Positions 1 to 64,000 of a DNA stretch of 64,000 nucleotides are shown piece after piece (the stretch's first letter is position 1; each line of letters begins with the position of its first letter). Source of the DNA: Terriglobales bacterium (GTDB lineage: Bacteria > Acidobacteriota > Terriglobia > Terriglobales > Acidobacteriaceae); assembly GCA_025934735.1 (NCBI GenBank), contig JAICWP010000020.1, forward strand, positions 1 to 64,000, given 5' to 3'. A model generated the notes under the pieces. It made no database searches and was not told the DNA's origin. It was given only the letters and a program-made list of their open reading frames with translations. Position numbers and translations under genes: made by a program.

Positions 1-303
<303 letters not shown>

Positions 304-323
304 AGGTCAGGTCCTAACAGGCT

Positions 324-1679
324 TCAGCAGCGCACCACGTTAGGCGCGGAAATGCCGCGCGTCGCGTTGCGTGTATCCACCACCAGCTGGGATTCGCGAA
401 CGATGCGGGCATAGTCATAATCCGAGTGGTCGGTCACGATGAGCACGCAATCGTACTGGCCAAAGTTCTCCAGCGGAGCACGCTTCATCTGCAGGTCATA
501 CTTGCGACCCTTACCGACGAAGGGGAAGTAGGGATCGTGATAGGAGACCTCTGCGCCCTGTTTTTGCAGCAGTTCGATAATGGTGAGCGCCGGTGATTCA
601 CGCAGGTCGTCAATGTCCTTCTTGTAGGCAACGCCGAGCACCAGAACTCGGGCGCCGTTTAGCGCCTTCTTCTGGCCGTTCAGAGCGGCGGTGACGGAGG
701 CCAGGACGTGGTAGGGCATACCGGTATTCACTTCGCCGGCCAACTCGATGAATCGCGTCTGGAAATCAAACTCCTTGGCCTTCCAGGAGAGGTAATAAGG
801 GTCCACCGGGATGCAGTGTCCGCCCAGTCCTGGTCCGGGATAGAAGGGGTGGAATCCGAAAGGTTTGGTGGAGGCGGCCTCAATCACCTCCCAGATGTCA
901 ATGCCCATGCGCAAGCAGAGCAGCTTCAATTCGTTGACCATTGCGATGTTGACGCAGCGATAGATGTTCTCCAGCAGCTTGGTCATTTCCGCCGCAGCGG
1001 GCGTGGAAACGCGCACCGTGCGGGCAAAGATCGAGCCGTAGAGCGCCGCAGCCAGGGCCGATGCCTGCGCATCCAGACCGCCTACCACCTTGGGAATGTC
1101 GCGCCGGGCCACTGTATCGTTGCCGGGGTCCTCGCGCTCCGGGGAGAAAGCAACGTAGAAGTCGCCAGCCTCCGAACCGTTGCGGGCGCTTTTCAATTTG
1201 TCTGGATTGCGTTCAAGAATTGGAACCAGCACTTCTTCCGTTGTGCCTGGGTAGGTGGTGCTCTCTAGAATAATCAGCTGGCCGGGCCGCACGTGGGGCG
1301 CTATGGCTTGAGCCGTATTCGTGATGTAGCTCATGTCCGGTTCGCGGTATTCGTCCAGGGGGGTGGGCACGCAGATGATGACTGCGTCCATGCTTTCCAG
1401 TTGAGAAAAGTCCGAGGTTGCGGCCAATCCCTGCTCGCGGGCCAGTTGAATTTCGCCCGGCGTGATGCGGTAGATGTAAGAACCGCCCTGTTGCAGCGTG
1501 TCCACCTTGCGTTGATCAATATCAAAACCCGTAACCGGGAACCGCTGTTCGGTGAAAAGCAGCGCCAGGGGCAGGCCGACATAGCCTAGCCCGATCACCC
1601 CTACCCGCGCTGTGCGCGTTTCAATCTTGTGCTTCAGCGCGCCCGCGAGTCCGGCCAGAGTTTGAGCTTGCGCAGACAT
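324..1679 (-). CDS. Nucleotide-sugar (UDP-HexNAc/UDP-hexose) 6-dehydrogenase
   Basis: The 451-residue protein belongs to the UDP-glucose/GDP-mannose dehydrogenase family, which oxidises C6 of a nucleotide sugar to a uronic acid with NAD+. The N-terminal Rossmann motif is VGVIGLGYVGLPLA, and the catalytic Cys lies in GPGLGGHCIPVDPYYL. That GGHCIPVDP form is typical of the UDP-N-acetylglucosamine/mannosamine branch (WecC, WbpA) and not of UDP-glucose dehydrogenase, so UDP-HexNAc is the likely substrate. The frame is open for 42 codons upstream, but I chose the ATG at 1679 because GGAGGG precedes it and the Rossmann fold follows at normal spacing. A sigma-54-like element lies just upstream. glmS follows and could supply its substrate pathway. 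Confidence 0.9.
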   Translation of the reverse strand: MSAQAQTLAGLAGALKHKIETRTARVGVIGLGYVGLPLALLFTEQRFPVTGFDIDQRKVDTLQQGGSYIYRITPGEIQLAREQGLAATSDFSQLESMDAVIICVPTPLDEYREPDMSYITNTAQAIAPHVRPGQLIILESTTYPGTTEEVLVPILERNPDKLKSARNGSEAGDFYVAFSPEREDPGNDTVARRDIPKVVGGLDAQASALAAALYGSIFARTVRVSTPAAAEMTKLLENIYRCVNIAMVNELKLLCLRMGIDIWEVIEAASTKPFGFHPFYPGPGLGGHCIPVDPYYLSWKAKEFDFQTRFIELAGEVNTGMPYHVLASVTAALNGQKKALNGARVLVLGVAYKKDIDDLRESPALTIIELLQKQGAEVSYHDPYFPFVGKGRKYDLQMKRAPLENFGQYDCVLIVTDHSDYDYARIVRESQLVVDTRNATRGISAPNVVRC

Positions 1680-1701
1680 AATTGCCCTCCGCCCCCTCAA
1701 G

Positions 1702-1717
1702 TGCAATCGAAGTACCA
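1702..1717 (-). promoter_or_regulatory. Sigma-54-like -24/-12 element for the dehydrogenase-glmS unit
   Basis: Read on the minus strand this is TGGTACTTCGATTGCA, against the consensus TGGCACG-N4-TTGCA. The GG-N10-GC core is exact and the -12 box TTGCA is perfect. The expected start of transcription is near 1691, which leaves a leader of about 12 nt containing the GGAGGG ribosome site before the ATG at 1679. The match was made by eye; GG-N10-GC alone is common by chance, and the extended match is what makes this one credible. Confidence 0.55.
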
Positions 1718-1888
1718 ACGCCCGCCAGAGGCAACTACGGTGCGAGGCTCCCATTTCCCTGCGTTTCTGTGCCCTTAAGCGGCTATTCGCAAAGGGGAAC
1801 CCCACCAGAGGCGGGGGACCGCAGTAGAAATGCCAGCACCCGCGACAGACCGGACTTTAGCCGTGGTGCCCGCTCCGCCCTCCCCGAG

Positions 1889-1904
1889 ATGAAATTTTTT
1901 GCAC
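1889..1904. promoter_or_regulatory. Putative enhancer (UAS) copy, divergent form
   Basis: ATGAAATTTTTTGCAC on the plus strand (minus: GTGCAAAAAATTTCAT) is a weaker copy of the 16-bp near-palindrome found in other gaps of this window. It lies about 170 bp upstream of the sigma-54-like element at 1702-1717. The 398-base gap 1680-2077 holds these two sites and nothing else I can recognise. Confidence 0.4.
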
Positions 1905-2077
1905 ATTCCGGGGAAATCGGGGTCCGCGTTTCGCCAAGTTTTTGGGCTGTTGGCAAATATTGTACTGCGCTCAGGTGGTTTGCGCGGAGGACTAATCAGC
2001 CCGATGAGCAATAGCTCAGGAAGTGCAAGACTCTAAGAGGCTTGGGAATGTTGCCAGAGCAGGCCGAGGGCCCAAAC

Positions 2078-2680
2078 TCATGGCTTGGTGCCGCTACCGC
2101 CCGTGCCGGCGGAGCGAGAAGCCGACTTTTCCCTATGAAGGGACTGCTCAATCTGCCGCGTCATAGCAGGTATGTCGAGATCGCGGCCGAGGAATGTGCA
2201 GATCCTCCCTGCTTCCTTCTCGGGCGCTTCCAGCACCGCCGGATATTCCACATAGAGCACAGCGATATTGGGTTGCTGGCCCAGCCAGGACTTGATCTTA
2301 GCGAGGTGCTCCTGGAAGGCGGCAATCACCGAAGCGGTCGGAGTGGTCGGAACCTCTTTGCCCAGGCGTTCCAGCATGCGGTTCTGAGACGAGACCACTT
2401 CCTCTAACGGGCGGCACATGAAAATCACGCGGTATTCGAACTGTTTTGGCAGAGTGGGCAACAGCGAGGAGATGATTTTCACTACCTTACCTTCGGCCTG
2501 GCCCACCACCTCCGCGTTGCGCGACAGGGATTTCACGGATTCCAGTTCGTAATAGCCGCGCGGATTATTGGCATCAGCCGAGCGCTGGCCGTCGGTAAGC
2601 ACGGGCATACCGCCCGCAGCCATCATTTGCATCATTAGGGAAGTACCAGAGCGCGGTATGCCGGAGACGATAGTTATCAT
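2078..2680 (-). CDS. Sulfotransferase-family protein
   Basis: The 200-residue protein begins MITIVSGIPRSGTSLMM. The GIPRSGTS segment at residues 7-14 is the 5'-phosphosulfate-binding loop of PAPS-dependent sulfotransferases. This short bacterial family is often annotated only as 'sulfotransferase' and its acceptors are mostly unknown. A role in sulfating the polysaccharide is possible, but nothing in the sequence proves it. The start is at the extreme N-terminus of the P-loop strand, normal for the family. The C-terminus is Gly/Ser-rich (TGGSGTKP). It may share a transcript with the pseudo-receiver gene upstream, across a 132-base gap. Confidence 0.75.
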   Translation of the reverse strand: MITIVSGIPRSGTSLMMQMMAAGGMPVLTDGQRSADANNPRGYYELESVKSLSRNAEVVGQAEGKVVKIISSLLPTLPKQFEYRVIFMCRPLEEVVSSQNRMLERLGKEVPTTPTASVIAAFQEHLAKIKSWLGQQPNIAVLYVEYPAVLEAPEKEAGRICTFLGRDLDIPAMTRQIEQSLHREKSASRSAGTGGSGTKP

Positions 2681-2812
2681 GAGAGATGGAGAAGTTTTCG
2701 GGCGGCCCAGCTTATCGTTGTGGCGACGCCGAGATTGGCCTCAGTGATTCTCGAGGAAAATCAATTATCCACCAACCCGCTCGCGCCGGTCAACCAAAGC
2801 GCTTGTGAATCG

Positions 2813-3241
2813 TCACGAGTTCCGCATCCGGTGCGGCACGCGGGGCAGAGCACTGTTGCGAGCCGCTGGCATTTCGATTCGGCTATTCCGGCTGCCCGCC
2901 ATGGGCAGCAGAACGCGCAAGCTCTCGACCAAAGCCTGTACCGGTTGGGTGGCGACCACGGCATCAACAGGAGTCGGCAGGCGTGAGTTGCGCCGGTCAC
3001 TGAGCACGATGATCGGCTTCTGGGGGCTGTTCAGCTTGATCCATGCGCACAGAGTAGCCACGTGATCCCACGGGACCTGCGGCCCGATCACCAGCGCGGA
3101 GCAGCCTCCCGGCACCCAACGCAGGCAGACTTCCACGACGTGTTCGGTGGTGAAAACCCGGTATCCGCGTGCCTTGAGCACGGCAGCGCGGAAATAACGA
3201 TGTTGCCCATCGAGCAGGACGATTTCAGAAGACGAGACCAC
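2813..3241 (-). CDS. Degenerate receiver-like (pseudo-CheY) protein
   Basis: With a GTG start at 3241 (GAGG five bases upstream) this gives a 142-residue protein. It opens VVSSSEIVLLDGQHRYFRAA and then shows alternating beta strands and helices like a response-regulator receiver domain: LDGQHRYFRAAVLKARGY, then SALVIGPQVP, then KPIIVLSDR. The third strand, where the phospho-acceptor Asp should sit, reads LVIGPQVPW, with no Asp. It would therefore not be phosphorylated in the usual way. The frame extends to 3490, but that would overlap the transporter gene, so I prefer the internal GTG. No output domain is present. Function unknown; the fold call is by pattern only. Confidence 0.55.
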   Translation of the reverse strand: MVSSSEIVLLDGQHRYFRAAVLKARGYRVFTTEHVVEVCLRWVPGGCSALVIGPQVPWDHVATLCAWIKLNSPQKPIIVLSDRRNSRLPTPVDAVVATQPVQALVESLRVLLPMAGSRNSRIEMPAARNSALPRVPHRMRNS

Positions 3242-3444
3242 TTCAACCTCACGAGTCCAGTTGCCAGCTTCGGGCGCGGAGCACGCGCAGGGGAGGGGTC
3301 GAAGAAGGCGTCGGAACAAAGCGAAGTATAGCACCCAGGTGCTCGCTCCTAGAGGTGAAATTCTTGTTAAAAAGGTTTCCACTTCCTGGGTATTGACAAG
3401 ACGCGGGTGGCGTGAAAACGGCAATGGACGAGTTGCGTCTAATA

Positions 3445-4218
3445 TCAGACCATCAGCATGCGGGCACCGGTGAGCAGCAGAACACCGCATAAAATGCGCT
3501 TGAGCCAGGGCGCCGGAATGCGGCTGCTGAGGCGAGTTCCGAGCAGGGCCCCCGGTATGGAGCCCACCAATAGATAGGCCACTAATGCCAAATCAACCGT
3601 CCCCAAGCGAAAATGCAGCAGGCTGGTAAAGCCGGTCAGCACCACAGCGTGCACGATGTCGGTGCCGACAACCAGAACCGGGGCGCACGGGAACATCATG
3701 AGTAATAGCATTGTGGTAACGCTGCCGGAACCAATGGAAGTCATCCCTACCAGGAAGCCGGCCAGCGCGCCGATGACCATCGCCGCGGGACGAAAACCAT
3801 CTTGCGGAAGGCGCAACTCGCCATCTCCGGCGCGCAGTCGTCCCTGGAAGAGCAGCAAGCCGGGAATCACGATCAACAGCACCCCGGTCACGACCTTCAA
3901 AAAATCGTTAACGCCGCTGCCGTAGTGCGCCCGCAGCAGAGCCAGCACGGCCACACCCGCGATCGCCCCGGGAACGCTGCCCATCAGAAGGGCGGCCACC
4001 AGGAATCGGTTGACCGATCCCTGGCGATAATGCAGATAGCCGGATCCCAGCTTGGTGACGGCGTTAAAGACCGCGTCTGAGCCCACCGCGATGATGGGAG
4101 GCACCCCAAAACCGAAGATTAAAAGCGGCAACAGCAACACTCCGGCGCCCATGCCGGTCATTCCAACCAGCAGCCCTACCAGCAAACCTATTAGGATCTT
4201 AGCGATATCAAGGTGCAT
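3445..4218 (-). CDS. TSUP-family (TauE/SafE) membrane transporter
   Basis: The 257-residue hydrophobic protein has about eight membrane segments and the internal duplication typical of the TauE/SafE (TSUP) family. The Gly-rich repeats GLLVGLLVGMTGMGAGVLLLP near residue 12 and AGFLVGMTSIGSGSVTTMLLL near residue 154 are the two half-signatures. Family members export or take up sulfite, sulfoacetate or related organosulfur anions; the substrate here is not readable. The start is an ATG at 4218 preceded by a sigma-54-like element, which suggests the same control as the polysaccharide genes. The nearby sulfotransferase-like gene makes a sulfur-related role thinkable but unproven. Confidence 0.85.
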   Translation of the reverse strand: MHLDIAKILIGLLVGLLVGMTGMGAGVLLLPLLIFGFGVPPIIAVGSDAVFNAVTKLGSGYLHYRQGSVNRFLVAALLMGSVPGAIAGVAVLALLRAHYGSGVNDFLKVVTGVLLIVIPGLLLFQGRLRAGDGELRLPQDGFRPAAMVIGALAGFLVGMTSIGSGSVTTMLLLMMFPCAPVLVVGTDIVHAVVLTGFTSLLHFRLGTVDLALVAYLLVGSIPGALLGTRLSSRIPAPWLKRILCGVLLLTGARMLMV

Positions 4219-4264
4219 GGGTGCAATCGGGGATAATTTGCATTATCGGACGGTTTTAACTGGG

Positions 4265-4280
4265 TGCACGAATGTTGCCA
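4265..4280 (-). promoter_or_regulatory. Sigma-54-like -24/-12 element for the TSUP transporter
   Basis: On the minus strand the site reads TGGCAACATTCGTGCA: exact TGGCA at -24 and GTGCA at -12 with GG-N10-GC spacing. The transporter ATG is 47 bases downstream. Assigned by eye. Confidence 0.45.
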
Positions 4281-4394
4281 ATCCGAACAAACGCGCAAAT
4301 GCTTAATAAGAGGCTTTGTGAGCAGGCAAAGGCTGGATTGAAGCTGTAGATCCCAACCTGTTTTACGCGGATAGGAAAACTCCGGGTCCGAAGG

Positions 4395-4410
4395 ATGAAT
4401 TAGTTTTCAC
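4395..4410. promoter_or_regulatory. Weak copy of the 16-bp enhancer-like motif
   Basis: ATGAATTAGTTTTCAC matches the right half (TTTTCAC) of the repeated near-palindrome exactly and the left half at four of seven positions. It lies about 115 bp upstream of the sigma-54-like element at 4265-4280. On its own it would not be convincing; position supports it. Confidence 0.3.
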
Positions 4411-4481
4411 TTTGTACCGGACCGATACGCGTAGCCTGAAAGCAGAGGCCCACAGGTCTGCGGAAGCAATCTGGCCCAGAA

Positions 4482-6164
4482 TCAGGGAACTGGTTTAATG
4501 CCCGCTTGCAGTTGCCAGCCGGGGTTCGGTCCGGTTCCGGCATACGCGCCGCGGAACGTGAATGTGCCTTTGAGAGCACGGTTGAAATCCAGATTGTAAT
4601 CAGCATTGGCCGTAAAAGCCGAAACGTTCAGTGCGGTCCCCTGCGCTTGTCCCACCAGCGGATAAAAGTTCATAGAACCGAGGGTCAGGGAGGGCGCGGC
4701 TACGTAATGAGTCGCATTGGCGAAGGTGTCGCTGATGTTATCCGACTGATGGGCAATTGACCCGCTGATAGGCGTGGCCGCGAACACCAGGTTGCCAATT
4801 ACGTCGTCGCCGGTTCTGGCCAGACTGCCGAAATAAATCCCCCTTTGGGTGCTGTAGACAGTGTTGTTGTACACATAGGCCAATTCCAGCGGCAGGTTGT
4901 GGTCGGTAAATACGGCCGCGGCATATTGCCCGTCAACCAGGACGTTGTCATGAAAACTGATTCGGCCCGAACCCTGGAACAAGGCCTCGCGGGGGTTGTG
5001 GTAGAAAAAATTCCCGTAGATCTCGTATAAGTTGCTGGATCCCGGACCGGAGCTCGGAAAGCCGTCCACCAGTAGATTGGGACGATTCCCATCCGGGCTC
5101 GGTTGATCATTCTTGATAAAGACGTTGTTGCGGATAACAGTAGAAGTTGGGCCGGTGGGCATGCCGGGAATGGAAGGCCAGGGCAGCTGATATTTGATCT
5201 CCATGCAGTAGCCAACCGGGTTCTGAATCAAATTATCCTCGATCACGCCGGCAACAAGGGGATCGGTCCCATCGGCATTTCCCAGGTAAATCCCTGTGCC
5301 TGCTCCGATGATCTTGTTGCGCCGGATGACCCATCCCCAGGTTGGCGTCTTGGTGGAGATGCCATCGGTTTGCTGGCTTGCGCCTTGGCCTACCAGAGTA
5401 TTTCTTTGGATCAAAATGTCGTGAGTCAGATTGGAGAGGCCGCCGTGCGCGCTGATGCCGAAGGCGCCGTCGATGCCAAGGCTGTCAATGGTCAGATTCT
5501 CGAGTGCCAAAAAGCTGGAGTTCGCGATCTCGACCGTGTTGGCTCCCACTACCCCCTGAATGACCGCCGGCGAACCCGAAGCAGGGCCGGTGATCACGAT
5601 GCATTGTGAGGCAGTGCCGCGCAAACCGGAAACGTACAGGCCGGGATAGTTTCCCGCCGCCAGGGACAATGTTTCTCCGGGCTGTAGTTTGTTCAGCAAT
5701 GATTTGTAATTGGATGGAGTCGCGTTCACGATTGGTCCGCTAAGAGGCGTGGAGCATAAGGAAGCGGAAGCCGCAGGAGTTGCCAGCGTTGCAAACGCTG
5801 CGTCTCCACTCACCGCCTGGCCGGAAGCATCGGCGGAGTGCACGCGATAGTGGTAGCCGGTTCCGGCGTTTAAACCGTTCAAAATCACCTGGTGATTGAC
5901 CGCCGGGCCGGAGTCCAGGGCAGTCACGGATCCATAGCTGGCGCTGGGGCCATACTCCACCTGGGAACTGGAAGGAAGGTTCGTGGTCCAGGTAACCACA
6001 GCCGAGTTATTGCTCACACTCCCAGCCGCGACTTGTGAGATAGCAAGGGAAGTCGAAGTCGTCGGGTTCTGGCTCGGAGGGCCCGCTTGAGCCACAGGGC
6101 CGCCACCGCAGCCAAAGCATGCCAGCATCACCAGCACGAGGAGAAAGCCAAGGCCAATTCTCAT
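4482..6164 (-). CDS. Lipoprotein with FnIII-like domain and right-handed beta-helix
   Basis: The 560-residue protein begins with a lipoprotein signal, MRIGLGFLLVLVMLACFGCG, with a Cys after residue 15. A fibronectin type III-like domain follows at about 42-127 (AAGSVSNNSAVVTWTTNLPS, then HYRVHSADASGQA). From about 150 there is a parallel beta-helix with short repeated turns (GTGIYLGN, VIEDNLIQNPVGYC, ISFHDNVLVDG), the fold of pectate-lyase-like polysaccharide-binding or cleaving proteins. It is a close paralogue of the protein at 8555-10042, which lacks the FnIII part. Both share STKTPTWGWVIRRNKI. Substrate and catalysis cannot be read; a role at the cell surface on the exopolysaccharide is inference. 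A sigma-54-like element lies 45 bases upstream. Confidence 0.85.
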   Translation of the reverse strand: MRIGLGFLLVLVMLACFGCGGGPVAQAGPPSQNPTTSTSLAISQVAAGSVSNNSAVVTWTTNLPSSSQVEYGPSASYGSVTALDSGPAVNHQVILNGLNAGTGYHYRVHSADASGQAVSGDAAFATLATPAASASLCSTPLSGPIVNATPSNYKSLLNKLQPGETLSLAAGNYPGLYVSGLRGTASQCIVITGPASGSPAVIQGVVGANTVEIANSSFLALENLTIDSLGIDGAFGISAHGGLSNLTHDILIQRNTLVGQGASQQTDGISTKTPTWGWVIRRNKIIGAGTGIYLGNADGTDPLVAGVIEDNLIQNPVGYCMEIKYQLPWPSIPGMPTGPTSTVIRNNVFIKNDQPSPDGNRPNLLVDGFPSSGPGSSNLYEIYGNFFYHNPREALFQGSGRISFHDNVLVDGQYAAAVFTDHNLPLELAYVYNNTVYSTQRGIYFGSLARTGDDVIGNLVFAATPISGSIAHQSDNISDTFANATHYVAAPSLTLGSMNFYPLVGQAQGTALNVSAFTANADYNLDFNRALKGTFTFRGAYAGTGPNPGWQLQAGIKPVP

Positions 6165-6208
6165 GGTATTTGTTGGCGTTAAGCTTTGGCCATAGTAAGC
6201 GAAAATGC

Positions 6209-6224
6209 GGCGATGCTCGCGCCA
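6209..6224 (-). promoter_or_regulatory. Sigma-54-like -24/-12 element for the beta-helix lipoprotein
   Basis: On the minus strand it reads TGGCGCGAGCATCGCC, with exact GG-N10-GC and TGGC-CG agreement at -24; the -12 box is TCGC instead of TTGC. It lies 45 bases before the ATG at 6164 and about 118 bp from the enhancer-like motif at 6342-6357. Confidence 0.4.
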
Positions 6225-6341
6225 CGAAAGGACACGGAGCCGACTGTCCCTTTGGACAACTATTCCCGGTCGGCCGGCGAGGAATTCGTTCGGCCAGGGC
6301 GTTCTTGCGGGCCGGGTAGGAGAAAAAATTCAGGCCAGAGT

Positions 6342-6357
6342 GTGAAAACTTTTTCTC
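6342..6357. promoter_or_regulatory. Putative enhancer (UAS) between the beta-helix gene and the tRNA
   Basis: GTGAAAACTTTTTCTC has left half GTGAAAA and right half TTTTCTC around a 2-bp centre, one mismatch from a perfect palindrome. It sits between two sigma-54-like elements, one reading left (6209-6224) and one right (6531-6546), so a single bound regulator could act both ways. The 595-base gap 6165-6759 contains these sites, a terminator-like hairpin, an inverted repeat and the tRNA. Confidence 0.5.
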
Positions 6358-6389
6358 TTTTCTTTGTTCTTCCCGTACATCGGAAGCTT

Positions 6390-6417
6390 AAGCCGCCCTT
6401 TCGGTGCGGCTTCTTTT
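6390..6417 (+). terminator. Terminator-like hairpin with trailing T-rich tail
   Basis: AAGCCGC at 6390-6396 pairs perfectly with GCGGCTT at 6406-6412 around a 9-nt loop, followed by CTTTT. It resembles a rho-independent terminator reading rightward, but no plus-strand gene ends here. It could end a small transcript starting near 6342 or block read-through toward the tRNA. Confidence 0.45.
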
Positions 6418-6494
6418 AAGTGGAACGCTGGTCACGTTCATGGCTACCCCTCGCGTCTATGTCTAGAAAGCACTGAAACATAACGGGGGATATT

Positions 6495-6517
6495 GTGTCC
6501 CTCCGGTCTAGGGACAC
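6495..6517. repeat. Perfect 8-bp inverted repeat with 7-nt spacer
   Basis: GTGTCCCT (6495-6502) and AGGGACAC (6510-6517) form a perfect inverted repeat around CCGGTCT. There is no T-run after it, so it is not a terminator. It lies 14 bases before the sigma-54-like element and 44 before the tRNA and could be an operator or an RNA hairpin. Function unknown. Confidence 0.5.
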
Positions 6518-6530
6518 TGCCAGCCCGGTT

Positions 6531-6546
6531 TGGGCCGACGTTTGCA
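6531..6546 (+). promoter_or_regulatory. Strong sigma-54-like -24/-12 element before the tRNA
   Basis: TGGGCCGACGTTTGCA matches the sigma-54 consensus at TGG, CG and the full TTGCA, with exact GG-N10-GC spacing. Transcription would begin near 6557, about four bases before the first base of the tRNA at 6561. It could drive the tRNA alone or the tRNA plus the lipoprotein gene at 6760. I see no convincing sigma-70 boxes in the same place. Confidence 0.5.
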
Positions 6547-6560
6547 AGGTGGAACAGCGA

Positions 6561-6639
6561 AGGCGGATAGCTCAACTGGAAGAGCGCCCCGGCTATTACA
6601 ACGGGGAGGTCGCAGGTTCGAGCCCTGCTCTGCCTACCA
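6561..6639 (+). tRNA. tRNA with 10-nt anticodon loop (Val-UAC by 3' geometry, uncertain)
   Basis: The 79-nt sequence folds as a cloverleaf. The acceptor AGGCGGA pairs with TCTGCCT (one G-U), the D stem is GCTC/GAGC with G18-G19, the T arm is GCAGG-TTCGAGC-CCTGC, the variable loop is AGGTC, the discriminator base is A and CCA is encoded. The anticodon stem CCCCG/CGGGG (6587-6591, 6602-6606) is perfect, but its loop GCTATTACAA is 10 nt instead of 7. Counting from the 3' side gives U33, anticodon UAC and A37, hence valine; A73, A35 and C36 agree with valine identity. A15 faces C48, which is not a standard pair. It may be a specialised, suppressor-like or decaying tRNA. Confidence 0.75.
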
Positions 6640-6759
6640 TTTTTTTTTGCTCAGTTCCCGGAAGCAGCGCCACTCCAACGGCCAGCTCTACTGCCCAAAC
6701 ATTGCGGGGCGCGGACGGAATTAGAGACGAACCGATGCTGGGTTAGGGGAGTAAGACCG

Positions 6760-8541
6760 ATGTCCAGATTCTTGGCTCTTTTGGTGGTGTTGCTGTTGAG
6801 CATTACCCTGGTGGGTTGCCTTGGTTCAGGATCATCGAGTTCGGAGGGATCGAACTCGCCATCGGCTACGTCGATTTCGGTGACGCCACAGAATTCCGCA
6901 GTGACGGTCGGCAAGACCTTGCAGTTCTCCGCCCAGGCCACCCTGAGCGACGGCTCCAACAAGGACGTCAGTTCCACCGGCACTTGGACGACGTCCGATA
7001 CCAGCATTGCCACCGTGAATTCTTCCGGCGTCGTAACTGCCGTCAAAATGGGAGTCGTACTAGTTGGCGTCAGCAGCGGCCAGGCCAAAGCTGCCACTAT
7101 TCTGAACATAACCTCGAAAAAATTCAGTCAATCCAGCCTGAGTGGCACCTACGCGTTCGATTTGACCAGCGAAAGCAACCACCCCCGCTTTGAAGCCGGC
7201 AGCATAAAGGCGGATGGGGCAGGGAACTTCAGCGGCATCGAAGACATCAATTCCTCTTCCGGAGTTCAGAAAGCAGTGCCGCTTTCCGGCACCTACACCG
7301 TTATGGCCGATGGCCGCGGCAGCCTGACCCTGAACACCACCGGCGCTAGCGCGCGCACCTTCCATTTTGTGCTTTCTGCGAATTCTGGTTCGGCCGGCGA
7401 CAACGACGCGCAGCTTATCCAGTTTGATAAAGCGGGCACGGCTGTTGGTGAGATTCAAAAGCAGAACACCTCGTCGTTTAATAACAGCTCTCTTGCCAAT
7501 CACACCTATGTGTTTCGTGCCGGCGGGCTGGATGCCACCCAGAGTCCCATTTCCAGAATCGGTGAATTCGCCCTAGACGGCACGGGAACAGCGCTGACCT
7601 CCGGACAGCAGGACGAGAACGACAACGACACCATCAACAGCGGCGCTGGTGCGACCAACTCTGTTGCTATAGCTTCCGGCACCGTGGGGGCTGTGGATTC
7701 GAGCACAGGCCGAGCCACGTTGACGCTAACCGTAGGCAGCAAGGCCGCCGATTTTGCTGCCTACGTGATTTCTGCTAATAAGCTGGAAATTATCGGAGTG
7801 GATGCTGCTCCCATGCTCCTGGGCGAAGCCGAGATGCAGGTCAGCCCGCTGCCCGCCTCCGCTACCGCGGGCGGGTACACGATGGTGACTGAAATCGGCG
7901 GCATGCGCGGACAGTACTGGATGATGGGCGAATTCACTTTGGACAGTGTCGGCAATATTACCGGCCTCGTCCAGTACCAGGACGGTAGCACGACGCCTTT
8001 CGGTGAACTCCTCCCCAATTCTATTAGCCTCTCCGCGAGTGGCAGGGGAAACCTCACTGAATTCACAACTGCAGCTCAGGCGACGCGCGCATTTACCGTC
8101 TACATGGTTTCAGGTACCCGCATGTATGTTCAGCAAACAAACGATGCTCATGCGGCTACCGGAGTAGCGGACCTGCAACAACCCGGTCAGGACGGTTTTG
8201 GTGTCGCCACTCTCAACAACAGTTTTGCCTTTGTGGCCGCCGACACCAGCGACGGCAACCTCGCTATCGTCGGCCAAGTTGTTGCCGACGGAGCCGGCCA
8301 TTTTACAGGCGTGCTGGACGTCAGCCAGCCCCAACCCGGCAATCCATCGCAGATCACCGTGTCTACGGTGGCTCTGGGTGCCAACTATCAGGCGCCCGGT
8401 AGCATCGGGATGACTCTGGGCACGGTGAATACATCGGGAGCAGGTGTCCAGAATTTCGTCTTGTGCCTAGTCTCTTCCAGCAAGGCTCGGTTCCTGGGAC
8501 TTTCGCCGATAGACTTGAACGGCACTCTTCGAGTGCAGTAG
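6760..8541 (+). CDS. BIG2-domain lipoprotein with repeated beta domains
   Basis: The 593-residue protein has a lipoprotein signal (MSRFLALLVVLLLSITLVGC, Cys 20), a low-complexity Ser/Gly linker and a bacterial Ig-like (BIG2) domain at about 37-115 (SISVTPQNSAVTVGKTLQFS). Four related beta-rich repeats of roughly 105 residues follow, each with a 'Y/F-F ... G-F-DG-G---G' core such as AGSIKADGAGNFSGIEDIN and VGQVVADGAGHFTGVLDVS. This architecture is frequent among secreted acidobacterial proteins of unknown function; adhesion or matrix binding is a guess. GGGGAG precedes the ATG. It follows the odd tRNA by 120 bases and may share its promoter. The stop lies 13 bases from the stop of the convergent beta-helix gene. 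Confidence 0.8.
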   Translation: MSRFLALLVVLLLSITLVGCLGSGSSSSEGSNSPSATSISVTPQNSAVTVGKTLQFSAQATLSDGSNKDVSSTGTWTTSDTSIATVNSSGVVTAVKMGVVLVGVSSGQAKAATILNITSKKFSQSSLSGTYAFDLTSESNHPRFEAGSIKADGAGNFSGIEDINSSSGVQKAVPLSGTYTVMADGRGSLTLNTTGASARTFHFVLSANSGSAGDNDAQLIQFDKAGTAVGEIQKQNTSSFNNSSLANHTYVFRAGGLDATQSPISRIGEFALDGTGTALTSGQQDENDNDTINSGAGATNSVAIASGTVGAVDSSTGRATLTLTVGSKAADFAAYVISANKLEIIGVDAAPMLLGEAEMQVSPLPASATAGGYTMVTEIGGMRGQYWMMGEFTLDSVGNITGLVQYQDGSTTPFGELLPNSISLSASGRGNLTEFTTAAQATRAFTVYMVSGTRMYVQQTNDAHAATGVADLQQPGQDGFGVATLNNSFAFVAADTSDGNLAIVGQVVADGAGHFTGVLDVSQPQPGNPSQITVSTVALGANYQAPGSIGMTLGTVNTSGAGVQNFVLCLVSSSKARFLGLSPIDLNGTLRVQ

Positions 8542-8554
8542 ATAGTGGACGGCG

Positions 8555-10042
8555 CTAATAAGTCTTGCGGCGTAAAACTTTCAGTTCCGCTGCCGGTCTC
8601 CATCCAGGGTTGCGCCCGCTGCCGGCGTACGCCCCGCGATAAGCCCGCTTCCCCTTGGGTTGGTGGTTGAAATCCAGTTGATAGTCCACTTCGTTGGCAA
8701 ATTGGGATAGGTCCAGAGGGTCGCCCTGCGCTCGCTTGCCTGAGGGATAGAAATCCATTGACTTCAGCGAGAAGGAAGGGGCGTTGACGTACTGCGCGGC
8801 ATTGGCCATGGTGTCCCCCATGTTTCCTCTGAGGTGCCGTATGGGGCCGCTGATCGGGGTAGCCGCAAACACCAGATTTCCCACTAACGCGTCATCCTCG
8901 GCGGCAGCATTCTCGAAGTGAATACCGGCACGGTTGGTATAAATCGTGTTGTTGTACACGTAGGCAACTTTGAGTGGAAGATCGTGGTCGCGAAAAACGG
9001 CGGCTGCGGCCTGTCCGCCAACCAGAATGTTGTCGTGAAATGAAACCCGGCCCGAAGCCTGGAACAGGGCTTCCCGCGGATTGTAATAAAGCAAATTGCC
9101 GTAGATTTCGTATCGGTCTTGCGCGCCGGGGCCAGATTCCGGAAATCCGCCCACCAGCAGATTGGGACGGTCACCATCCGGGCTGGGCTGGTCATTCTTG
9201 ATGAAGACATTATCGCGAATGATGGTGACACTGGGCCTTGTGGGCATGCCAGGCACCGCGGGTCGCGGCGATTGATATTTGATTTGCAGGCAGTAGCCGA
9301 TGGAATCCTCAATCAGATTGTCTTCGATGATGCCGTCAAAAAACGGACTGCTGCCATCGGAGTTGCCCAGGTACACACCCGTACCCGCGCCCAGGATTTT
9401 ATTGCGCCGGATCACCCATCCCCACGTCGGGGTCTTGGTGGAAATCCCGTCCGTCTGCTGGGCGCCCCCTTGACCAATGAGGGTGTTGCCCTCGATGAGG
9501 ATGTGGTGGGTCACGCTGGAAGTGCCGCGGCCGGCGCTGATGCCAAACGCCCCCGGGATGCCGCGGCTGTCTATCAACAGGTTCTTCAGCCCCACATAGC
9601 TGGAATTGACAATGTCCACGGTGTTGAAGCGGGGCACGCCTTGAATTACGGCAGGCGGTCCCTCCGTGGGCCCGGTGATGACGATGCATTTTCCCGGTTG
9701 GCCGCGCAGGTCCACGATATTCAGCCGGGGGTAATTGCCCGGGGCAAGCAGCATGGTCTGGCCCGGCCGTAATCTGCGCAGGATGTGGGCGTAATTGGAA
9801 GGGTTAGCCGCGATGCGCTCGCCTGTACCAGAGGTGGAACATAGCTCCGCAGGTGCAGCCCCGCGGGAAATCGTCGCTGAGCGATTGCCGCCAGCAGCGG
9901 CGTTGCGGGAGCCGTTGTGGCTTGTGGACATGGACTCCTTATCTCCGGACTGGGTTTGCGGGATACCTGCCCCGGCCTCCCACCCCCTCGCCGGTGAGGC
10001 CGCGAGTAGCAGGCCGAGCGAAAACAACATCGCGAATCGCAT
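8555..10042 (-). CDS. Secreted right-handed beta-helix protein (paralogue of 4482-6164)
   Basis: The 495-residue protein starts MRFAMLFSLGLLLAASPARG, a standard secretion signal without a lipobox. The frame is open to 10123, but GGGAAG and the signal peptide favour the ATG at 10042. After a Ser/Gly-rich stretch comes a parallel beta-helix nearly identical in plan to the protein at 4482-6164: both carry GQTDGISTKTPTWGWV-like turns, RNKILGAGTGVYLGN, ISFHDN and AVFTDHNLPL-type segments, and end in YRGAYAGSGRNPGW. It lacks the FnIII domain and the lipid anchor of its paralogue, so this one is probably released and the other tethered. Substrate unknown. Confidence 0.85.
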   Translation of the reverse strand: MRFAMLFSLGLLLAASPARGWEAGAGIPQTQSGDKESMSTSHNGSRNAAAGGNRSATISRGAAPAELCSTSGTGERIAANPSNYAHILRRLRPGQTMLLAPGNYPRLNIVDLRGQPGKCIVITGPTEGPPAVIQGVPRFNTVDIVNSSYVGLKNLLIDSRGIPGAFGISAGRGTSSVTHHILIEGNTLIGQGGAQQTDGISTKTPTWGWVIRRNKILGAGTGVYLGNSDGSSPFFDGIIEDNLIEDSIGYCLQIKYQSPRPAVPGMPTRPSVTIIRDNVFIKNDQPSPDGDRPNLLVGGFPESGPGAQDRYEIYGNLLYYNPREALFQASGRVSFHDNILVGGQAAAAVFRDHDLPLKVAYVYNNTIYTNRAGIHFENAAAEDDALVGNLVFAATPISGPIRHLRGNMGDTMANAAQYVNAPSFSLKSMDFYPSGKRAQGDPLDLSQFANEVDYQLDFNHQPKGKRAYRGAYAGSGRNPGWRPAAELKVLRRKTY

Positions 10043-10119
10043 TGGCAGGGCTTCCCAGTTCAGGATCCGATCTTGTGCAGAATCGCGCCTGTGTTTGGGG
10101 CAGTTCACGATTGCCGATG

Positions 10120-10674
10120 TCATCCCGGTTCGCCATTGTCCAGCATGGCTAACAGGCGATCCAGTTGCTCACGGGTTTTCCCTTCGGCTAAATTACGCAG
10201 CAGTTGTTTGCCTTCTTCGCAGTCGCGGTAAAAGCGGGCGTAGCAGGCGAGAGTCAGCAGGCCCGCGAGTTTGCGCACTGCCAGGTGCTCATTGCGCGAC
10301 TCGCCTATGGCAATCAGTTCGCCGGGGATCACGCGCGCCAACTCGGTCTTCATTTGCGTGCGCAGCAGGCCAGCGTACTGGGTACTGGCGTGCTGCTCCC
10401 GGCGCGCGCCGCTTCCGAAACTCCCATGCAGGAGAAATTGCATGGAACGGCTGAGTTCCTGCCAGTGCTGCAGGCGCTGCAGCCAGCGAGCCTGCTCGTA
10501 CTGATGCCATAGCGCAGCGAACTGCTCGCCCAGCAAGTCGCTTCCCAGTTCCACCAGCAAACGGTGCTCTTCCGTCTGCAGAAAAATCTCCCTCATACCC
10601 CCGATGCCTCGGACGACAAGATAAAGTTCGGCACTGAGGCATAGAAGCAGTAAGCAGGCGAGTGCCGACAGCAT
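10120..10674 (-). CDS. Small membrane-anchored protein of unknown function
   Basis: With the ATG at 10674, preceded by GGAGGAC at good spacing, this gives 184 residues. The upstream start at 10794 has no ribosome site. The N-terminus MLSALACLLLLCLSAELYLV is a membrane anchor or signal. The rest is helical and charged (EQARWLQRLQHWQELSRSM, NLAEGKTREQLDRLLAMLD) and looks coiled-coil-like and periplasmic. I recognise no family. It is just upstream of the beta-helix gene on the same strand and may be co-transcribed with it; the gap to that start is 77 bases. Confidence 0.6.
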   Translation of the reverse strand: MLSALACLLLLCLSAELYLVVRGIGGMREIFLQTEEHRLLVELGSDLLGEQFAALWHQYEQARWLQRLQHWQELSRSMQFLLHGSFGSGARREQHASTQYAGLLRTQMKTELARVIPGELIAIGESRNEHLAVRKLAGLLTLACYARFYRDCEEGKQLLRNLAEGKTREQLDRLLAMLDNGEPG

Positions 10675-10819
10675 GGGAGTGCGTCCTCCGCGGAACAGGA
10701 ACGGTAACCTGACTGTTTGCCGGGGGTCAACAGCCTCCTGAAGCTTGCCCTGGTGCTTCTTCGCGGCCTGTTTGGGGTAACTTGATGCCGGCATTCAGGG
10801 AAAAGTCTGAGCCCGCTGA

Positions 10820-10835
10820 GTGCAAAGTTTTTCAC
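10820..10835. promoter_or_regulatory. Putative enhancer (UAS) in divergent gap
   Basis: GTGCAAAGTTTTTCAC has halves GTGCAAA and TTTTCAC, one mismatch from a perfect palindrome. It lies in the 381-base divergent gap 10675-11055, about 147 bp upstream of the sigma-54-like element at 10982. Nothing else recognisable is in the gap. Confidence 0.6.
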
Positions 10836-10981
10836 TTCAGCCCCTATAGAATGGAGCAATGCAGGCCAAAGGCAGGGCTGCAAGGCGTTCTTGCTTGCCG
10901 AAATCGCCCAAAGACGGGGGGGCCGCATGTTGATAGAAGGTTTAAAATGTGCGCCAATGCTGAATGTTGACGGGACGACTT

Positions 10982-10997
10982 TGGAGCGTGGTGTGCA
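10982..10997 (+). promoter_or_regulatory. Sigma-54-like -24/-12 element for the stp1-type glycosyltransferase
   Basis: TGGAGCGTGGTGTGCA has TGG, CG and TGCA in place with exact GG-N10-GC spacing; the -12 box is GTGC. It lies 58 bases before the ATG at 11056. By-eye call. Confidence 0.45.
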
Positions 10998-11055
10998 TAC
11001 ATCGTGGGCACTGCAGCCGGCCCGGCCCGCCGATGCGCCGGAGCCTTGAAGAAAA

Positions 11056-12288
11056 ATGAGAATTCTCTTTGTTTGCCACCGTTTGCCGTTCCCGCCCAAC
11101 CGGGGCGGCAAGATCCGTCCTTTCCAGATGATCCGGCATCTCGCTGAGCGACACTCGGTAACCATAGCCACTTTGGCTCACTCGCAGGAAGAAGTGGAGC
11201 AGGGAAGCAAGCTGCGGGAGTTCTGCGAGCAACTGCTAGTCGAGATCGTTCCCAACCCGATCCGCTGGGGGCGGGCCTTGCTTGGGTTGGCCAGCGCCAA
11301 ACCCTCCTCCGGCCAATACTTCTGGTCGCCCGCGCTACAGAGCAGAATTGCCGCCACAGCCCAGACGCGAGGGTTTGACCGGGTTTGGGTGCACTGCGCC
11401 TTCATGGCCCGCTACGTCATTGATGTCCCCTGCGATTTCAAAGTGCTTGATTACGGCGACATAGATTCCTCCAAGTGGGCGGATTACAGCCAGCACCGGA
11501 GTTTTCCACTGTCCATGGGTTACGGCCTGGAAGCAAAAAAACTGCGCCGATGGGAAAAGCAAATGGGGCGCCGCTTCACCCGCTGCACCGTGACCACCAG
11601 CAACGAACTGGTGGAATTTGAATCGCTCGGGATTCCCAAACCGTGTACGGTGATTCCCAACGGAGTTGATATTGAGTATTTCAACCCCCGGCATAGAACG
11701 GCCGCGAGTAAGCCGGTGATGGTTTTCGTGGGCCGCATGGATTACTTTCCCAATATTGATGGCATGCTTCAATTTGTGAACCACAGTTGGCCGCGCATTC
11801 GCGACGCTGTTCCTGACGCGGAACTGCGCATCGTGGGCTCGAATCCCGCCGCTTCCATCATGTGCCTGCGCGAGTTACCCGGCGTTCAGGTAACCGGCCA
11901 CGTGCCCGATGTTCGGCCCTATGTGGGAGATGCGGCTGTCGGCATCGCCCCTTTGCGAATCGCCCGCGGCACGCAAAACAAGGTGCTGGAGATGATGGCG
12001 ATGGGCTTACCGGTGGTGGCCAGCACGGAAGCTTCGCGGGGAATTCGCGCCCGCGCTGGCGAGCACCTCATGGTTGCCGAGAACAGCGATATGTTTATTA
12101 CCCAAGTCATTGAACTATTACGCGATCGCGAACGCGGTGAGCGCCTGGGCGCTGCCGGGAGGGCTCAGGCAGTGAAAGGTCACTCTTGGCCGGCTTCCAT
12201 GGCCATTGTGGATGAGGTGCTCGAGTTGGAGGGAAGCGCTGCCGTTGCCGGTGGTGAGCCCGCTTCACAATTGACCGTAACGACTTAG
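11056..12288 (+). CDS. Glycosyltransferase, PEP-CTERM/XrtA-associated stp1 type
   Basis: The 410-residue GT-B enzyme begins MRILFVCHRLPFPPNRGGKI, the characteristic opening of the exosortase-A-associated sugar transferase family that I know as TIGR03087. The donor-binding half carries KPVMVFVGRMDYFPNIDGM and the acidic segment VGIAPLRIARGTQNKVLEMM, where the usual Glu of the EX7E motif is near the end of the stretch. It should add a sugar from a nucleotide donor to a lipid-linked oligosaccharide on the cytoplasmic face. It is followed 40 bases later by a nucleotide-sugar dehydrogenase. The exact sugar cannot be read. Confidence 0.88.
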   Translation: MRILFVCHRLPFPPNRGGKIRPFQMIRHLAERHSVTIATLAHSQEEVEQGSKLREFCEQLLVEIVPNPIRWGRALLGLASAKPSSGQYFWSPALQSRIAATAQTRGFDRVWVHCAFMARYVIDVPCDFKVLDYGDIDSSKWADYSQHRSFPLSMGYGLEAKKLRRWEKQMGRRFTRCTVTTSNELVEFESLGIPKPCTVIPNGVDIEYFNPRHRTAASKPVMVFVGRMDYFPNIDGMLQFVNHSWPRIRDAVPDAELRIVGSNPAASIMCLRELPGVQVTGHVPDVRPYVGDAAVGIAPLRIARGTQNKVLEMMAMGLPVVASTEASRGIRARAGEHLMVAENSDMFITQVIELLRDRERGERLGAAGRAQAVKGHSWPASMAIVDEVLELEGSAAVAGGEPASQLTVTT

Positions 12289-12327
12289 CGCGATTTTCCG
12301 ATCAAAGCTTTTAAAGGAGTTGTGCAC

Positions 12328-13716
12328 GTGCCACCATCCATCAGCATTTTCGGCCTGGGATATGTAGGTTCGGTAACCGCAGCCTGCCTGGCAAACCAGG
12401 GCTGCCGGGTTGTGGGTGTAGATACTAATCCGCAGAAGGTAGCGCAGTTGGCCGCCGGCAACGCCCCGGTAGTCGAACCGGGCTTGCAGGAGTTGATTGC
12501 GGCAGCTTGTAACTCGTTTTTGCTTGCGGCGACAACGGATTCCGAAAAGGCGATCTTGAGCACCGATGTTTCATTTATCTCGGTGGCTACTCCCAGCCTG
12601 CGCAGCGGGAAGTTGGACCTCACCTCAATTGAGCGGGTTTGCCGGACCATTGGAGAAATCCTGCGGCTCAAGCAAACATTTCACTGGATTGTGTTGCGCA
12701 GCACGGTTCTTCCGGGCACCACCGACTCCTTCGTAACGCCACTCCTGGAATCCAGCAGCGGAAAGCGGGCTGGCAAGGACTTTGGCGTCTGCTTCAACCC
12801 CGAGTTTCTGCGCGAAGGTACTGCCATCGCCGACTTCGCTCGCCCGCCGTTCACGGTTCTGGGTATAACTGACGGCCTGGAGTGTTCTCCGCTGCTCCAG
12901 ATATACGGGCAATTGCCCGCTCCCCTGCATCAAACAGACACCCGTACCGCGGAGATGATCAAGTACGTCTGCAACGCCTTTCACGCCTTAAAGGTCAGTT
13001 TTGCCAATGAGGTGGGAGCGCTCTGCAATGAACTGGGCGCAGATCCGGGCTTAGTCACAAATATCTTCACGTCTGATACCAAGCTCAACATCTCACCCGC
13101 CTACCTGACGCCGGGCTTTGCCTTTGGGGGCTCCTGCCTACCCAAGGATTTGCGGGCTCTGACTTACCGTGCCAAGGAACTGGACCTCACCGTGCCCCTG
13201 TTGAACGCCATTTTGCCCAGTAACCAGGAACACATCCAGCGCGCGGCGGAAGAAGTTCTGCAGACCGGCAAGAGGGAAATCGGGGTTCTGGGTCTGAGCT
13301 TTAAAAGCGGAACGGACGATTTGCGGGACAGCCCCATGGTGCACCTGGTGAAGCGCCTGCTGGGCGAGGGCTGCCGCTGCCACATCTGGGACCACAATGT
13401 GCGCTTGGGTCAGATTGTGGGTTCCAATCGTGAGTTCATCCAGAATACGATTCCTCATATCGGCGCCCTCCTGCGTGAGGATGTGGCGGACGTGCTGAGT
13501 TCGTCGGAAGTCGTGCTGCTGGCGACCAAGGAACTTAGTTCTGAAGACGTTCTTCGCCGCCTGCGCAGCGACCAGATCCTGATAGACGTAGTTCATTTAC
13601 AGAAGGCCAAATCGGCCACGCTGGGCCCAACTCCGTCTGGCAAAGCGGCCGAATCCGACGCGCCCCCAGCCGAGTCCGAGCAGGCGCCGGCCATGAGCGT
13701 GCGCCAGTCTGGGTGA
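12328..13716 (+). CDS. GDP-mannose/UDP-glucose dehydrogenase family protein (AlgD-like)
   Basis: The 462-residue protein has the N-terminal Rossmann motif ISIFGLGYVGSVTAACLA and a catalytic segment PGFAFGGSCLPKDLRALTYR. GGSCLPKD with RALTYRA is typical of GDP-mannose 6-dehydrogenase (AlgD) and less of UDP-glucose dehydrogenase (GGSCFPKD), so GDP-mannuronate is the likely product. GTG codons at 12322 and 12328 both fit; GGAG lies 8 bases before the latter, which I prefer. The last 40 residues are an Ala/Pro/Ser/Glu-rich tail not usual for the family. Together with the dehydrogenase at 324-1679 this gives two distinct uronic-acid suppliers in one window. Confidence 0.85.
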   Translation: MPPSISIFGLGYVGSVTAACLANQGCRVVGVDTNPQKVAQLAAGNAPVVEPGLQELIAAACNSFLLAATTDSEKAILSTDVSFISVATPSLRSGKLDLTSIERVCRTIGEILRLKQTFHWIVLRSTVLPGTTDSFVTPLLESSSGKRAGKDFGVCFNPEFLREGTAIADFARPPFTVLGITDGLECSPLLQIYGQLPAPLHQTDTRTAEMIKYVCNAFHALKVSFANEVGALCNELGADPGLVTNIFTSDTKLNISPAYLTPGFAFGGSCLPKDLRALTYRAKELDLTVPLLNAILPSNQEHIQRAAEEVLQTGKREIGVLGLSFKSGTDDLRDSPMVHLVKRLLGEGCRCHIWDHNVRLGQIVGSNREFIQNTIPHIGALLREDVADVLSSSEVVLLATKELSSEDVLRRLRSDQILIDVVHLQKAKSATLGPTPSGKAAESDAPPAESEQAPAMSVRQSG

Positions 13717-13732
13717 GTTGTTCGGCGATGAA

Positions 13733-15265
13733 ATGAAACTCCGGCTATTGTCACCATTCCTGCTTCTCTTCGCCCTCTCTCTTTTCGGGCAAAACGCCTG
13801 CAAACCCGACGGGAACGATTGTGCATGTCCCAGAACAGGCTGGTGCAAGGTTTGGCCCCCGCCTGGCTACATTGCCAGTCCGGAAGCAATGCATTCCAAC
13901 GGCTGGACCACGTTACTCGCTGACCCGGATCATCAGCAGTTCTACATTTTTGGCATGGACAACGGCTTGGTGACCTTCGCGAATGCCTGGTGGGCCATGC
14001 CGTGGAAGGATTGGCGACGAACCCAGAAGCCAGCTTCGGAGAAGCAGGTGTGGACATTCCTCTCCGACTGCGGCACGGGCACGCTGGCTCACCACTCCAT
14101 TCATGGCGACCATCTCACCCTGATTCATGCGCTCGGCGCTTCGGCAACAGATTCTCTGGAAATAGGGCTGGCGGACGGGGGACTGCAGCGGCCTTTTCCG
14201 CAAGAAGGAACAATCGTTTTACAGGATCCGGCCGGCGAGGCTGTTCAGTACCAGGCGTGCGATCAGGCGGACCGGCACGACAAAGTAGTCACCTTGGGCA
14301 ATTGCCCCGCCGGAAGCGCTCGCCTCATCCTTCGCCATCTTACGCGCGGCTACCTGAGCGCGGCCGGATACAGCGCGGGGGGACGCGAGCACGCCGACGG
14401 CATCATTGTTCATGAAGCCTGCCCAGCTCCGCGCAACATGAATGGGCCTATTGCCGCCCATCCCAGCGATCAGCATCCCGTCCGCGATTCGGCTTACGAT
14501 TCGGCGCGCAAGCGCATTTGGACATTTGGCGGCTACAACGAAGTCTATAGCCTGCGCGAAACCTGGTACATGCCGGTTGAGGGCAAAGAAGCCTATCACT
14601 GGTTCCGCTTTCTCACTCCTACGCTGCAGCCGGCGGAGGCCGAGAGTGGCGGCATCTATGACCCGGTGCACGATGTGATCGTGCGCTATGGCGGCATTTA
14701 CACGCCCACCGCTCTGTGGCTGCTTTGCTTCGCCAAAGATGCCAGCATCGGCTGTTCCCGCGCTAATGACTGGAACCAGGTCGGCGGCGTCAGAGGCTCA
14801 GCACCCGGCCCGCGCTTCGGATATAGCCTGGCCTGGGATAGCAGGAGCAATCGCGTGTTGATTTTTGGCGGGGACCACTCCAACCCCACCGCCGGACAGG
14901 TTTATGCGTATGACGTTGGCGCGAGAACCTGGACGCCGCTAAGTTTTGGGAAGGGAACCGAACCGCCCCGCCAGAAGTTTCCCGCCATTGCATTCGATCC
15001 CGCGCGCGGAAGGGAAGGCAGTTTGCTGCTTTATGCCGCGGAAGGCGCGCTATACCAGTTTGATCTGGCGACGAAAACCTGGGTGAAGAGGCCGGATATT
15101 GCGAGTGCCGGCTCGGGCGGACCTGGCCCCTGTGAGATCCCCAATGCGTGCTATCTCGCGTACGACTCCCTTCACGATCAGTTCGTCTACTTAGGCAAAT
15201 CGGGCGTGCCGGCTGTCTGGGTGTTGCCGGGCGCTGCCCTGTCCGCTGGCCCCAGTCCGCGGTAA
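13733..15265 (+). CDS. Secreted kelch-like beta-propeller protein
   Basis: From the ATG at 13733 the 510-residue protein starts MKLRLLSPFLLLFALSLFGQ, a secretion signal. The mature part shows galactose-oxidase/kelch-type blades such as DSARKRIWTFGGYNEVYSLR, VIVRYGGIYTPTALWL and WDSRSNRVLIFGGDHSNPT, consistent with a propeller. The first 130 residues (CPRTGWCKVWPPPGY, then SNGWTTLLADPD) resemble the N-terminus of the larger protein at 56586-59213, so the two are paralogues. No copper-ligand signature of galactose oxidase can be recognised. It follows the dehydrogenase after 16 bases, in the same operon, suggesting an outer role in the polysaccharide system. Confidence 0.7.
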   Translation: MKLRLLSPFLLLFALSLFGQNACKPDGNDCACPRTGWCKVWPPPGYIASPEAMHSNGWTTLLADPDHQQFYIFGMDNGLVTFANAWWAMPWKDWRRTQKPASEKQVWTFLSDCGTGTLAHHSIHGDHLTLIHALGASATDSLEIGLADGGLQRPFPQEGTIVLQDPAGEAVQYQACDQADRHDKVVTLGNCPAGSARLILRHLTRGYLSAAGYSAGGREHADGIIVHEACPAPRNMNGPIAAHPSDQHPVRDSAYDSARKRIWTFGGYNEVYSLRETWYMPVEGKEAYHWFRFLTPTLQPAEAESGGIYDPVHDVIVRYGGIYTPTALWLLCFAKDASIGCSRANDWNQVGGVRGSAPGPRFGYSLAWDSRSNRVLIFGGDHSNPTAGQVYAYDVGARTWTPLSFGKGTEPPRQKFPAIAFDPARGREGSLLLYAAEGALYQFDLATKTWVKRPDIASAGSGGPGPCEIPNACYLAYDSLHDQFVYLGKSGVPAVWVLPGAALSAGPSPR

Positions 15266-15302
15266 ATGGAAGCAGGAAACGCGGGGCTCTCGTCGCCGAG
15301 TC

Positions 15303-16304
15303 TCAGCTGCCGTTCCCCACGCTTACGTGTGCCGCTTGTTTTGGCTGTTGCGCCTTTCGCACCAGATTGATGAGCGGTTGGAACTTTCCTTCGGTGAGGA
15401 TTATCTGCAGTCGCGCTTCGGTCTTTTTTAGCCCGCTATAGTGGCGCAAGCGCGATTTCCAGCTGCCGCGCAGGCGCGGTTGCTCCGGGTCCAGTTCCCA
15501 GGGATGGAAGTACAGGATCACAGGCTGGCCGTCTCGGCGATGAATTCTGCGAATTGCCCAGCGTGTCACCGCCAGGGGAAGTAGCCTCAAGTATCCTCCG
15601 CCCGCCGCTGGGAGGTTTACTCCTCCCATCCGCACCGTGGACATGGGAATCTCCCAAATGCTCCGGCCCGACGGCAAAGCGAGTTGATGAAGAAACCGGG
15701 GCGCATCGGGAATCCCGTAAAGATCATGGCGCACGGGAAAAATACTGGAATCGTACTCGAAGCCTTCTTCCAGGAGGATATCCAGCGCCCAGAGCGAATC
15801 TAAAGTGACTGAGAATGTGGGCGCGCGAAAACCACAAACTCGAACTCCGGCGGCATCTTCAATGGCGCCGCGCGCCCGCCGCACGTCCTCGCGAAACTCC
15901 AGCGGGGTAAGCGTGTGCACCCGCCGGTGGAGGTGACTGTGGCATGCTATTTCATGGCCGGCTGCCGCCACTTCGCGAATCAGCGCTGGATCCCGCTCCG
16001 CCACGTAGCCAAGAACGAAGAATGTGGCGCGGGTGCCAGTCCGGTTTAGAAGTTCCAGAGTGCGCTCTGTGTTTTGGCGGACTCGGGACGCAAACTCCGG
16101 CCAGCGTGCCCGCTCCACACGGTCGGCAAACGCCTCCACGTGGTAATAATCTTCCAGGTCAACACTGGCCCCGTCTACCAGTTCTGGGGATTGGTTCTGG
16201 GAGGAGTCCGGGGAAAGTTCGCCAGAGTCCTTGCTTACGTTCAATCCTCCCGGGGCGGTGCAGAAAGTTGCGTTTGAACGGCCGTAGTTTGCCCTCAGCG
16301 TCAT
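15303..16304 (-). CDS. Polysaccharide deacetylase, XrtA/PEP-CTERM-associated type (DUF3473)
   Basis: The 333-residue protein carries the NodB fold. Motif 1 is VDLEDYYHVEAF, the variant seen in exosortase-associated deacetylases (TIGR03006 as I recall it), motif 2 is HEIACHSHLHRRVHTL, and FRAPTFSV and FYFHPWELD-like segments (ILYFHPWELD) follow. The metal His pair is in HSHLH. It would remove acetyl groups from N-acetylated sugars of the polymer or its precursor. The C-terminal GSWKSRLRHYSGLKKTEARL region corresponds to DUF3473. It reads away from the main operon across a 607-base gap containing an enhancer-like site. The start is uncertain; the first 45 residues look unconserved. Confidence 0.88.
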   Translation of the reverse strand: MTLRANYGRSNATFCTAPGGLNVSKDSGELSPDSSQNQSPELVDGASVDLEDYYHVEAFADRVERARWPEFASRVRQNTERTLELLNRTGTRATFFVLGYVAERDPALIREVAAAGHEIACHSHLHRRVHTLTPLEFREDVRRARGAIEDAAGVRVCGFRAPTFSVTLDSLWALDILLEEGFEYDSSIFPVRHDLYGIPDAPRFLHQLALPSGRSIWEIPMSTVRMGGVNLPAAGGGYLRLLPLAVTRWAIRRIHRRDGQPVILYFHPWELDPEQPRLRGSWKSRLRHYSGLKKTEARLQIILTEGKFQPLINLVRKAQQPKQAAHVSVGNGS

Positions 16305-16406
16305 GTCTTATCGGCTTGCTGCCAACCTGCTTGCTGCCTTTACTCCCGAACAGTTCCCAGTTCCGCTACCTTGACGCACTCCGGAGCGGTTCCTCAATTC
16401 CGGCGC

Positions 16407-16422
16407 TGCACGTTGCTTACCG
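16407..16422 (-). promoter_or_regulatory. Weak sigma-54-like element for the deacetylase
   Basis: Minus-strand CGGTAAGCAACGTGCA has exact GG-N10-GC and TGCA at -12, but only partial agreement at -24. It is about 100 bases from the start at 16304 and 170 bp from the palindrome at 16592. This could be chance. Confidence 0.25.
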
Positions 16423-16591
16423 CTTCCGTGCTTCCGCCCGCCAACCTTGATGTTTGCTAAAAGTGCAGCCTGCTCAGCGGCCTCCGCGGCTTAACTCCTG
16501 CCGCATCGGGCGAGGCGTTACCAGGGTGCGGGAGGGGCTACCAGCGGACCTCTGGGCTGCTGGTCGCGGGGACGACCACCGCTGGGAAGAA

Positions 16592-16607
16592 GTGAAAACC
16601 TTTTCAC
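16592..16607. promoter_or_regulatory. Perfect 16-bp palindrome, putative enhancer (UAS)
   Basis: GTGAAAACCTTTTCAC is a perfect 7-2-7 inverted repeat and the best copy of the motif repeated through the window. It lies 124 bp upstream of the sigma-54-like element at 16731 and 305 bp before the first gene of the 31-kb EPS operon. It is most simply read as the binding site of a dimeric activator, possibly a PrsR-type response regulator encoded elsewhere. Confidence 0.65.
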
Positions 16608-16730
16608 CTCGATTGAGAAAACTCTCGGCTTGAGCCGGTCTGCCCCTCCCTCTCGCCATCCCCGCAGCCATAAGTCCTTAGTTTTCAGCCCACTTTAAGC
16701 TCTTCGGATAGCGGCCATTCAGGCCAGCTT

Positions 16731-16746
16731 TGGAAAGGCAAATGCA
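16731..16746 (+). promoter_or_regulatory. Sigma-54-like element for the main EPS operon
   Basis: TGGAAAGGCAAATGCA has GG-N10-GC with TGG, G7 and TGCA matching. Transcription would start near 16757, leaving a leader of about 155 nt before the ATG at 16912. Confidence 0.4.
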
Positions 16747-16911
16747 ACACGTAAGTGCCTAGTTAAAAAGTGATTTGCGTCTGGTTGTGGTAACCCCAAT
16801 GCCCTCTATCGATAGGCGGCAAAACGCCAGGCCAGAAGCAAACTTGCAGAAATTAACACCCGGAACTGACTGTAGTTCCCCCAGAACGCGGTTTCAGACA
16901 GGGAGAAGTAG

Positions 16912-18414
16912 ATGAGTTATAGGTGGTTGCTGACGGCGGCACTGGTGGCGGCGGGCATGAGCGCTACCCTGACAAGGGCACAGACCGAGCTGAGTGCTTC
17001 GCCGGTGTCGGCCAAATCACATGCGACGCGCTCGGCGCATTTCACATCGGACTCGAGCGCCGCCAGTTCATCCGCCTGGCTCGAAACCATCAAGGTTGAG
17101 CCCCAGAGCCAAGGGATGCGGTTTGAAATCAAGACCAGCACCGCGGTGAAGCCCATTGTTACTGCCGTCCCGGATCCCAATCGTCTAGTCATTGATTTTC
17201 CCAACACCGTTTCCGCGTACGCTGAAAATCACATTCCGGTGGACCACGATGGCGTCAAGGCCGTGCGTATCGGCGTCCAGCCCGTGGTTCCGCCAGTCAC
17301 GCGCGTCGTGCTGGATCTGGACCGCCCCAGAAATTATCAAGTGGCGAGTAATGGCAGCACAGTGACCGTGAATCTGGACGATGCGCTTGCCGCTGACTAC
17401 TCTCCCGCGGAAAGTAGCAGCGGGACGGTTACTACGACGGCTACTTCCGGCAAGGAATCCGTGGATGAGAGTGTGTCCAGCCCCAACCAGGCTCTCCACG
17501 CCGCATCTGATCCAACGGGCTCTTCTAAGGCTTCATCCGGCAATGACATTCTTTCGCCGGCCTCGGCTGCCCCAGGTGCGGCCAACAACAATTCGAGCGT
17601 TGCGCCTTCCAAACCGGCGCGTTCCAACCCACCCAGCCAGGCGGCGAACCACGCGCCGGTAAAAATTGCTACTTCCGCGTCCTTTACCAGCGAGCCTGCC
17701 TCTTCCAACCGCGCCACTGCCCAGCCGGCAACTCCAGATGATCCACCCGGCGATGCGAAGGCCAGCCCAGTCGCCGCGCCGCCCGCGTCCGCTCTGCCTG
17801 CCACTGCGGCGCAGACGGAGCATTCTTCGCCTGCTGCCACGCAAGCTCCTGCGACGGAAGTCGCTTCGGCCCGCCCGGATCTGCCAGGCTCCAAATTAAG
17901 TGCGACCCAGCCCGCGGCTCAGTCTCCGTCAGATCAATATGTCATCGGGGAGCAGGATGTCCTGGCCATCACCGTTTGGAAAGAACCGGAACTCTCTGGC
18001 GTGGTGGTAGTCCGGCCCGACGGCAAGATCACCGTTCCGCTGGTCAATGAAGTGCAGGTTGTGGGTCTCACCCCCGTACAGTTGCAGGCCCTGCTCACTG
18101 AAAAATTGAAGCCCTTCGTTAATGTGCCTCAGGTGACTGTGACCGCGCGCCAGATCAACAGCCGAAATGTGTACCTGATCGGCGAAGCGGCTCGTGAGGG
18201 TTCCTTTCCGATCAATAGCTCTACCACGATCTTGCAACTGATAGCTCAAGCCGGCGGCTTGAAGGATTTTGCCAAACGCAAAAAGATCTACGTCATTCGC
18301 AAGCTCGGCGAAAAGCAAGCTCGGTATTCCTTTAACTACGACGACGTGATTCGAGGCAAGAACACTAAGCAGAACATCGTCTTACAACCCGGGGACCTGG
18401 TTGTCGTACCCTGA
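16912..18414 (+). CDS. AMIN-domain polysaccharide export (Wza-like) protein
   Basis: The 500-residue protein has a type I signal peptide (1-23, ending TRAQ), an AMIN domain at about 56-156 (AWLETIKVEPQSQGMRFEI, then RLVIDFPNTV and VTRVVLDLDRPRNY) and a 180-residue Ala/Pro/Ser linker. A C-terminal polysaccharide-export domain at about 341-410 (YVIGEQDVLAITVWKEPEL) is followed by an SLBB domain to residue 500, ending LQPGDLVVVP. Such proteins form the periplasmic or outer-membrane part of the export channel. Standard XrtA-system export proteins are short and lipidated; here there is no lipobox, and the AMIN domain, known from cell-wall-localising proteins, is added. This suggests anchoring of the exporter to peptidoglycan or to its barrel partner. 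First gene of the 31-kb operon. Confidence 0.88.
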   Translation: MSYRWLLTAALVAAGMSATLTRAQTELSASPVSAKSHATRSAHFTSDSSAASSSAWLETIKVEPQSQGMRFEIKTSTAVKPIVTAVPDPNRLVIDFPNTVSAYAENHIPVDHDGVKAVRIGVQPVVPPVTRVVLDLDRPRNYQVASNGSTVTVNLDDALAADYSPAESSSGTVTTTATSGKESVDESVSSPNQALHAASDPTGSSKASSGNDILSPASAAPGAANNNSSVAPSKPARSNPPSQAANHAPVKIATSASFTSEPASSNRATAQPATPDDPPGDAKASPVAAPPASALPATAAQTEHSSPAATQAPATEVASARPDLPGSKLSATQPAAQSPSDQYVIGEQDVLAITVWKEPELSGVVVVRPDGKITVPLVNEVQVVGLTPVQLQALLTEKLKPFVNVPQVTVTARQINSRNVYLIGEAAREGSFPINSSTTILQLIAQAGGLKDFAKRKKIYVIRKLGEKQARYSFNYDDVIRGKNTKQNIVLQPGDLVVVP

Positions 18415-18436
18415 CTTTCCACTTTTGGAGCGTACC

Positions 18437-19873
18437 ATGGCGCATACATTCAATTGCCGGCCAAGCGCAAGACTGCTAGGGTCCCTGCTTCTTCGTTTTG
18501 CCATTGTGGCCCTGCTCGGCGGTGCCATGGCTGCGCAGAGCCAAAAGCCGGCGAACCAGCCCCAGGCCCAAAGCGTTCCTGGGGATGCCACCTCAACCGA
18601 CCAGCAGGTCCCCGTGGTGCAGCCACAGCCGGCGACGGCTCCTGCCACTACTCCGGATGCCGCTGCCGCTTCCGCCGACGCCCAGGCGAGCAGTGCTTCG
18701 TCCGGGTCCGAACCGGTCTACAGTCTGCAATCCGGACTGCCCCTGCAGAGCCGGATTTCCCCGTTGCGCTGGGGCCACCTCTCATTGCTCTCTTTCAGTG
18801 CGATGGAGGCTTACGAAGCGAGCGCGCAGGCGCCCGCAGGGGAAGCGACTCTGGCCAGCGGCCTGATTATCTATTCCATTGACCACAGCCGCTCCCGCTT
18901 TGATTTGCAGTACATGCCCATGGCTTGGTATGCCTCCGGCAGCTTTCGCAACAGCGTCACGGCGCACGCCCTCGACCTTTCGACCTCGCGCACTTTTGGC
19001 CGCTTCTGGCGAGTCAGCTTTGCCGACCAGTATCACTACTCGCCCAATCTGACGTTCATGTCCTCATCGTCGTTCAATCCTGATTTCGCTACTGGATCGG
19101 CCACCCGCAATCCGTTTTTCATGCTGGGCCGCAAGTCCATCGTCAACAGCGCGAACTTGGATGTAAACCGGCAATTGGACGGCAGCAACCAGCTGAACCT
19201 CTCGTTGGGGAATTCCTTCATGCGCCTGGGCGGAGTCAGTGACCCGCAGGTGCTGGGTACCATTAACATTCCCGCCGACGAACAGCTTTACTACAACGCG
19301 CAGCTGACCTGGTCGCACAAGTTCAGCGGCAATGGTGCCATGGGTCTGAGTTACGGTTTTACAGATCAGCAGGAGCGCAACAACAACATCAGGCTGCAAT
19401 TTCAGACGGTGACTGCCACCTACACGCGCCGGCTTACCCGCACGATCAGCATGAGCGCAGGAGCCGGCCCAGCGTGGTCAAAACGCAACGTCACTGCGCA
19501 GGGTTCCATTGGTATTTACAAGAGCTTCCGGCATGGCGGGATGGCCGCCGATTTTTCGCGCGATATGGAGTTCGTTGGGGTGCTGGGCGGTGGTTTTCAT
19601 AACCGCTACGACCTCTCTTTTCAACACCGTTTGTGGACGCGCTGGGACTTCCAGGTGGGTAGCAGCTACGTGCAGCAGCGGCTCCCCAGCTCGGTTCGTT
19701 CCTCCAACGGAGTCATGGGTTGGTCAACGCTTAGCTACCGCATGACGCCCAGCTGGTCCATTTACTCCACCTATTTCTACTTGAATTTTGGGTCGAATCT
19801 AAACATCCCTACGGCGCGCGAGGCGGCGGTTCTGGGTGTCCGCTGGGCCTGGTCGCCGGAGGGAGGGAGGTAG
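18437..19873 (+). CDS. Outer-membrane beta-barrel protein of the export system
   Basis: From the ATG at 18437 (GGAG upstream) the 478-residue protein has a signal peptide (LLGSLLLRFAIVALLGGAMA). A Gln/Pro/Ala-rich spacer follows, then from about residue 95 many alternating aromatic strands (SRFDLQYMPMAWYASGSF, FQVGSSYVQQRLPSS) ending in SWSIYSTYFYLNFGSN. This is the pattern of a transmembrane beta-barrel. Its place directly after the export protein matches the outer-membrane protein found in PEP-CTERM/EPS clusters (TIGR03016-like in position). It would form the exit pore or a scaffold. The gap to the export gene is 22 bases. Confidence 0.75.
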   Translation: MAHTFNCRPSARLLGSLLLRFAIVALLGGAMAAQSQKPANQPQAQSVPGDATSTDQQVPVVQPQPATAPATTPDAAAASADAQASSASSGSEPVYSLQSGLPLQSRISPLRWGHLSLLSFSAMEAYEASAQAPAGEATLASGLIIYSIDHSRSRFDLQYMPMAWYASGSFRNSVTAHALDLSTSRTFGRFWRVSFADQYHYSPNLTFMSSSSFNPDFATGSATRNPFFMLGRKSIVNSANLDVNRQLDGSNQLNLSLGNSFMRLGGVSDPQVLGTINIPADEQLYYNAQLTWSHKFSGNGAMGLSYGFTDQQERNNNIRLQFQTVTATYTRRLTRTISMSAGAGPAWSKRNVTAQGSIGIYKSFRHGGMAADFSRDMEFVGVLGGGFHNRYDLSFQHRLWTRWDFQVGSSYVQQRLPSSVRSSNGVMGWSTLSYRMTPSWSIYSTYFYLNFGSNLNIPTAREAAVLGVRWAWSPEGGR

Positions 19874-19883
19874 TTACCTACAA

Positions 19884-21284
19884 ATGTTTCGCTTAGCCGG
19901 CCAATACGTTCCGCGGAAGAGCGTTCTGCTTGCTGGTACTGAGGCATTGCTCATCATCGCCAGTTTTTGGGTCGCAGCCTGGCTGCGGCTCGGCGATGTT
20001 CGGGCTCTCGGTTCGGACAGCGCAGAAAGCTACCAGCTGCCGGTTAAGCTCGCCACCGTCATCTTTATCTGCATGTTGTGCTTCTACTACAACGACCTGT
20101 ACGACCTCCGGGCCGTGTCGCGCCGCACTGAGTTGCTCATCCGCGTCATGCAATCCCTCGGGGTCGCCTCGCTTATCCTCGCTTTTCTCTACTACGCCAT
20201 ACCGGGCCTGATGGTGGGCCGCGGCGTTTCGGTTATTGCCGCCGTGATCACGGGAGTTTCCCTCATCAGCTGGCGGCTGTTTGTGGATGCCACCGGGAAC
20301 TTCTTCCGTCCCGAGCAGCGGGTGCTGGTGGCCGGTACCGGTTCCGCAGGCATTCGCCTGGTACGCGAGATCCTGGAGCACCCTGAACTCAATTTCAGAG
20401 TTCTCGGGTTCCTCGATGAAAAGGGCGAAAACATCGGCAAGCGGCTGGTCAACCCGGGAATCGTCGGCGGATTTTCCGAAATCGATACATTTGTGCAGCG
20501 CGATCGCGTGGATCGCGTGATCCTCTCCTTCGCTGAACGCCGCGGCCAGATGCCCGTCCAGAAGCTGTTGAGTGTGAAATTTTCCGGCATCATGGTCGAG
20601 GATGCGCACTCGCTTTACGAGAAGCTCACAGGACGCATCATGCTGGAAAAGCTGACACCCAGCCTGCTGATCCTCTCCGAGGGCTTTTCCAAGAGCGCGT
20701 TCCAAGTTGTTCTTAAGCGTGTGATGGACGTGGTGCTCTCGGCCACCGCTCTGGTGCTTTTGTCGCCCGTGGCGCTGCTCGTGGCGCTGGCCATCTACCT
20801 GGAGTCCGGCCGGCCTATTCTTTTCTGCCAGGAACGGGTGGGCATGGCTGACCGCAACTTCCGCATGTTGAAGTTCCGTTCCATGCGCCAGAATTCGGAA
20901 GTGAACGGGCCGGCCTGGGCGTCCAAAGATGATGCCCGCATCACCCGCATCGGACGCTGGATTCGCCGGTGCCGCCTGGATGAGATCCCGCAATTCTTGA
21001 ACGTCCTGCGTGGCGACATGAGCATCGTTGGGCCGCGCCCCGAGCAGCCTGGGTTTGTTCACATGCTGAGCGAGCAGATCCCCTATTACGAGCAGCGCCA
21101 TACCGTTAGGCCGGGCATCACCGGCTGGGCGCAAATCAAGTACAAGTATGGCGCCTCCAGCGAGGACGCCAAGAACAAGTTGGAATATGAATTGTTTTAC
21201 ATCAAGCACATGTCGGCATTTTTTGACTTCCTGATCATGTTTCGCACGGTTCAAGTCGTTCTGTTTGGATCAGGAGCGGTTTAG
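19884..21284 (+). CDS. Initiating polyprenyl-phosphate sugar phosphotransferase, XrtA type
   Basis: The 466-residue protein starts the repeat unit by moving a sugar phosphate from a nucleotide sugar to undecaprenyl phosphate. It has four or five N-terminal membrane helices (LLAGTEALLIIASFWVAAWL onward), a central CoA-binding-like Rossmann domain (RVLVAGTGSAGIRLVREIL), a fifth helix at about 285 and the catalytic phosphoglycosyltransferase domain. Its conserved parts include KRVMDVVLSATALVLLSPV, PILFCQERVG, LKFRSM, RRCRLDEIPQFLNVLRGDMS, VGPRPEQP and RPGITGWAQ. The family resembles EpsB_2 (TIGR03013) of exosortase clusters. I chose the ATG at 19884, which removes a 38-base overlap with the preceding gene. 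Confidence 0.93.
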   Translation: MFRLAGQYVPRKSVLLAGTEALLIIASFWVAAWLRLGDVRALGSDSAESYQLPVKLATVIFICMLCFYYNDLYDLRAVSRRTELLIRVMQSLGVASLILAFLYYAIPGLMVGRGVSVIAAVITGVSLISWRLFVDATGNFFRPEQRVLVAGTGSAGIRLVREILEHPELNFRVLGFLDEKGENIGKRLVNPGIVGGFSEIDTFVQRDRVDRVILSFAERRGQMPVQKLLSVKFSGIMVEDAHSLYEKLTGRIMLEKLTPSLLILSEGFSKSAFQVVLKRVMDVVLSATALVLLSPVALLVALAIYLESGRPILFCQERVGMADRNFRMLKFRSMRQNSEVNGPAWASKDDARITRIGRWIRRCRLDEIPQFLNVLRGDMSIVGPRPEQPGFVHMLSEQIPYYEQRHTVRPGITGWAQIKYKYGASSEDAKNKLEYELFYIKHMSAFFDFLIMFRTVQVVLFGSGAV

Positions 21285-21329
21285 GGTTATCTGGGGAGAA
21301 GCAAAGACGAAGCTCTTTTGGGGGAAGAT

Positions 21330-23645
21330 GTGAAAAGTGGCAAGCAATACTCGCGTTGGAGTACAAGAACCAGTTTGGCGGTAATGGCAGTTGGCGTTTT
21401 GCTCTTGTCCTCCGCGGCATGTCAGAGCCTGACGCCGGCGCAAAAAGCGCAGAAACAACTGGCGATTGCCCGCACGGACGCCAAGAGCGGGAAGGTGAGC
21501 GAGTCCATCATTGCTTATCGCCAGGCGATTCAGAACGATCCCAAGCTGGCAGTTGCCCATTATGAATTGGGAAAGCTCTATGAGGAGCATCAGGAGTTCA
21601 TCAACGCTTTCCGGCAGTTGAGTCAGGCTGTGGATTTGGATGGGTCCAATACCGACGCGCGCTTCCGCCTGGCAAACCTGCTGCTGGCGGCACGGAAATA
21701 TGATGACGCCAAACAACAGGCGAACGCCATTCTGGCCCAGAAGAAGGATGATCCGGGAGCTCTGCTGGTGCTGGCCGCGACCCAGCGCGGATCTGGTGAC
21801 GATGTGAGCGCGCGCGCCACCGTGGATCGCCTGCTGAAACTGGATCCAACCAATGGCGGCGGGTGGTTCCTGCGCGCCAGCCTTCAGTTTCAGGGCAAGC
21901 AGCTTGCCGAAATCGAGTACAGCCTGCGTCAGTCTGTAAAGTATGCCCCCCAAGCCGTGCCGGCTTTTACCGCTCTGGCATCTCTGCTGGTGCAGCAGAA
22001 TCGGCCAGCGGAAGCGGAAACCGTTATTCGCGGCGCGGTCGCCAGCAACCCGCAAAGCCTTCCCGCGCAATATCTGCTGGGGAACTTCCTGTGGCAGCAG
22101 AAGCGACTGCCTGAAGCGGAGGCGGTGTTCCAGAAGATCAAAAGTATGGGCGAAGCCAGCCCGCAGAATCGCGGCGCCCTGGCGCATTTTTATGCCTCCA
22201 CCAACCGGGCCAATCTGGCGGAAAAGGAATATCTGGAGATCATCCAGAAATATCCTGACGACTTGGTCAATAAGCGGGCCTTGGCCACGCTTTACCTGGT
22301 CAGCGGACGCCAGTCCGATGCGGAAAACATGGTGAAGTCCATTCTCAAGTCCCATCCCAACGATGGCACAACCCTGGTCCTGAACGGTCAGTTGGAAGCC
22401 GCGCAAGGGCATCTGGAGCAGGCCGCAACCGATCTGCAACATGCTACCCAGGCCGAGCCGCGTTCGGCTTTGGCCCACTACTACCTGGCAACCGTGCAGC
22501 TGCGTCTCGGCCAAGCGAGTCAGGCCGAAGGCGAGCTGCGTACCACGTTGGAACTTAACCCCAAGATGATCCCGGCCCGCACTCTGCTCTCAGGATTAGA
22601 AATGAGGTCGGGGAACCTTCAGCGCTCCCTGAGCGACGTGGATCAGGTGGTTGCCAGCCAGCCAAAATCCCTCGGTCCCTACGTTATGCGCTCCATTCTG
22701 CAGACCGAGCAAGGGAACGCCGATCAAGCAGAGAAGGATCTGATGCCCCTGCTGAATACCTTTAACCAGCCGGAAGCGCAGGCCGACACCTACCGCACCT
22801 TGGCCTGGATCAAGTTTCACCAGGGCAAATACCCGGAGACGCGCAAGTTCTTGCAGAAATCCTCCGAGCTGCAACCGCAAAATACAGATACGGTTTACCT
22901 TCTGGCGCTTACTTACCTGGCGGAGAAGAAGCCCGATGTAGCTCTTGCCCAGCTGCAGTCCACGCTTCACAAATACCCAAAATGGGCGGAAGGCTACCAG
23001 ATCTCCGGGGAAGTCATGCTGCAGGCTGGACGTCAGGCGCAAGCTCAGTCGTTTCTGCATCAAGCCTTGGCTATCAATCCGCAGCTGCTGCCGGCATGGC
23101 TTAGCCTGGGCACGTCTTTTGCCTTGCAGAACAACTTTGACGGAGCGCTGGACGCTTACAATCATGCTCTGCAGCTCCAGCCCAAATCTTCTCTGGTCTA
23201 CTTGCGCCTGGGCCAGGTCCATGAGAAGCGTTCGGATTGGACACAAGCCGAGGGCAGCTACGAAAAAGCACTGCAGTTCGATCCAGGCAACGTGGTCGCC
23301 AAGAACAATCTGGCTTGGGATTATGCGGAGCATGGCGGCAACATTGATGTCGCCTTACGCCTGGCCCAGGAGGCCCGCCAGGCCAGTCCTGATAATTCCG
23401 GCGTTGCCGATACGCTCGGCTGGATCTACGTAAAGAAAGACACCTTAGGCAACGCCATTCAGTTGCTGCAGGAGTGCGTGGACAAGAACCCCCGTAATCC
23501 CACATTCAACTATCACCTGGGCGTGGCTTATTACCGTGCTGGCCGCAAGTCTCAGGCCAAGCAATTCCTCGAGACAGCTGTGAAATTGGAACCCAACGTG
23601 ACGGAAGCAGGCGATGCCAGGAAGCTGCTTAGCTCCCTGAATTAA
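21330..23645 (+). CDS. prsT: PrsT-like TPR-repeat lipoprotein of the EPS system
   Basis: The 771-residue protein carries a lipoprotein signal (LAVMAVGVLLLSSAACQSL, lipobox SAAC). About twenty tetratricopeptide repeats follow, such as ALRLAQEARQASPDNSGVAD and ADTLGWIYVKKDTLGNAIQL. Length and architecture match the PEP-CTERM system TPR lipoprotein PrsT (TIGR02917). These proteins are thought to sit in the periplasm and hold synthase and export parts together. I prefer the GTG at 21330 over the TTG at 21318 because GGGGGAAG precedes it. The gap to the preceding gene is 45 bases and to the chain-length gene 85 bases. Symbol given for family likeness only. Confidence 0.85.
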   Translation: MKSGKQYSRWSTRTSLAVMAVGVLLLSSAACQSLTPAQKAQKQLAIARTDAKSGKVSESIIAYRQAIQNDPKLAVAHYELGKLYEEHQEFINAFRQLSQAVDLDGSNTDARFRLANLLLAARKYDDAKQQANAILAQKKDDPGALLVLAATQRGSGDDVSARATVDRLLKLDPTNGGGWFLRASLQFQGKQLAEIEYSLRQSVKYAPQAVPAFTALASLLVQQNRPAEAETVIRGAVASNPQSLPAQYLLGNFLWQQKRLPEAEAVFQKIKSMGEASPQNRGALAHFYASTNRANLAEKEYLEIIQKYPDDLVNKRALATLYLVSGRQSDAENMVKSILKSHPNDGTTLVLNGQLEAAQGHLEQAATDLQHATQAEPRSALAHYYLATVQLRLGQASQAEGELRTTLELNPKMIPARTLLSGLEMRSGNLQRSLSDVDQVVASQPKSLGPYVMRSILQTEQGNADQAEKDLMPLLNTFNQPEAQADTYRTLAWIKFHQGKYPETRKFLQKSSELQPQNTDTVYLLALTYLAEKKPDVALAQLQSTLHKYPKWAEGYQISGEVMLQAGRQAQAQSFLHQALAINPQLLPAWLSLGTSFALQNNFDGALDAYNHALQLQPKSSLVYLRLGQVHEKRSDWTQAEGSYEKALQFDPGNVVAKNNLAWDYAEHGGNIDVALRLAQEARQASPDNSGVADTLGWIYVKKDTLGNAIQLLQECVDKNPRNPTFNYHLGVAYYRAGRKSQAKQFLETAVKLEPNVTEAGDARKLLSSLN

Positions 23646-23730
23646 CGGACCGACTGGGCTGGCGTCGCCCCTCCGTTTACCGGGGCGGGCTCCGCCGGCC
23701 AAGTCAACAAATTGTTGGCGGTGAAAGCTT

Positions 23731-25311
23731 ATGGCGACTAAACAAAAACAGGATCTAGATCTCTCGCTGGCTGGGCTGCAATACTTTCGCTTCAAGGATT
23801 ACAAACGCCTGGTGGCGCGGCGCAAATGGCTGATTATCGCCACGGCGACCCTCGTCGGCCTGCTCACTTCCGTGGTGGTTTACTTCGTTCCCAATTCCTA
23901 CAGGGCCACCACCAGCATCTTGATTGATCCCGGCAAGGTGCCGGAAAGTTATGTGAAATCTACCGCCACCTTGACCGCGAACGAGCGCCTTGCGCTGTTG
24001 CGGCAACAGATTTTGTCCGACACCAAGCTCTCGCAGATCATTGACGACATGGGTCTCTACCAGGAGCTGAAGAAAAAAGAGCCGCCCCTGGAGATTACCC
24101 GCAAGATGCGCGACGACATTGACCTGGAGCCGATCTCCTATTCCACCGGTGGCCGGGCCGATCTGACCGCTTTCAATATTTCCTATCATTCGCGCAACGC
24201 CGGCACCGCCGCCGCCGTTGCCAACCGCCTTGCTTCCTTGTTCATAGAGGAGAACTTGCGAGCCCGTGAAGAACAGGTCCTGGGCACGGCCGAATTCATT
24301 GACCGTGAACTGGCTAAGGCGCGACAGGATCTGGAGGACAAAGAAACCAAACTAGGTGCGCTGCGGGCGCGCTATGCCTCAGAGTTGCCAGAAGCGCAAA
24401 ATGCGCACCTGCAGGCGCTTGCGACTTTGCAACTGGAGATGCGCAGTGAGATGGACGCCGTCAGCCGCGACCAGCAGCAGAAAGTTTACCTGCAGTCCCT
24501 AATGGCCGACAGCCCGCAAGTGGTTGATCTCGATAGCGGCAACGCTGGCTCCGCTCCCACCGGGTTACAGGACCAACTCTCCCGCCTGGAAGCGCAACAG
24601 GAACAGCTGCGCACCCGCTACGGTCCTCAATTTCCGGATGTACTGAAGATTCAGCAGGATATTGATCGTCTGCAGGAGAAGATCAAATCCGCCAAGAAGA
24701 CGGAGGGCCCTGCTGCCGCGCCTGCCGTCCTGCGGCCCCACAATCCGGTGATTGACAGCCAGATTGCCGGCATCGACAAAGATATCCAGGCCCACGCCAA
24801 GCGAGAACAGGATCTGAAGTCGCAGATTGATTATCACCAGTCCATGCTGGACGCGGCTCCGGCCGCTTCCCAACAAATAGCCATACTCAGCCGAGACTAC
24901 GAACAGGCGGAAGAGAATTACAAGCGCCTGCAGGATCACAAGTTTTCTGCTGATATTTCTACCGATATGGAAAGCCGGCAAAAAGGGGAGCGCTTCCTGA
25001 TCCTGGAGCCGGCGCAACCGCCGTCTCTGCCCTACGAGCCCAAGCGCGCCTTGATTGACGGACTAGGCTTGCTGGCCGGTATTGTTTTCGCTTTCGGCTT
25101 GGTGCTGGCGCTGGAGTTGTTTGACCGGACCATCAAAACTGAGCATGAGATTACTGACCAGATCGAGGCCCCGGTGCTGGCGGAAATTCCCTGGCTCGTA
25201 ACCGCGGCCAAGAAGCGTCAGGAGCAATGGCATAACGTCCTCGCAGCCGGCGCAAGCACTTTCCTGCTGCTCATGTATGTGGGGGCCATCGCCGTATCGC
25301 TGAGGAAGTAA
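23731..25311 (+). CDS. Polysaccharide chain-length determinant (Wzz/GNVR type, XrtA-associated)
   Basis: The 526-residue inner-membrane protein has a Wzz domain with a first helix at about 35-53 (WLIIATATLVGLLTSVVVYF) and the motif SYRATTSILIDPGKVPESYV. A long coiled coil covers about 170-400 (LAKARQDLEDKETKLGALRA), then a GNVR-like segment (FLILEPAQPPSLPYEPKRAL), a second helix (LGLLAGIVFAFGLVLALELF) and a further helix at the very C-terminus. This corresponds to the exosortase-system chain-length protein (TIGR03007). It controls polymer length together with the tyrosine kinase encoded next, the common two-gene form of a BY-kinase. Confidence 0.9.
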   Translation: MATKQKQDLDLSLAGLQYFRFKDYKRLVARRKWLIIATATLVGLLTSVVVYFVPNSYRATTSILIDPGKVPESYVKSTATLTANERLALLRQQILSDTKLSQIIDDMGLYQELKKKEPPLEITRKMRDDIDLEPISYSTGGRADLTAFNISYHSRNAGTAAAVANRLASLFIEENLRAREEQVLGTAEFIDRELAKARQDLEDKETKLGALRARYASELPEAQNAHLQALATLQLEMRSEMDAVSRDQQQKVYLQSLMADSPQVVDLDSGNAGSAPTGLQDQLSRLEAQQEQLRTRYGPQFPDVLKIQQDIDRLQEKIKSAKKTEGPAAAPAVLRPHNPVIDSQIAGIDKDIQAHAKREQDLKSQIDYHQSMLDAAPAASQQIAILSRDYEQAEENYKRLQDHKFSADISTDMESRQKGERFLILEPAQPPSLPYEPKRALIDGLGLLAGIVFAFGLVLALELFDRTIKTEHEITDQIEAPVLAEIPWLVTAAKKRQEQWHNVLAAGASTFLLLMYVGAIAVSLRK

Positions 25312-25345
25312 CCGTAAAGGACATAAGGCTGAGGAAGGGATTGCA

Positions 25346-26164
25346 ATGTCATTCGCTACTTGGTTTAACGGTACCGCAGAGAAAGCTGAAGATGTAGAAG
25401 CGGGCCAGGCGCCGCAACTGGTGGCTGAGCGGGACGGGAACCCGCTGGCGTTTCACGTCAACCCCGTCTATCCGTTAGTGATAGATCCCGTGTTAGTGGG
25501 TGCAACCGAGCACTTCAGTGTTCTGCGTACCCGCCTGCTGAACGCTCACCACAAGACTGGCCTCCGCTCTCTTATCATCACCAGTCCCGAGAAGGAAGAG
25601 GGTAAGAGCCTGATCTGCACCAATCTCGGCATCACCCTGGGGCAATTGGGTAAGCCCCGCGTGCTGTTAGTGGATGGCGACTTGCGTGTGCGGGGGATGA
25701 CCGAGTTGCTCGGATTGCAGAACGATCGCGGAGTCGGTGACTACCTGCAGGATAAGGCGGAATTTCAAGACTGCATTCGCACTACGGAATATCCCTCCCT
25801 GTGCATCGCGCCCGTGGGCGACGTCCAGGAAGACTCAATGCCCACGCTGCTCGAAGGACCCCGCTGGCCGGCATTCCTGCAGCGCGCCAAAGAGGAATTT
25901 GACCTCATCATCGTGGATTCTGTGCCCATTACGGCTCCCATCGCCGACTTCGAGTTGTTGTCTGGTCCCTGCGATGCCGCCCTGCTCACTGTTCAGCTGC
26001 GCAAGACTACCCGTGAAGCCCTGGACGTGACCGTCAATCGCCTGGAAAAGAAATTGATAGGCGTGATTATTAACAATGCCCAGGCCGGCTCGGGATACTA
26101 CGCCGATTACTACGGCAAGAAGAACCCGTACTACGGTAAGAGCAAGAGAAAGAACGGCGCCTAA
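25346..26164 (+). CDS. Cytoplasmic tyrosine autokinase (BY-kinase, CpsD/CapB type)
   Basis: The 272-residue ATPase phosphorylates tyrosines to switch polymerisation with its membrane partner encoded just before. A Walker A region TSPEKEEGKSL lies at about 79-89, Walker A' LLVDGDLR at 107-114 and Walker B FDLIIVDSVP near 185-194. The Walker A is slightly off consensus, with Pro where a small residue is usual. The C-terminus is a Tyr-rich tail, GYYADYYGKKNPYYG, seven tyrosines in 15 residues, the usual autophosphorylation cluster. The family is the exosortase-system tyrosine kinase (TIGR03018-like). A tyrosine phosphatase encoded at 45294-45941 in the same operon could reverse it. Confidence 0.9.
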   Translation: MSFATWFNGTAEKAEDVEAGQAPQLVAERDGNPLAFHVNPVYPLVIDPVLVGATEHFSVLRTRLLNAHHKTGLRSLIITSPEKEEGKSLICTNLGITLGQLGKPRVLLVDGDLRVRGMTELLGLQNDRGVGDYLQDKAEFQDCIRTTEYPSLCIAPVGDVQEDSMPTLLEGPRWPAFLQRAKEEFDLIIVDSVPITAPIADFELLSGPCDAALLTVQLRKTTREALDVTVNRLEKKLIGVIINNAQAGSGYYADYYGKKNPYYGKSKRKNGA

Positions 26165-26205
26165 AGCAGGGCCGATTCCGAACCACGTCGCCGCAAGGAG
26201 TCACA

Positions 26206-26457
26206 ATGTACCCCAACTTGAAGCTGCAGATTTGGAGATCGGGGATCCACCAGAACCGGCTGGCGCGCGAGTTGAGCATAGATGAGACTCTCCTCAGCCG
26301 CATTATTAATGGATATCGCGAGCCCTCTGCCGGCGTGAAGAGCCGTATCGCAAAGTATTTTCAGCTCGATCCGGAATGGCTGTTCCAGAGCGAGTCCGAA
26401 TCCCTTTCCAGACGGGTGCCGCGGAACGGGAGCAGTCGAGAGCAGAGGAAATGGTAA
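26206..26457 (+). CDS. Small XRE-type helix-turn-helix protein
   Basis: The 83-residue protein has one helix-turn-helix: IWRSGIHQNRLARELSIDET, then LLSRIINGYREPSAGVKSRI, and a short basic tail. A strong AAGGAG lies before the ATG. The last seven bases overlap the start of the FemAB gene (ATGGTAA), so translation is coupled. It lacks a ligand domain. It may be a local repressor or fine-tuner of the operon, or a phage-repressor-like relic recruited to it; the target site is unknown. Such a gene is not a standard part of exosortase-type clusters. Confidence 0.75.
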   Translation: MYPNLKLQIWRSGIHQNRLARELSIDETLLSRIINGYREPSAGVKSRIAKYFQLDPEWLFQSESESLSRRVPRNGSSREQRKW

Positions 26458-27512
26458 CTACCATCATCAATCCGGCTACCGGAGTTCAAGTGCGCGCCTT
26501 CCAGGAGGACTCGCGCGCAGCCTGGGACGGGTATGTCAACCGCCATCCCGGCGCCTCGCTCTTCCACCTCACCGCGTGGCAACGCGTAATTCAGCGGGCT
26601 TTTGCTTTTGAAGCGCGTTATCTGCTGGCGGAAGATCAGAGCGGCATCCGCGGTGTGCTGCCTTTGTTTCTTAGCCAAAATCTCATCCAGGGCCGCACGC
26701 TCATTTCCACTCCCTTCGCGGTTTACGGGGGGATATGTGTCGGGGATGATGCCGCCCAACAGGCGCTCTGCGATGCCGCGCGCCAAATCGCCGCCGCGGA
26801 AAAAGTCCAGTACCTGGAACTGCGTGAGCGGTGGGCGACCTTCGACTCCTCTTTTCAGGTTAAGGACCTTTACGTCACCTTTGAACAGGACCTGCCCTCA
26901 GACCCAGAGCAACTCTTGCGCGGCTTTCCCCGTGACACGCGCTACATGATTCGGAAGGCAGAAAAAGCTGGCTTGGCGGCCGTGGTGGATAACTCACAGC
27001 TGGACGTGTTTTACGAGATTTACGCTGCCAGCGTACACCATCTGGGGACGCCCGTATTTGCCAAAAAGTTTTTTCGAATCCTGCTGGAGGAATTTGGCGA
27101 CCTGTGTGAAATCACGGTGGTCTGGCAGGGCAAGCAGGCGGTTGCGGCCGTGCTCAGTTTACATTTTCGCGATTGGATTTTGCCTTATTACGGCGGATCG
27201 CTGCCGGAGGGCCGCCGGGTTGCCGCCAACAATTTCATGTATTGGGAAGTGATGAAGCAGGCTATGGCGCGTGGCTTTCGCCATTTTGACTTCGGCCGCA
27301 GCAAGATGGGTACCGGAGCTTACGCTTTCAAGACGCAGTGGAATATGCGGCAGCGGCCCCTCCCCTACATGTATCACCTGGAGCGCAGGAAGAGCATGCC
27401 CAATTTTTCACCGGCAAACCCCCGCTTCCAGTTGTTGACGTCGGCATGGAAACGGCTGCCATTCTCCCTCACTAAGGTGGTAGGACCGGCTCTGGTGCGC
27501 CTTTTTCCCTAG
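26451..27512 (+). CDS. FemAB-like GNAT acyltransferase, XrtA/PEP-CTERM-associated
   Basis: The 353-residue protein belongs to the FemAB-related GNAT family seen in exosortase EPS clusters (TIGR03019-like). Signs are WDGYVNRHPGASLFHLTAWQ at the N-terminus, the central FPRDTRYMIRKAEKAGL, and YYGGSLPEGRRVAANNFMYW followed by HFDFGRSKMGTGAYAFKTQW. Relatives transfer an aminoacyl or acyl group to a sugar or peptidoglycan precursor; the donor here is unknown. The frame opens further upstream inside the HTH gene, but the ATG at 26451 has GAGGAA before it and gives the normal length. It overlaps the HTH gene by seven bases. Confidence 0.87.
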   Translation: MVTTIINPATGVQVRAFQEDSRAAWDGYVNRHPGASLFHLTAWQRVIQRAFAFEARYLLAEDQSGIRGVLPLFLSQNLIQGRTLISTPFAVYGGICVGDDAAQQALCDAARQIAAAEKVQYLELRERWATFDSSFQVKDLYVTFEQDLPSDPEQLLRGFPRDTRYMIRKAEKAGLAAVVDNSQLDVFYEIYAASVHHLGTPVFAKKFFRILLEEFGDLCEITVVWQGKQAVAAVLSLHFRDWILPYYGGSLPEGRRVAANNFMYWEVMKQAMARGFRHFDFGRSKMGTGAYAFKTQWNMRQRPLPYMYHLERRKSMPNFSPANPRFQLLTSAWKRLPFSLTKVVGPALVRLFP

Positions 27513-27597
27513 AACGCAGGCGACACCGTGTGCGAATGAAGTGGCGTTGAGCACGATACCGGCTGGTGAATGACCGGGAGATTCGGGAACTGATTGC

Positions 27598-28899
27598 ATG
27601 TTGCGGGGACTCTTTCTTCGAGCGATTGTAGCTTTAGGCGTGCCTCTGGCACTGGTGTCTCCCTTTGGCGGCCTCCTGCTCTATCTGTGGTACTCCCACG
27701 CTCGTCCCAACGACTTTGTCTGGCCGGTGTACAGCTTTACCCGTGGTGCCTACATCCTGGCTGCCGCCACCCTGGTTGGCTACCTGCTTTTTGAGATTCG
27801 CCGCTCGCCGCCACGCATCCGCGGTCTGGCTCTGGTTCCGCTGTTCTACGTGTGGACCGTCCTGGCCTGCATCTTTGCGGTCAGTCCAGCTCTTGCAGAG
27901 CCCAAGATCTGGGAATTCGGCAAGATTTTCCTCATCACCTTTTTGGTGGCGGCCATGGCCAACTCCGAAAAGCGTGTGCGGACCTTGCTGTATGCCCTCG
28001 GCATTTCCGTCGGTCTGATCGGCTTAAAGGGAGCCATTGATTTCATTATTACCGGCGGCCAAGCCCGCATGACGGGTCCAGGAGGCATGGAGGGCGAAGA
28101 GAACGAGTATGCCCTGGCGCTCAACGTCGCCATTCCTATTCTGTTTGGCCTGGCCCGCTCGGAACCGCGCAAGTTACTGCGTTGGGCTCTGAAGGGAATG
28201 GCACTTGGCTGCGCCATTACGGTTGTGGGTACCCACTCCCGTTCGGGATTCCTGGGCTTGGCCCTGGTGGCCCTGCTGCTTACGCTTTACTCTAAACGCC
28301 GACTGGTTGGGGTGGTCGTTCTGGCTGTCGCCATCCTCCTCTTTGTTAAGTTTGCTCCCTCCGCCGCTATGTCGCGTTACCAGTCGATCCCCACCGCGGC
28401 GGACGACGACGCTTCCGCCATTGGCCGCCTGCAGGCATGGGAAACCGCGCTGCTGATGATAAAAGCCCACCCTTTTTTTGGCATTGGCCCACTCCAGTTT
28501 GAGATCAATTTTCCTAAATACACGAACTTTCGGCCCCGTGCTTGCCACAACGCATTCCTCGATCTTGGCGCTGAGCAGGGAATGCCGTCCTGCTTGTTGT
28601 TCATGGCTATCCTTGGTGGAACTATTTTCACCATGTGGCGCCTGCGAAAACGGCTTAGCCACTTTCCCGGTAACGATAACTGGATGGCTTATTGTCTGCT
28701 GATTCAGCAGGCGATCACGGTTTACATCGTTCCCAACCTGTTCATCAGCCGCCAGAACGAGGATTTAATGTGGCACCTCCTCGGAGTCAGCGCCGGCCTG
28801 GCGGCCTTGGTGCGCCGCAAGCTGGCGGACCAGTACGCAGAGGCTGAAGTGAAACAGCAGGAAGAGCAAGCCCAACTTCCGGAGCTGGTCAATGCCTGA
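27598..28899 (+). CDS. O-antigen-ligase/Wzy-family membrane protein, XrtA-associated
   Basis: The 433-residue integral membrane protein has about ten helices and the Wzy_C region with GTHSRSGFLGLALVALLLTL, MIKAHPFFGIGPLQFEINFP and CHNAFLDLGAEQGMPS. The opening SPFGGLLLYLWYSHARPNDF matches the probable O-glycosylation ligase of exosortase-A systems (TIGR03097). It would polymerise repeat units or ligate them to an acceptor on the periplasmic side. The key Arg and His residues of such ligases are present in SRSG and PRACHNAF. It overlaps the next glycosyltransferase by eight bases. Confidence 0.88.
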   Translation: MLRGLFLRAIVALGVPLALVSPFGGLLLYLWYSHARPNDFVWPVYSFTRGAYILAAATLVGYLLFEIRRSPPRIRGLALVPLFYVWTVLACIFAVSPALAEPKIWEFGKIFLITFLVAAMANSEKRVRTLLYALGISVGLIGLKGAIDFIITGGQARMTGPGGMEGEENEYALALNVAIPILFGLARSEPRKLLRWALKGMALGCAITVVGTHSRSGFLGLALVALLLTLYSKRRLVGVVVLAVAILLFVKFAPSAAMSRYQSIPTAADDDASAIGRLQAWETALLMIKAHPFFGIGPLQFEINFPKYTNFRPRACHNAFLDLGAEQGMPSCLLFMAILGGTIFTMWRLRKRLSHFPGNDNWMAYCLLIQQAITVYIVPNLFISRQNEDLMWHLLGVSAGLAALVRRKLADQYAEAEVKQQEEQAQLPELVNA

Positions 28900-30088
28900 G
28901 CTGATGCAATCCGAAATGGAACGCCCGGCTGTGGGGTCGCGAACGGCTCGCGTTCGCATTATGCACATTCTTCACCGTCTCGCCACCGGCGGCACCGAAA
29001 AGAATGTGCGCAAGCTGCTAGAAGGGTTAGACGCAGGAGCTTTTGATCAGACCGTCTGTACGGTGGTGCCGGAAGTGGAGCTCTCGGTGGGCAAGGCGCG
29101 CGTAGTTACTCTCGCCCGCCCCCCCTTAAAGCCTGGGTTCCTGGTGCCCCATTTCTACCGCCTCTTCCGCCGCGAACGCCCGGACGTTGTGCACTCCCGC
29201 AATTGGGGCACCATGGAGGCAGTCGTGGCCGCCCGCTTAGCCGGAGTTCCCGCGGTTATTCACAGCGAACACGGCCGGGATCTGCAGACCATGGGCCGCC
29301 AGCCCTGGCGGCGCCGCGTGTTTCGCCGCGTATGTTATCGCTGGGCTGACCGCGTTTTTGCGGTATCGCAGGAATTAGCGGAATTTTACTCAGCGCAACT
29401 CGGCATTCCGGTGGAACGCCTGGAAGTCGTGCCCAATGGTGTCAATACCGCCGAGTTTCGGCCCTGTCCCGAGTGGAGGATAGAATTTCGGCGCCGCCTG
29501 GGTGTAGGCCCGGAGACCCTGGTCGTAGGCGCTGTCAGCCGGCTTGATCCGGTGAAAGATCATTTGACCCTGCTGCGCGCCGCGGAGCTGGCCGTTGCTT
29601 CGGGCGTTGATCTTTGCCTGGTGATTGTGGGCGATGGTGTCTGCCGCCAGGCTTTGCAGCGCGAACTGGCGGATCGACCGGCCCTGGCCGAACGCGCTCG
29701 GTTCATCGGCGAAGTCAGCAACGTGGCCGAGTGGCTGAACAGCTTTGACGTTTTTGCTCTGCCCTCGCTCTCGGAAGGCATGTCCAACACCCTGCTGGAG
29801 GCTATGGCGGTCGGCGTGCCTCCGGTGGCAACTCGTGTCGGCGGCAATTCAGAAGTGATTGAGGACGGACTCTCCGGGGTTCAGTTCAACCCCGGCGATT
29901 ATCAGGCGCTGGCGGCATGCCTGCAGAAGATGGCGAGCGCGCCCGAGTGGCGGTTGCAACTGGGTGAGAATTCCCGGCGGCGCGTGGCTGCCCGCTTTTC
30001 GCTGGGCCGCATGATGCAGGCCTATTCCCAGATGTACAACGACGTTGTTATGAGCACAGGCCGGGCGGAGCCGGCGCTCAGCACCTGA
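28892..30088 (+). CDS. Glycosyltransferase, PEP-CTERM/XrtA-associated stp2 type
   Basis: The 398-residue GT-B enzyme shows IMHILHRLATGGTEKNVRKL near the N-terminus, IHSEHGRDLQTMGRQPWRRR in the middle (typical of TIGR03088 stp2) and the family 4 signature FALPSLSEGMSNTLLEAMAV, with both Glu residues of the EX7E motif. It works on the cytoplasmic face on lipid-linked intermediates. The ATG lies inside the end of the ligase gene, so the two are translationally coupled. The specific sugar is unknown. Confidence 0.9.
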   Translation: MPELMQSEMERPAVGSRTARVRIMHILHRLATGGTEKNVRKLLEGLDAGAFDQTVCTVVPEVELSVGKARVVTLARPPLKPGFLVPHFYRLFRRERPDVVHSRNWGTMEAVVAARLAGVPAVIHSEHGRDLQTMGRQPWRRRVFRRVCYRWADRVFAVSQELAEFYSAQLGIPVERLEVVPNGVNTAEFRPCPEWRIEFRRRLGVGPETLVVGAVSRLDPVKDHLTLLRAAELAVASGVDLCLVIVGDGVCRQALQRELADRPALAERARFIGEVSNVAEWLNSFDVFALPSLSEGMSNTLLEAMAVGVPPVATRVGGNSEVIEDGLSGVQFNPGDYQALAACLQKMASAPEWRLQLGENSRRRVAARFSLGRMMQAYSQMYNDVVMSTGRAEPALST

Positions 30089-30098
30089 AGGTAAACCA

Positions 30099-32018
30099 AT
30101 GTGTGGCATCTGCGGAATTCTTGAACTCGACCCTGGCGCTTCAGTGCCGCCCCAGATTGTGGAGCGCATGGCCGATAGTGTGCGCCATCGTGGTCCGGAT
30201 GATGCCGGCTACCACTTCGAACCTGGCCTCGGTCTGGGGCACCGCCGCTTGAGCATCATTGACCTGCAGGCCGGGCACCAGCCGCTCAGCAACGAGGACG
30301 GAAGCATTTGGATCGTATTCAACGGCGAAATCTACAATTTTCTCGAGCTGCGTGCCTTGCTGGTGGCCAAGGGGCATGTATTCCGCACGACTTCCGATAC
30401 GGAAGCGATTGTTCACCTCTACGAAGAGTACGGCGAGGAGTGCTTCAGCAAGTTGCGCGGCATGTTCGCCATTGCTCTTTGGGATGGCCCCCGGCGCAAA
30501 CTGGTGCTGGCGCGCGACCGTATCGGCAAGAAGCCTCTGTTCTATTGTTATGACGGCCAGCGCCTTATTTTTGGTTCCGAACTCAAGGCCGTACTCGCCA
30601 GCGGGCGCGTACCTGAGGCCCTGGATCACACCGCCCTGGTTGACTACTTCGCCTTGCAATACATCCCGGCGCCCAAGACCATCTACAAAGCGGTGCGCAA
30701 GCTTCGTCCCGCTCACTACCTGGTCGTGAATGGTAACGGGATTCGCGAGCAGGCCTACTGGGATTTGAGCTTTGCCGCGGTGGAGGAGAGAAACGAGCAG
30801 CAATGGTGTGACCAGGTGCGCGAAGCTCTGTTGGACTCCACTCGGGTGCGCCTGATCAGCGATGTACCACTAGGTAGCTTTCTCAGCGGCGGTGTGGATT
30901 CCTCCGCAGTTGTCGCCTGCATGAGCCGCCTTCTCGACCACCCGGTTACGACCTGCGCCGTTGGATTCGACGAACAGGGTTACAGCGAGGTTCGCTTCGC
31001 CCGCGAGGTGGCGCAGCATGTAGGCGCGGACCATCACGAAGACACGGTGCTCCCCGAAGCCAGTGAAATTGTGGACCGCCTGGCCTGGCATTACGACGAG
31101 CCCTTCGCTGATTCCTCCGCTATTCCTACTTACTATGTCTCCAAGGCTGCGCGGCAACACGTCACCGTAGCGCTGTCCGGCGATGGGGGGGATGAGACTT
31201 TTGCAGGTTACCGGCGGTACGCGCAAGACGTTGAGGATAACCGGCGACGCTCGCTGCTGCCTGCGCCCTTTCGTCGGCGCGTGCTGCGGCCTCTCCTTGA
31301 GAAGGCGCCCCGCTTCGGACGTGCCAAATCGCTGCTGGGGAGAATGGCCCAGGACCCGCTTGAGGCCTACCTGACGCGCATCACACTGCCCGCTTTTGTC
31401 CGTGACGCGCTGTTCTCGTCTGCATTCCTAAGCGAACTGCGCGATTACGATCCCCTGGACCAGTTGCGCGAGCACTATCACCGCGCCGACACCGCGGACC
31501 TGCTCTCGCGTGTCCAGTATCTCGACATCAAGACCTACCTTCCTGACGACATCTGCGCCAAGGTGGATCGGGCGAGCATGGCGGTTTCGCTGGAAGTGAG
31601 GGCCCCGCTGCTGGACCATCGCCTCATGGAACTAGCGGCCCGTATCCCCTCCCGGTTTAAGCTTCGGCAGGGAAATGGCAAGTACATCTTCAAGCGAGCC
31701 ATTCAGGACATGGTGCCCTCGTCGGTCGTCACTCGGCGAAAGCAGGGATTCGGCGTTCCTATTGCGGAGTGGTTCCGGGGCGAATTGCGAGAAATGGCGC
31801 ATGCAGTTTTGTTTGAGGAGGATGGCATTCTCAACCGCCAGTCTCTGCGGCGCATATGGGATCAACACCAGCAGGGAAGCCGCGACCGTTCGGCCCTGTT
31901 ATGGGCGGTATTTATGTTTCGGCAGTGGCAGGGACGCTTCGGCCGGGGACAGAATTGGCGAACCTTCGCGCCGAGCCAGGCTGTCGCGCAGCCGAGCACG
32001 GTAGGAGAAGGTGTTTAA
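30099..32018 (+). CDS. Asparagine-synthase-like amidotransferase, XrtA-associated (first copy)
   Basis: The 639-residue protein has a complete class II glutaminase domain: Cys2 in MCGICGI, RHRGPDDAG near residue 30, HRRLSIIDL and NGEIYN near 74. The synthetase domain has the pyrophosphate loop LSGGVDSSAVVACM near 262 and LSGDGGDETFAGYRRY near 358. It resembles the exosortase-cluster amidotransferase (TIGR03108). It probably makes an amide on a uronic acid or an amino-acid decoration of the polysaccharide and not free asparagine, but this is inference. It starts 10 bases after the stp2-type gene and ends three bases before the degenerate homologue. Confidence 0.9.
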   Translation: MCGICGILELDPGASVPPQIVERMADSVRHRGPDDAGYHFEPGLGLGHRRLSIIDLQAGHQPLSNEDGSIWIVFNGEIYNFLELRALLVAKGHVFRTTSDTEAIVHLYEEYGEECFSKLRGMFAIALWDGPRRKLVLARDRIGKKPLFYCYDGQRLIFGSELKAVLASGRVPEALDHTALVDYFALQYIPAPKTIYKAVRKLRPAHYLVVNGNGIREQAYWDLSFAAVEERNEQQWCDQVREALLDSTRVRLISDVPLGSFLSGGVDSSAVVACMSRLLDHPVTTCAVGFDEQGYSEVRFAREVAQHVGADHHEDTVLPEASEIVDRLAWHYDEPFADSSAIPTYYVSKAARQHVTVALSGDGGDETFAGYRRYAQDVEDNRRRSLLPAPFRRRVLRPLLEKAPRFGRAKSLLGRMAQDPLEAYLTRITLPAFVRDALFSSAFLSELRDYDPLDQLREHYHRADTADLLSRVQYLDIKTYLPDDICAKVDRASMAVSLEVRAPLLDHRLMELAARIPSRFKLRQGNGKYIFKRAIQDMVPSSVVTRRKQGFGVPIAEWFRGELREMAHAVLFEEDGILNRQSLRRIWDQHQQGSRDRSALLWAVFMFRQWQGRFGRGQNWRTFAPSQAVAQPSTVGEGV

Positions 32019-32021
32019 TTC

Positions 32022-33893
32022 ATGGCCATTTGTGGCATAGCTAATGGGCGAAATGCTCAACCGGTAGAGGGCACGGTGCTCGACGCCATGCTTTCGGAGT
32101 TGGCCGTTACTGCTGAGGCCCCCCGGGAGCAGAAATCGCGCCAGCAGTTTGGGCTGGGCGCGGTGTCCTCCACCGGCACTGCCTCAGTGTGGTCTTCTGA
32201 TTCGCTCACGGTCGCTTGCGATGCCGAAATCTACAATCGTCGCCAGATTCTGGCCGGCCTTCCTCATTTGTCAGATTCTGACAACGTTGCGGCTCTGATC
32301 GGCGCGCTTTATCGCCAATATGGCGTCTCCATGCTGGACAAGCTGCGCGGACCTTTTTCGATCGCGGTGTGGGATGACGGCGGCAAGACCCTGCTGCTGG
32401 CCGTGGATCGCTTAGGAATCCGGCCACTTTCCTACGCCAGTACTCCTTCCGGAATCATTTTTGGTTCTTATGCGCGCAGCATTTTGGCAAGTGGCAGGGT
32501 GGAGAAGAAGGTCAATCCTCAGGCCATCGTGGATTACTTCAACTACAGCGTTGTGCCCGCACCCGCTTCGGCTTTTGCCGGCATCGCGAAGCTGCAACCT
32601 GGAGAGTACCTGTTGTGGCGGGAAGGCCACGAGCAGCTAGCCCGTTATTGGGAGATGCGGTATCCCGAGGACGCACGTGGTTCGAAAGAGGAACTCGCCC
32701 AGCAACTGCTCTCCCGCATGAAGGACGCAGTGGACGCTACCTCCGCCGGCCTCGCACCGGAGCGCACCGGATGTTTTCTCAGCGGCGGCACCGACAGTAG
32801 CTCGGTGGCCGGGCTTCTGGGCCAAATTAAGCAGCAGCCCTCCAACACCTTCTCTATCGGCTTTGCCGAAAATCGTTGGAATGAGCTCAATTACGCTCAT
32901 TTGGCGGCCGAGCACTTTCATACCCGCCACACGGATTTTGTGCTGGGCCCCGAGGATGCCTACCAGATTATTCCCAGGATTGTCGAAGCCTTCGATGAGC
33001 CTTTTGCCAATTCCTCGGCTATTCCGACCTACTGGTGCGCCAAACTGGCGCGCGAGCACGGCATGTCCGTCCTGATGGCGGGGGACGGCGGCGATGAGTT
33101 GTTTGGCGGCAACGAGCGTTACCGCACCGAGCAGATTTTTCTCCTATATCAAAACGTTCCACGCGCGCTTCGGCGCCTGCTGGAGCCTGCCGTTTTTGCC
33201 GCGCCACGTTCTTTGCCTCTGTTCCGCAAAGCTCAAAACTACATCCGGACCTCGAATACGGGTAACCCGGAACGCTACTGCCAGTGGCGGCTGCTACAGA
33301 AATTCGCTCCGCAGGAAATTTTGGGCGAAAGCATGAATGGAAACGGTAACGGGCATCGTGATCTGCTGGCGGTTATTCGCGGCCACTACCAGGCTGCCCC
33401 GGCAAAGTCGGAGCTGAACCGGCTGTTGTACGTGGATGTAAAGATGACCCTGGGCGACGAAGACTTGCCCAAGGTGGTTCGTACCGCGGAACTGGCCGGC
33501 ATTGCCGTGCGGTTCCCCTACCTTGATCATCTCCTGGCTGAGTTCACTGGGCAGTTGCCGGCGGATCTTAAAGTGCGTCGCCTGCAGAAACGCTATCTGT
33601 TCAAGTGCGCCACCCGCAACCTGCTGCCGAAGGCCATTCTGGAAAAGAAGAAGCACGGTTTCGGACTGCCCATTGGACTGTGGTTGAAAACTGATCCCAA
33701 ACTGCGGGAAATGGCGCGCAGTGTTTTGCTCGATCCCCGCACCTACCAGCGTGGGTACTTCCGCCGGCCGCTGGTTGAGCACTTTTTTGCCGAACTGGAG
33801 CGCGACGACACCCCCTATTTTGGCGACTTGCTCTGGGTATTTCTCATGCTCGAGTTTTGGCACCGCCGCCACATGGAAGGGGCACGGCCGTGA
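32022..33893 (+). CDS. Asparagine-synthase-like protein with degenerate glutaminase domain
   Basis: The 623-residue protein is a diverged homologue of its neighbour. The N-terminus reads MAICGIANG, so Cys is residue 4 and not residue 2, and removal of Met would not expose it. The RHRGPDD motif is gone and NGEIYN has become DAEIYN. The glutaminase half is therefore probably inactive. The synthetase half keeps FLSGGTDSSSVAGLLG and LMAGDGGDELFGGNERY, so ATP activation should persist, perhaps using free ammonia, a partner glutaminase or an amine such as an amino sugar. GTGA overlap couples it to the next gene. No alternative start restores MC. Confidence 0.87.
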   Translation: MAICGIANGRNAQPVEGTVLDAMLSELAVTAEAPREQKSRQQFGLGAVSSTGTASVWSSDSLTVACDAEIYNRRQILAGLPHLSDSDNVAALIGALYRQYGVSMLDKLRGPFSIAVWDDGGKTLLLAVDRLGIRPLSYASTPSGIIFGSYARSILASGRVEKKVNPQAIVDYFNYSVVPAPASAFAGIAKLQPGEYLLWREGHEQLARYWEMRYPEDARGSKEELAQQLLSRMKDAVDATSAGLAPERTGCFLSGGTDSSSVAGLLGQIKQQPSNTFSIGFAENRWNELNYAHLAAEHFHTRHTDFVLGPEDAYQIIPRIVEAFDEPFANSSAIPTYWCAKLAREHGMSVLMAGDGGDELFGGNERYRTEQIFLLYQNVPRALRRLLEPAVFAAPRSLPLFRKAQNYIRTSNTGNPERYCQWRLLQKFAPQEILGESMNGNGNGHRDLLAVIRGHYQAAPAKSELNRLLYVDVKMTLGDEDLPKVVRTAELAGIAVRFPYLDHLLAEFTGQLPADLKVRRLQKRYLFKCATRNLLPKAILEKKKHGFGLPIGLWLKTDPKLREMARSVLLDPRTYQRGYFRRPLVEHFFAELERDDTPYFGDLLWVFLMLEFWHRRHMEGARP

Positions 33894-36163
33894 GAGTGGT
33901 TCGCTATCGCGCCTGGGAGGAACTGCAGCCGCTTGCCGCGCGCTGGAACGAGCTTCTCTCGGCCAGCAGCAGCGACACCTTGTTCCTTACCTGGGAATGG
34001 TGCGAAGCCTGGTGGAAGAACTACGGCGCGGCTCGTCCCTTGTTTGTGCTGGCGGCCTGGGAAGAGGATCGCCTGATTGGGGTAGCGCCCTTTTACGTGG
34101 ATGAAGTCCAACGCTGGGGCACAAACTGGAAATGCCTGCGAATTATCGGCGACGGTTCTAATGATTCCGACTACCTCGATTGCTTTGCTGCTCCGGGCCG
34201 CGAAGCCGAGGCCATGCACGCCTTTATGGACTACCTGCAGGCGGAAAGCGCCGACTGGGATTGGCTCGAGACCAGTGGCACGCCCGCCGATTCGGTCTGC
34301 CTGAATTTGATGACCAGCGCGGCTCGTGAGCGTGGCTGGCATTTCGCCAGCGAATCCATTCCGTGCACTACGTTGCCGCTGCCCGCGTCTTGGGAAGGTT
34401 TTCTGGCCGGCTTGCGCCCGCGTTTCCGCACCAAGGTTCGTTCTTGTTTGGCTGAACTTGAGCAGCAAATCCGCTCTGTACCCAGAGAATGCACGTCGGA
34501 AGCCGAGCTGGATTCTTGGCTCGGAGAATTGTTCGATCTGCACGCCCGCCGCTGGAATACCAAAGGTCAGTCCGGCGTCTTCGGCGCTGCCGCCAAGCGT
34601 TCGTTCTATGGCGATGTTTCCCGCTCCGCCCTGAAACGCGGCTGGCTGGCCTTCCATCGTCTCGATTGGGCCGGGCGTCCGCTCGCTCTGCAGTATGGCT
34701 TCCGGTATGCGAACCGTTTTTACCTGCTGCAGGAAGGTTACGATCCCGCGTTTGAAACCGTGCGGCCAGGCATGGCTCTACGCACCTGGCTCATGCGCCA
34801 CTGGATTCAAGCCGGGCTGGCGGAATACGACTTTCTTGCCGGTGTCACTCCTGCCAAGATGGAATGGGGCTCGCGGGAGAAGATGAGCGTCCGGGTCGTA
34901 TTGGCACCCTCTTCCAGCGCGGCTTGGGTGTGCCTCAAAGGGCCGCAGCTTCGCCGCAGTTTAAAAGATCGTATTCGCAATGTAGTTCCGGAGGCGCTGC
35001 TGTCTGCTCGAGAGCATCTGCGCGACCGAAAGAGGGAACAGATCTCCAGCAACGAAGCCGGTTTCAGCGCAACGCCTCCCACCGTGAAGGGATTGGTTCT
35101 CCGCACGGCAGCGTGCGCCTACCGGAACACGCCGCTGGGCTCAGCGGCACGGCACATCGCCAGTCGCTACACGCTTGGCGCTCAAGGCTTCATGGGCTTG
35201 CAGCGACGCGCTATGCCGGCATGCCAGATTTTTGTCTATCACCGGGTTAACGATGATCGAGACCCCTTCTTCTATGCCACTCCGGTGGCCGAGTTTGAGC
35301 GCCAGATGGAATATCTGGCCAGGAATTTCCGCATGGCTTCATTGGACGACCTTGCCGGCGGGAGTTTCCCCGTGAATGGGCATAAGTGCTGTGTCGCGGT
35401 TACCTTCGACGATGGCTATCGCGATAACTTCACCTACGCTTTTCCAATTCTGAAGAAGCTGGGCATCCCAGCGACTGTATTTCTTGCTACCGGCTGCATT
35501 GAGAGCGGCGAGCTTCCCTGGTATGACCAGGTGCGCCTGGCTTTCAAGTTAACCATGCGGCCGCGGTTTTCCCTGGAATCGGTTGGCGGCCCAAGCGCCT
35601 CCCTGGAGACTGCCTCCCGAAGAGTGGAAGCGTCTGAGCGCACGCTGGCCTGGCTGCGCGGGCTGGATGAATCCGGCCGGAGCCGCGGCCTGACACACGT
35701 ATTTTGCGAGCTGGGTGTCCCCGCCGGTCTCAACCTGCGCAACACCATGCTGCGCTGGGAGGACATCCGCCTGATGGCCAAGCAGGGAATTGCCTTCGGC
35801 GCCCACACCGTTACCCATCCTGTGCTGGCTGGCTTGTCGCTAGAGCGCCTGCAAGAAGAGATTGGTGGATCCAAGCGGACGGTCGAAGCGCGTTTGCAGC
35901 TTCCCGTCAGGCACTTTGCCTACCCGTTTGGAAAGCATGCCGATTTCGGTCCCCACGCCAAACGCGTGGTGCAGGAAGCGGGCTTCCAGACCGCCGCCAC
36001 CACGGTCTTCGGCATTAACGGGCAGGGAGATGACCGTTTCGAACTCAAGCGTTTGGGCCTGTGGGAACGCGACATGGGCCTGTTTGGCCTGCGGCTGGAT
36101 TGGTACCGCATGGGTGGCGGCAGTACGCCGGACGAATCGAAACAAGAGGTGAGGGCACAATGA
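33890..36163 (+). CDS. Fusion: CelD/BcsL-type GNAT acyltransferase + NodB polysaccharide deacetylase
   Basis: From the GTG at 33890, which overlaps the previous stop as GTGA, the protein is 757 residues. Residues 1 to about 375 form a BcsL/CelD-like acetyltransferase (LFLTWEWCEAWWKNYG, GFRYANRFYLLQEGYDPAFE, YDFLAGVTPAKMEWG). After a 60-residue linker, the remainder is a NodB deacetylase with QIFVYHRVNDDRDPFFYATP, motif 1 VTFDDGYRDNFTYAFP and motif 2 GAHTVTHPVLAGLS. One polypeptide thus carries an acyl-adding and an acetyl-removing module. Both are usually separate proteins in EPS clusters. There is no signal peptide, so both act in the cytoplasm. ATGA overlap to the methyltransferase gene follows. 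Confidence 0.88.
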   Translation: MRVVRYRAWEELQPLAARWNELLSASSSDTLFLTWEWCEAWWKNYGAARPLFVLAAWEEDRLIGVAPFYVDEVQRWGTNWKCLRIIGDGSNDSDYLDCFAAPGREAEAMHAFMDYLQAESADWDWLETSGTPADSVCLNLMTSAARERGWHFASESIPCTTLPLPASWEGFLAGLRPRFRTKVRSCLAELEQQIRSVPRECTSEAELDSWLGELFDLHARRWNTKGQSGVFGAAAKRSFYGDVSRSALKRGWLAFHRLDWAGRPLALQYGFRYANRFYLLQEGYDPAFETVRPGMALRTWLMRHWIQAGLAEYDFLAGVTPAKMEWGSREKMSVRVVLAPSSSAAWVCLKGPQLRRSLKDRIRNVVPEALLSAREHLRDRKREQISSNEAGFSATPPTVKGLVLRTAACAYRNTPLGSAARHIASRYTLGAQGFMGLQRRAMPACQIFVYHRVNDDRDPFFYATPVAEFERQMEYLARNFRMASLDDLAGGSFPVNGHKCCVAVTFDDGYRDNFTYAFPILKKLGIPATVFLATGCIESGELPWYDQVRLAFKLTMRPRFSLESVGGPSASLETASRRVEASERTLAWLRGLDESGRSRGLTHVFCELGVPAGLNLRNTMLRWEDIRLMAKQGIAFGAHTVTHPVLAGLSLERLQEEIGGSKRTVEARLQLPVRHFAYPFGKHADFGPHAKRVVQEAGFQTAATTVFGINGQGDDRFELKRLGLWERDMGLFGLRLDWYRMGGGSTPDESKQEVRAQ

Positions 36164-36981
36164 AGCACGATAGACCGGGAACAACAGGCGGCGTTCAGAC
36201 ACTGGCGCAACGCCATTCCGTAGAAGAGAGTTTCCACGATGTCAAAGCGCAGCGCGATACGCCAATACCGGCGCGCACGGACTTCTACTCGTCCGGAGTC
36301 GGTGATGAGCAGACCCAAATCCTGATGGACACGGCGGGCTGCCTCGTCGGAAAGCGGGTGCTCGATTTCGGCTGCGGTCTGGGACAGACCAGCCGCATGT
36401 ACGCCGAGCGCGGCGCGGTGCGGGTTGAGGGTTTCGACATTTCCAGCGAAAGCATTCGCATTGCCACCAAGAACGCCAAGCGCGATGGCCTGGATGACCG
36501 CGTGTTCTTCCGCCACCTGGCGGCGGAGGACATTGATTATGACGACAACTCTTTTGACGTCGTCATCGGCAAGGCAATTCTCCACCACACCGACCTGGAG
36601 AAAACTGCCCGCCAGCTCAACCGCGTGCTGGTCCCCGGCGGCACGGCCTACTTCCTGGAACCTCTGGCTCACAACCCGTTTCTCAACCTGTTCCGCTGGC
36701 TCACTCCATCCCGCCGGACCCCCACGGAAAAGCCGCTGAGCGTCCACGACCTTAACGTCTTTCGCCGCTACTTCTTCGTGAATTACCACGGAATGTATTT
36801 GTTCACCTTGCTTTCTCACTTCCTTTTGGTGCTGACTGGCTCCAGGAAGCTCTTTGCCAAATCTCACGACGTCTTGCGGCGCTGGGAACAACCGGTGCTG
36901 AGGCGCTTTCCCGGCTTGCAAAAATATTGCTGGTCGGCGGTTATGGTGTTCGAGAAACCTTATAGCCGGACGGAATCCTGA
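36160..36981 (+). CDS. SAM-dependent methyltransferase
   Basis: The 273-residue class I methyltransferase has motif I VLDFGCGLGQTSRMYAERG near 67-85, the post-I acidic residue in VEGFDISSESI and motif IV FDVVIGKAILHHTDLEKTAR. Its frame runs further upstream inside the fusion gene, but the ATG at 36160 overlaps the previous stop as ATGA and gives a normal length. The target is probably a sugar hydroxyl or carboxyl of the repeat unit, because of the context only. The next gene starts three bases after its stop. Confidence 0.88.
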   Translation: MKHDRPGTTGGVQTLAQRHSVEESFHDVKAQRDTPIPARTDFYSSGVGDEQTQILMDTAGCLVGKRVLDFGCGLGQTSRMYAERGAVRVEGFDISSESIRIATKNAKRDGLDDRVFFRHLAAEDIDYDDNSFDVVIGKAILHHTDLEKTARQLNRVLVPGGTAYFLEPLAHNPFLNLFRWLTPSRRTPTEKPLSVHDLNVFRRYFFVNYHGMYLFTLLSHFLLVLTGSRKLFAKSHDVLRRWEQPVLRRFPGLQKYCWSAVMVFEKPYSRTES

Positions 36982-36984
36982 GCC

Positions 36985-38280
36985 ATGAGCGATGTGCTCC
37001 TGAACTCGGCGCGGGAACCGCGGGTGGCAGTCCCGGGACGGTCGTCATCCGCCCAGCCTCCAGTGCTGATTCTCAACCTTTTCTATAGCGGGTTGGGAAT
37101 TGCGCGCGACCTGGCCGGCCGTGGAGTGCGCGTCATCGGTCTTTCCGCCCATCGCGAAATCTACGGCAATCGTTCCCGCTATTGCGAAGTGCTTTTCTGC
37201 CCCAACTCGCAGGAGGAACCTGGGCAATTGGCTGAGTTCCTGCTGCGCAAAGGGCCTGAACTACAGGGAGCGGTTATTTTTCCCACCCGGGACGCCGATG
37301 TCATGTTCCTGGACGATTTCCGCGAAGAACTGGAGCGCTGGTATCGGCTGGCAATTCCATCACGCCATTGTTTGCGGCGCGCCACCGACAAGGGCTTGCT
37401 CGTCGAGGCCGCCCTCCAGGCCGGCGTCCCCGTTCCGCGCACGGTAACCGTGCAGAGCGCCAAAGATCTGGCCCGTGTTCCCCATGAGGTCGGCTTTCCC
37501 TGCGTCGTCAAACCCGTCAGTTCCGTGCATTGGCGCGTGGGCGGCAATTGGGACCTGGTGGGTGGCAAAAAGGGTTTTCGGATAAATGATTTTCAGGAGC
37601 TCTGTTCCGAATACCAGCGCCTCACCGCCATTCACCCCCAACTGCTGGTGCAGGAGTGGATAGCGGGGCCTGTGGACCAGATCGCTGTTCTCGGCGGATA
37701 CGTGGGCGACAACTCCCAGCCTCTGGCCTTTTTCACCGCCCACAAAATTGTTCAGGCTCCGGAAGATTGCGGCACCGGTTGCATTGTGGAAAGCATTGAC
37801 ATCCCCGAATTGCTGGAGCCCACAGTCCGCCTTTTCAAGGCGCTCGACTACACGGGTATGGCTGAAGTGGAATACAAACGTGATTCTGTCACTGGGGATT
37901 TTAAGCTGATTGAGATCAACACCCGTCACTGGGACCAGCATCAACTGGGGCGGGCCAGCGGCATCAATCTGACCTGGGTTGCGTATTCCCATCTGATTGG
38001 ACAGGCGGTATCGCCCGAGCCCCGCCCCATCCAGCGCCGCAAATGGATTGCCGAGGACGCCTTTCTGCTGTACGCCGCCACCGGCCTGTGGCGCCGTGAA
38101 CTGCGTCTCTCCCAGCTTCGCCGTCAAATTTCAGGCCGCAAGATGTATGGGATCTTCAGCTGGCAGGATCCGCTACCATTTATCAGCTATTTTGCCGCCA
38201 GCGTGGTGCCGAGCCTGGTCAAGGCAGCATGCAGGAAATTCTGGAAAGGAATGAAGGGAAATGAAGTTCGGTCTCACTAA
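36985..38280 (+). CDS. ATP-grasp enzyme (carboxylate-amine ligase type), first copy
   Basis: The 431-residue protein has a pre-ATP-grasp Rossmann-like part (PVLILNLFYSGLGIARDLAG), the nucleotide-binding stretch VGFPCVVKPVSS near 165 and the metal-binding end MAEVEYKRDSVTGDFKLIEI followed by NTR. Relatives join a carboxylate to an amine at the cost of ATP. In this operon it may attach an amino acid to a uronic acid or amino sugar. It shares the general plan of the enzyme at 45931-47199. The last 20 bases overlap the start of the propeller gene. Confidence 0.85.
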   Translation: MSDVLLNSAREPRVAVPGRSSSAQPPVLILNLFYSGLGIARDLAGRGVRVIGLSAHREIYGNRSRYCEVLFCPNSQEEPGQLAEFLLRKGPELQGAVIFPTRDADVMFLDDFREELERWYRLAIPSRHCLRRATDKGLLVEAALQAGVPVPRTVTVQSAKDLARVPHEVGFPCVVKPVSSVHWRVGGNWDLVGGKKGFRINDFQELCSEYQRLTAIHPQLLVQEWIAGPVDQIAVLGGYVGDNSQPLAFFTAHKIVQAPEDCGTGCIVESIDIPELLEPTVRLFKALDYTGMAEVEYKRDSVTGDFKLIEINTRHWDQHQLGRASGINLTWVAYSHLIGQAVSPEPRPIQRRKWIAEDAFLLYAATGLWRRELRLSQLRRQISGRKMYGIFSWQDPLPFISYFAASVVPSLVKAACRKFWKGMKGNEVRSH

Positions 38281-39448
38281 GTTCACCATCTCGCTTGACC
38301 GCCTCACCGGGGCTTGTGCGCGTCCACTGCTGGCCGCCATGTTTGCTTCGTGGTTTATGCTCGCCCTGACCCTGCCCGCCTGGTCGCAAACTACCTGGCA
38401 GACGGAAGTGGTGGACGATGGCGGCGGCACGCAAGATGTAGGACGCTCGGCCTCACTGGGCCTTGACCGCAATGGCAACGTGCACATTGCCTATTACAAT
38501 ATGTCTCGCGACGCGCTCTGGTATGCGTTCCGCCAAAAAAACAGTAGCCGCTGGTCCAAAATGCCGGTGGAAGGCCACACTGGCTCCTATCTCTCTCTAG
38601 CCGTGGACTCCCTGGGCCATCCTCACATTTCCTGCGTGGACAAGTGGGAGGACGGCCTGCACTACGATTATTGGGACGGCAAAACCTGGCACGGGCAGAT
38701 CATTGACCCGTCGCGCGTGGACTATTACAACTCCATCCAGCTCGATGCCAACGATCACCCCAGAATCAGCTACTACCTGTATCACAACCAGGAAGGCCAT
38801 TATGTGTTGCGCTTGAAATACGCCTTCTTCGATGGCCAGAAATGGTTTATTCAGACGGTGGACCGCCACCAGGGCACAGGCAAGTGGAATTCTTTGGCTT
38901 TGGATCGTGCCGGCAACCCCCACATCGCGTACTCGCAAGTCGGTCTCGGTGATCTCCTCTATGCCCACTGGAATGGTTCGGAATGGCAGTATGGGGATGC
39001 GGATTCCAGGCGCTTGTCCGGCAGTTACGTAGGCGAAGGCAACAGCATTGACGTGGACCAGGCAGGAAATCCTCACATCGCCTCTTTTGACCTAACCAAA
39101 AAGGCGGTTCGCTATGCCTATCGGGATGGCAAGCAATGGAAGGCCGAAACTGTGGACCAGCTCAGCGACAAGGCGGAACTGGACCACGTTTCCCTCAAAG
39201 TGGATGCCCAGGGACATCCGCATCTTGCTTATTACGACGCCGGCGCCGGTGTGCTGAAATATGCGGTGCGCGGCGCAGATGGCTGGCAGATCCAGATTGT
39301 GGATCGCAGCGAGAATGTGGGTTTGAACCCGTCGTTGTTCCTGGACGCGCAGGGAACTCCGTACATCGCTTACGTTGACGTCACCAAACATAGCTTAAAG
39401 CTGGCCCACATGATCTCGTCTCCAGAATCTGCCAAGATCAAAAAATGA
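38261..39448 (+). CDS. Secreted beta-propeller-like repeat protein
   Basis: The 395-residue protein has a late signal segment (PLLAAMFASWFMLALTLPAW, ending at WSQ, about residue 43) and then repeats of about 48 residues with the core 'D--G-PHI-Y-D', for example DSLGHPHISCVDKWEDGLHY, DRAGNPHIAYSQVGLGDLLY and DAQGTPYIAYVDVTKHSLKL. About seven copies fit a beta-propeller. GAAGGGAA lies before the ATG. It is the only secreted protein inside the tightly packed biosynthetic part of the operon and overlaps genes on both sides (20 bases before, ATGA after). It could be a polymer-binding or assembly protein; function unknown. Confidence 0.75.
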   Translation: MKFGLTKFTISLDRLTGACARPLLAAMFASWFMLALTLPAWSQTTWQTEVVDDGGGTQDVGRSASLGLDRNGNVHIAYYNMSRDALWYAFRQKNSSRWSKMPVEGHTGSYLSLAVDSLGHPHISCVDKWEDGLHYDYWDGKTWHGQIIDPSRVDYYNSIQLDANDHPRISYYLYHNQEGHYVLRLKYAFFDGQKWFIQTVDRHQGTGKWNSLALDRAGNPHIAYSQVGLGDLLYAHWNGSEWQYGDADSRRLSGSYVGEGNSIDVDQAGNPHIASFDLTKKAVRYAYRDGKQWKAETVDQLSDKAELDHVSLKVDAQGHPHLAYYDAGAGVLKYAVRGADGWQIQIVDRSENVGLNPSLFLDAQGTPYIAYVDVTKHSLKLAHMISSPESAKIKK

Positions 39449-40596
39449 CGCGCCGGCCAGCTACATCCCGATCCGTGGTTGCGCTCGTAGCGCCCCTTCC
39501 TCCACCCTACGGGGGCATGACACTGCAGGCGGAGAGACTGCGGTCACGGCTGCTGGCTGAAGGCGTATCACTGCTGGTTATCCCAACCAACCCCCAAGCA
39601 CCAGTCGGATTGCGCTTTTTTCGCCGCATCCCGGTCTTCCGCACCGTGATTCGTGAAGCTCAGTACCTGTTTTCCCTGCGCCGGTTGTTTTCCCGGCGTG
39701 TAGCCGTTGTGCACCACCTGTCGGCTTCCGGGCTGTATTTCTTTCTCCACTCCGCCCCCGTGCTGATGCTGGCGCGGATCGCCGGTAAGCGGGCGATCCT
39801 TAATTACCGGGGTGGCCGGGCCGCCGATTTCCTGAGCGCCTGGTCTTGGGTGGCTGTGCCCATCATGCGGCTCGCCGATCAGGTTGCCGTCCCTTCGGAG
39901 TTTCTGCAGCGCGTTTTCGCTGGCTACGGAATCACCAGCGTGCTGCTGCCCAATATTGCTGAAGGCGGCCTTTTTTCTTTTTGTGAACGGAAGGCGTTCT
40001 CTCCCCGGCTGCTGGTCACGCGCAATTTAGAGCCCATGTACAACCTGGAATGCGTTCTACGCGCTTTCCGCATTGTGCAAACTCAATTTCCGGAAGCGGT
40101 GCTCGGCATCGTCGGCAGCGGCAGCCAGGAGGTTCGCTTGCGCCACTTGGTGGACGAATTGCGTCTCGCGGGCGTGACTTTTTACGGCGCCGTTCGCAAC
40201 CAAGATCTACCCGCCATCTACGCGGCACACGACATTTACGTTAATGCCTCCTCAGTGGATAACTTTCCCGGCGCCCTGGTCGAGGCCGCTTGCTCGGGCC
40301 TGGTTATTGTGACCACCAGGGCCGGCGGCATTCCTGACATGTTGCCCGACCGGGAACGGGCGCTGCTGGTCCCCTTGAATGATCACGAGGCCCTCGCCCT
40401 GGGGGTGCTGGAGTGTCTGCGGAACCAGCAGTTCGCTCACAAATTGGCGCAAGCGGCGCATGTGTGGGCTGGACAATTTTCCTGGGCCAACGTTTTCCCC
40501 CGGCTCATGGACTGTTATGGGATGGCTGGCTCGTTGCCGCAGGCGCCGCCGCGGGAAGAAACAATATCTATCTTGGAGAGCAGTGAAGTGCGCTAA
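39445..40596 (+). CDS. Family 4 glycosyltransferase
   Basis: The 383-residue GT-B enzyme opens with VALVAPLPPPYGGMTLQAER, the PPYGG motif common in GT4 enzymes of polysaccharide clusters. Its donor site has RLLVTRNLEPMYNLECVLRA, LGIVGSGSQEVRLRHL and VNASSVDNFPGALVEAACSG with the usual acidic residues. It starts at ATGA, overlapping the propeller gene. It belongs to no XrtA-specific family that I recognise, so it may add a strain-specific sugar. Confidence 0.87.
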   Translation: MTRRPATSRSVVALVAPLPPPYGGMTLQAERLRSRLLAEGVSLLVIPTNPQAPVGLRFFRRIPVFRTVIREAQYLFSLRRLFSRRVAVVHHLSASGLYFFLHSAPVLMLARIAGKRAILNYRGGRAADFLSAWSWVAVPIMRLADQVAVPSEFLQRVFAGYGITSVLLPNIAEGGLFSFCERKAFSPRLLVTRNLEPMYNLECVLRAFRIVQTQFPEAVLGIVGSGSQEVRLRHLVDELRLAGVTFYGAVRNQDLPAIYAAHDIYVNASSVDNFPGALVEAACSGLVIVTTRAGGIPDMLPDRERALLVPLNDHEALALGVLECLRNQQFAHKLAQAAHVWAGQFSWANVFPRLMDCYGMAGSLPQAPPREETISILESSEVR

Positions 40597-40626
40597 GTAA
40601 GGCACGGAATACTTGGAGAATATGCA

Positions 40627-42030
40627 TTGGAGTCGCTGAATAGAGCTTACGGGTCGCTGGTCCGCGGGGTCGTTTTCCCCTTGCAGGAACTGTGCAAGGG
40701 ACACCGCACCCTGGGCATGATCCGGGAAATGAAGGCCGCGGAAACCCTGCCGACAGCCGATCTGCAGCGCCTTCAGCAGCAGCGTCTCCAAGCGCTTCTG
40801 CTTCATGCTTTCCACAAGGTCGAATACTATCGTGGTTGGTTCGACGCCTCGGGCTTGCGGCCTCAGGACATTCAGGCTGTCCCCGACCTCACCCGTTTGC
40901 CCTTTCTGACCAAGGAGATAATTCGCGAAAACCTGGACCGGCTGAAAAGCTCTGACGCAGCCGGCGTGCAGCGTATGGCCACCGGCGGCTCCACCGGCAA
41001 ACCTCTCACCTTTTATCTCGGCCCTACTCGGGTCAGCAGCGATGTTGCCGCTCGCTGCCGGGCTGAGGGATGGTGGGGCATGGGCATGGGCGACCAGGAA
41101 TTTGTCTTCTGGGGCTCGCCCATCGAGCTCAAGAGGCAAGACAGAATCCGTCAGCTGCGCGACCGAGTCTTCCGCACCCAGCTGTGCTCCGCGTTTGAAA
41201 TGAGCCCGGCGGTCATGAATCACTTCCTGGATGACATGGAGCGCCGCGGCTGCAAGAAGGTGTTCGGCTATCCCAGCTCCATCGCCCTGCTCTGCCAGCA
41301 TGCGCAGAAGGAAGGCCGGGACTTGCGCAAGCTCGGGGTGCGTGCCGCCTTTGTGACCGCCGAATACCTGTGGGACCATTGGCGCCAGGTCATCAGCGAC
41401 ACCTTCGGCTGCCCTGTGGCGAACGGCTACGGCGGTCGCGATAGTGGCTTCATCGCTCACGAGTGTCCAGCCGGCGGCATGCACATTACCGCCGATCGCC
41501 TCATCGTCGAGATCGTGGACGAGCAGGGGCGGCCTTTACCTCCCGGCCAGAGCGGCGAAATCGTAGTCACTCATCTGGATACTCCGGAAATGCCCTTTAT
41601 TCGCTATCGCACGGGCGATGTGGGCGCCCTTTCCGCCGCCGCTTGCAGGTGCGGGCGCACTCTCCCGTTGCTGGAGCGTATCGAGGGCCGCAAGACGGAT
41701 TTTGTGCTTGCCCCGGGTGGCCGTACTCTGCACGGGCTCTCGCTTATTTACGTGCTGCGCGAACTCAATGGCATCGAACAGTTTCGCATCACCCAAAAAG
41801 CTCTCGACCGCTTTGAAGTTGAGATTGTCACCGCACCCGGCTACGATCGAAGCAGCGAAACCAAAATACGCGATGGCTTCTCGCAGCGACTGCGCCACCC
41901 TGTGGCCGTGAATGTGACATATCCCGCTGCTATCGCCCCCAGTGCCAGCGGAAAGTTTCGCTATGTTATTTCGGAAGTAATTTCGGCAAACGGATTGGCG
42001 GCGAACGGGCAGGAAGTCGGCGTGCGCTAA
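40627..42030 (+). CDS. CapK/PaaK-like adenylate-forming enzyme
   Basis: The 467-residue protein resembles phenylacetate-CoA ligase (PaaK) and the capsule protein CapK. It shows MATGGSTGKPLTFYLGPTRV (the STG phosphate loop), VTAEYLWDHWRQVISDTFG, GYGGRDSGFIAHECPAGGMH and FIRYRTGDVGALSAAACRCG. It should activate a carboxylic acid as an adenylate, perhaps for transfer to the polysaccharide by the GNAT or FemAB enzymes of the operon. The start is a TTG at 40627 with GGAG nine bases before it; no in-frame ATG fits. The true substrate is unknown, and aromatic acid catabolism is unlikely in this setting. Confidence 0.87.
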   Translation: MESLNRAYGSLVRGVVFPLQELCKGHRTLGMIREMKAAETLPTADLQRLQQQRLQALLLHAFHKVEYYRGWFDASGLRPQDIQAVPDLTRLPFLTKEIIRENLDRLKSSDAAGVQRMATGGSTGKPLTFYLGPTRVSSDVAARCRAEGWWGMGMGDQEFVFWGSPIELKRQDRIRQLRDRVFRTQLCSAFEMSPAVMNHFLDDMERRGCKKVFGYPSSIALLCQHAQKEGRDLRKLGVRAAFVTAEYLWDHWRQVISDTFGCPVANGYGGRDSGFIAHECPAGGMHITADRLIVEIVDEQGRPLPPGQSGEIVVTHLDTPEMPFIRYRTGDVGALSAAACRCGRTLPLLERIEGRKTDFVLAPGGRTLHGLSLIYVLRELNGIEQFRITQKALDRFEVEIVTAPGYDRSSETKIRDGFSQRLRHPVAVNVTYPAAIAPSASGKFRYVISEVISANGLAANGQEVGVR

Positions 42031-42070
42031 GAATTCTGCCGGCCACGGCCTGGCAGAAGGTCAATTTAAT

Positions 42071-43993
42071 ATGTGCGGAATCGCAGGAATTTGGAATAAC
42101 AAGAGCGGCCGGCCCGCCGAGCGCGAGCGCCTACAGGCCATCACCCAGGCTCTTGCCCACCGCGGCCCTGATGGCGACGGCTACTACTTCGGGCCCGGCC
42201 CCGGACTCGGCCACCGCCGTCTGAGCATTATTGACCTGGCTGGCGGCCACCAGCCCATGTCCAATGAGGACGGAACTGTGTGGATCACCTTCAACGGTGA
42301 AATCTATAACTTTCCCGAGTTGCGCAGCGAATTGCTGAGCCGCGGCCACGTGTTCCGCACTAATTCCGACACCGAAGCCATCGTTCACCTCTACGAAGAA
42401 TATGGCGACCGCTGCTTCGAAAGACTTCGTGGCATGTTCGCCTTGGCCATTTGGGATGATCGCCGGCAGCGCCTCGTCCTGGCTCGCGACCGCATCGGAA
42501 TCAAGCCTTTGTTCTATGGCTTTGGCGATGAGGGAATCGTCTTCGGCTCGGAATTGAAGTGCGTGGTCAACTCCGGCAAGGTCGCCCTGGAAATTGACCC
42601 TACCGCCCTGGCCGATTTGTTCACCTTTTTCTACATTCCCAGCCCGAAGACCATCTACCGGAACGCCTATTCGCTGGAGCCGGGACACTATCTGGTTGTA
42701 ACCCGCGAGGGCATCAGCAAGCACCAGTACTGGGATCTGAGCGGGGAAAAGCTCCACCTGCCGAACCAGCTGGCTTACGAGGAACGGCTCTACTCTCTGC
42801 TGCACGATACTGTGCAGTGCCACCTTCTCAGCGATGTTCCGGTGGGAGCTTTCTTGAGCGGCGGCGTGGATTCCAGCGCCGTAGTGGCGCTCATGGCCGG
42901 CCTTGTTCCCAATGCTGTTATGACCTGCTCCATCGGCTTCCCCGATCGCGAATATGATGAGCTGCCGCGGGCCCGCACCGTCGCCCAGGCGTTTCACACC
43001 GATCACCACGAGCAGGTCGTGGCCTCCGAGCCAGCGAAGGTACTGGCCGAGCTGGTCCAATATTATGACCAGCCTTTTCCTGACCACTCCTCGATTCCCA
43101 CCTACTACGTTTCGCGCCTGGCCCGCGAGCGGGTCAAGGTGGTTCTGTCCGGCGATGGCGGTGATGAAAACTTCGCGGGCTACAGTCGCTACCGCCGTCA
43201 TTTGTTTCTGCAGAAGCTGCGTCGCTTTGTGCCTGTATTTCTGCAATCCGCTCTGGGCAAGCCAATGCAATCTTGGGAGGGCGTTCGCAACGGCCACGCC
43301 TTACCCCAGCGCCTGGGACGCGTTTTGCAGCAGGTTCTTTTGGGATGTCGCGAGGGCTACCTGGATGCCATGACCATTACCAGCCGCAAGCTGCGGGCAC
43401 GGATTCTTGGCCCCGACCTCGAGCGTGAGCTTGGCGGCTATGACCCACTGGATAGCTTCCGGCAAATTTACGACAAGGCGCCTTTCGCCGATCCTCTCTC
43501 CAGGATTTTCTACCTGGACCTGAAGACCTACCTGGTCGACGACATTCTTACCAAGGTGGATCGTGCCAGCATGGCGAATTCGCTCGAAGTGCGCGTGCCC
43601 CTTCTCGACCACAAGGTAGTCGAATTTGCCCACTCGCTCCCTCTGCATTTAAAAATACGAAACGGCCAGGGCAAGTACCTGCTGCGCAAAGTCGCGGCCC
43701 GACATCTTCCCGCCGCGCATCTTGCCCTGCAGAAGAAGGGTTTTCGCGTTCCCATGGCTGCCTGGATGCGCCACGAGCTGCGCGACTGGGTGCGCGAAGC
43801 CATTCTCCCCGCCTCTGGCTCCCACAACCTGCTTGATCGCGCCGGAGTTCAGCAGGCCTGGGATCAGTTTCAAGCTGGCGATTCGCGCCTGGTAGATGTC
43901 TTGAGCATTGCTTTGAGCGTGGGTCTGTACTCGCAGCGGGGAACGGGCTCATTATCCAAACAACCGTCCGAGGCGGTCGCGGTGCAGGGCTGA
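42071..43993 (+). CDS. Asparagine-synthase-like amidotransferase, third copy (intact)
   Basis: The 640-residue enzyme keeps every class II glutaminase feature: MCGIAGIW, HRGPDGDGYYF, HRRLSIIDLAGGHQPMSNED and NGEIYN. The synthetase loop FLSGGVDSSAVVALMAG and LSGDGGDENFAGYSRYR are also intact. It is closest in form to the copy at 30099-32018 and may have arisen by duplication. In bacterial EPS clusters such enzymes usually amidate a sugar carboxylate or build an unusual amino-sugar group. The preceding gap is 40 bases and the following one 27. Confidence 0.9.
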   Translation: MCGIAGIWNNKSGRPAERERLQAITQALAHRGPDGDGYYFGPGPGLGHRRLSIIDLAGGHQPMSNEDGTVWITFNGEIYNFPELRSELLSRGHVFRTNSDTEAIVHLYEEYGDRCFERLRGMFALAIWDDRRQRLVLARDRIGIKPLFYGFGDEGIVFGSELKCVVNSGKVALEIDPTALADLFTFFYIPSPKTIYRNAYSLEPGHYLVVTREGISKHQYWDLSGEKLHLPNQLAYEERLYSLLHDTVQCHLLSDVPVGAFLSGGVDSSAVVALMAGLVPNAVMTCSIGFPDREYDELPRARTVAQAFHTDHHEQVVASEPAKVLAELVQYYDQPFPDHSSIPTYYVSRLARERVKVVLSGDGGDENFAGYSRYRRHLFLQKLRRFVPVFLQSALGKPMQSWEGVRNGHALPQRLGRVLQQVLLGCREGYLDAMTITSRKLRARILGPDLERELGGYDPLDSFRQIYDKAPFADPLSRIFYLDLKTYLVDDILTKVDRASMANSLEVRVPLLDHKVVEFAHSLPLHLKIRNGQGKYLLRKVAARHLPAAHLALQKKGFRVPMAAWMRHELRDWVREAILPASGSHNLLDRAGVQQAWDQFQAGDSRLVDVLSIALSVGLYSQRGTGSLSKQPSEAVAVQG

Positions 43994-44020
43994 ACCCTGA
44001 ATATTGGTGGATCGAATCGC

Positions 44021-45307
44021 ATGGGAACCGCAGTACTACAAACTCCGACGACGAAAACGGGCTGCTATCGCGTGCTGCACGTCTTCGATCACTCTTGGCC
44101 GGTGCTGAGCGGCTACACTATACGCAGCCGCAACCTGGTTCGCGCCCAGCACCTGCTCGGGTATGAGCCTATGGCTGTCACGAGTCCCCTTCACCAGTTG
44201 GATTCGGACAATGGGCTCGACGCGATGCTGGACGGCTCGCATTATCGCCGCACTCAGCTGGAAGCTGGCCTGAGCCGCCGCGCAATTGCTGGGCGCTGGC
44301 CCTTCCTGCGCGAAGCGGCGGTAGTCAGGCTGCTCCGCCGCCGCATTCTGCAGTTGCTGGAGGAAGGACAATTCGACGTTATACACGCTCATTCTCCCGC
44401 ACTCTGCGGTCTGGCAGCCTCGCAGGCCGCGGCTTTCAAAGGCATTCCCTGTGTTTATGAAATCCGAGCCTTTTGGGAAGAAGGTCCGGCCGCTGCGGGA
44501 AGTAATCTGTGGAAATCGTTTCGTCGCCGCCTCACCCGTGATCTCGAAATTCATGTGGCCCGCAAGGTGGACGCGGTGGTCGGCATTGCCGGTCACATCC
44601 TTCAGGACCTGGAGCACCGTGGCGTAGCGCCTGGCAAGCTGTTCCACGTGCCTAACGGCGTAGATGCTGACCGTTTCGCACCGCGGGAGCGGGATAGCGA
44701 CCTTGCCCGCCAACTTGGGCTCGATGGCCGCCTGGTTTTCGGCTTTATTGGTTCTCTCTATGAATATGAAGGTGTTTCCTGGCTGGTAAATGCGCTCAGC
44801 GAACTGAAACGCTCAGGCCTGGCTTGCCGCTTGCTGGTCGTGGGTGACGGCGAGGACTTGCCCAGCATCCGCGAGGTGGCGCGGCAGTCTGCCCTGGAGG
44901 ATACGGTCCTGCCTCTCGGCCGCGTGCCCCATGACCAGGTGGAGCGCTATTACTCGCTGATGGACGTCATGGTATATCCCCGTCGCAAGAGCCGTCTTAC
45001 TGAGACGGTTACGCCGCTCAAGCCTTTGGAAGCCATGGCGCTGGGCAAGCCCATTCTGGCCAGTAATGTCGGCGGCATCCGGGAACTGATCGAACACGAA
45101 AAAACGGGACTCTTGTTTCGTGCAGACGATGTGGATGATTTCTGCGGTCAGGCTCGGCGCTTGGTGAGCGATGCTGGACTGCGCAGCCAGTTGTCGGCCC
45201 AGGCCCGCGAGACTGCCCTTGCGGAGAAAGACTGGAAGGTGTTGGTGCGACGGTATGAAGACGTTTATCGTTTCGCCATCTCCAGCCATTCCCATGGAAA
45301 CTCTTAG
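44021..45307 (+). CDS. Glycosyltransferase, XrtA-associated stp3 type
   Basis: The 428-residue GT-B enzyme carries VLHVFDHSWPVLSGYTIRSR at about 18-37, the signature opening of the exosortase-A-associated Daro_2409-type family (TIGR04063). IHAHSPALCGLAASQAAAFK, YEIRAFWEEG and the donor-site stretch VYPRRKSRLTETVTPLKPLE follow, with the acidic pair of family 4. With the stp1- and stp2-type enzymes it completes the trio of transferases normally found together in XrtA systems. Its end overlaps the phosphatase start. Confidence 0.9.
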   Translation: MGTAVLQTPTTKTGCYRVLHVFDHSWPVLSGYTIRSRNLVRAQHLLGYEPMAVTSPLHQLDSDNGLDAMLDGSHYRRTQLEAGLSRRAIAGRWPFLREAAVVRLLRRRILQLLEEGQFDVIHAHSPALCGLAASQAAAFKGIPCVYEIRAFWEEGPAAAGSNLWKSFRRRLTRDLEIHVARKVDAVVGIAGHILQDLEHRGVAPGKLFHVPNGVDADRFAPRERDSDLARQLGLDGRLVFGFIGSLYEYEGVSWLVNALSELKRSGLACRLLVVGDGEDLPSIREVARQSALEDTVLPLGRVPHDQVERYYSLMDVMVYPRRKSRLTETVTPLKPLEAMALGKPILASNVGGIRELIEHEKTGLLFRADDVDDFCGQARRLVSDAGLRSQLSAQARETALAEKDWKVLVRRYEDVYRFAISSHSHGNS

Positions 45308-45941
45308 CGAAGCACGCCAGTCCGGAGGTGGCGAGCAGGCCGCACCCGGCGTGCCGGTTGCCGCGGTGGGCCGTTACGCCTCCTGGAGCAGGCGAATCGC
45401 CGGCCAATATGGCGGCAAGCGCGCCTTTCTTCGTCACCAGCAGGCCCTCTCCCTGTACCGGATTGGGGTTCTTCATCGTTTTACTCGCATTGACTGGCGG
45501 TGGGTGAACCGAGTGATCTTTGTGTGCCACGGCAACATTTGCCGCAGCCCTTATTGCGAAGCGCGCGGCCGCCTTTTGGGATTGCAGACCGCATCCTTGG
45601 GTTTATCGGCCGAGGAAGATAGTCCGGCGAATGCGTCCGTGGCCGCGCTCGCCCGCTTGCGGGGCGTAGAACTCGCCGACCATCGGGCCAGGACACTCCC
45701 CAATGTGGCGCTCAGCCGGAGCGATCTGCTCGTCGCAATGGAGCCTTCGCAGGCGCGGCAACTCCGCAAATTGACCGACGGTCCGCAAATCACGTTGCTG
45801 GGCTTGTGGAGCGCAACTCCTCGTCCCTATCTGCACGATCCTTACGGCCTTGGGCAGGACTACATCACCAGCTGCCTGGACATTCTTGACCAGGGCGTGC
45901 AGCGCATCGCAAAGGAAGTCAGGCAACATCATGCTGGCTGA
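45294..45941 (+). CDS. Low-molecular-weight protein-tyrosine phosphatase with N-terminal extension
   Basis: The 215-residue protein holds the P-loop VCHGNICRSP (C78 to R84, CX5R) and the general-acid Asp in DPYGLGQD near the C-terminus. It would dephosphorylate the tyrosine kinase encoded at 25346, the usual pairing in capsule clusters. Typical family members are about 150 residues; here about 70 extra residues precede the catalytic domain (RYASWSRRIAGQYGGKRAFL). An alternative in-frame ATG at 45255 would lengthen it further. The extension may bind a partner or belong to a mis-set start, since GTG/ATG choices near 45500 are also possible. Confidence 0.83.
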   Translation: METLSEARQSGGGEQAAPGVPVAAVGRYASWSRRIAGQYGGKRAFLRHQQALSLYRIGVLHRFTRIDWRWVNRVIFVCHGNICRSPYCEARGRLLGLQTASLGLSAEEDSPANASVAALARLRGVELADHRARTLPNVALSRSDLLVAMEPSQARQLRKLTDGPQITLLGLWSATPRPYLHDPYGLGQDYITSCLDILDQGVQRIAKEVRQHHAG

Positions 45942-47199
45942 CCCGAGCCCCAAGGAGTGGCGCCGCTCGCTGCCGGTGCTGGTGACCGACGCTCACACGA
46001 TGGGAGCGCTGGCCGTCATACGCTCCCTGGGTCGTGCCGGCTATCCGGTCCACGCCTGTTCCCCTCGACCCGATGCCCTGGGGCTGGGTTCGGCCTACGC
46101 CCAGGCGCGCGTCGTCTGCCCCGCCAATGACGCCCAACTGCTCTCCTGGGTGCGCGATTACGTGGCCGGCAATCATATCCGCGCAATTATTCCCTCCGAG
46201 CACGTTTTAACCGTGCTCCGTCCTGTATTCGACGAATTTGCTCACCTGTTTCCTTTCAGCCGCTCGGCAGCCACCCTGTATGCCGGCTTAAGCAAATTTG
46301 ACCTGTTCCAAAGACTGCAATCTGAGCCGCAGCTTTCGTGTCATCTGCCTCCCACTCTGCTCATCGCCGATACCGCCGTTCTTCCCAGCCTGGAAGAACT
46401 CAAAGAGCTCGGTATGCCCGTGTTCATAAAATCAGACACCGGTTATGCTTGCTCCGCGGCTGGTGCGGCTACTTACAAAGCGTTCTCCCCCGAAGAAGCG
46501 CTTCGTCTGCTGCGGGAATTGCGTCCGCAATTCAAGCGGCTCGTGGTTCAGGGCTATGTGCCGGGCTCGGGCGTGGGCGCATTCTTTTTGGTCTGGGACG
46601 GGGCCGTACGGGCCGAATTCATGCATCGCCGCCTGCACGAGGTCCCGCACACCGGCGGAACGTCCTCTTTGCGTGAGAGTTGGTGGCACGATGAAATACG
46701 CCAGGATGCACTGAAAAAACTGTCGGCCATGCAATGGCAGGGGGTCGCCATGGTGGAGTACCGGTGGCACGAACCCTCTGGCCAGTTCTACCTGATGGAG
46801 ATGAACGGCCGATTCTGGGGCTCGCTGCACCTGGCTTTGTATGCGGGCGTGGATTTTCCCCGCCTGTTGCTGGACAGCTTTCATGGCCATGCGCCGGACG
46901 CGATTCCTGAATTTCCTCGCGGTCTGCGCTGCCGCCATACCTTCCCCATGGAGGTCCAGTATGTCTGGTCGCGGCTCAGCGACCACAGCCTGCCCTTCTT
47001 TCAGCGGATCGCGCCGATGGCAGAGTTTCTGGCGCTTAGCCTCGATCCCCGCATCTATTCCGATCTCTTCTTCCCGGGCGATCGCCGCCCATATTTTTCC
47101 AATTTGAAGAAGTTCCTGGCCACTTTCTGGCGCAGGGGTCCCCGTCCCCAGGCTGCCTGGGACTCGGTTTCTACACCAAAAATCGGGGAAGCGCGTTGA
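45931..47199 (+). CDS. ATP-grasp enzyme, second copy
   Basis: The 422-residue protein has an N-terminal alpha/beta domain (LPVLVTDAHTMGALAVIRSL), the ATP-grasp stretch GMPVFIKSDTGYACSAAGAA and LVVQGYVPGSGVGAFFLVWD, and the magnesium-binding end YLMEMNGRFWGSL. It is the same general type as the enzyme at 36985-38280 but diverged. Relatives include peptide-forming and sugar-decorating ligases. The ATG at 45931 overlaps the phosphatase stop by 11 bases; its own stop overlaps the next start as TTGA. The substrate is unknown; joining an amino acid to a polymer precursor is the simplest idea. Confidence 0.85.
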   Translation: MLADPSPKEWRRSLPVLVTDAHTMGALAVIRSLGRAGYPVHACSPRPDALGLGSAYAQARVVCPANDAQLLSWVRDYVAGNHIRAIIPSEHVLTVLRPVFDEFAHLFPFSRSAATLYAGLSKFDLFQRLQSEPQLSCHLPPTLLIADTAVLPSLEELKELGMPVFIKSDTGYACSAAGAATYKAFSPEEALRLLRELRPQFKRLVVQGYVPGSGVGAFFLVWDGAVRAEFMHRRLHEVPHTGGTSSLRESWWHDEIRQDALKKLSAMQWQGVAMVEYRWHEPSGQFYLMEMNGRFWGSLHLALYAGVDFPRLLLDSFHGHAPDAIPEFPRGLRCRHTFPMEVQYVWSRLSDHSLPFFQRIAPMAEFLALSLDPRIYSDLFFPGDRRPYFSNLKKFLATFWRRGPRPQAAWDSVSTPKIGEAR

Positions 47200-48239
47200 G
47201 CGGCTTCAAAACTCTGTTTCTAACCATCAGCAAGTGGTTGGGGCTGTTCTACATTTCCCGCCGGCTCACGCGACGCGGCGTAAGAATTCTCTGCTATCAC
47301 GCCTTCAGCACTGATGGCGATGAGTGCGATTTTCGCCCCAAGCTGTTCATGCGCTGCAGCACCTTCCAGAAGCGATTACAGGCGCTGCACTCGGCCGGTT
47401 ATCCGGTAATCACTCTCGATGCCGCGCTGCAGGGCCTGGAGAACGGCAACCTGCCTGCCTGCGCCACCGTCATCACCATTGATGACGGCTTTCCCAGCGT
47501 TTATCGCTGCGCGGGTGAGGCCCTGCCTCGCTACAAATATCCGGCCACTGTCTACGTCACCAGTTACTACTCGGTCAAACAGAACCCAGTATTTCGCCTG
47601 CTGGTGCAATACCTCTTATGGAAAACGAGCGTCACAACTGTTGCAGTTCCTGAGTCGCTGCGCCCGCTTCGAGGAACATTTTCCCTGGGTTCGAAGCAGG
47701 AGAAGAGTGACGCTGCCGACGAGATTATTCGCGTAGGACAAGAGCAATGCAGTGAGGAGCAACGGCTGTCGCTGCTCCAGGGGCTAGCCCGTCTCCTGGA
47801 AGTAGACCTGGGGCGCATTCTAACGGAAAGAGTCTTTCACGTGATGAACCGCGAGGAGTTGTTGGCGGCTGCGGCTAAAGGCCTCGATGTCCAGTTGCAC
47901 ACCCACCGCCACAGGTTCCCGGAGGAGAGTGGGGCAGCGGCACGGGAAATTATAGACAATCGCGCCGTTCTGGAACCCATCGCAGCGAAGCCTTTGCGGC
48001 ACTTCTGCTATCCCAGCGGAGTATGGTCGAAGAATCATTGGCCGGTGCTGGCCAGGGAAGGGATCAGGAGCGCCACTACCAGCGCTCCAGGCCTGAATTT
48101 TCCCGGGGCGGCGCCTTACGGATTGTTGCGCATGCTGGATTCCGAAGACGTTACCCAGATTGAGTTCGAAGCCGAGATGGCCGGTTTTGCCGAGCTGCTG
48201 CGGCGCATCCGCGGGAAATCTCGCGCGCCGAGCGCATAG
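47196..48239 (+). CDS. Polysaccharide deacetylase family protein (NodB fold)
   Basis: The 347-residue protein begins at a TTG (47196) that overlaps the previous stop as TTGA, with GGGGAAG upstream. It shows VRILCYHAFSTDGDECDFRP, motif 1 TVITIDDGFPSVYRCAGE and a motif 2-like stretch DVQLHTHRHRFPEESGAAAR with the His pair, then RHFCYPSGVWSKNHW. It is the third deacetylase in the window and the last gene of the 31-kb operon. Without a signal peptide it should act in the cytoplasm on lipid-linked precursors. It ends three bases from the convergent methyltransferase stop. Confidence 0.87.
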   Translation: MSGFKTLFLTISKWLGLFYISRRLTRRGVRILCYHAFSTDGDECDFRPKLFMRCSTFQKRLQALHSAGYPVITLDAALQGLENGNLPACATVITIDDGFPSVYRCAGEALPRYKYPATVYVTSYYSVKQNPVFRLLVQYLLWKTSVTTVAVPESLRPLRGTFSLGSKQEKSDAADEIIRVGQEQCSEEQRLSLLQGLARLLEVDLGRILTERVFHVMNREELLAAAAKGLDVQLHTHRHRFPEESGAAAREIIDNRAVLEPIAAKPLRHFCYPSGVWSKNHWPVLAREGIRSATTSAPGLNFPGAAPYGLLRMLDSEDVTQIEFEAEMAGFAELLRRIRGKSRAPSA

Positions 48240-48242
48240 CCA

Positions 48243-49145
48243 TCACCGATTCGGCTGCGATTCGGGCTTGCCCAGCCGATACGCGGTGCAGGCGCAGAAA
48301 AAGTCCCGTAGGTGGGGCAGGTGGGTAAAAACCCGCGTCATCCTCCCCGCGAACGACCCGCCGAACCCGATGACTTCGCGCTTCTCCAGTTGGAATCCCG
48401 CTCGGCGAAAAGTCTTTTCGAATTCTGCGATCGTCAGCCGGTTTACTTCCGGCAGGACCTTCATGGTCCGCCATTTGTTGGGCTTCTTTCGCCCGGCTTC
48501 ATCCAGGTCCCACAGCCGCGGCGTGAAATCGGCTGAATCGTAGACCCGCGCACATGTATTGATCAGCACTTGGTCGGGAAACAGAACATGAGCCCAGGGC
48601 AGAGGCACCAGGCTTTCAATATGGGGGCCGTACGGATTCCACCACGGCACCCACCAGATGAACACCTGTCCCTTGGGTCGCAGTACCCGGTACCATTCGC
48701 CAATAATCGCCCGGTACTCCATGATGTGCTCCAGAGTGTCGAAGCACAAAATTACATCCATGGAAGCATCCGGCAGGCCTATGGTCTTCAAATTCGTGGG
48801 CTGGATGAATCGGGGTGTTACCGGGAGGTGGTTCTCCCCCTTGAGCCGTTCCTCGGCAAAGGCGATTTGCGCGGGGTTGGCGTCAAGTCCTGTCACCGAT
48901 CTGGCTCCTGCTTGCGCGGCAAAGATGGACAGCCCCCCCTGGCCGCTGCCGAAATCAAGAACATCCTTGTCCTTCAGATCCGTGGCGGAAAAGTGGTTGG
49001 TGAATTGATCCAGCAGAGCCTGATCGCGCCACTGGGCGTAGCTGAAACGGTCATACGTCGCCGGGTTGTCGCCCGCATCTCCGGCTTTTCGTCGCGCCAC
49101 GATTTTTTTGGCGGCCCAATAACAGATGTCTTCTCGCAATCGCAC
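48243..49145 (-). CDS. SAM-dependent methyltransferase (UbiG/UbiE-like)
   Basis: The 300-residue enzyme has motif I VLDFGSGQGGLSIFAAQAG near 62-80, the acidic post-I TGLDANPAQI and motif IV MDVILCFDTLEHIMEY. The start is a GTG at 49145 with AAGGA close before it. The second half has several aromatic residues (VFIWWVPWWNPYGPH) that may bind a sugar or lipid acceptor. It points toward the main operon and ends three bases from it. Substrate unknown. Confidence 0.85.
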   Translation of the reverse strand: MRLREDICYWAAKKIVARRKAGDAGDNPATYDRFSYAQWRDQALLDQFTNHFSATDLKDKDVLDFGSGQGGLSIFAAQAGARSVTGLDANPAQIAFAEERLKGENHLPVTPRFIQPTNLKTIGLPDASMDVILCFDTLEHIMEYRAIIGEWYRVLRPKGQVFIWWVPWWNPYGPHIESLVPLPWAHVLFPDQVLINTCARVYDSADFTPRLWDLDEAGRKKPNKWRTMKVLPEVNRLTIAEFEKTFRRAGFQLEKREVIGFGGSFAGRMTRVFTHLPHLRDFFCACTAYRLGKPESQPNR

Positions 49146-49384
49146 GCGTGTCCTTTTGTATTTCTCTGAAATCCTGGCTGGCGTTGCCTGGGGGCGCTGG
49201 GTTTGTTATTGTACTCTAACTTTGAGGTTGCCCCTCGCATTCACGCGCGCCGTGTCCGCTGCGATTGCAACCCGCGCGCCGACCACGGAAACGGTTTCTC
49301 CTGCTTCTGAGCGGGTTTGCCGTTGAGGTATCAATCACCTGCGTTTCTCGGGATAATTAACGGGAAAAGCGCCGCTGTCCCGTC

Positions 49385-49400
49385 AGGCAACAAAATTGCA
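49385..49400 (+). promoter_or_regulatory. Sigma-54-like -24/-12 element for the first RIFT-barrel gene
   Basis: AGGCAACAAAATTGCA has exact GG-N10-GC spacing, GGCA at -24 and a perfect TTGCA at -12. It lies 102 bases before the ATG at 49502. No copy of the 16-bp palindrome is visible in the 356-base gap 49146-49501, which holds nothing else recognisable. Confidence 0.45.
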
Positions 49401-49501
49401 TGCGTTGCAGACACTTATTTCCTTCGGCTTTTCGCGAAGGAAGGAAATCAGCTCTGGCCTCGCATTGTGTCGGAGAGCAGTCCAGTTCCAATAGTCACAG
49501 A

Positions 49502-52500
49502 ATGATTAGGCTGGCAATCACAACCCGGGTCTGTACGATTACTTTTTTCCTTCTCGCCGTAGTCTTTACTTGCCAGGCGCAGCTTCGGATTCCGCTGACC
49601 ATCCAGGAGGCGGTCTACCCCGGTGCGCCAACGGGTGGCGTTGCGCGGGTGCAGGATCCGGTCACGGTTGGGCTGCCCTTGCCCGATTCAGCCGGCATTA
49701 AGAGTATCTCTCAATTGGGCCTGAGCGGATCACCGGTCGGCCAGTTCCGTATTTTAGGCCGTTGGCCTTCTGGGAACGCGATGTGGGTGTTGGTGGACAC
49801 GCAGGCTTCTCTTGCGGGTGGTGGCAAAAACACGAGCATCAGCCTTGTCCCCGGCACCGGTGATTTCGGCGGATCCAATCTCGCTCTCGACAATGGAAAA
49901 GAGATCATCGTTAACACCGGACCGGCCCAGTTCAGCATTCGCAAGAGCCGCTTTAATCTTTTTGATCGGGTCGTGGTTAATGGAAAACCGCTGGTTGAGT
50001 CCGGCAGCAGCCAGGGCCTGGTGGTTATGGGTCCGGATACCACACTGACGGTTGCCGCTCCCCAGCAGGCGCCGGATTTGTCATCGGCGTCCGGGGGAAG
50101 TCTGCCCGACCGGTCTTATTATGTTCGGCTTTCGTACGCTACCGCATCCGGTGAAACCGAGGCCAGTCCGGAACAGCGCATCGCCGTCTCCGCCGGAAAC
50201 CTCTTGCGTGTCGCCTCACCTCCACCGATGGTTCATGCCACCGGCTATTACGTTTACGATTCCAAAGCAAAAGACGAGGAGACTCTTCAAACACCGATAG
50301 CCATTGCAATGGGAGCATCCTGGTCAGAACCGCCATCCGGCCGGATCACCAACACGCGGCATTACCCCGATGTCAACGGCGTGGGGACGGGATGTGGCGT
50401 ATGTGATGTGCCTTACAGTTCGAACAATGATGCTCATTCCACCGCCATCATTGAAGAGAACGGTCCGGCACGGGCGGTTATCAAGGCCGACGGCTCTCAC
50501 GTGGACCGTTCCGGCCATGCTTACATGCACTTTACCGTCCGCATGCATTTTTACAAAGGGAAGAGCTATGCCAAGGTAGAAGTGATTTTGCGCAACGCCG
50601 ATGCTCCTGCCGGCCCGCAGCGCGACTTCAATTCCGCCTTCAAGGGTTTCGCTTCCTATGAGGCCCGCATAACTCCTGCTCTGACTCAGCCGCGTGCCTA
50701 TTCCATTGGAACCGATACCGATGCTTCCGTAAACGGCCGTTTCCACGGCCGCGAGAGCGCCTACTTATACCAGGCGTATTCGGATAACATGGAATTCGGC
50801 GATTGGCGCGCCTCTAATTGTCCCGGAGCCGGCCGGGGCCGTTGTGTTGAACCCTTCATCACCCGCACTCCCGCCGGTCCAGGTAAATTTACCTACGCTC
50901 AGGACGGTTACCAGATTGTCGCCGGCGACCAGCTGCTGGCGCAGAAGGATCACACCAGATATCCCCGGGGTTGGGCCGACTTGAGCGAGGCCGGTGGCGC
51001 CGGCGTGGAAGTAGGCGTCTATCAACTTTCAGCCTACTGGCCCAAGTCGTTGCAGTTTGTGGACGGCGGCTCGGAAGTTCGCGTCGGCATCTGGCCTGAT
51101 GAAAAGTTGTTTCACAACGGGCAAGGAAAGCCGTACTATCAGCCTTGGCCGGAATACTCCATTCACGACCTTTTCTTTGACTTTCATGATCAAGCTCTAA
51201 AATCGCCGGCCGATACTTTCCTCTCCTTTCAGCACTATCTGCTGGCTCGCGCGCCTCTCGACTACTACAACCGCGCCGGCGTGTTGTTCTACCCCTTATT
51301 GGAACCGGGCGCCGAAGATCACTACCTCAATTCGCTCGATATCCATCCGCTGCACGATGTGGCTCCAAAAATCTTCCGCTACTATGCCTGGCCCATGTCC
51401 GGCTCCGGCAATCAGCATGAGCTGCGTTGGTCGTTCCTGCGCAACTTTCTGGAGCGAGGGTTTACCGGCCGGTATATTTATGCCGCTCAGTTTTATCGCA
51501 TGATCGCGGAGCATGCTTTTCCGCGTTCCGATGGATTTGAATGGCGCGACTATCCCATCGCCCGCCTGGATTCCCGTGGCTTTCCCGCTGAGCTGCCCTC
51601 TGCCAACATCAATCTCGCTTACCGTAACTGGATTGATGACGAGCATGCCCACTGGTACGGGATGACCGATTACTACTTCATGACCGGGGATGAGACCATC
51701 AAGGATCAGTTGCTCGACGGCGTCAAGGATCGCTATTTGAACCCCAAGTCCGTCTACAATACCGGCCACGAGTGGGACACTCGCGACATTGGCGCCTCGT
51801 TGATGGCTTTTGCCCGCTTGTATCAGACCCTGAGCGCCATGCGCGACCCGGATGCGCAGCCTCTACTCGCTGTTGCCGACCAAGTCCTGAACAGCCAGGT
51901 ATTTCCTGAGTTGCAAGTCTCCGGTTTCGGCAACAGTCACCAGGGCATTAGCCGGACGCGGGGCGTGCATTTTGGCTGCTGCTCCCACGATACCGAGCCG
52001 GGTGGCTTCAATGGGCGCGTTTCCTCTTCCTTCCATCTCAACATCCTGGAAGAGGGCCTGTATGAATTGGCCCAGGCACGCGGTCCTTCCTGGCCCAAGT
52101 ACAACCTGGCCATGGATCTGACTTATGCCATGGCTCGTTGGTCGCTCTCCGAAAGCTATGGCAGCGCCGGCGCTGTTCCCTCGGAAGCGAATTCCGGTTG
52201 GCGTTATATGTTATTCATTGACCAGCCGAACGAAGGTCCCAAATCCTGGTGGTACAGGCCCAAAGTAATTGCCACGAATTGGTTCCACTTCTTTGTCCTC
52301 GCCGCCTACTCTGGCGACACCAGTTGGCGGCGGGACTTCGACTGGTACTTGCAACGGACCGCTTCCAACGGGGACATGGTGGAGTTTGGCTCCCATATGA
52401 TGCAGGCTTCCATGGAGCAGATCCTCCATCCTCCCGCCGTTAAGTTGGTCTCAGTCCCAGTAACGGCTACCCCGACCGGCGACGGCACATACACGCTTCG

Positions 52501-52801
52501 CTGGACTTTGCCGGCTGCCGCCAAGGCTTACCGGATTAAGTACGAAGCTGGCAAGAACATTGTTGACTGGCTGGATTTCAATGCTGGAACAGGGACATTC
52601 GGTCTGGATCCGAACAAGAACTGGCCCTGGTTTGCGGCGGATGATATTTCCAGTCCGCCCGCGCACGCCGAGGGTCCCCAAACCTATCACTTCCACGGCA
52701 CGCCACGCCAAACCTATACTTTCGCAATAAAAGCTGAAGTACCCACCTCTCTGGCCGAACGGAACAAGGGTGGTGTTTCTCACAAAGAGAACACTCAGTG
52801 A
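49502..52801 (+). CDS. Large secreted RIFT-barrel (PcRGLX/YetA-like) protein, first copy
   Basis: From the ATG at 49502 the 1099-residue protein has a signal peptide (TITFFLLAVVFTCQAQ). It then starts LRIPLTIQEAVYPGAPTGGV, which resembles the first domain of the exo-rhamnogalacturonan-lyase-like (PcRGLX/YetA, polysaccharide lyase family 26) proteins. An alpha/alpha-barrel-like region follows (IDDEHAHWYGMTDYYFMTGD, FHFGCCSHDTEPGGFNGRVS-type segment) and a C-terminal FnIII-like part (YTLRWTLPAAAKAYRIKYEA). The copy at 52987 is a paralogue but lacks a segment of about 80 residues present here near 185-265. It may cut or remodel acidic polysaccharide, either the cell's own or plant material. No catalytic residues can be assigned by eye. 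Confidence 0.75.
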   Translation: MIRLAITTRVCTITFFLLAVVFTCQAQLRIPLTIQEAVYPGAPTGGVARVQDPVTVGLPLPDSAGIKSISQLGLSGSPVGQFRILGRWPSGNAMWVLVDTQASLAGGGKNTSISLVPGTGDFGGSNLALDNGKEIIVNTGPAQFSIRKSRFNLFDRVVVNGKPLVESGSSQGLVVMGPDTTLTVAAPQQAPDLSSASGGSLPDRSYYVRLSYATASGETEASPEQRIAVSAGNLLRVASPPPMVHATGYYVYDSKAKDEETLQTPIAIAMGASWSEPPSGRITNTRHYPDVNGVGTGCGVCDVPYSSNNDAHSTAIIEENGPARAVIKADGSHVDRSGHAYMHFTVRMHFYKGKSYAKVEVILRNADAPAGPQRDFNSAFKGFASYEARITPALTQPRAYSIGTDTDASVNGRFHGRESAYLYQAYSDNMEFGDWRASNCPGAGRGRCVEPFITRTPAGPGKFTYAQDGYQIVAGDQLLAQKDHTRYPRGWADLSEAGGAGVEVGVYQLSAYWPKSLQFVDGGSEVRVGIWPDEKLFHNGQGKPYYQPWPEYSIHDLFFDFHDQALKSPADTFLSFQHYLLARAPLDYYNRAGVLFYPLLEPGAEDHYLNSLDIHPLHDVAPKIFRYYAWPMSGSGNQHELRWSFLRNFLERGFTGRYIYAAQFYRMIAEHAFPRSDGFEWRDYPIARLDSRGFPAELPSANINLAYRNWIDDEHAHWYGMTDYYFMTGDETIKDQLLDGVKDRYLNPKSVYNTGHEWDTRDIGASLMAFARLYQTLSAMRDPDAQPLLAVADQVLNSQVFPELQVSGFGNSHQGISRTRGVHFGCCSHDTEPGGFNGRVSSSFHLNILEEGLYELAQARGPSWPKYNLAMDLTYAMARWSLSESYGSAGAVPSEANSGWRYMLFIDQPNEGPKSWWYRPKVIATNWFHFFVLAAYSGDTSWRRDFDWYLQRTASNGDMVEFGSHMMQASMEQILHPPAVKLVSVPVTATPTGDGTYTLRWTLPAAAKAYRIKYEAGKNIVDWLDFNAGTGTFGLDPNKNWPWFAADDISSPPAHAEGPQTYHFHGTPRQTYTFAIKAEVPTSLAERNKGGVSHKENTQ

Positions 52802-52986
52802 GCACACCCTCGGAGCGGCCCCCCAGCGCTCTCATGCAGCTTTGGTAGGAAGTTACCAACGTACAAGCCGTATCACTGTACGACAAGGGCGTCCATTGTA
52901 ACTTGCCGCATGGCGATGCCTGTCGGTAACCTTCGGTAGTTACTCAAGGCAAAACTACGGTCACAAATCTTAAACAAGGTGGTCGC

Positions 52987-55900
52987 ATGAGATCCCCTAT
53001 TGTGCTGAAGAGCGTGCGCCTTGAAGTTGGCAAAGTACTTACTTTTATTATCTTAATCGCGTTTTTTGCTCTTCCCGCGTATTCCCAGTTAGCCGTGCCT
53101 CTTACCATTCAGGAAGCGCTTTACCCCGGCGCGCCTACCACCGGTATTGCTCGCAGCCAGGATCCGGTCACCGTGGGTGTGCCTATTGCTGACTCCAGCA
53201 ATATCACCAGCACCTCCCAGTTCGGCCTGTCGGGAGCTACGGTGGGACAGTTCCGTGTTCTCGGACGTTGGCCCTCCGGCAACATCATGTGGGTGCAGGT
53301 GGATACTCAGGCCGATGTGCCGGCTGGCGGGAAGAATACTTCGATTTTCCTAACTACCGGTGCGGGTAACTTCGGCGGCTCAAATCTGGCCGTTGATAAT
53401 GGCGGCACCATTAGCGTCAATACCGGCCCTGCTCAGTTCACCATCAGAAAAGCCAATTTCAACCTGTTCGATTCGGTGATGGTGAACGGCAAACAACTGG
53501 TTGCTCCTGGCACGAGCGCCGGCCTGGTCATGATGGGTCCGGCTCCTGGCGCAACATCATGCGGTGTTTGCAACGTTCCGTACGCCTCCGTCAATGATCC
53601 CGCTTCCACAGCCGTGATCGAAGAAAATGGTCCGGCACGCGCATCTCTTAGGGTGAGCGGCTCGCACGTGGATTCCGCCGGCCATGCCTACATGCACTAC
53701 ACCGTGCGCATGCAGTTTTACAAGGGTAAGGCCTACGCCAAGGTGCAGGTCATCCTGCGCAACGCCGACGAAACCACCAATACCGCCGGTGACTTTAATT
53801 CGGCATTCAAGGGATTCGCTTCCTATGAAGCACGAATTACCCCCGCGCTGGGTTCGGGACGCCGTTTCAATATCGGCTCCGATACGCCAACATCGGTTTC
53901 CGGTTCCTTCAGCGGTACGGAAAACGCTTATCTGTACCAGGCCTATTCCAAAGACATGGAGTGGCCGGATTGGAACATCACCAACTGTTCCCCCACGCTG
54001 ACCGGACGGTGCACTGTCTCCTATATCGCCCGCACCTCCACATCAGGCTCAAACGGCTCGTTCACCTATGCCTATGCCCAGGATGGATACCAGATTGTCC
54101 ACGGTAGCTCCGTCCTTCTGCAGGCGAATCACACCAAGTACCCGCAGGGATGGGCTGATTTGAGCGATTCCACCGGGGCCGGCATTGAAGTGGGCGTTTA
54201 CCAACTGGCGGGCTACTGGCCGAAATCGCTGCAGTTTGTGAACGGCGGTTCCGAAGTCCGCATCGGGATCTGGCCAGACCAAAGCCTGTTTCAGACCGGT
54301 GGCGGGCAACCCTATTACCAGGCTTGGCCGCAATATTCCATCCACGATTTGTTCGTGGATTTTCATAATGCCGCCTTACCTTCTCCCGCCAATACTTTTC
54401 TTTCCTACCAGCATTACTTGTTGGCGCGGGCTCCCATCAACCAGTACAACCAGGCGGGCGTGTTTCCGTTTTCGCTGCTTGATCCCGCGGCGGAAGACAA
54501 TTACCTCAAAAATCTCAGAATCGTACGTAGCGTGCCCGACCTCTCCCCCAGAGTGTTTCGCTATTTTGCCTGGCCCATGTCCGGCGCCGGCAATCAGCAC
54601 GAGCTTCGCTGGTCCTATTTGCGCAATTTCCTGGAACGGGGGCTCACCGGTCGCTATCTCTACGCTTCCCAGTTTTACCGCATGATCGAGGAGCACGCGT
54701 TTCCTCGTTCCGATGGATTCAGTTGGCGTAATCATCCGATAAGTCAGTTGGACCCCTCTGGTTTCCCGACTATTGCTTCCGCCAACAACTACCTGTCCTT
54801 TAAAAACCGGATTGATGACGAGCATGCCCACTGGTATGGCATGACCGATTACTACTTCATGACCGGCGATGAGACCGTGAAGGACCAGTTGCTGGATGGA
54901 GTAAAAGACCGCTACCTGAACGCGCAGGTCAAATACAACACCGGCTTTGAATGGGATACGCGCGACCTCGGCGCTTCTCTGATGTCCTTTGCACGCTTGT
55001 ATCGCTCCTTTAAAGCCATGGGCGATCCCGACGCCAATAATCTGCTTCCGGTTGCCGATCAGGTCCTCAACACGCAGGTGTTTGCTGACTTGCAGGTTTC
55101 CGGGTTTGGTACAACCCACCAGGGCACCAGCCGGACGCGAGGCCTTCATTTCGGCTGTTGCGCTCACGACACGGAATCGGGCGGATACTCCGGACGAGTT
55201 ACTTCTTCCTTCCACGTCGCCATTCTGGAAGAAGGTCTGTACGAGTTCGCTCAAGCCCGGGGCCCCTCCTGGTCCAATTACAACCTGGCAATGGACTTGG
55301 CCGACGGCATGGCCCGCTGGGCGCTGACTGAAAGCTACGGATCGGTTGCCGGCCAGACTCCCATGGAGAGTAACTCCGGCTGGCGGTACATGCTCTTCCT
55401 CGACCAGCCCAACAATAGTACTTACTCCTGGTGGTACAAACCGGGCGTGATCGCCACCAACTGGTTCCACTTTTTCACTCTTGCTGCGTACTCCGGCGAT
55501 ACCAGCTGGAAACAGGCTTTTGACTGGTACCTCCAGCGAACGGCTTCGAACGGCGGATTCATTGAATTTGGATCGCACGTGATGGAAGCCTCGATGGGCA
55601 TGCTCTTGACCCCGCCCGCCCGCAGCTTGGTCTCAGTTCCGGTTACTGCCACCAGCAACGGCAGCGGTTCCTACACCTTGAGCTGGAAAGTACCGAAAAA
55701 CGCGACTGGCTATCGCGTCAAGTACGAGCCCGGCAAGAATGTAGTGGACTGGCTGTACTATGACGCGGGTAGCGATACCTATGGAGTGGATCCCAACCAC
55801 AATTGGCCCTGGTTTTCTTCCATTGACGTCGCCAATCCGCCGGCTCCCGCGCCCGCTGGCAGTACGCAGACCTTCGCCGTATCGGGCGTTCCTGCCGGTT

Positions 55901-56514
55901 CGGGATTTGCCGTCAAGGCCTATGTCCCAGGGCCCGCGGCTCCGGGTTCGGCCGGGTTCCTGGTCACTTCCTCCTCCTCGGCGCAAACCGTTTCGGCCGG
56001 GCAGAACGCTTCCTACACCATCACGATTCGCCCCGCAGCTGGTTCTTTCTCCGCGCCTGTGCTGCTGGCTTGCGGCGCCGGTTTGCCCGCGGGCACCAGT
56101 TGCTCGTTTTCGCCCGCGGCGGTCACCCCTGGCAGCAACGCGGTTACCACGCTGCTGACAATTTCCACCACGACTTCGTCGGCTCGTCTGGATCCTTTGC
56201 CGCGCCAGCACAGCGCTCCTCTGTTCGCTTTGTGGTTGTCCTTCCCGGGACTTGGCTTGGTTGGCGTGGTAGGCGCGGCGGGTGCCACGGACAAACGTAG
56301 CCGGCTCTACGCCCTGACGGTGCTCATGCTGGTCCTTCTAGTTTTCCTCACTGCCTGCGGCATTGGCGCCACCAGTTCTAATAACGGAAATGGGCCTGGT
56401 TCCGGGCCCAACGTTGGCAGCGTTACCACTCCTGCGGGCACTTACAGCGTTCAGGTGACGGGCACCTCTGGCACCGCTCAACAAGCTACGAACGTCACCT
56501 TGGTTGTGCACTGA
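52987..56514 (+). CDS. Large secreted RIFT-barrel protein, second copy, with split Ig/membrane C-terminus
   Basis: The 1175-residue protein has a signal peptide (VLTFIILIAFFALPAYSQ) and the same order of domains as its neighbour, sharing SFLRNFLERG-like (YLRNFLERG), DDEHAHWYGMTDYYFMTGDE and HFGCCAHDTESGGYSGRVTS. It has an extra C-terminal part from residue 991: an Ig-like domain (SYTITIRPAAGSFSAPVLLA), a hydrophobic stretch after APLFALWLSFPG, a basic KRSR, a membrane helix ending FLTACG, a Gly/Asn linker and a last strand AGTYSVQVTGTSGTAQQATN. The paralogue lacks all of this. AAGGTGG precedes the ATG. The C-terminus probably tethers the enzyme to a membrane. Confidence 0.77.
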   Translation: MRSPIVLKSVRLEVGKVLTFIILIAFFALPAYSQLAVPLTIQEALYPGAPTTGIARSQDPVTVGVPIADSSNITSTSQFGLSGATVGQFRVLGRWPSGNIMWVQVDTQADVPAGGKNTSIFLTTGAGNFGGSNLAVDNGGTISVNTGPAQFTIRKANFNLFDSVMVNGKQLVAPGTSAGLVMMGPAPGATSCGVCNVPYASVNDPASTAVIEENGPARASLRVSGSHVDSAGHAYMHYTVRMQFYKGKAYAKVQVILRNADETTNTAGDFNSAFKGFASYEARITPALGSGRRFNIGSDTPTSVSGSFSGTENAYLYQAYSKDMEWPDWNITNCSPTLTGRCTVSYIARTSTSGSNGSFTYAYAQDGYQIVHGSSVLLQANHTKYPQGWADLSDSTGAGIEVGVYQLAGYWPKSLQFVNGGSEVRIGIWPDQSLFQTGGGQPYYQAWPQYSIHDLFVDFHNAALPSPANTFLSYQHYLLARAPINQYNQAGVFPFSLLDPAAEDNYLKNLRIVRSVPDLSPRVFRYFAWPMSGAGNQHELRWSYLRNFLERGLTGRYLYASQFYRMIEEHAFPRSDGFSWRNHPISQLDPSGFPTIASANNYLSFKNRIDDEHAHWYGMTDYYFMTGDETVKDQLLDGVKDRYLNAQVKYNTGFEWDTRDLGASLMSFARLYRSFKAMGDPDANNLLPVADQVLNTQVFADLQVSGFGTTHQGTSRTRGLHFGCCAHDTESGGYSGRVTSSFHVAILEEGLYEFAQARGPSWSNYNLAMDLADGMARWALTESYGSVAGQTPMESNSGWRYMLFLDQPNNSTYSWWYKPGVIATNWFHFFTLAAYSGDTSWKQAFDWYLQRTASNGGFIEFGSHVMEASMGMLLTPPARSLVSVPVTATSNGSGSYTLSWKVPKNATGYRVKYEPGKNVVDWLYYDAGSDTYGVDPNHNWPWFSSIDVANPPAPAPAGSTQTFAVSGVPAGSGFAVKAYVPGPAAPGSAGFLVTSSSSAQTVSAGQNASYTITIRPAAGSFSAPVLLACGAGLPAGTSCSFSPAAVTPGSNAVTTLLTISTTTSSARLDPLPRQHSAPLFALWLSFPGLGLVGVVGAAGATDKRSRLYALTVLMLVLLVFLTACGIGATSSNNGNGPGSGPNVGSVTTPAGTYSVQVTGTSGTAQQATNVTLVVH
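55957..56511 (+). other. C-terminal split Ig-like/membrane cassette (copy 1)
   Basis: This is residues 991-1175 of the second RIFT-barrel protein. The order is beta-rich Ig-like part, APLFALWLSFPG with a hydrophobic run, KRSR, a membrane helix ending in the lipobox-like LTAC (Cys 1124), a low-complexity linker, and a final strand. It matches the cassette at 58659-59210 at many positions. Confidence 0.7.
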
Positions 56515-56585
56515 GCTTCTTGGTGGCGCGTGACCGTTCATCTTTGAACAGGCAGTTGGATCGGAAACCTGACCTCGAGGAATAT

Positions 56586-59213
56586 ATGAGCAGACATTTT
56601 CTGCTGCGTACTGCAATGCTGATATTTTGCTGCTGCGCTCCGCTGGCGCTCTGGGCGCAGTGTCCGGCCAACCAGTGGTGCGACGTGTACTCTAACTCCG
56701 CTTCGGGCATTCCTCTGGGCATGTCTGATAACGGCTGGCACCGCATCTTTTTTGCCTCCGACCCCAATAACCCTGCGGTAGGAAAGTTCTACATTGAAGC
56801 CGCCGGCAACGTGACCGCGGGCACGCCCACTCCGCAATCCACCATTATCTCGCCATGGTCCAATTCGCTGTTCTCATTCAGCACCCTGAAGAATTCAAGC
56901 GGTCAGCCCACAGTGGCCACAGCGCCGCCCTGGACTGAGGTTTCCGATTGCGGCGACGTCGGCAATGGCTTCGCTCCGATGTCGCTGCAGCAGCACCTTT
57001 ATCTTAAGAACGCCATCAGTGCCAGCGACACCAGCGCCACCTTTTGCGTTGGCTATCCGCGTTATGGGTGCAGCCAGAGTTCGGTCTTCAGTCTTCAGCC
57101 CACCGGTACCATCTGGGTGGATGATGAAGCCATAGATTACAGTTCCGTCAATTGCAATGACTCTTCCGGGCATTGCAGCAGCACCGGTGCCACCCAGATC
57201 ACCTTCAACTTTTCCCTTAACAATCGCGGCCAGCGCCAACTGGCGGGCTGGACTCCACCCACCGGCCATACCGTCAATGCCTATGCCGGACTGTCCTGCC
57301 CCAAAACCGCGTATGGCCCTCGCCTGAACGGCACGTTGACTACCGATGCGCCTACCGCCCGCCATCCTGTCGGCGGCTCCACCTACGATTCCAAGCGCGG
57401 CCGCATCTGGAAAGCGTGGGGATTTCAGGAGATCTACAGTTTCCAGGACACCTGGTATCTCTGCATCTTCCAGACCGCTTACTGCAGCAATACCCAGATC
57501 GCGGACGGTTGGTTTCATGTGAACATGTCGGGCAACACCGCCGGTCCCTATCCTTCGCCCACTGGCGAGTACCCCGAAGGCTACAGCGAGAACGATCAGA
57601 TTTACATCCCTGGTCTCGACATACTTTATGAGTTCGGCGGCTTGCACTCCGGCTCGACCGACGACGCCTGGGTGTTTTGCTTTTCAACGGATGCCGTTGG
57701 TGTTGCCGCTTGCCATAGTGACCAGAACCCGAACAATGCCGCCTCCCTTGTTCTGAATCGCTGGTTGCCGGTTTGCAATAACCTCGCATGCCAGGGAACT
57801 GTGAGTTCCCCGGTTCATGGCAGGGCAGGCCGGCGCGATGGCGGTCGCTTGGTCTATGACAGCTTGCACAAGAAGGTATTAATTTTTGGTGGCCGCACCA
57901 ATACCGTGGCTCCCATTATTTACTGGACCAGCGTTGCGCAATGGGATCCCACCACGAACGATTATTGCCTCTCTGAGACCAGTCAGGCCACCTCGCAGTG
58001 GCTGGAGTTTAGCGGCAGGAATTGCCGGCTGCCGGCCATGACCGGTTCCGCTCCGCTGGCTGGTCCCTTGAGCTATTTTCCTGATTTTGCCTGGGACAGC
58101 CGTCGCAACCTCGCCATCGTCATGCAGGACGCTCTTTATACTTACGATCCCGCCCAGAACCACTGGACGCTGACCGGCATCCCCGGGGGTCCCACGCATC
58201 CCGACTGGCAGCCGTCCAAAAGCATGGCCTACGATTCCATTAATGACATCTATGTCGCTGTCACCGATACGGCCGCCACCGGCCATCAGATTTGGGAGTT
58301 GCCGGGCAGCGCTTTCTCAGCCGCCGGCAACACGGTGCCGGGTTTTCTGCTCACCACCTCGCCCGTCAGCCGAACCGTCACCCCTGGACAGTCGGCTACG
58401 TACACCATTACCGCTCGTCCCCAGAACGGGTCATTTACCAACCAGGTGACTTTTGCCTGTAGTTCAGGCCTGCCATCAGGTGCCAGTTGCTCCTTCTCGC
58501 CGGCATCCGTCACCCCGGGATCCAATCCTGTCTCTACGACGCTTACCGTCAGCTTGAACGGGAGCACGCCTAATGGCAGTTACGTTATCAATGTAAGCGG
58601 CACCGGCGGCTCCGTGCAGCATTCCACGGCCGTGGCTTTGATGGCGGGTGCTCCCAGTTTCCTGCTGGGAGCGTCGCCGGGCAGTGCCGCCGTGGCCGCA
58701 GGCCAGTCCGCCACTTACACCGTGAGCGTTACCGGCCAGAGTGGCTTCAGCAGTGCGGTCACCCTGGCATGTGCCGCCGGACTGCCCATGGGCGCCTCCT
58801 GCTCCTTCTCGCCCGCTTCGGTCACTCCTGGCACGAACGCTGTGACCTCTACTCTGACCATTACCACTAGCGCTGTCTCTGCCTCGCTGCACCGGCCGTG
58901 GCCAGCTTCTCCTGCCGCTCCTTTGTTTGCGTTCTGGCTGTCCTTGCCGGGGATGGGTTTGCTGGGAATGGTGCACGTCGCTCGCGACTCTAAACAACGG
59001 CGAATTCCCTTCTGGTTGCTAAGCGCACTGTTGCTCGCGCTTCTCGTGCTCGCCGCCTGTGGCGGTGGTCCGGCTACGGCACCCAGTAACACTCCGCCAC
59101 AACCTCCCGGCGGCAGCACCACGCCCACGAGCGCTGGCAGCTACACCATCACGGTGGTGGGCACCTCGGGTTCTACTCAGCAATCCACCACCGCAGGGTT
59201 GGTGGTGCAATAG
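56586..59213 (+). CDS. Secreted kelch-like protein with two Ig-like domains and membrane C-terminus
   Basis: From the ATG at 56586 (GAGGAA upstream) the 875-residue protein has a signal peptide (MLIFCCCAPLALWAQ). A propeller-like region follows (STYDSKRGRIWKAWGFQEIY, YDSLHKKVLIFGGRTNTVAP, FAWDSRRNLAIVMQDALYTY), related to the protein at 13733-15265. Two Ig-like domains cover about 587-691 and 692-875. The second is interrupted by APLFAFWLSLPG plus a hydrophobic run, SKQRR, a membrane helix and AACGGG before its last strand. It lies 71 bases after the RIFT-barrel gene and is probably co-transcribed. Likely a surface protein; no enzyme activity assigned. Confidence 0.75.
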   Translation: MSRHFLLRTAMLIFCCCAPLALWAQCPANQWCDVYSNSASGIPLGMSDNGWHRIFFASDPNNPAVGKFYIEAAGNVTAGTPTPQSTIISPWSNSLFSFSTLKNSSGQPTVATAPPWTEVSDCGDVGNGFAPMSLQQHLYLKNAISASDTSATFCVGYPRYGCSQSSVFSLQPTGTIWVDDEAIDYSSVNCNDSSGHCSSTGATQITFNFSLNNRGQRQLAGWTPPTGHTVNAYAGLSCPKTAYGPRLNGTLTTDAPTARHPVGGSTYDSKRGRIWKAWGFQEIYSFQDTWYLCIFQTAYCSNTQIADGWFHVNMSGNTAGPYPSPTGEYPEGYSENDQIYIPGLDILYEFGGLHSGSTDDAWVFCFSTDAVGVAACHSDQNPNNAASLVLNRWLPVCNNLACQGTVSSPVHGRAGRRDGGRLVYDSLHKKVLIFGGRTNTVAPIIYWTSVAQWDPTTNDYCLSETSQATSQWLEFSGRNCRLPAMTGSAPLAGPLSYFPDFAWDSRRNLAIVMQDALYTYDPAQNHWTLTGIPGGPTHPDWQPSKSMAYDSINDIYVAVTDTAATGHQIWELPGSAFSAAGNTVPGFLLTTSPVSRTVTPGQSATYTITARPQNGSFTNQVTFACSSGLPSGASCSFSPASVTPGSNPVSTTLTVSLNGSTPNGSYVINVSGTGGSVQHSTAVALMAGAPSFLLGASPGSAAVAAGQSATYTVSVTGQSGFSSAVTLACAAGLPMGASCSFSPASVTPGTNAVTSTLTITTSAVSASLHRPWPASPAAPLFAFWLSLPGMGLLGMVHVARDSKQRRIPFWLLSALLLALLVLAACGGGPATAPSNTPPQPPGGSTTPTSAGSYTITVVGTSGSTQQSTTAGLVVQ
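58659..59210 (+). other. C-terminal split Ig-like/membrane cassette (copy 2)
   Basis: These are the last 184 residues of the kelch/Ig protein. An intact copy of the same Ig-like repeat lies directly before it at about 58344-58658. In the intact copy the loop between TLTV and GSYVINV is nine residues; here the same loop is about 90 residues and contains the hydrophobic segments and a lipobox-like LAAC. The insertion point is thus visible from the sequence alone. Confidence 0.75.
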
Positions 59214-59335
59214 TCTGCATGGTGTGGTGTTGTGAATCCCTAGGCGCGAACCAGCCATAATCGTGCGGGGTGAATCGTCGCCTCAGGTTTTACGCAAGCG
59301 GCTGGTGTACTCGCGGGCAATGAACTGATTTCAGG

Positions 59336-60418
59336 TCAGCTCTGAGTGAAGCCGCTCTTCTTGCTTGCTCTCGGGCGGAATATGCTCCACCTTAGCTTCT
59401 TCGTTTCCCCCGTTCCGTCTGATTGCCTCCCGGGCGGCTGCAGAATACGTACTCCCAGTCGCGTCAGCCGCGGCGCCACCCGCAATCCTGCCAGCGTCAG
59501 GCGCAACTTCTTGCTGGGTAGTTTGGCGTTGGCATGGGAGAAAGCCTTTTGCGCCTCTTCGAATTCTCCCCTGAAAAGAAATTGCTTGCCCCGCTCTCTG
59601 TCGTAAAGCGCCTGGAACCAAGTCAGCTTGCGCTGTAGCAACTCCTTTTCTTCTCCGGAGAGTTGAAGCTTCGTCTGTAGCTTCTTCGCCATGGCGACGT
59701 GCCCAGCCATCCAGGTCTCGTCTTCCTCCGCTGCCAGGCTGCCGCCGTGCACCCGGTGCTTTGCCAGCACTTTCCACTGGCGCTCGATGGCTGAGCCTTG
59801 ATGCGCCAGCCGCAACCACAGCTCGTAGTCTTCCGCCACCCGCAGGCCTTCATCGAATGGCCCCGCCGCCACCACCGCCTGCTTGCGTGCCACCACGCAT
59901 GACGTGGTCAGTGCGTTGCCCACGTCCAGCATGCCCATGAACGTAACCGGGCCTCTCAGCTTCGACCTTTCCAGGAAAGTTTGCCCGGCCAGAGGCGAAT
60001 CGCCGTAAAAAAGTGTGTCGGCGCACACCACATCTAGCCCGGGTGTTTTCTCCAGGCACGCCATCTGCTCGGCTAAGTACTCCGGCAGCCAGCTGTCGTC
60101 GCTGTCCAGGAACGCGAGAAACTCTCCGCGCGCCACGCCAATACCCGTGTTCCGCGCGGCGCTCGGTCCCCGGTTCGGCTGCTTCACATAAATGATCCGG
60201 TTCATCCACGGTTGCAGGGCGCGCTCCAGGGCCTCCGTGTCCGGCGATCCGTCATTGATTATGATGACTTCATAATCGTTGAAGGTTTGCGCAAACACTG
60301 ATTCCATTGTTTCAGAAATGAAAACAGCGCTGTTGTAGGCGGGAATGATCACGCTCACCTGCGGTGTCCGGGTGTCCTGGCCGGCTCTCGACTTGTTTTC
60401 GCTGGCTTCGCTGCCCAA
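59336..60418 (-). CDS. Family 2 glycosyltransferase
   Basis: The 360-residue GT-A enzyme has VSVIIPAYNSAVFISETMES at about 21-40, YEVIIINDGSPDTEALERAL with the first Asp, and PSAARNTGIGVARGEFLAFL followed by DSDDSW, the metal-binding DxD. It transfers a sugar from a nucleotide donor. The second half is variable and charged. It is convergent with the kelch/Ig gene, with 122 bases between the stops, and divergent from the phosphatase-superfamily gene. It could add a side-chain sugar to the polysaccharide. Confidence 0.9.
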   Translation of the reverse strand: MGSEASENKSRAGQDTRTPQVSVIIPAYNSAVFISETMESVFAQTFNDYEVIIINDGSPDTEALERALQPWMNRIIYVKQPNRGPSAARNTGIGVARGEFLAFLDSDDSWLPEYLAEQMACLEKTPGLDVVCADTLFYGDSPLAGQTFLERSKLRGPVTFMGMLDVGNALTTSCVVARKQAVVAAGPFDEGLRVAEDYELWLRLAHQGSAIERQWKVLAKHRVHGGSLAAEEDETWMAGHVAMAKKLQTKLQLSGEEKELLQRKLTWFQALYDRERGKQFLFRGEFEEAQKAFSHANAKLPSKKLRLTLAGLRVAPRLTRLGVRILQPPGRQSDGTGETKKLRWSIFRPRASKKSGFTQS

Positions 60419-60552
60419 ACCGTCTCCCTCTTCCGGGTCGTGCGCGCGGCTGGCGGCATTGAGCCGCCTTGCTTGCGGGTGCCTTGCCTATCATGGAGAG
60501 CCCCGCCCGGCCCCCCTCTACTTAGCTTGCCTCGGGAAAATACCCGGGAAAA

Positions 60553-60568
60553 GTGCAAATCTTTTCAC
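60553..60568. promoter_or_regulatory. Putative enhancer (UAS) in divergent gap
   Basis: GTGCAAATCTTTTCAC is one mismatch from a perfect 7-2-7 palindrome and differs from the copy at 10820 only near its centre. It lies 83 bp upstream of the sigma-54-like element at 60651. The 326-base gap 60419-60744 holds these two sites and nothing else recognisable. Confidence 0.6.
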
Positions 60569-60650
60569 ATCCGGTCTCGTCAGGCCCGCTTTTCCACTCC
60601 AAAAACTGCTTCAAACTCACACATTGTAAAGGGGATGCCAGCCTGTCCAT

Positions 60651-60666
60651 TGGCAGCAAAATTGCC
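60651..60666 (+). promoter_or_regulatory. Best sigma-54-like -24/-12 element in the window
   Basis: TGGCAGCAAAATTGCC matches TGGCA at -24 and TTGC at -12 with exact GG-N10-GC spacing. Transcription would start near 60677, giving a leader of about 68 nt before the GTG at 60745. Confidence 0.6.
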
Positions 60667-60744
60667 ACTCTGCTGTGTGCGAACCCTTTCCCACCGTTCA
60701 GCACTAGGAGCGGTTGCAACTCAAATACCAAGCCCGGAGCCAAC

Positions 60745-62457
60745 GTGACGCAAGCCAGCAAAAAGGTCGTGATTATCAGCCTCGACGGAGCCACTTTCGA
60801 CATCCTTGAGCCCCTGATGCAGCAGGGCCGCATGCCACATTTGCGCCGCGTGCTGGAGTCTGGGCTCTCCGCCAGGCTGGCCTCCGTGCTGCCTCCGGTG
60901 ACGCCTCCGGCCTGGACTTCCTTCATGACCGGCAAGCACCCCAGCAAGCACGGCATTTTCGGGTTCATGCATTTCGATCCCAAGCAGTACAACTGGACCC
61001 CCAACAACTCGCGCTACGTCCAGAGCAAAACCATCTGGCAGATCCTCAGCGACAAAGGCAAGGAGGTCATCGTCCTCAACCTGCCCCAGACTTACCCTCC
61101 TTACCCGGTCAATGGCGTCATGGTTTCAGGATGGGATTCGGTCTCCTCCGAATTCACTTACCCTCCGGAACTGGGCAAGGAAATCCTGGAGACGATGCCT
61201 GATTATTACGACTCCAAGCTTTGGCTCTGCGAACTGATCCCGGCCAAGACCAAAAAGGAATTTGATGAATTTGTGGAGAAGCTGGAGACTGCCGCCCACC
61301 GCTCCACGGCCTTGGCGCTGCGCCTGCTCGATACCCGCTCCTGGGATGCCTTCATGATCCATTTCCATCAGACGGACTGGATCCAGCACAAGCTCTGGCC
61401 TGAGATCGAGCGCGCCTGCGATCCCAAGAACAACGATGCCCGCGCCGACCGCGTCCGCCAGGTCTATCAGTGTGTGGATGAGTGCCTGGGCACCATCGTC
61501 AAGCACACCGCCGCCTGCGAGCCCATGATCGTCATCCTCTCCGATCACGGCTTTAGCCGCCACCACGGTCACCTCTATCCCAACCATTATCTTAAGTCCT
61601 GGGGTTATTTGCACACTGCCGGCGAAAAGCCTCAGCCCAAGGACCCGCTCAAATCGGTCAAGGATTTGTTCCGCCAGTCGCGTCTTTCATCGGTGCGTTC
61701 TGCCTACCGGGCTGCTGCCAAAGCCAGGCAGGCCTTTGCCGGAGAAGAGGCCTCCAAGGAATACAAGGAATACAGTGAGAAATACGACTCGTGGATTGAC
61801 CTCACCCACGCCAATTCCCAGAAGCGCGGCCGGGCCATTGACTGGGCCCGCACCCGTGTGGTCGCCGTCGAAACTTATCACTGCGCTTGTTTATTCGTGA
61901 ATCAGGTGGGCAGGGGACCGCTGGGCTTTGTCCAGCCGGGCCCGGAGTACGATGCCATTGTCTCCGATTTGATTTCCCGCTTCAGCGAAGTCCGCGATCC
62001 CAGAACCGGCAAAAAGCTGGTTGCCCGCGCGGCTCGCGGTACCGAGATCTATCCCAACGCTGGCCCCAACGTGCTTCTGCCCGATATCATGCTGGTTCCG
62101 GTGGAGGGCTATAACTGTTCCGCGGACATCATAGATGCCATTCCGGAAGCGGATTCCGAAGGCGAAGGCATGCATCATCCCAGCGGCGTTCTGGTGATGG
62201 GTGGGAAGGGAATTCAGCCCCGCCGTAATGGCTTGCAGCCCACCCTGGTGGATGTGGCCCCTACCATTCTCCACGCCATGGGCTTGTCTGTGCCCACCGA
62301 CATGGATGGCAGGGTCCTGCAGGAAGTCTTCACTTCTCAACGCTCGGTTTCCTACGAAGACGTGGACAACTCTGTCGTCGCTTCGGAAATTCCGTACAGT
62401 GCCGAGGACGCCGCGGTCATCGAAGAGCGCTTGCGAGGCCTGGGCTATCTGGAATAG
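60745..62457 (+). CDS. Alkaline-phosphatase-superfamily (type I phosphodiesterase) protein
   Basis: The 570-residue protein shows KKVVIISLDGATFDILEPLM with the first metal Asp, PPVTPPAWTSFMTGKHPSKH with the nucleophile Thr/Ser region, IHFHQTDWIQHKLWP and VILSDHGFSRHHGHLYPNHY with the second Asp-His pair. This is the phosphodiesterase/nucleotide pyrophosphatase branch. The frame is open from 60553, but the GTG at 60745 with GGAG before it puts the start right at the first strand. There is no signal peptide, so it is probably cytoplasmic. In polysaccharide clusters such proteins may cleave or transfer phospho-substituents; the substrate here is unknown. It precedes the flippase gene by 97 bases. 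Confidence 0.85.
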   Translation: MTQASKKVVIISLDGATFDILEPLMQQGRMPHLRRVLESGLSARLASVLPPVTPPAWTSFMTGKHPSKHGIFGFMHFDPKQYNWTPNNSRYVQSKTIWQILSDKGKEVIVLNLPQTYPPYPVNGVMVSGWDSVSSEFTYPPELGKEILETMPDYYDSKLWLCELIPAKTKKEFDEFVEKLETAAHRSTALALRLLDTRSWDAFMIHFHQTDWIQHKLWPEIERACDPKNNDARADRVRQVYQCVDECLGTIVKHTAACEPMIVILSDHGFSRHHGHLYPNHYLKSWGYLHTAGEKPQPKDPLKSVKDLFRQSRLSSVRSAYRAAAKARQAFAGEEASKEYKEYSEKYDSWIDLTHANSQKRGRAIDWARTRVVAVETYHCACLFVNQVGRGPLGFVQPGPEYDAIVSDLISRFSEVRDPRTGKKLVARAARGTEIYPNAGPNVLLPDIMLVPVEGYNCSADIIDAIPEADSEGEGMHHPSGVLVMGGKGIQPRRNGLQPTLVDVAPTILHAMGLSVPTDMDGRVLQEVFTSQRSVSYEDVDNSVVASEIPYSAEDAAVIEERLRGLGYLE

Positions 62458-62554
62458 CTGCACTCCCCCTTTGTGCTGTTTGAATCTGTGGCCGGCACAC
62501 AACCGGAGGCGACCTTAACTCTAACCTGTACTCTTTGGACGTTCCGAACCTTGT

Positions 62555-64000
62555 ATGTGGGATGAACTAAAAAGGCTCTTCAAGCACACCACGATCTATG
62601 GCGTGGGTGGATTGCTCGGCAAGATGGCGGGATTCCTTTTGATCCCGTTCTATACCCACTACTTGTCCACCCGCGAGTACGGCACTCTGGAACTGCTCGA
62701 TCTTTCGCTGTCGCTCACCGGCCTGATTCTCAATGTCATCGTGGCTGCGCCCCTGGTGCGCTTCTTCTACGACCACGAGAACGAAGAAGAACGGCGCAAA
62801 GTGGTAAGCACGGCGCTGATTGCCGCCGCCGTCGGAGCTTTCGCCATCAGCGCCTGCGGGTTTATATTCGCCAGTCGCTTCTCCAGCCTGCTGCTGAAAA
62901 CCCCGCAGTTCGCGCTTTACATCCGCGTCATCTCCGGCTCTTTTTTCTTGATGTGCGTCAACAGCGTTGCCTGGAATTATTTGCGTGCCCGCGAGCGCTC
63001 CGCGCTCATTGTCTCCGTCAACCTGGCCTCGCTTGTGGTCACGCTCTCGCTGAATATTTATTTCATCGCCGGGCTCCACATGGGTGTCCTGGGCGTGCTG
63101 TGCAGTGGCCTCATCGGCCATGTCCTGAACACCAGCATTATCGGCACCCACACCCTGCGCTTTTCCGGGCTGCACTTCGATTTTTCTAAGATGGCAGCTA
63201 TGGCCAGGTTTGGCGCCCCCATGATCGTTTCCAGCCTGGCGGGCTTCCTGCTTAATTTTTCTGACCGCTTCTTCCTGCAGCATTACCGCACTATTTCCGA
63301 CGTCGGTGTGTACGCGCTGGGCTACAAGTTTGGCTTTATGCTGAACTTTCTTCTCATCCAGCCTTTCTTCATGATTTGGCCGCCGCGCCTCTATGCTCTG
63401 TCCAAGCGGGACGACGCTCGTGAAACCGTCTCCCGCGTCGGCACTTACTTCTGCTTGATTTTGACCACGGGGGTGCTCGCCCTTTCCGCCACCATTCATG
63501 ACGTAATCCGCGTAATCGCTGGTCCGGATTACCAGGCCGCGTACAGGATTGTGCCCCTGATCGCTTTGGCCTACTTGTGCCAGGGCATGACCTCTTATTT
63601 CCAGGTGCCGCTCTTTCTGACCAAGAAGACTCCCTACATCGCTCTCACCGGGGCCGTGGGCGGCGTGTTGAACGTCGTCCTCAACTGGACTCTGATCTCC
63701 CGCTTTGGAGCCATGGGAGCGGCTTGGGCCACGTTCCTTAGCTTTGCTTTTGTGGCTATCATGTCTTTCGTAGTATCGCAGCAGATCTATCGCGTGCCAT
63801 ACCAGGTTTTCCGGTTGTGCGCTCCCGTTGCCGGCGCCGCCATCGTCTACGTCCTGTCGGAGATGGTCAGCCTTTCGTCGCCATTCTTATCGGTGGCCCT
63901 GAAGGCTGCCTTTATTCCGGGTTTCCTGCTGGCTATGTACGTGTTGGGATTCTTCGACCAGCGCGAAGTGGATAAATTGCGTTCGCTGGGGCGCAGCTTG
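62555..64000 (+). CDS. Wzx-type polysaccharide flippase (3' end beyond window)
   Basis: The frame from the ATG at 62555 stays open to the last base: 482 codons, with no stop in the window. The protein begins MWDELKRLFKHTTIYGVGGL and has about twelve to fourteen membrane helices. MAGFLLIPFYTHYLSTREYG and the charged loop YDHENEEERRKVVSTALIAA are typical of the oligosaccharide flippase (MOP/polysaccharide synthase) family. It should move lipid-linked repeat units across the inner membrane. It is the missing flipping step for the operon at 16912-48239, which has no such gene. It runs with the phosphatase-superfamily gene from the sigma-54-like promoter at 60651. Confidence 0.9.
   Translation, partial: MWDELKRLFKHTTIYGVGGLLGKMAGFLLIPFYTHYLSTREYGTLELLDLSLSLTGLILNVIVAAPLVRFFYDHENEEERRKVVSTALIAAAVGAFAISACGFIFASRFSSLLLKTPQFALYIRVISGSFFLMCVNSVAWNYLRARERSALIVSVNLASLVVTLSLNIYFIAGLHMGVLGVLCSGLIGHVLNTSIIGTHTLRFSGLHFDFSKMAAMARFGAPMIVSSLAGFLLNFSDRFFLQHYRTISDVGVYALGYKFGFMLNFLLIQPFFMIWPPRLYALSKRDDARETVSRVGTYFCLILTTGVLALSATIHDVIRVIAGPDYQAAYRIVPLIALAYLCQGMTSYFQVPLFLTKKTPYIALTGAVGGVLNVVLNWTLISRFGAMGAAWATFLSFAFVAIMSFVVSQQIYRVPYQVFRLCAPVAGAAIVYVLSEMVSLSSPFLSVALKAAFIPGFLLAMYVLGFFDQREVDKLRSLGRSL

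Follow-up and report, generated by a model that had tools for sequence, protein, structure and literature searches.

Bacterial tRNA genes are generally transcribed by the housekeeping sigma factor, and the non-proteinogenic tRNA-Gly species of Staphylococcus aureus are linked to Fem enzymes. These extra isoacceptors, present beside the normal ones, are thought to supply the peptidoglycan bridge and to escape to cell-wall synthesis, with G18 G19 replaced and the 51-63 pair weak (PMC4052509). In XrtA systems, RpoN-dependent PEP-CTERM genes lie behind -24/-12 promoters in an exopolysaccharide (EPS) setting (PMC1569441; Aquincola pepA, PMC9850573), and SufB2-type +1 frameshifting tRNAs carry one extra base in the anticodon loop (PMC7803779). 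Parts of these published texts served for comparison with a tRNA gene in a 64,000-nt stretch of DNA (the window) from a member of the Acidobacteriaceae.

The gene resembles the staphylococcal tRNAs in being an extra isoacceptor beside normal ones, in the changes at G19 and 51-63 of its ortholog from another genus (G086), and in the FemAB-family gene of its locus. It differs from them in being a valine tRNA with a sigma-54-like promoter in an EPS cluster; the window copy also keeps G18 G19, and donor use is here a proposal. With the RpoN-dependent PEP-CTERM genes it shares a -24/-12-type promoter and the XrtA EPS setting, but it is a tRNA that stands behind the promoter and PrsR is not found above the cut-off. 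An enlarged anticodon loop is common to this gene and SufB2, but the window tRNA has three extra nucleotides, belongs to valine and has an ortholog with a loop of normal size. Among the literature matches listed, taken short of full texts, we recognised no sigma-54-driven or EPS-dedicated tRNA.

Results

The genome carrying the window (G000) has a size of 4.94 Mb and is 99.83% complete. ARAGORN found a single tRNA in the window, at 6561-6639 (+), which it named tRNA-???. Rfam model RF00005 gave the same interval 51.2 bits (gathering score 29), low among the 42 matches in G000, with Trp (37.1) and several long-arm tRNAs scoring lower. The gene and the features around it are as follows.

6495-6517 (+): perfect 8-bp inverted repeat, GTGTCCCT-N7-AGGGACAC, just 5' of the sigma-54-like box; absent from the G086 alignment
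6531-6546 (+): sigma-54-like -24/-12 box, TGGGCCG-ACGT-TTGCA; 10 of 12 consensus positions, GG and GC intact
6561-6639 (+): diverged tRNA-Val(UAC) paralogue with encoded CCA, 79 nt (ARAGORN, RF00005, Val alignment, tree)
6587-6606 (+): anticodon arm; stem 6587-6591 / 6602-6606 CCCCG/CGGGG, loop 6592-6601 GCTATTACAA
6592-6594 (+): GCT, the 3 nt missing from the G086 ortholog in the alignment (G086 loop ATTACAT)
6597-6599 (+): valine anticodon TAC in the 3'-anchored register, U33 at 6596
6640-6648 (+): run of nine T right after CCA; not in G086
6760-8541 (+): lipoprotein-like protein with a Big_2 domain, next gene 3' of the tRNA
19836-21284 (+): EpsB_2, XrtA/PEP-CTERM glycosyltransferase (TIGR03013, 457.0 bits)
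21318-23645 (+): PrsT-type TPR protein of the XrtA system (TIGR02917, 352.0 bits)
26376-27512 (+): FemAB family XrtA-associated protein, candidate aminoacyl-tRNA user (TIGR03019, 395.3 bits; Pfam FemAB 8.6e-12)

The preliminary description, made from the letters of the window, had proposed a tRNA with all cloverleaf parts and an encoded CCA whose perfect 5-bp anticodon stem closes a 10-nt loop, and both points held. The stems are complete (acceptor stem 7 bp with one G.U, D stem 4 bp, T stem 5 bp), T54 T55 C56, G18 G19, A73 and CCA are in place, and the CCCCG/CGGGG anticodon stem is perfect and encloses ten nucleotides, not seven. Numbering back from the 3' side gives A32 U33 UAC A37 A38 in the loop, with the valine anticodon that had been proposed; CTA, TTA or ATT registers had been offered as alternatives, but only the UAC register was seen to place U33 before the triplet and a purine after it. 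The run of nine T may end the tRNA transcript.

At 15-48 the window tRNA has A-C, not G-C or A-U, a flaw that the preliminary description had missed. Among the other tRNAs of G000, 32 have G-C or A-U and 3 were unreadable by the script; for 5 (3 Ser, 2 Cys) it gave A-C, in our judgement through an offset in the D stem. The same tRNA set includes an 88-nt gene called as Cys(GCA) (G000:C8:203586-203662, L061), which departs from the two ordinary Cys tRNAs in its 8-bp acceptor stem and long variable arm and may be a tRNA-Sec-like or allo-tRNA gene. Asp, Phe and Ile(GAT) were absent among the ARAGORN-named tRNAs of G000, and several ends of contigs C19, C21, C35, C36 and C43 lie within ~100 bases of a tRNA gene; the assembly likely has gaps at tRNA or rRNA repeats.

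We then compared the gene with the other valine tRNAs of its genome, where Val(UAC), Val(CAC) and Val(GAC) are all present in ordinary form. In the alignment the window gene and the genome's own Val(UAC) have in common the T arm, the variable loop and the acceptor core with its G.U; the likeness to tRNA-Val(UAC) of the same family extends over ancestry, the core GGCGG/CTGCC, A73, CCA and UAC in one register. Against this background the window copy shows paired changes at 1-72 and 7-66 (A1-U72, A7-U66), a rebuilt yet perfect anticodon stem, a D loop one base shorter and A15 replacing G15, so that 15-48 is A-C where the ordinary Val genes and, from its sequence, the G086 copy have G-C. It differs further in the 3 extra loop nucleotides, the sigma-54-like box and the EPS locus. 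The alignment identifies the window gene as a diverged additional copy of tRNA-Val(UAC).

Identity elements for charging are retained. Bacterial ValRS is described as recognising A35, C36, A73, G45 and G3-C70 (PMC9976931, in part), and the window tRNA has all of these in the 3'-anchored register. G20, which counts as a minor valine element in E. coli, is absent from the window tRNA and ordinary Val(UAC) alike.

Relatives of the gene were sought in 397 genomes of the order with a covariance model whose only source was the window gene itself. It gave that gene, as it had to, 114.4 bits and, among the places listed (at least ~69 bits), no other of 79 nt, although diverged copies could be missed because the model stands on a single gene and places were listed only to ~69 bits. 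A 75-nt ortholog is present in G086, a genome of a different genus in the same family, with the same acceptor ends, an identical anticodon stem and the 7-nt loop ATTACAT. The acceptor-stem pattern was found in 48 of 398 genomes of the family (a sample overlapping heavily with the 397), and its A1-U72 form only in G000 and G086, the other 46 being ordinary G1-C72 Val genes; the paralogue is thus carried by two genomes only. In a tree of 53 rows the window gene and the G086 copy are sisters (support 95/89). They are identical at 66 of 75 ungapped positions and differ at 2 of 42 stem positions, of which one keeps its pair and one breaks a T-stem pair in G086. The variable loop, A73 and CCA are almost unchanged between them. 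The G086 copy has lost G19 and has an A-G mismatch at 51-63, and G086, like G000, also has ordinary Val(UAC) genes.

Because the ortholog has a 7-nt loop, the 10-nt loop is a local 3-nt insertion, private to the window's lineage as far as seen in these sequences. The preliminary description had named relatives with a normal loop at this locus as refuting its proposal, being the sign of a local mutation. G086 provides such a relative, but its tRNA has another position in the homologous cluster: it lies 9 nt before the epsB2 start codon in G086 and 13 kb before epsB2 in the window.

Searches elsewhere yielded no further tRNA with such a loop. A 10-nt-loop pattern gave 31 matches in the 398 family genomes, and among the 30 with loci only the window's was a tRNA by ARAGORN. 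Three viral-contig matches to the exact loop and four genome-collection matches to the TTACAA register were rejected because ARAGORN did not recognise them as tRNAs; the latter four are probably 3' halves of Val tRNAs left as integration-site remnants. L094-L097, L072, L089 and L091, apparent tRNA 3' halves without a matching 5' half, are probably integration-site remnants; the spacing pattern finds them readily. An 85-nt match in G278 includes N and was set aside as an assembly gap. A separate 75-nt Val(CAC) gene in G061 (L302 5142-5216) has a short D loop and a long branch in the Val tree and lies ~47 kb from an EPS locus; no sigma-54 box was seen before it by eye.

The surroundings of the window tRNA had been described as an EPS cluster, and profile models bear this out by assigning the cluster to the XrtA/PEP-CTERM type. 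The deacetylase, EpsB_2, PrsT and FemAB exceed the model cut-offs. For the export, chain-length and amidotransferase genes XrtA models are the closest, with scores below the cut-offs, and a tyrosine-kinase-like gene is below the cut-off for all models listed. In G086 the tRNA is followed by EpsB_2 (TIGR03013, 407.2 bits) and then PrsT; a FemAB homolog (TIGR03019, 315.2 bits) is present, and the same contig has homologs of the window's export, chain-length, kinase, FemAB, glycosyltransferase, amidotransferase and O-ligase genes. The tRNA therefore belongs to homologous loci.

The gene immediately 3' differs between the two. In the window the Big_2 gene follows after a gap of 120 nt on the same strand and could lie on the tRNA transcript if the T run fails to terminate. 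A tblastn search with its protein drew no match at E 1e-15 from 100 EPS regions of relatives, nor at E 1e-10 from G086 contig C113. Two minus-strand NosD-like-repeat paralogues, 62% identical (4482-6164 and 8555-10123), flank the tRNA and the Big_2 gene; conserved neighbour order was considered and dropped, as 60 relatives yielded no more than partial homologs of the gene at 4482-6164. Upstream, at 6390-6412 (+), is a terminator-like hairpin, AAGCCGC-N9-GCGGCTT followed by CTTTT, before which no same-strand gene end was seen; it could be the 3' end of a small RNA. A mobile origin was likewise rejected: the tRNA end has no repeat within window 5900-7100, composition does not shift across window 1-14000, the best phage matches, where annotation exists, coincide with or adjoin ordinary tRNAs, and plasmid matches are mostly partial. 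The acceptor pattern had no match among viral contigs.

For a wider view of these loci, 80 epsB2 regions were hand-picked from places in 136 of 280 genomes (E 1e-90), mostly by top score, with seven places of the g79 genus and a second G086 locus added. The EPS regions reach ~15 kb upstream and many are cut at contig ends; 20 include the downstream side, and those of G014 and G061 were extended further. The only tRNAs in the 80 regions of relatives are two ordinary ones (Arg, Ala), and none is linked to sigma-54; weak model matches in EPS loci L194 and L229 look like chance inside coding sequence. FemAB is itself uncommon: among 100 EPS regions, most of which reach little downstream, 2 have it (L238 of G014 and L279 of G061). 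The homologous G014 locus, which has FemAB, lacks such a tRNA, so FemAB does not need the tRNA; in G061 there is just the Val(CAC) gene ~47 kb off.

We next considered the promoter, scoring against the consensus TGGCACG-N4-TTGCW with GG and GC 10 nt apart. The box upstream of the tRNA, with its GC at 6544-6545, predicts a transcript start at ~6557, 4 nt 5' of the tRNA, in agreement with the preliminary description. Taken singly it is weak evidence, because such boxes are equally common in shuffled sequence: sites with at most 2 mismatches number 15 in the window against 14.8 expected from shuffles, and 0.47% of 60-mers drawn at random from the window contain such a site. Among 40 tRNA upstream regions in G000, only that of the window tRNA scores at least 10, the next best scoring 8.

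The G086 tRNA is preceded by TGGCACG-TAAC-TTGCG, which matches 11 of 12 consensus positions. The distance from the GC of the box to the tRNA start is 15 nt in the window and 17 nt in G086. Over 250 nt on either side, the flanks of the two tRNAs resemble each other no better than shuffles do (p 0.27 upstream, 0.39 downstream). With base rates from 2.85 million strand positions (window, G086 and the 80 EPS regions), the chance of a box within 16 positions is 8e-4 for at least 10/12 and 9e-5 for at least 11/12; the joint chance of both boxes is ~7e-8 assuming independence, a post hoc figure uncorrected for how they were found. Across 119 distinct tRNA upstream regions, a box of at least 9 at this distance precedes three: the window tRNA, the G086 tRNA and a G353 tRNA-Arg. 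The box before the G353 tRNA-Arg(TCG) was discounted as chance, having been pulled in by the pattern itself and with TAAAAT nearby. The sigma-54 link is the part of the original observation that gained support from these sequence comparisons, and the proposal of a regulated tRNA tied to the EPS locus is strengthened by a second genus with a better box, at nearly equal distance, in a homologous locus.

G000 has rpoN (TIGR02395 above cut-off) and 24 NtrC-like matches of at least 282 bits; no PrsR exceeds the curated cut-off in this genome (best 424.3 against 502.6 bits). No other clear sigma-54 promoter was found in the window's own cluster, including before the main EPS genes. The inverted repeat at 6495-6517 is a possible activator site or hairpin. 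In relatives' EPS loci L195, L199 and L241, 11/12 boxes (L195 10808 (-), L199 8548 (+), L241 8056 (+)) lie 39 to 93 nt before sigma-54 activator genes whose products match Pfam Sigma54_activat and HTH_8 without a receiver match, as if these activators controlled themselves and the locus; over all EPS loci, 11/12 boxes are not in excess (15 against 13 in shuffles). G086 has a second 11/12 box (L181 9535 (+)) in the same intergenic stretch, pointing opposite to the tRNA, toward a GNAT-like gene.

Discussion

The gene, its valine ancestry, its ortholog, the two boxes and the homologous loci are established, and from them we infer promoter use, charging and a donor role. The reading we favour, at a probability of about 0.4, is a sigma-54-controlled, EPS-linked valine tRNA that is chargeable and stands beside or outside translation, most likely as an induced donor with the FemAB protein as candidate user. 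As a member of an XrtA/PEP-CTERM EPS locus, this extra copy of tRNA-Val(UAC) would be transcribed from a sigma-54 promoter, and so only once an enhancer-binding activator switches the promoter on. The 10-nt loop is a later 3-nt insertion in the window lineage. Features read by ValRS and CCA-end enzymes (acceptor stem, A73, CCA, anticodon stem, A35 C36) have been kept, and decoding features lost, differently in each copy, namely loop size and the 15-48 pair in the window and G19 and a T-stem pair in G086. Because charging features are kept and decoding features lost, the pattern points to a chargeable valine tRNA at the margin of translation or outside it. As the donor proposal has the tRNA released from decoding, its anticodon loop would be free to change. 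An EF-Tu argument of the staphylococcal kind applies to G086 alone, because in the window G18 G19 are still present and the T stem, A51-U63 included, is that of the ordinary Val tRNA. The specific step in which the tRNA feeds valine to a FemAB-type transferase, with the amino acid decorating a polysaccharide or carrier, is doubtful as it stands.

Ranked close behind the induced-donor reading, though itself unlikely, is slow decay: a Val(UAC) copy in the EPS locus that was once used, with both copies now losing function, the window's via its loop insertion. This would account for lesions that differ between the two copies, for the rarity of the gene (the acceptor pattern finds it in 2 of 398 genomes) and for its absence from the homologous G014 locus. 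The terminal branches of the two copies, 0.07 and 0.09, also lie at or beyond the upper end of what other Val(UAC) genes of the family show, 0 to 0.08. Simple neutral decay is nevertheless disfavoured because the stems have hardly changed between two genera whose flanking DNA has diverged to saturation; the variable loop, A73 and CCA have likewise barely moved, and the sigma-54 box is kept in both genomes.

Less probable than decay is a tRNA-like leader: the sigma-54 transcript would carry the tRNA fold ahead of an EPS gene, and cleavage there by RNase P and 3' processing would determine where the downstream mRNA begins and how stable it is. The arrangement in G086 is suggestive, in that the 9 nt between CCA and the epsB2 start codon have no Shine-Dalgarno-like sequence, and in the window the next gene lies 120 nt downstream on the same strand. 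A T run directly follows CCA in the window, however, the genes 3' of the two tRNAs are non-homologous, and a leader would have no need of a conserved anticodon and an encoded CCA.

An induced second Val(UAC) that aids translation of EPS proteins seems improbable. The valine anticodon is kept in both copies, the G086 loop has the normal 7 nt, and codon choice is not identical between the cluster and its background, taken crudely as the longest ORFs of each locus: GTT makes up 23.9% of Val codons in 27 window ORFs against 16.1% in 43 background ORFs, and GTG 41.2% against 49.8%. GTA itself is not enriched (10.9% against 10.6%), so extra GUA decoding meets no obvious need; both genomes have ordinary Val(UAC) genes, and decoding features are damaged in both copies.

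A suppressor of frameshifts or nonsense codons acting through the larger loop, as the preliminary description had suggested, might in theory expose CTA, TTA or a longer anticodon but is very improbable and was not borne out, since the ortholog's 7-nt loop means that expansion is not the conserved feature, U33 and a purine at 37 occur only in the UAC register, and no other true 10-nt-loop tRNA was found in 29 other checked matches from the 398 family genomes or in the four genome-collection matches.

If the favoured account of a sigma-54-controlled valine tRNA is true, EPS loci of two genera contain a tRNA paralogue under tight activator-dependent control, and XrtA-associated FemAB proteins gain a candidate donor. 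The pair of genes would also offer a simple case of which tRNA features persist once decoding is secondary. Should the donor role in particular hold, a tRNA gene would be a regulated part of a polysaccharide pathway.
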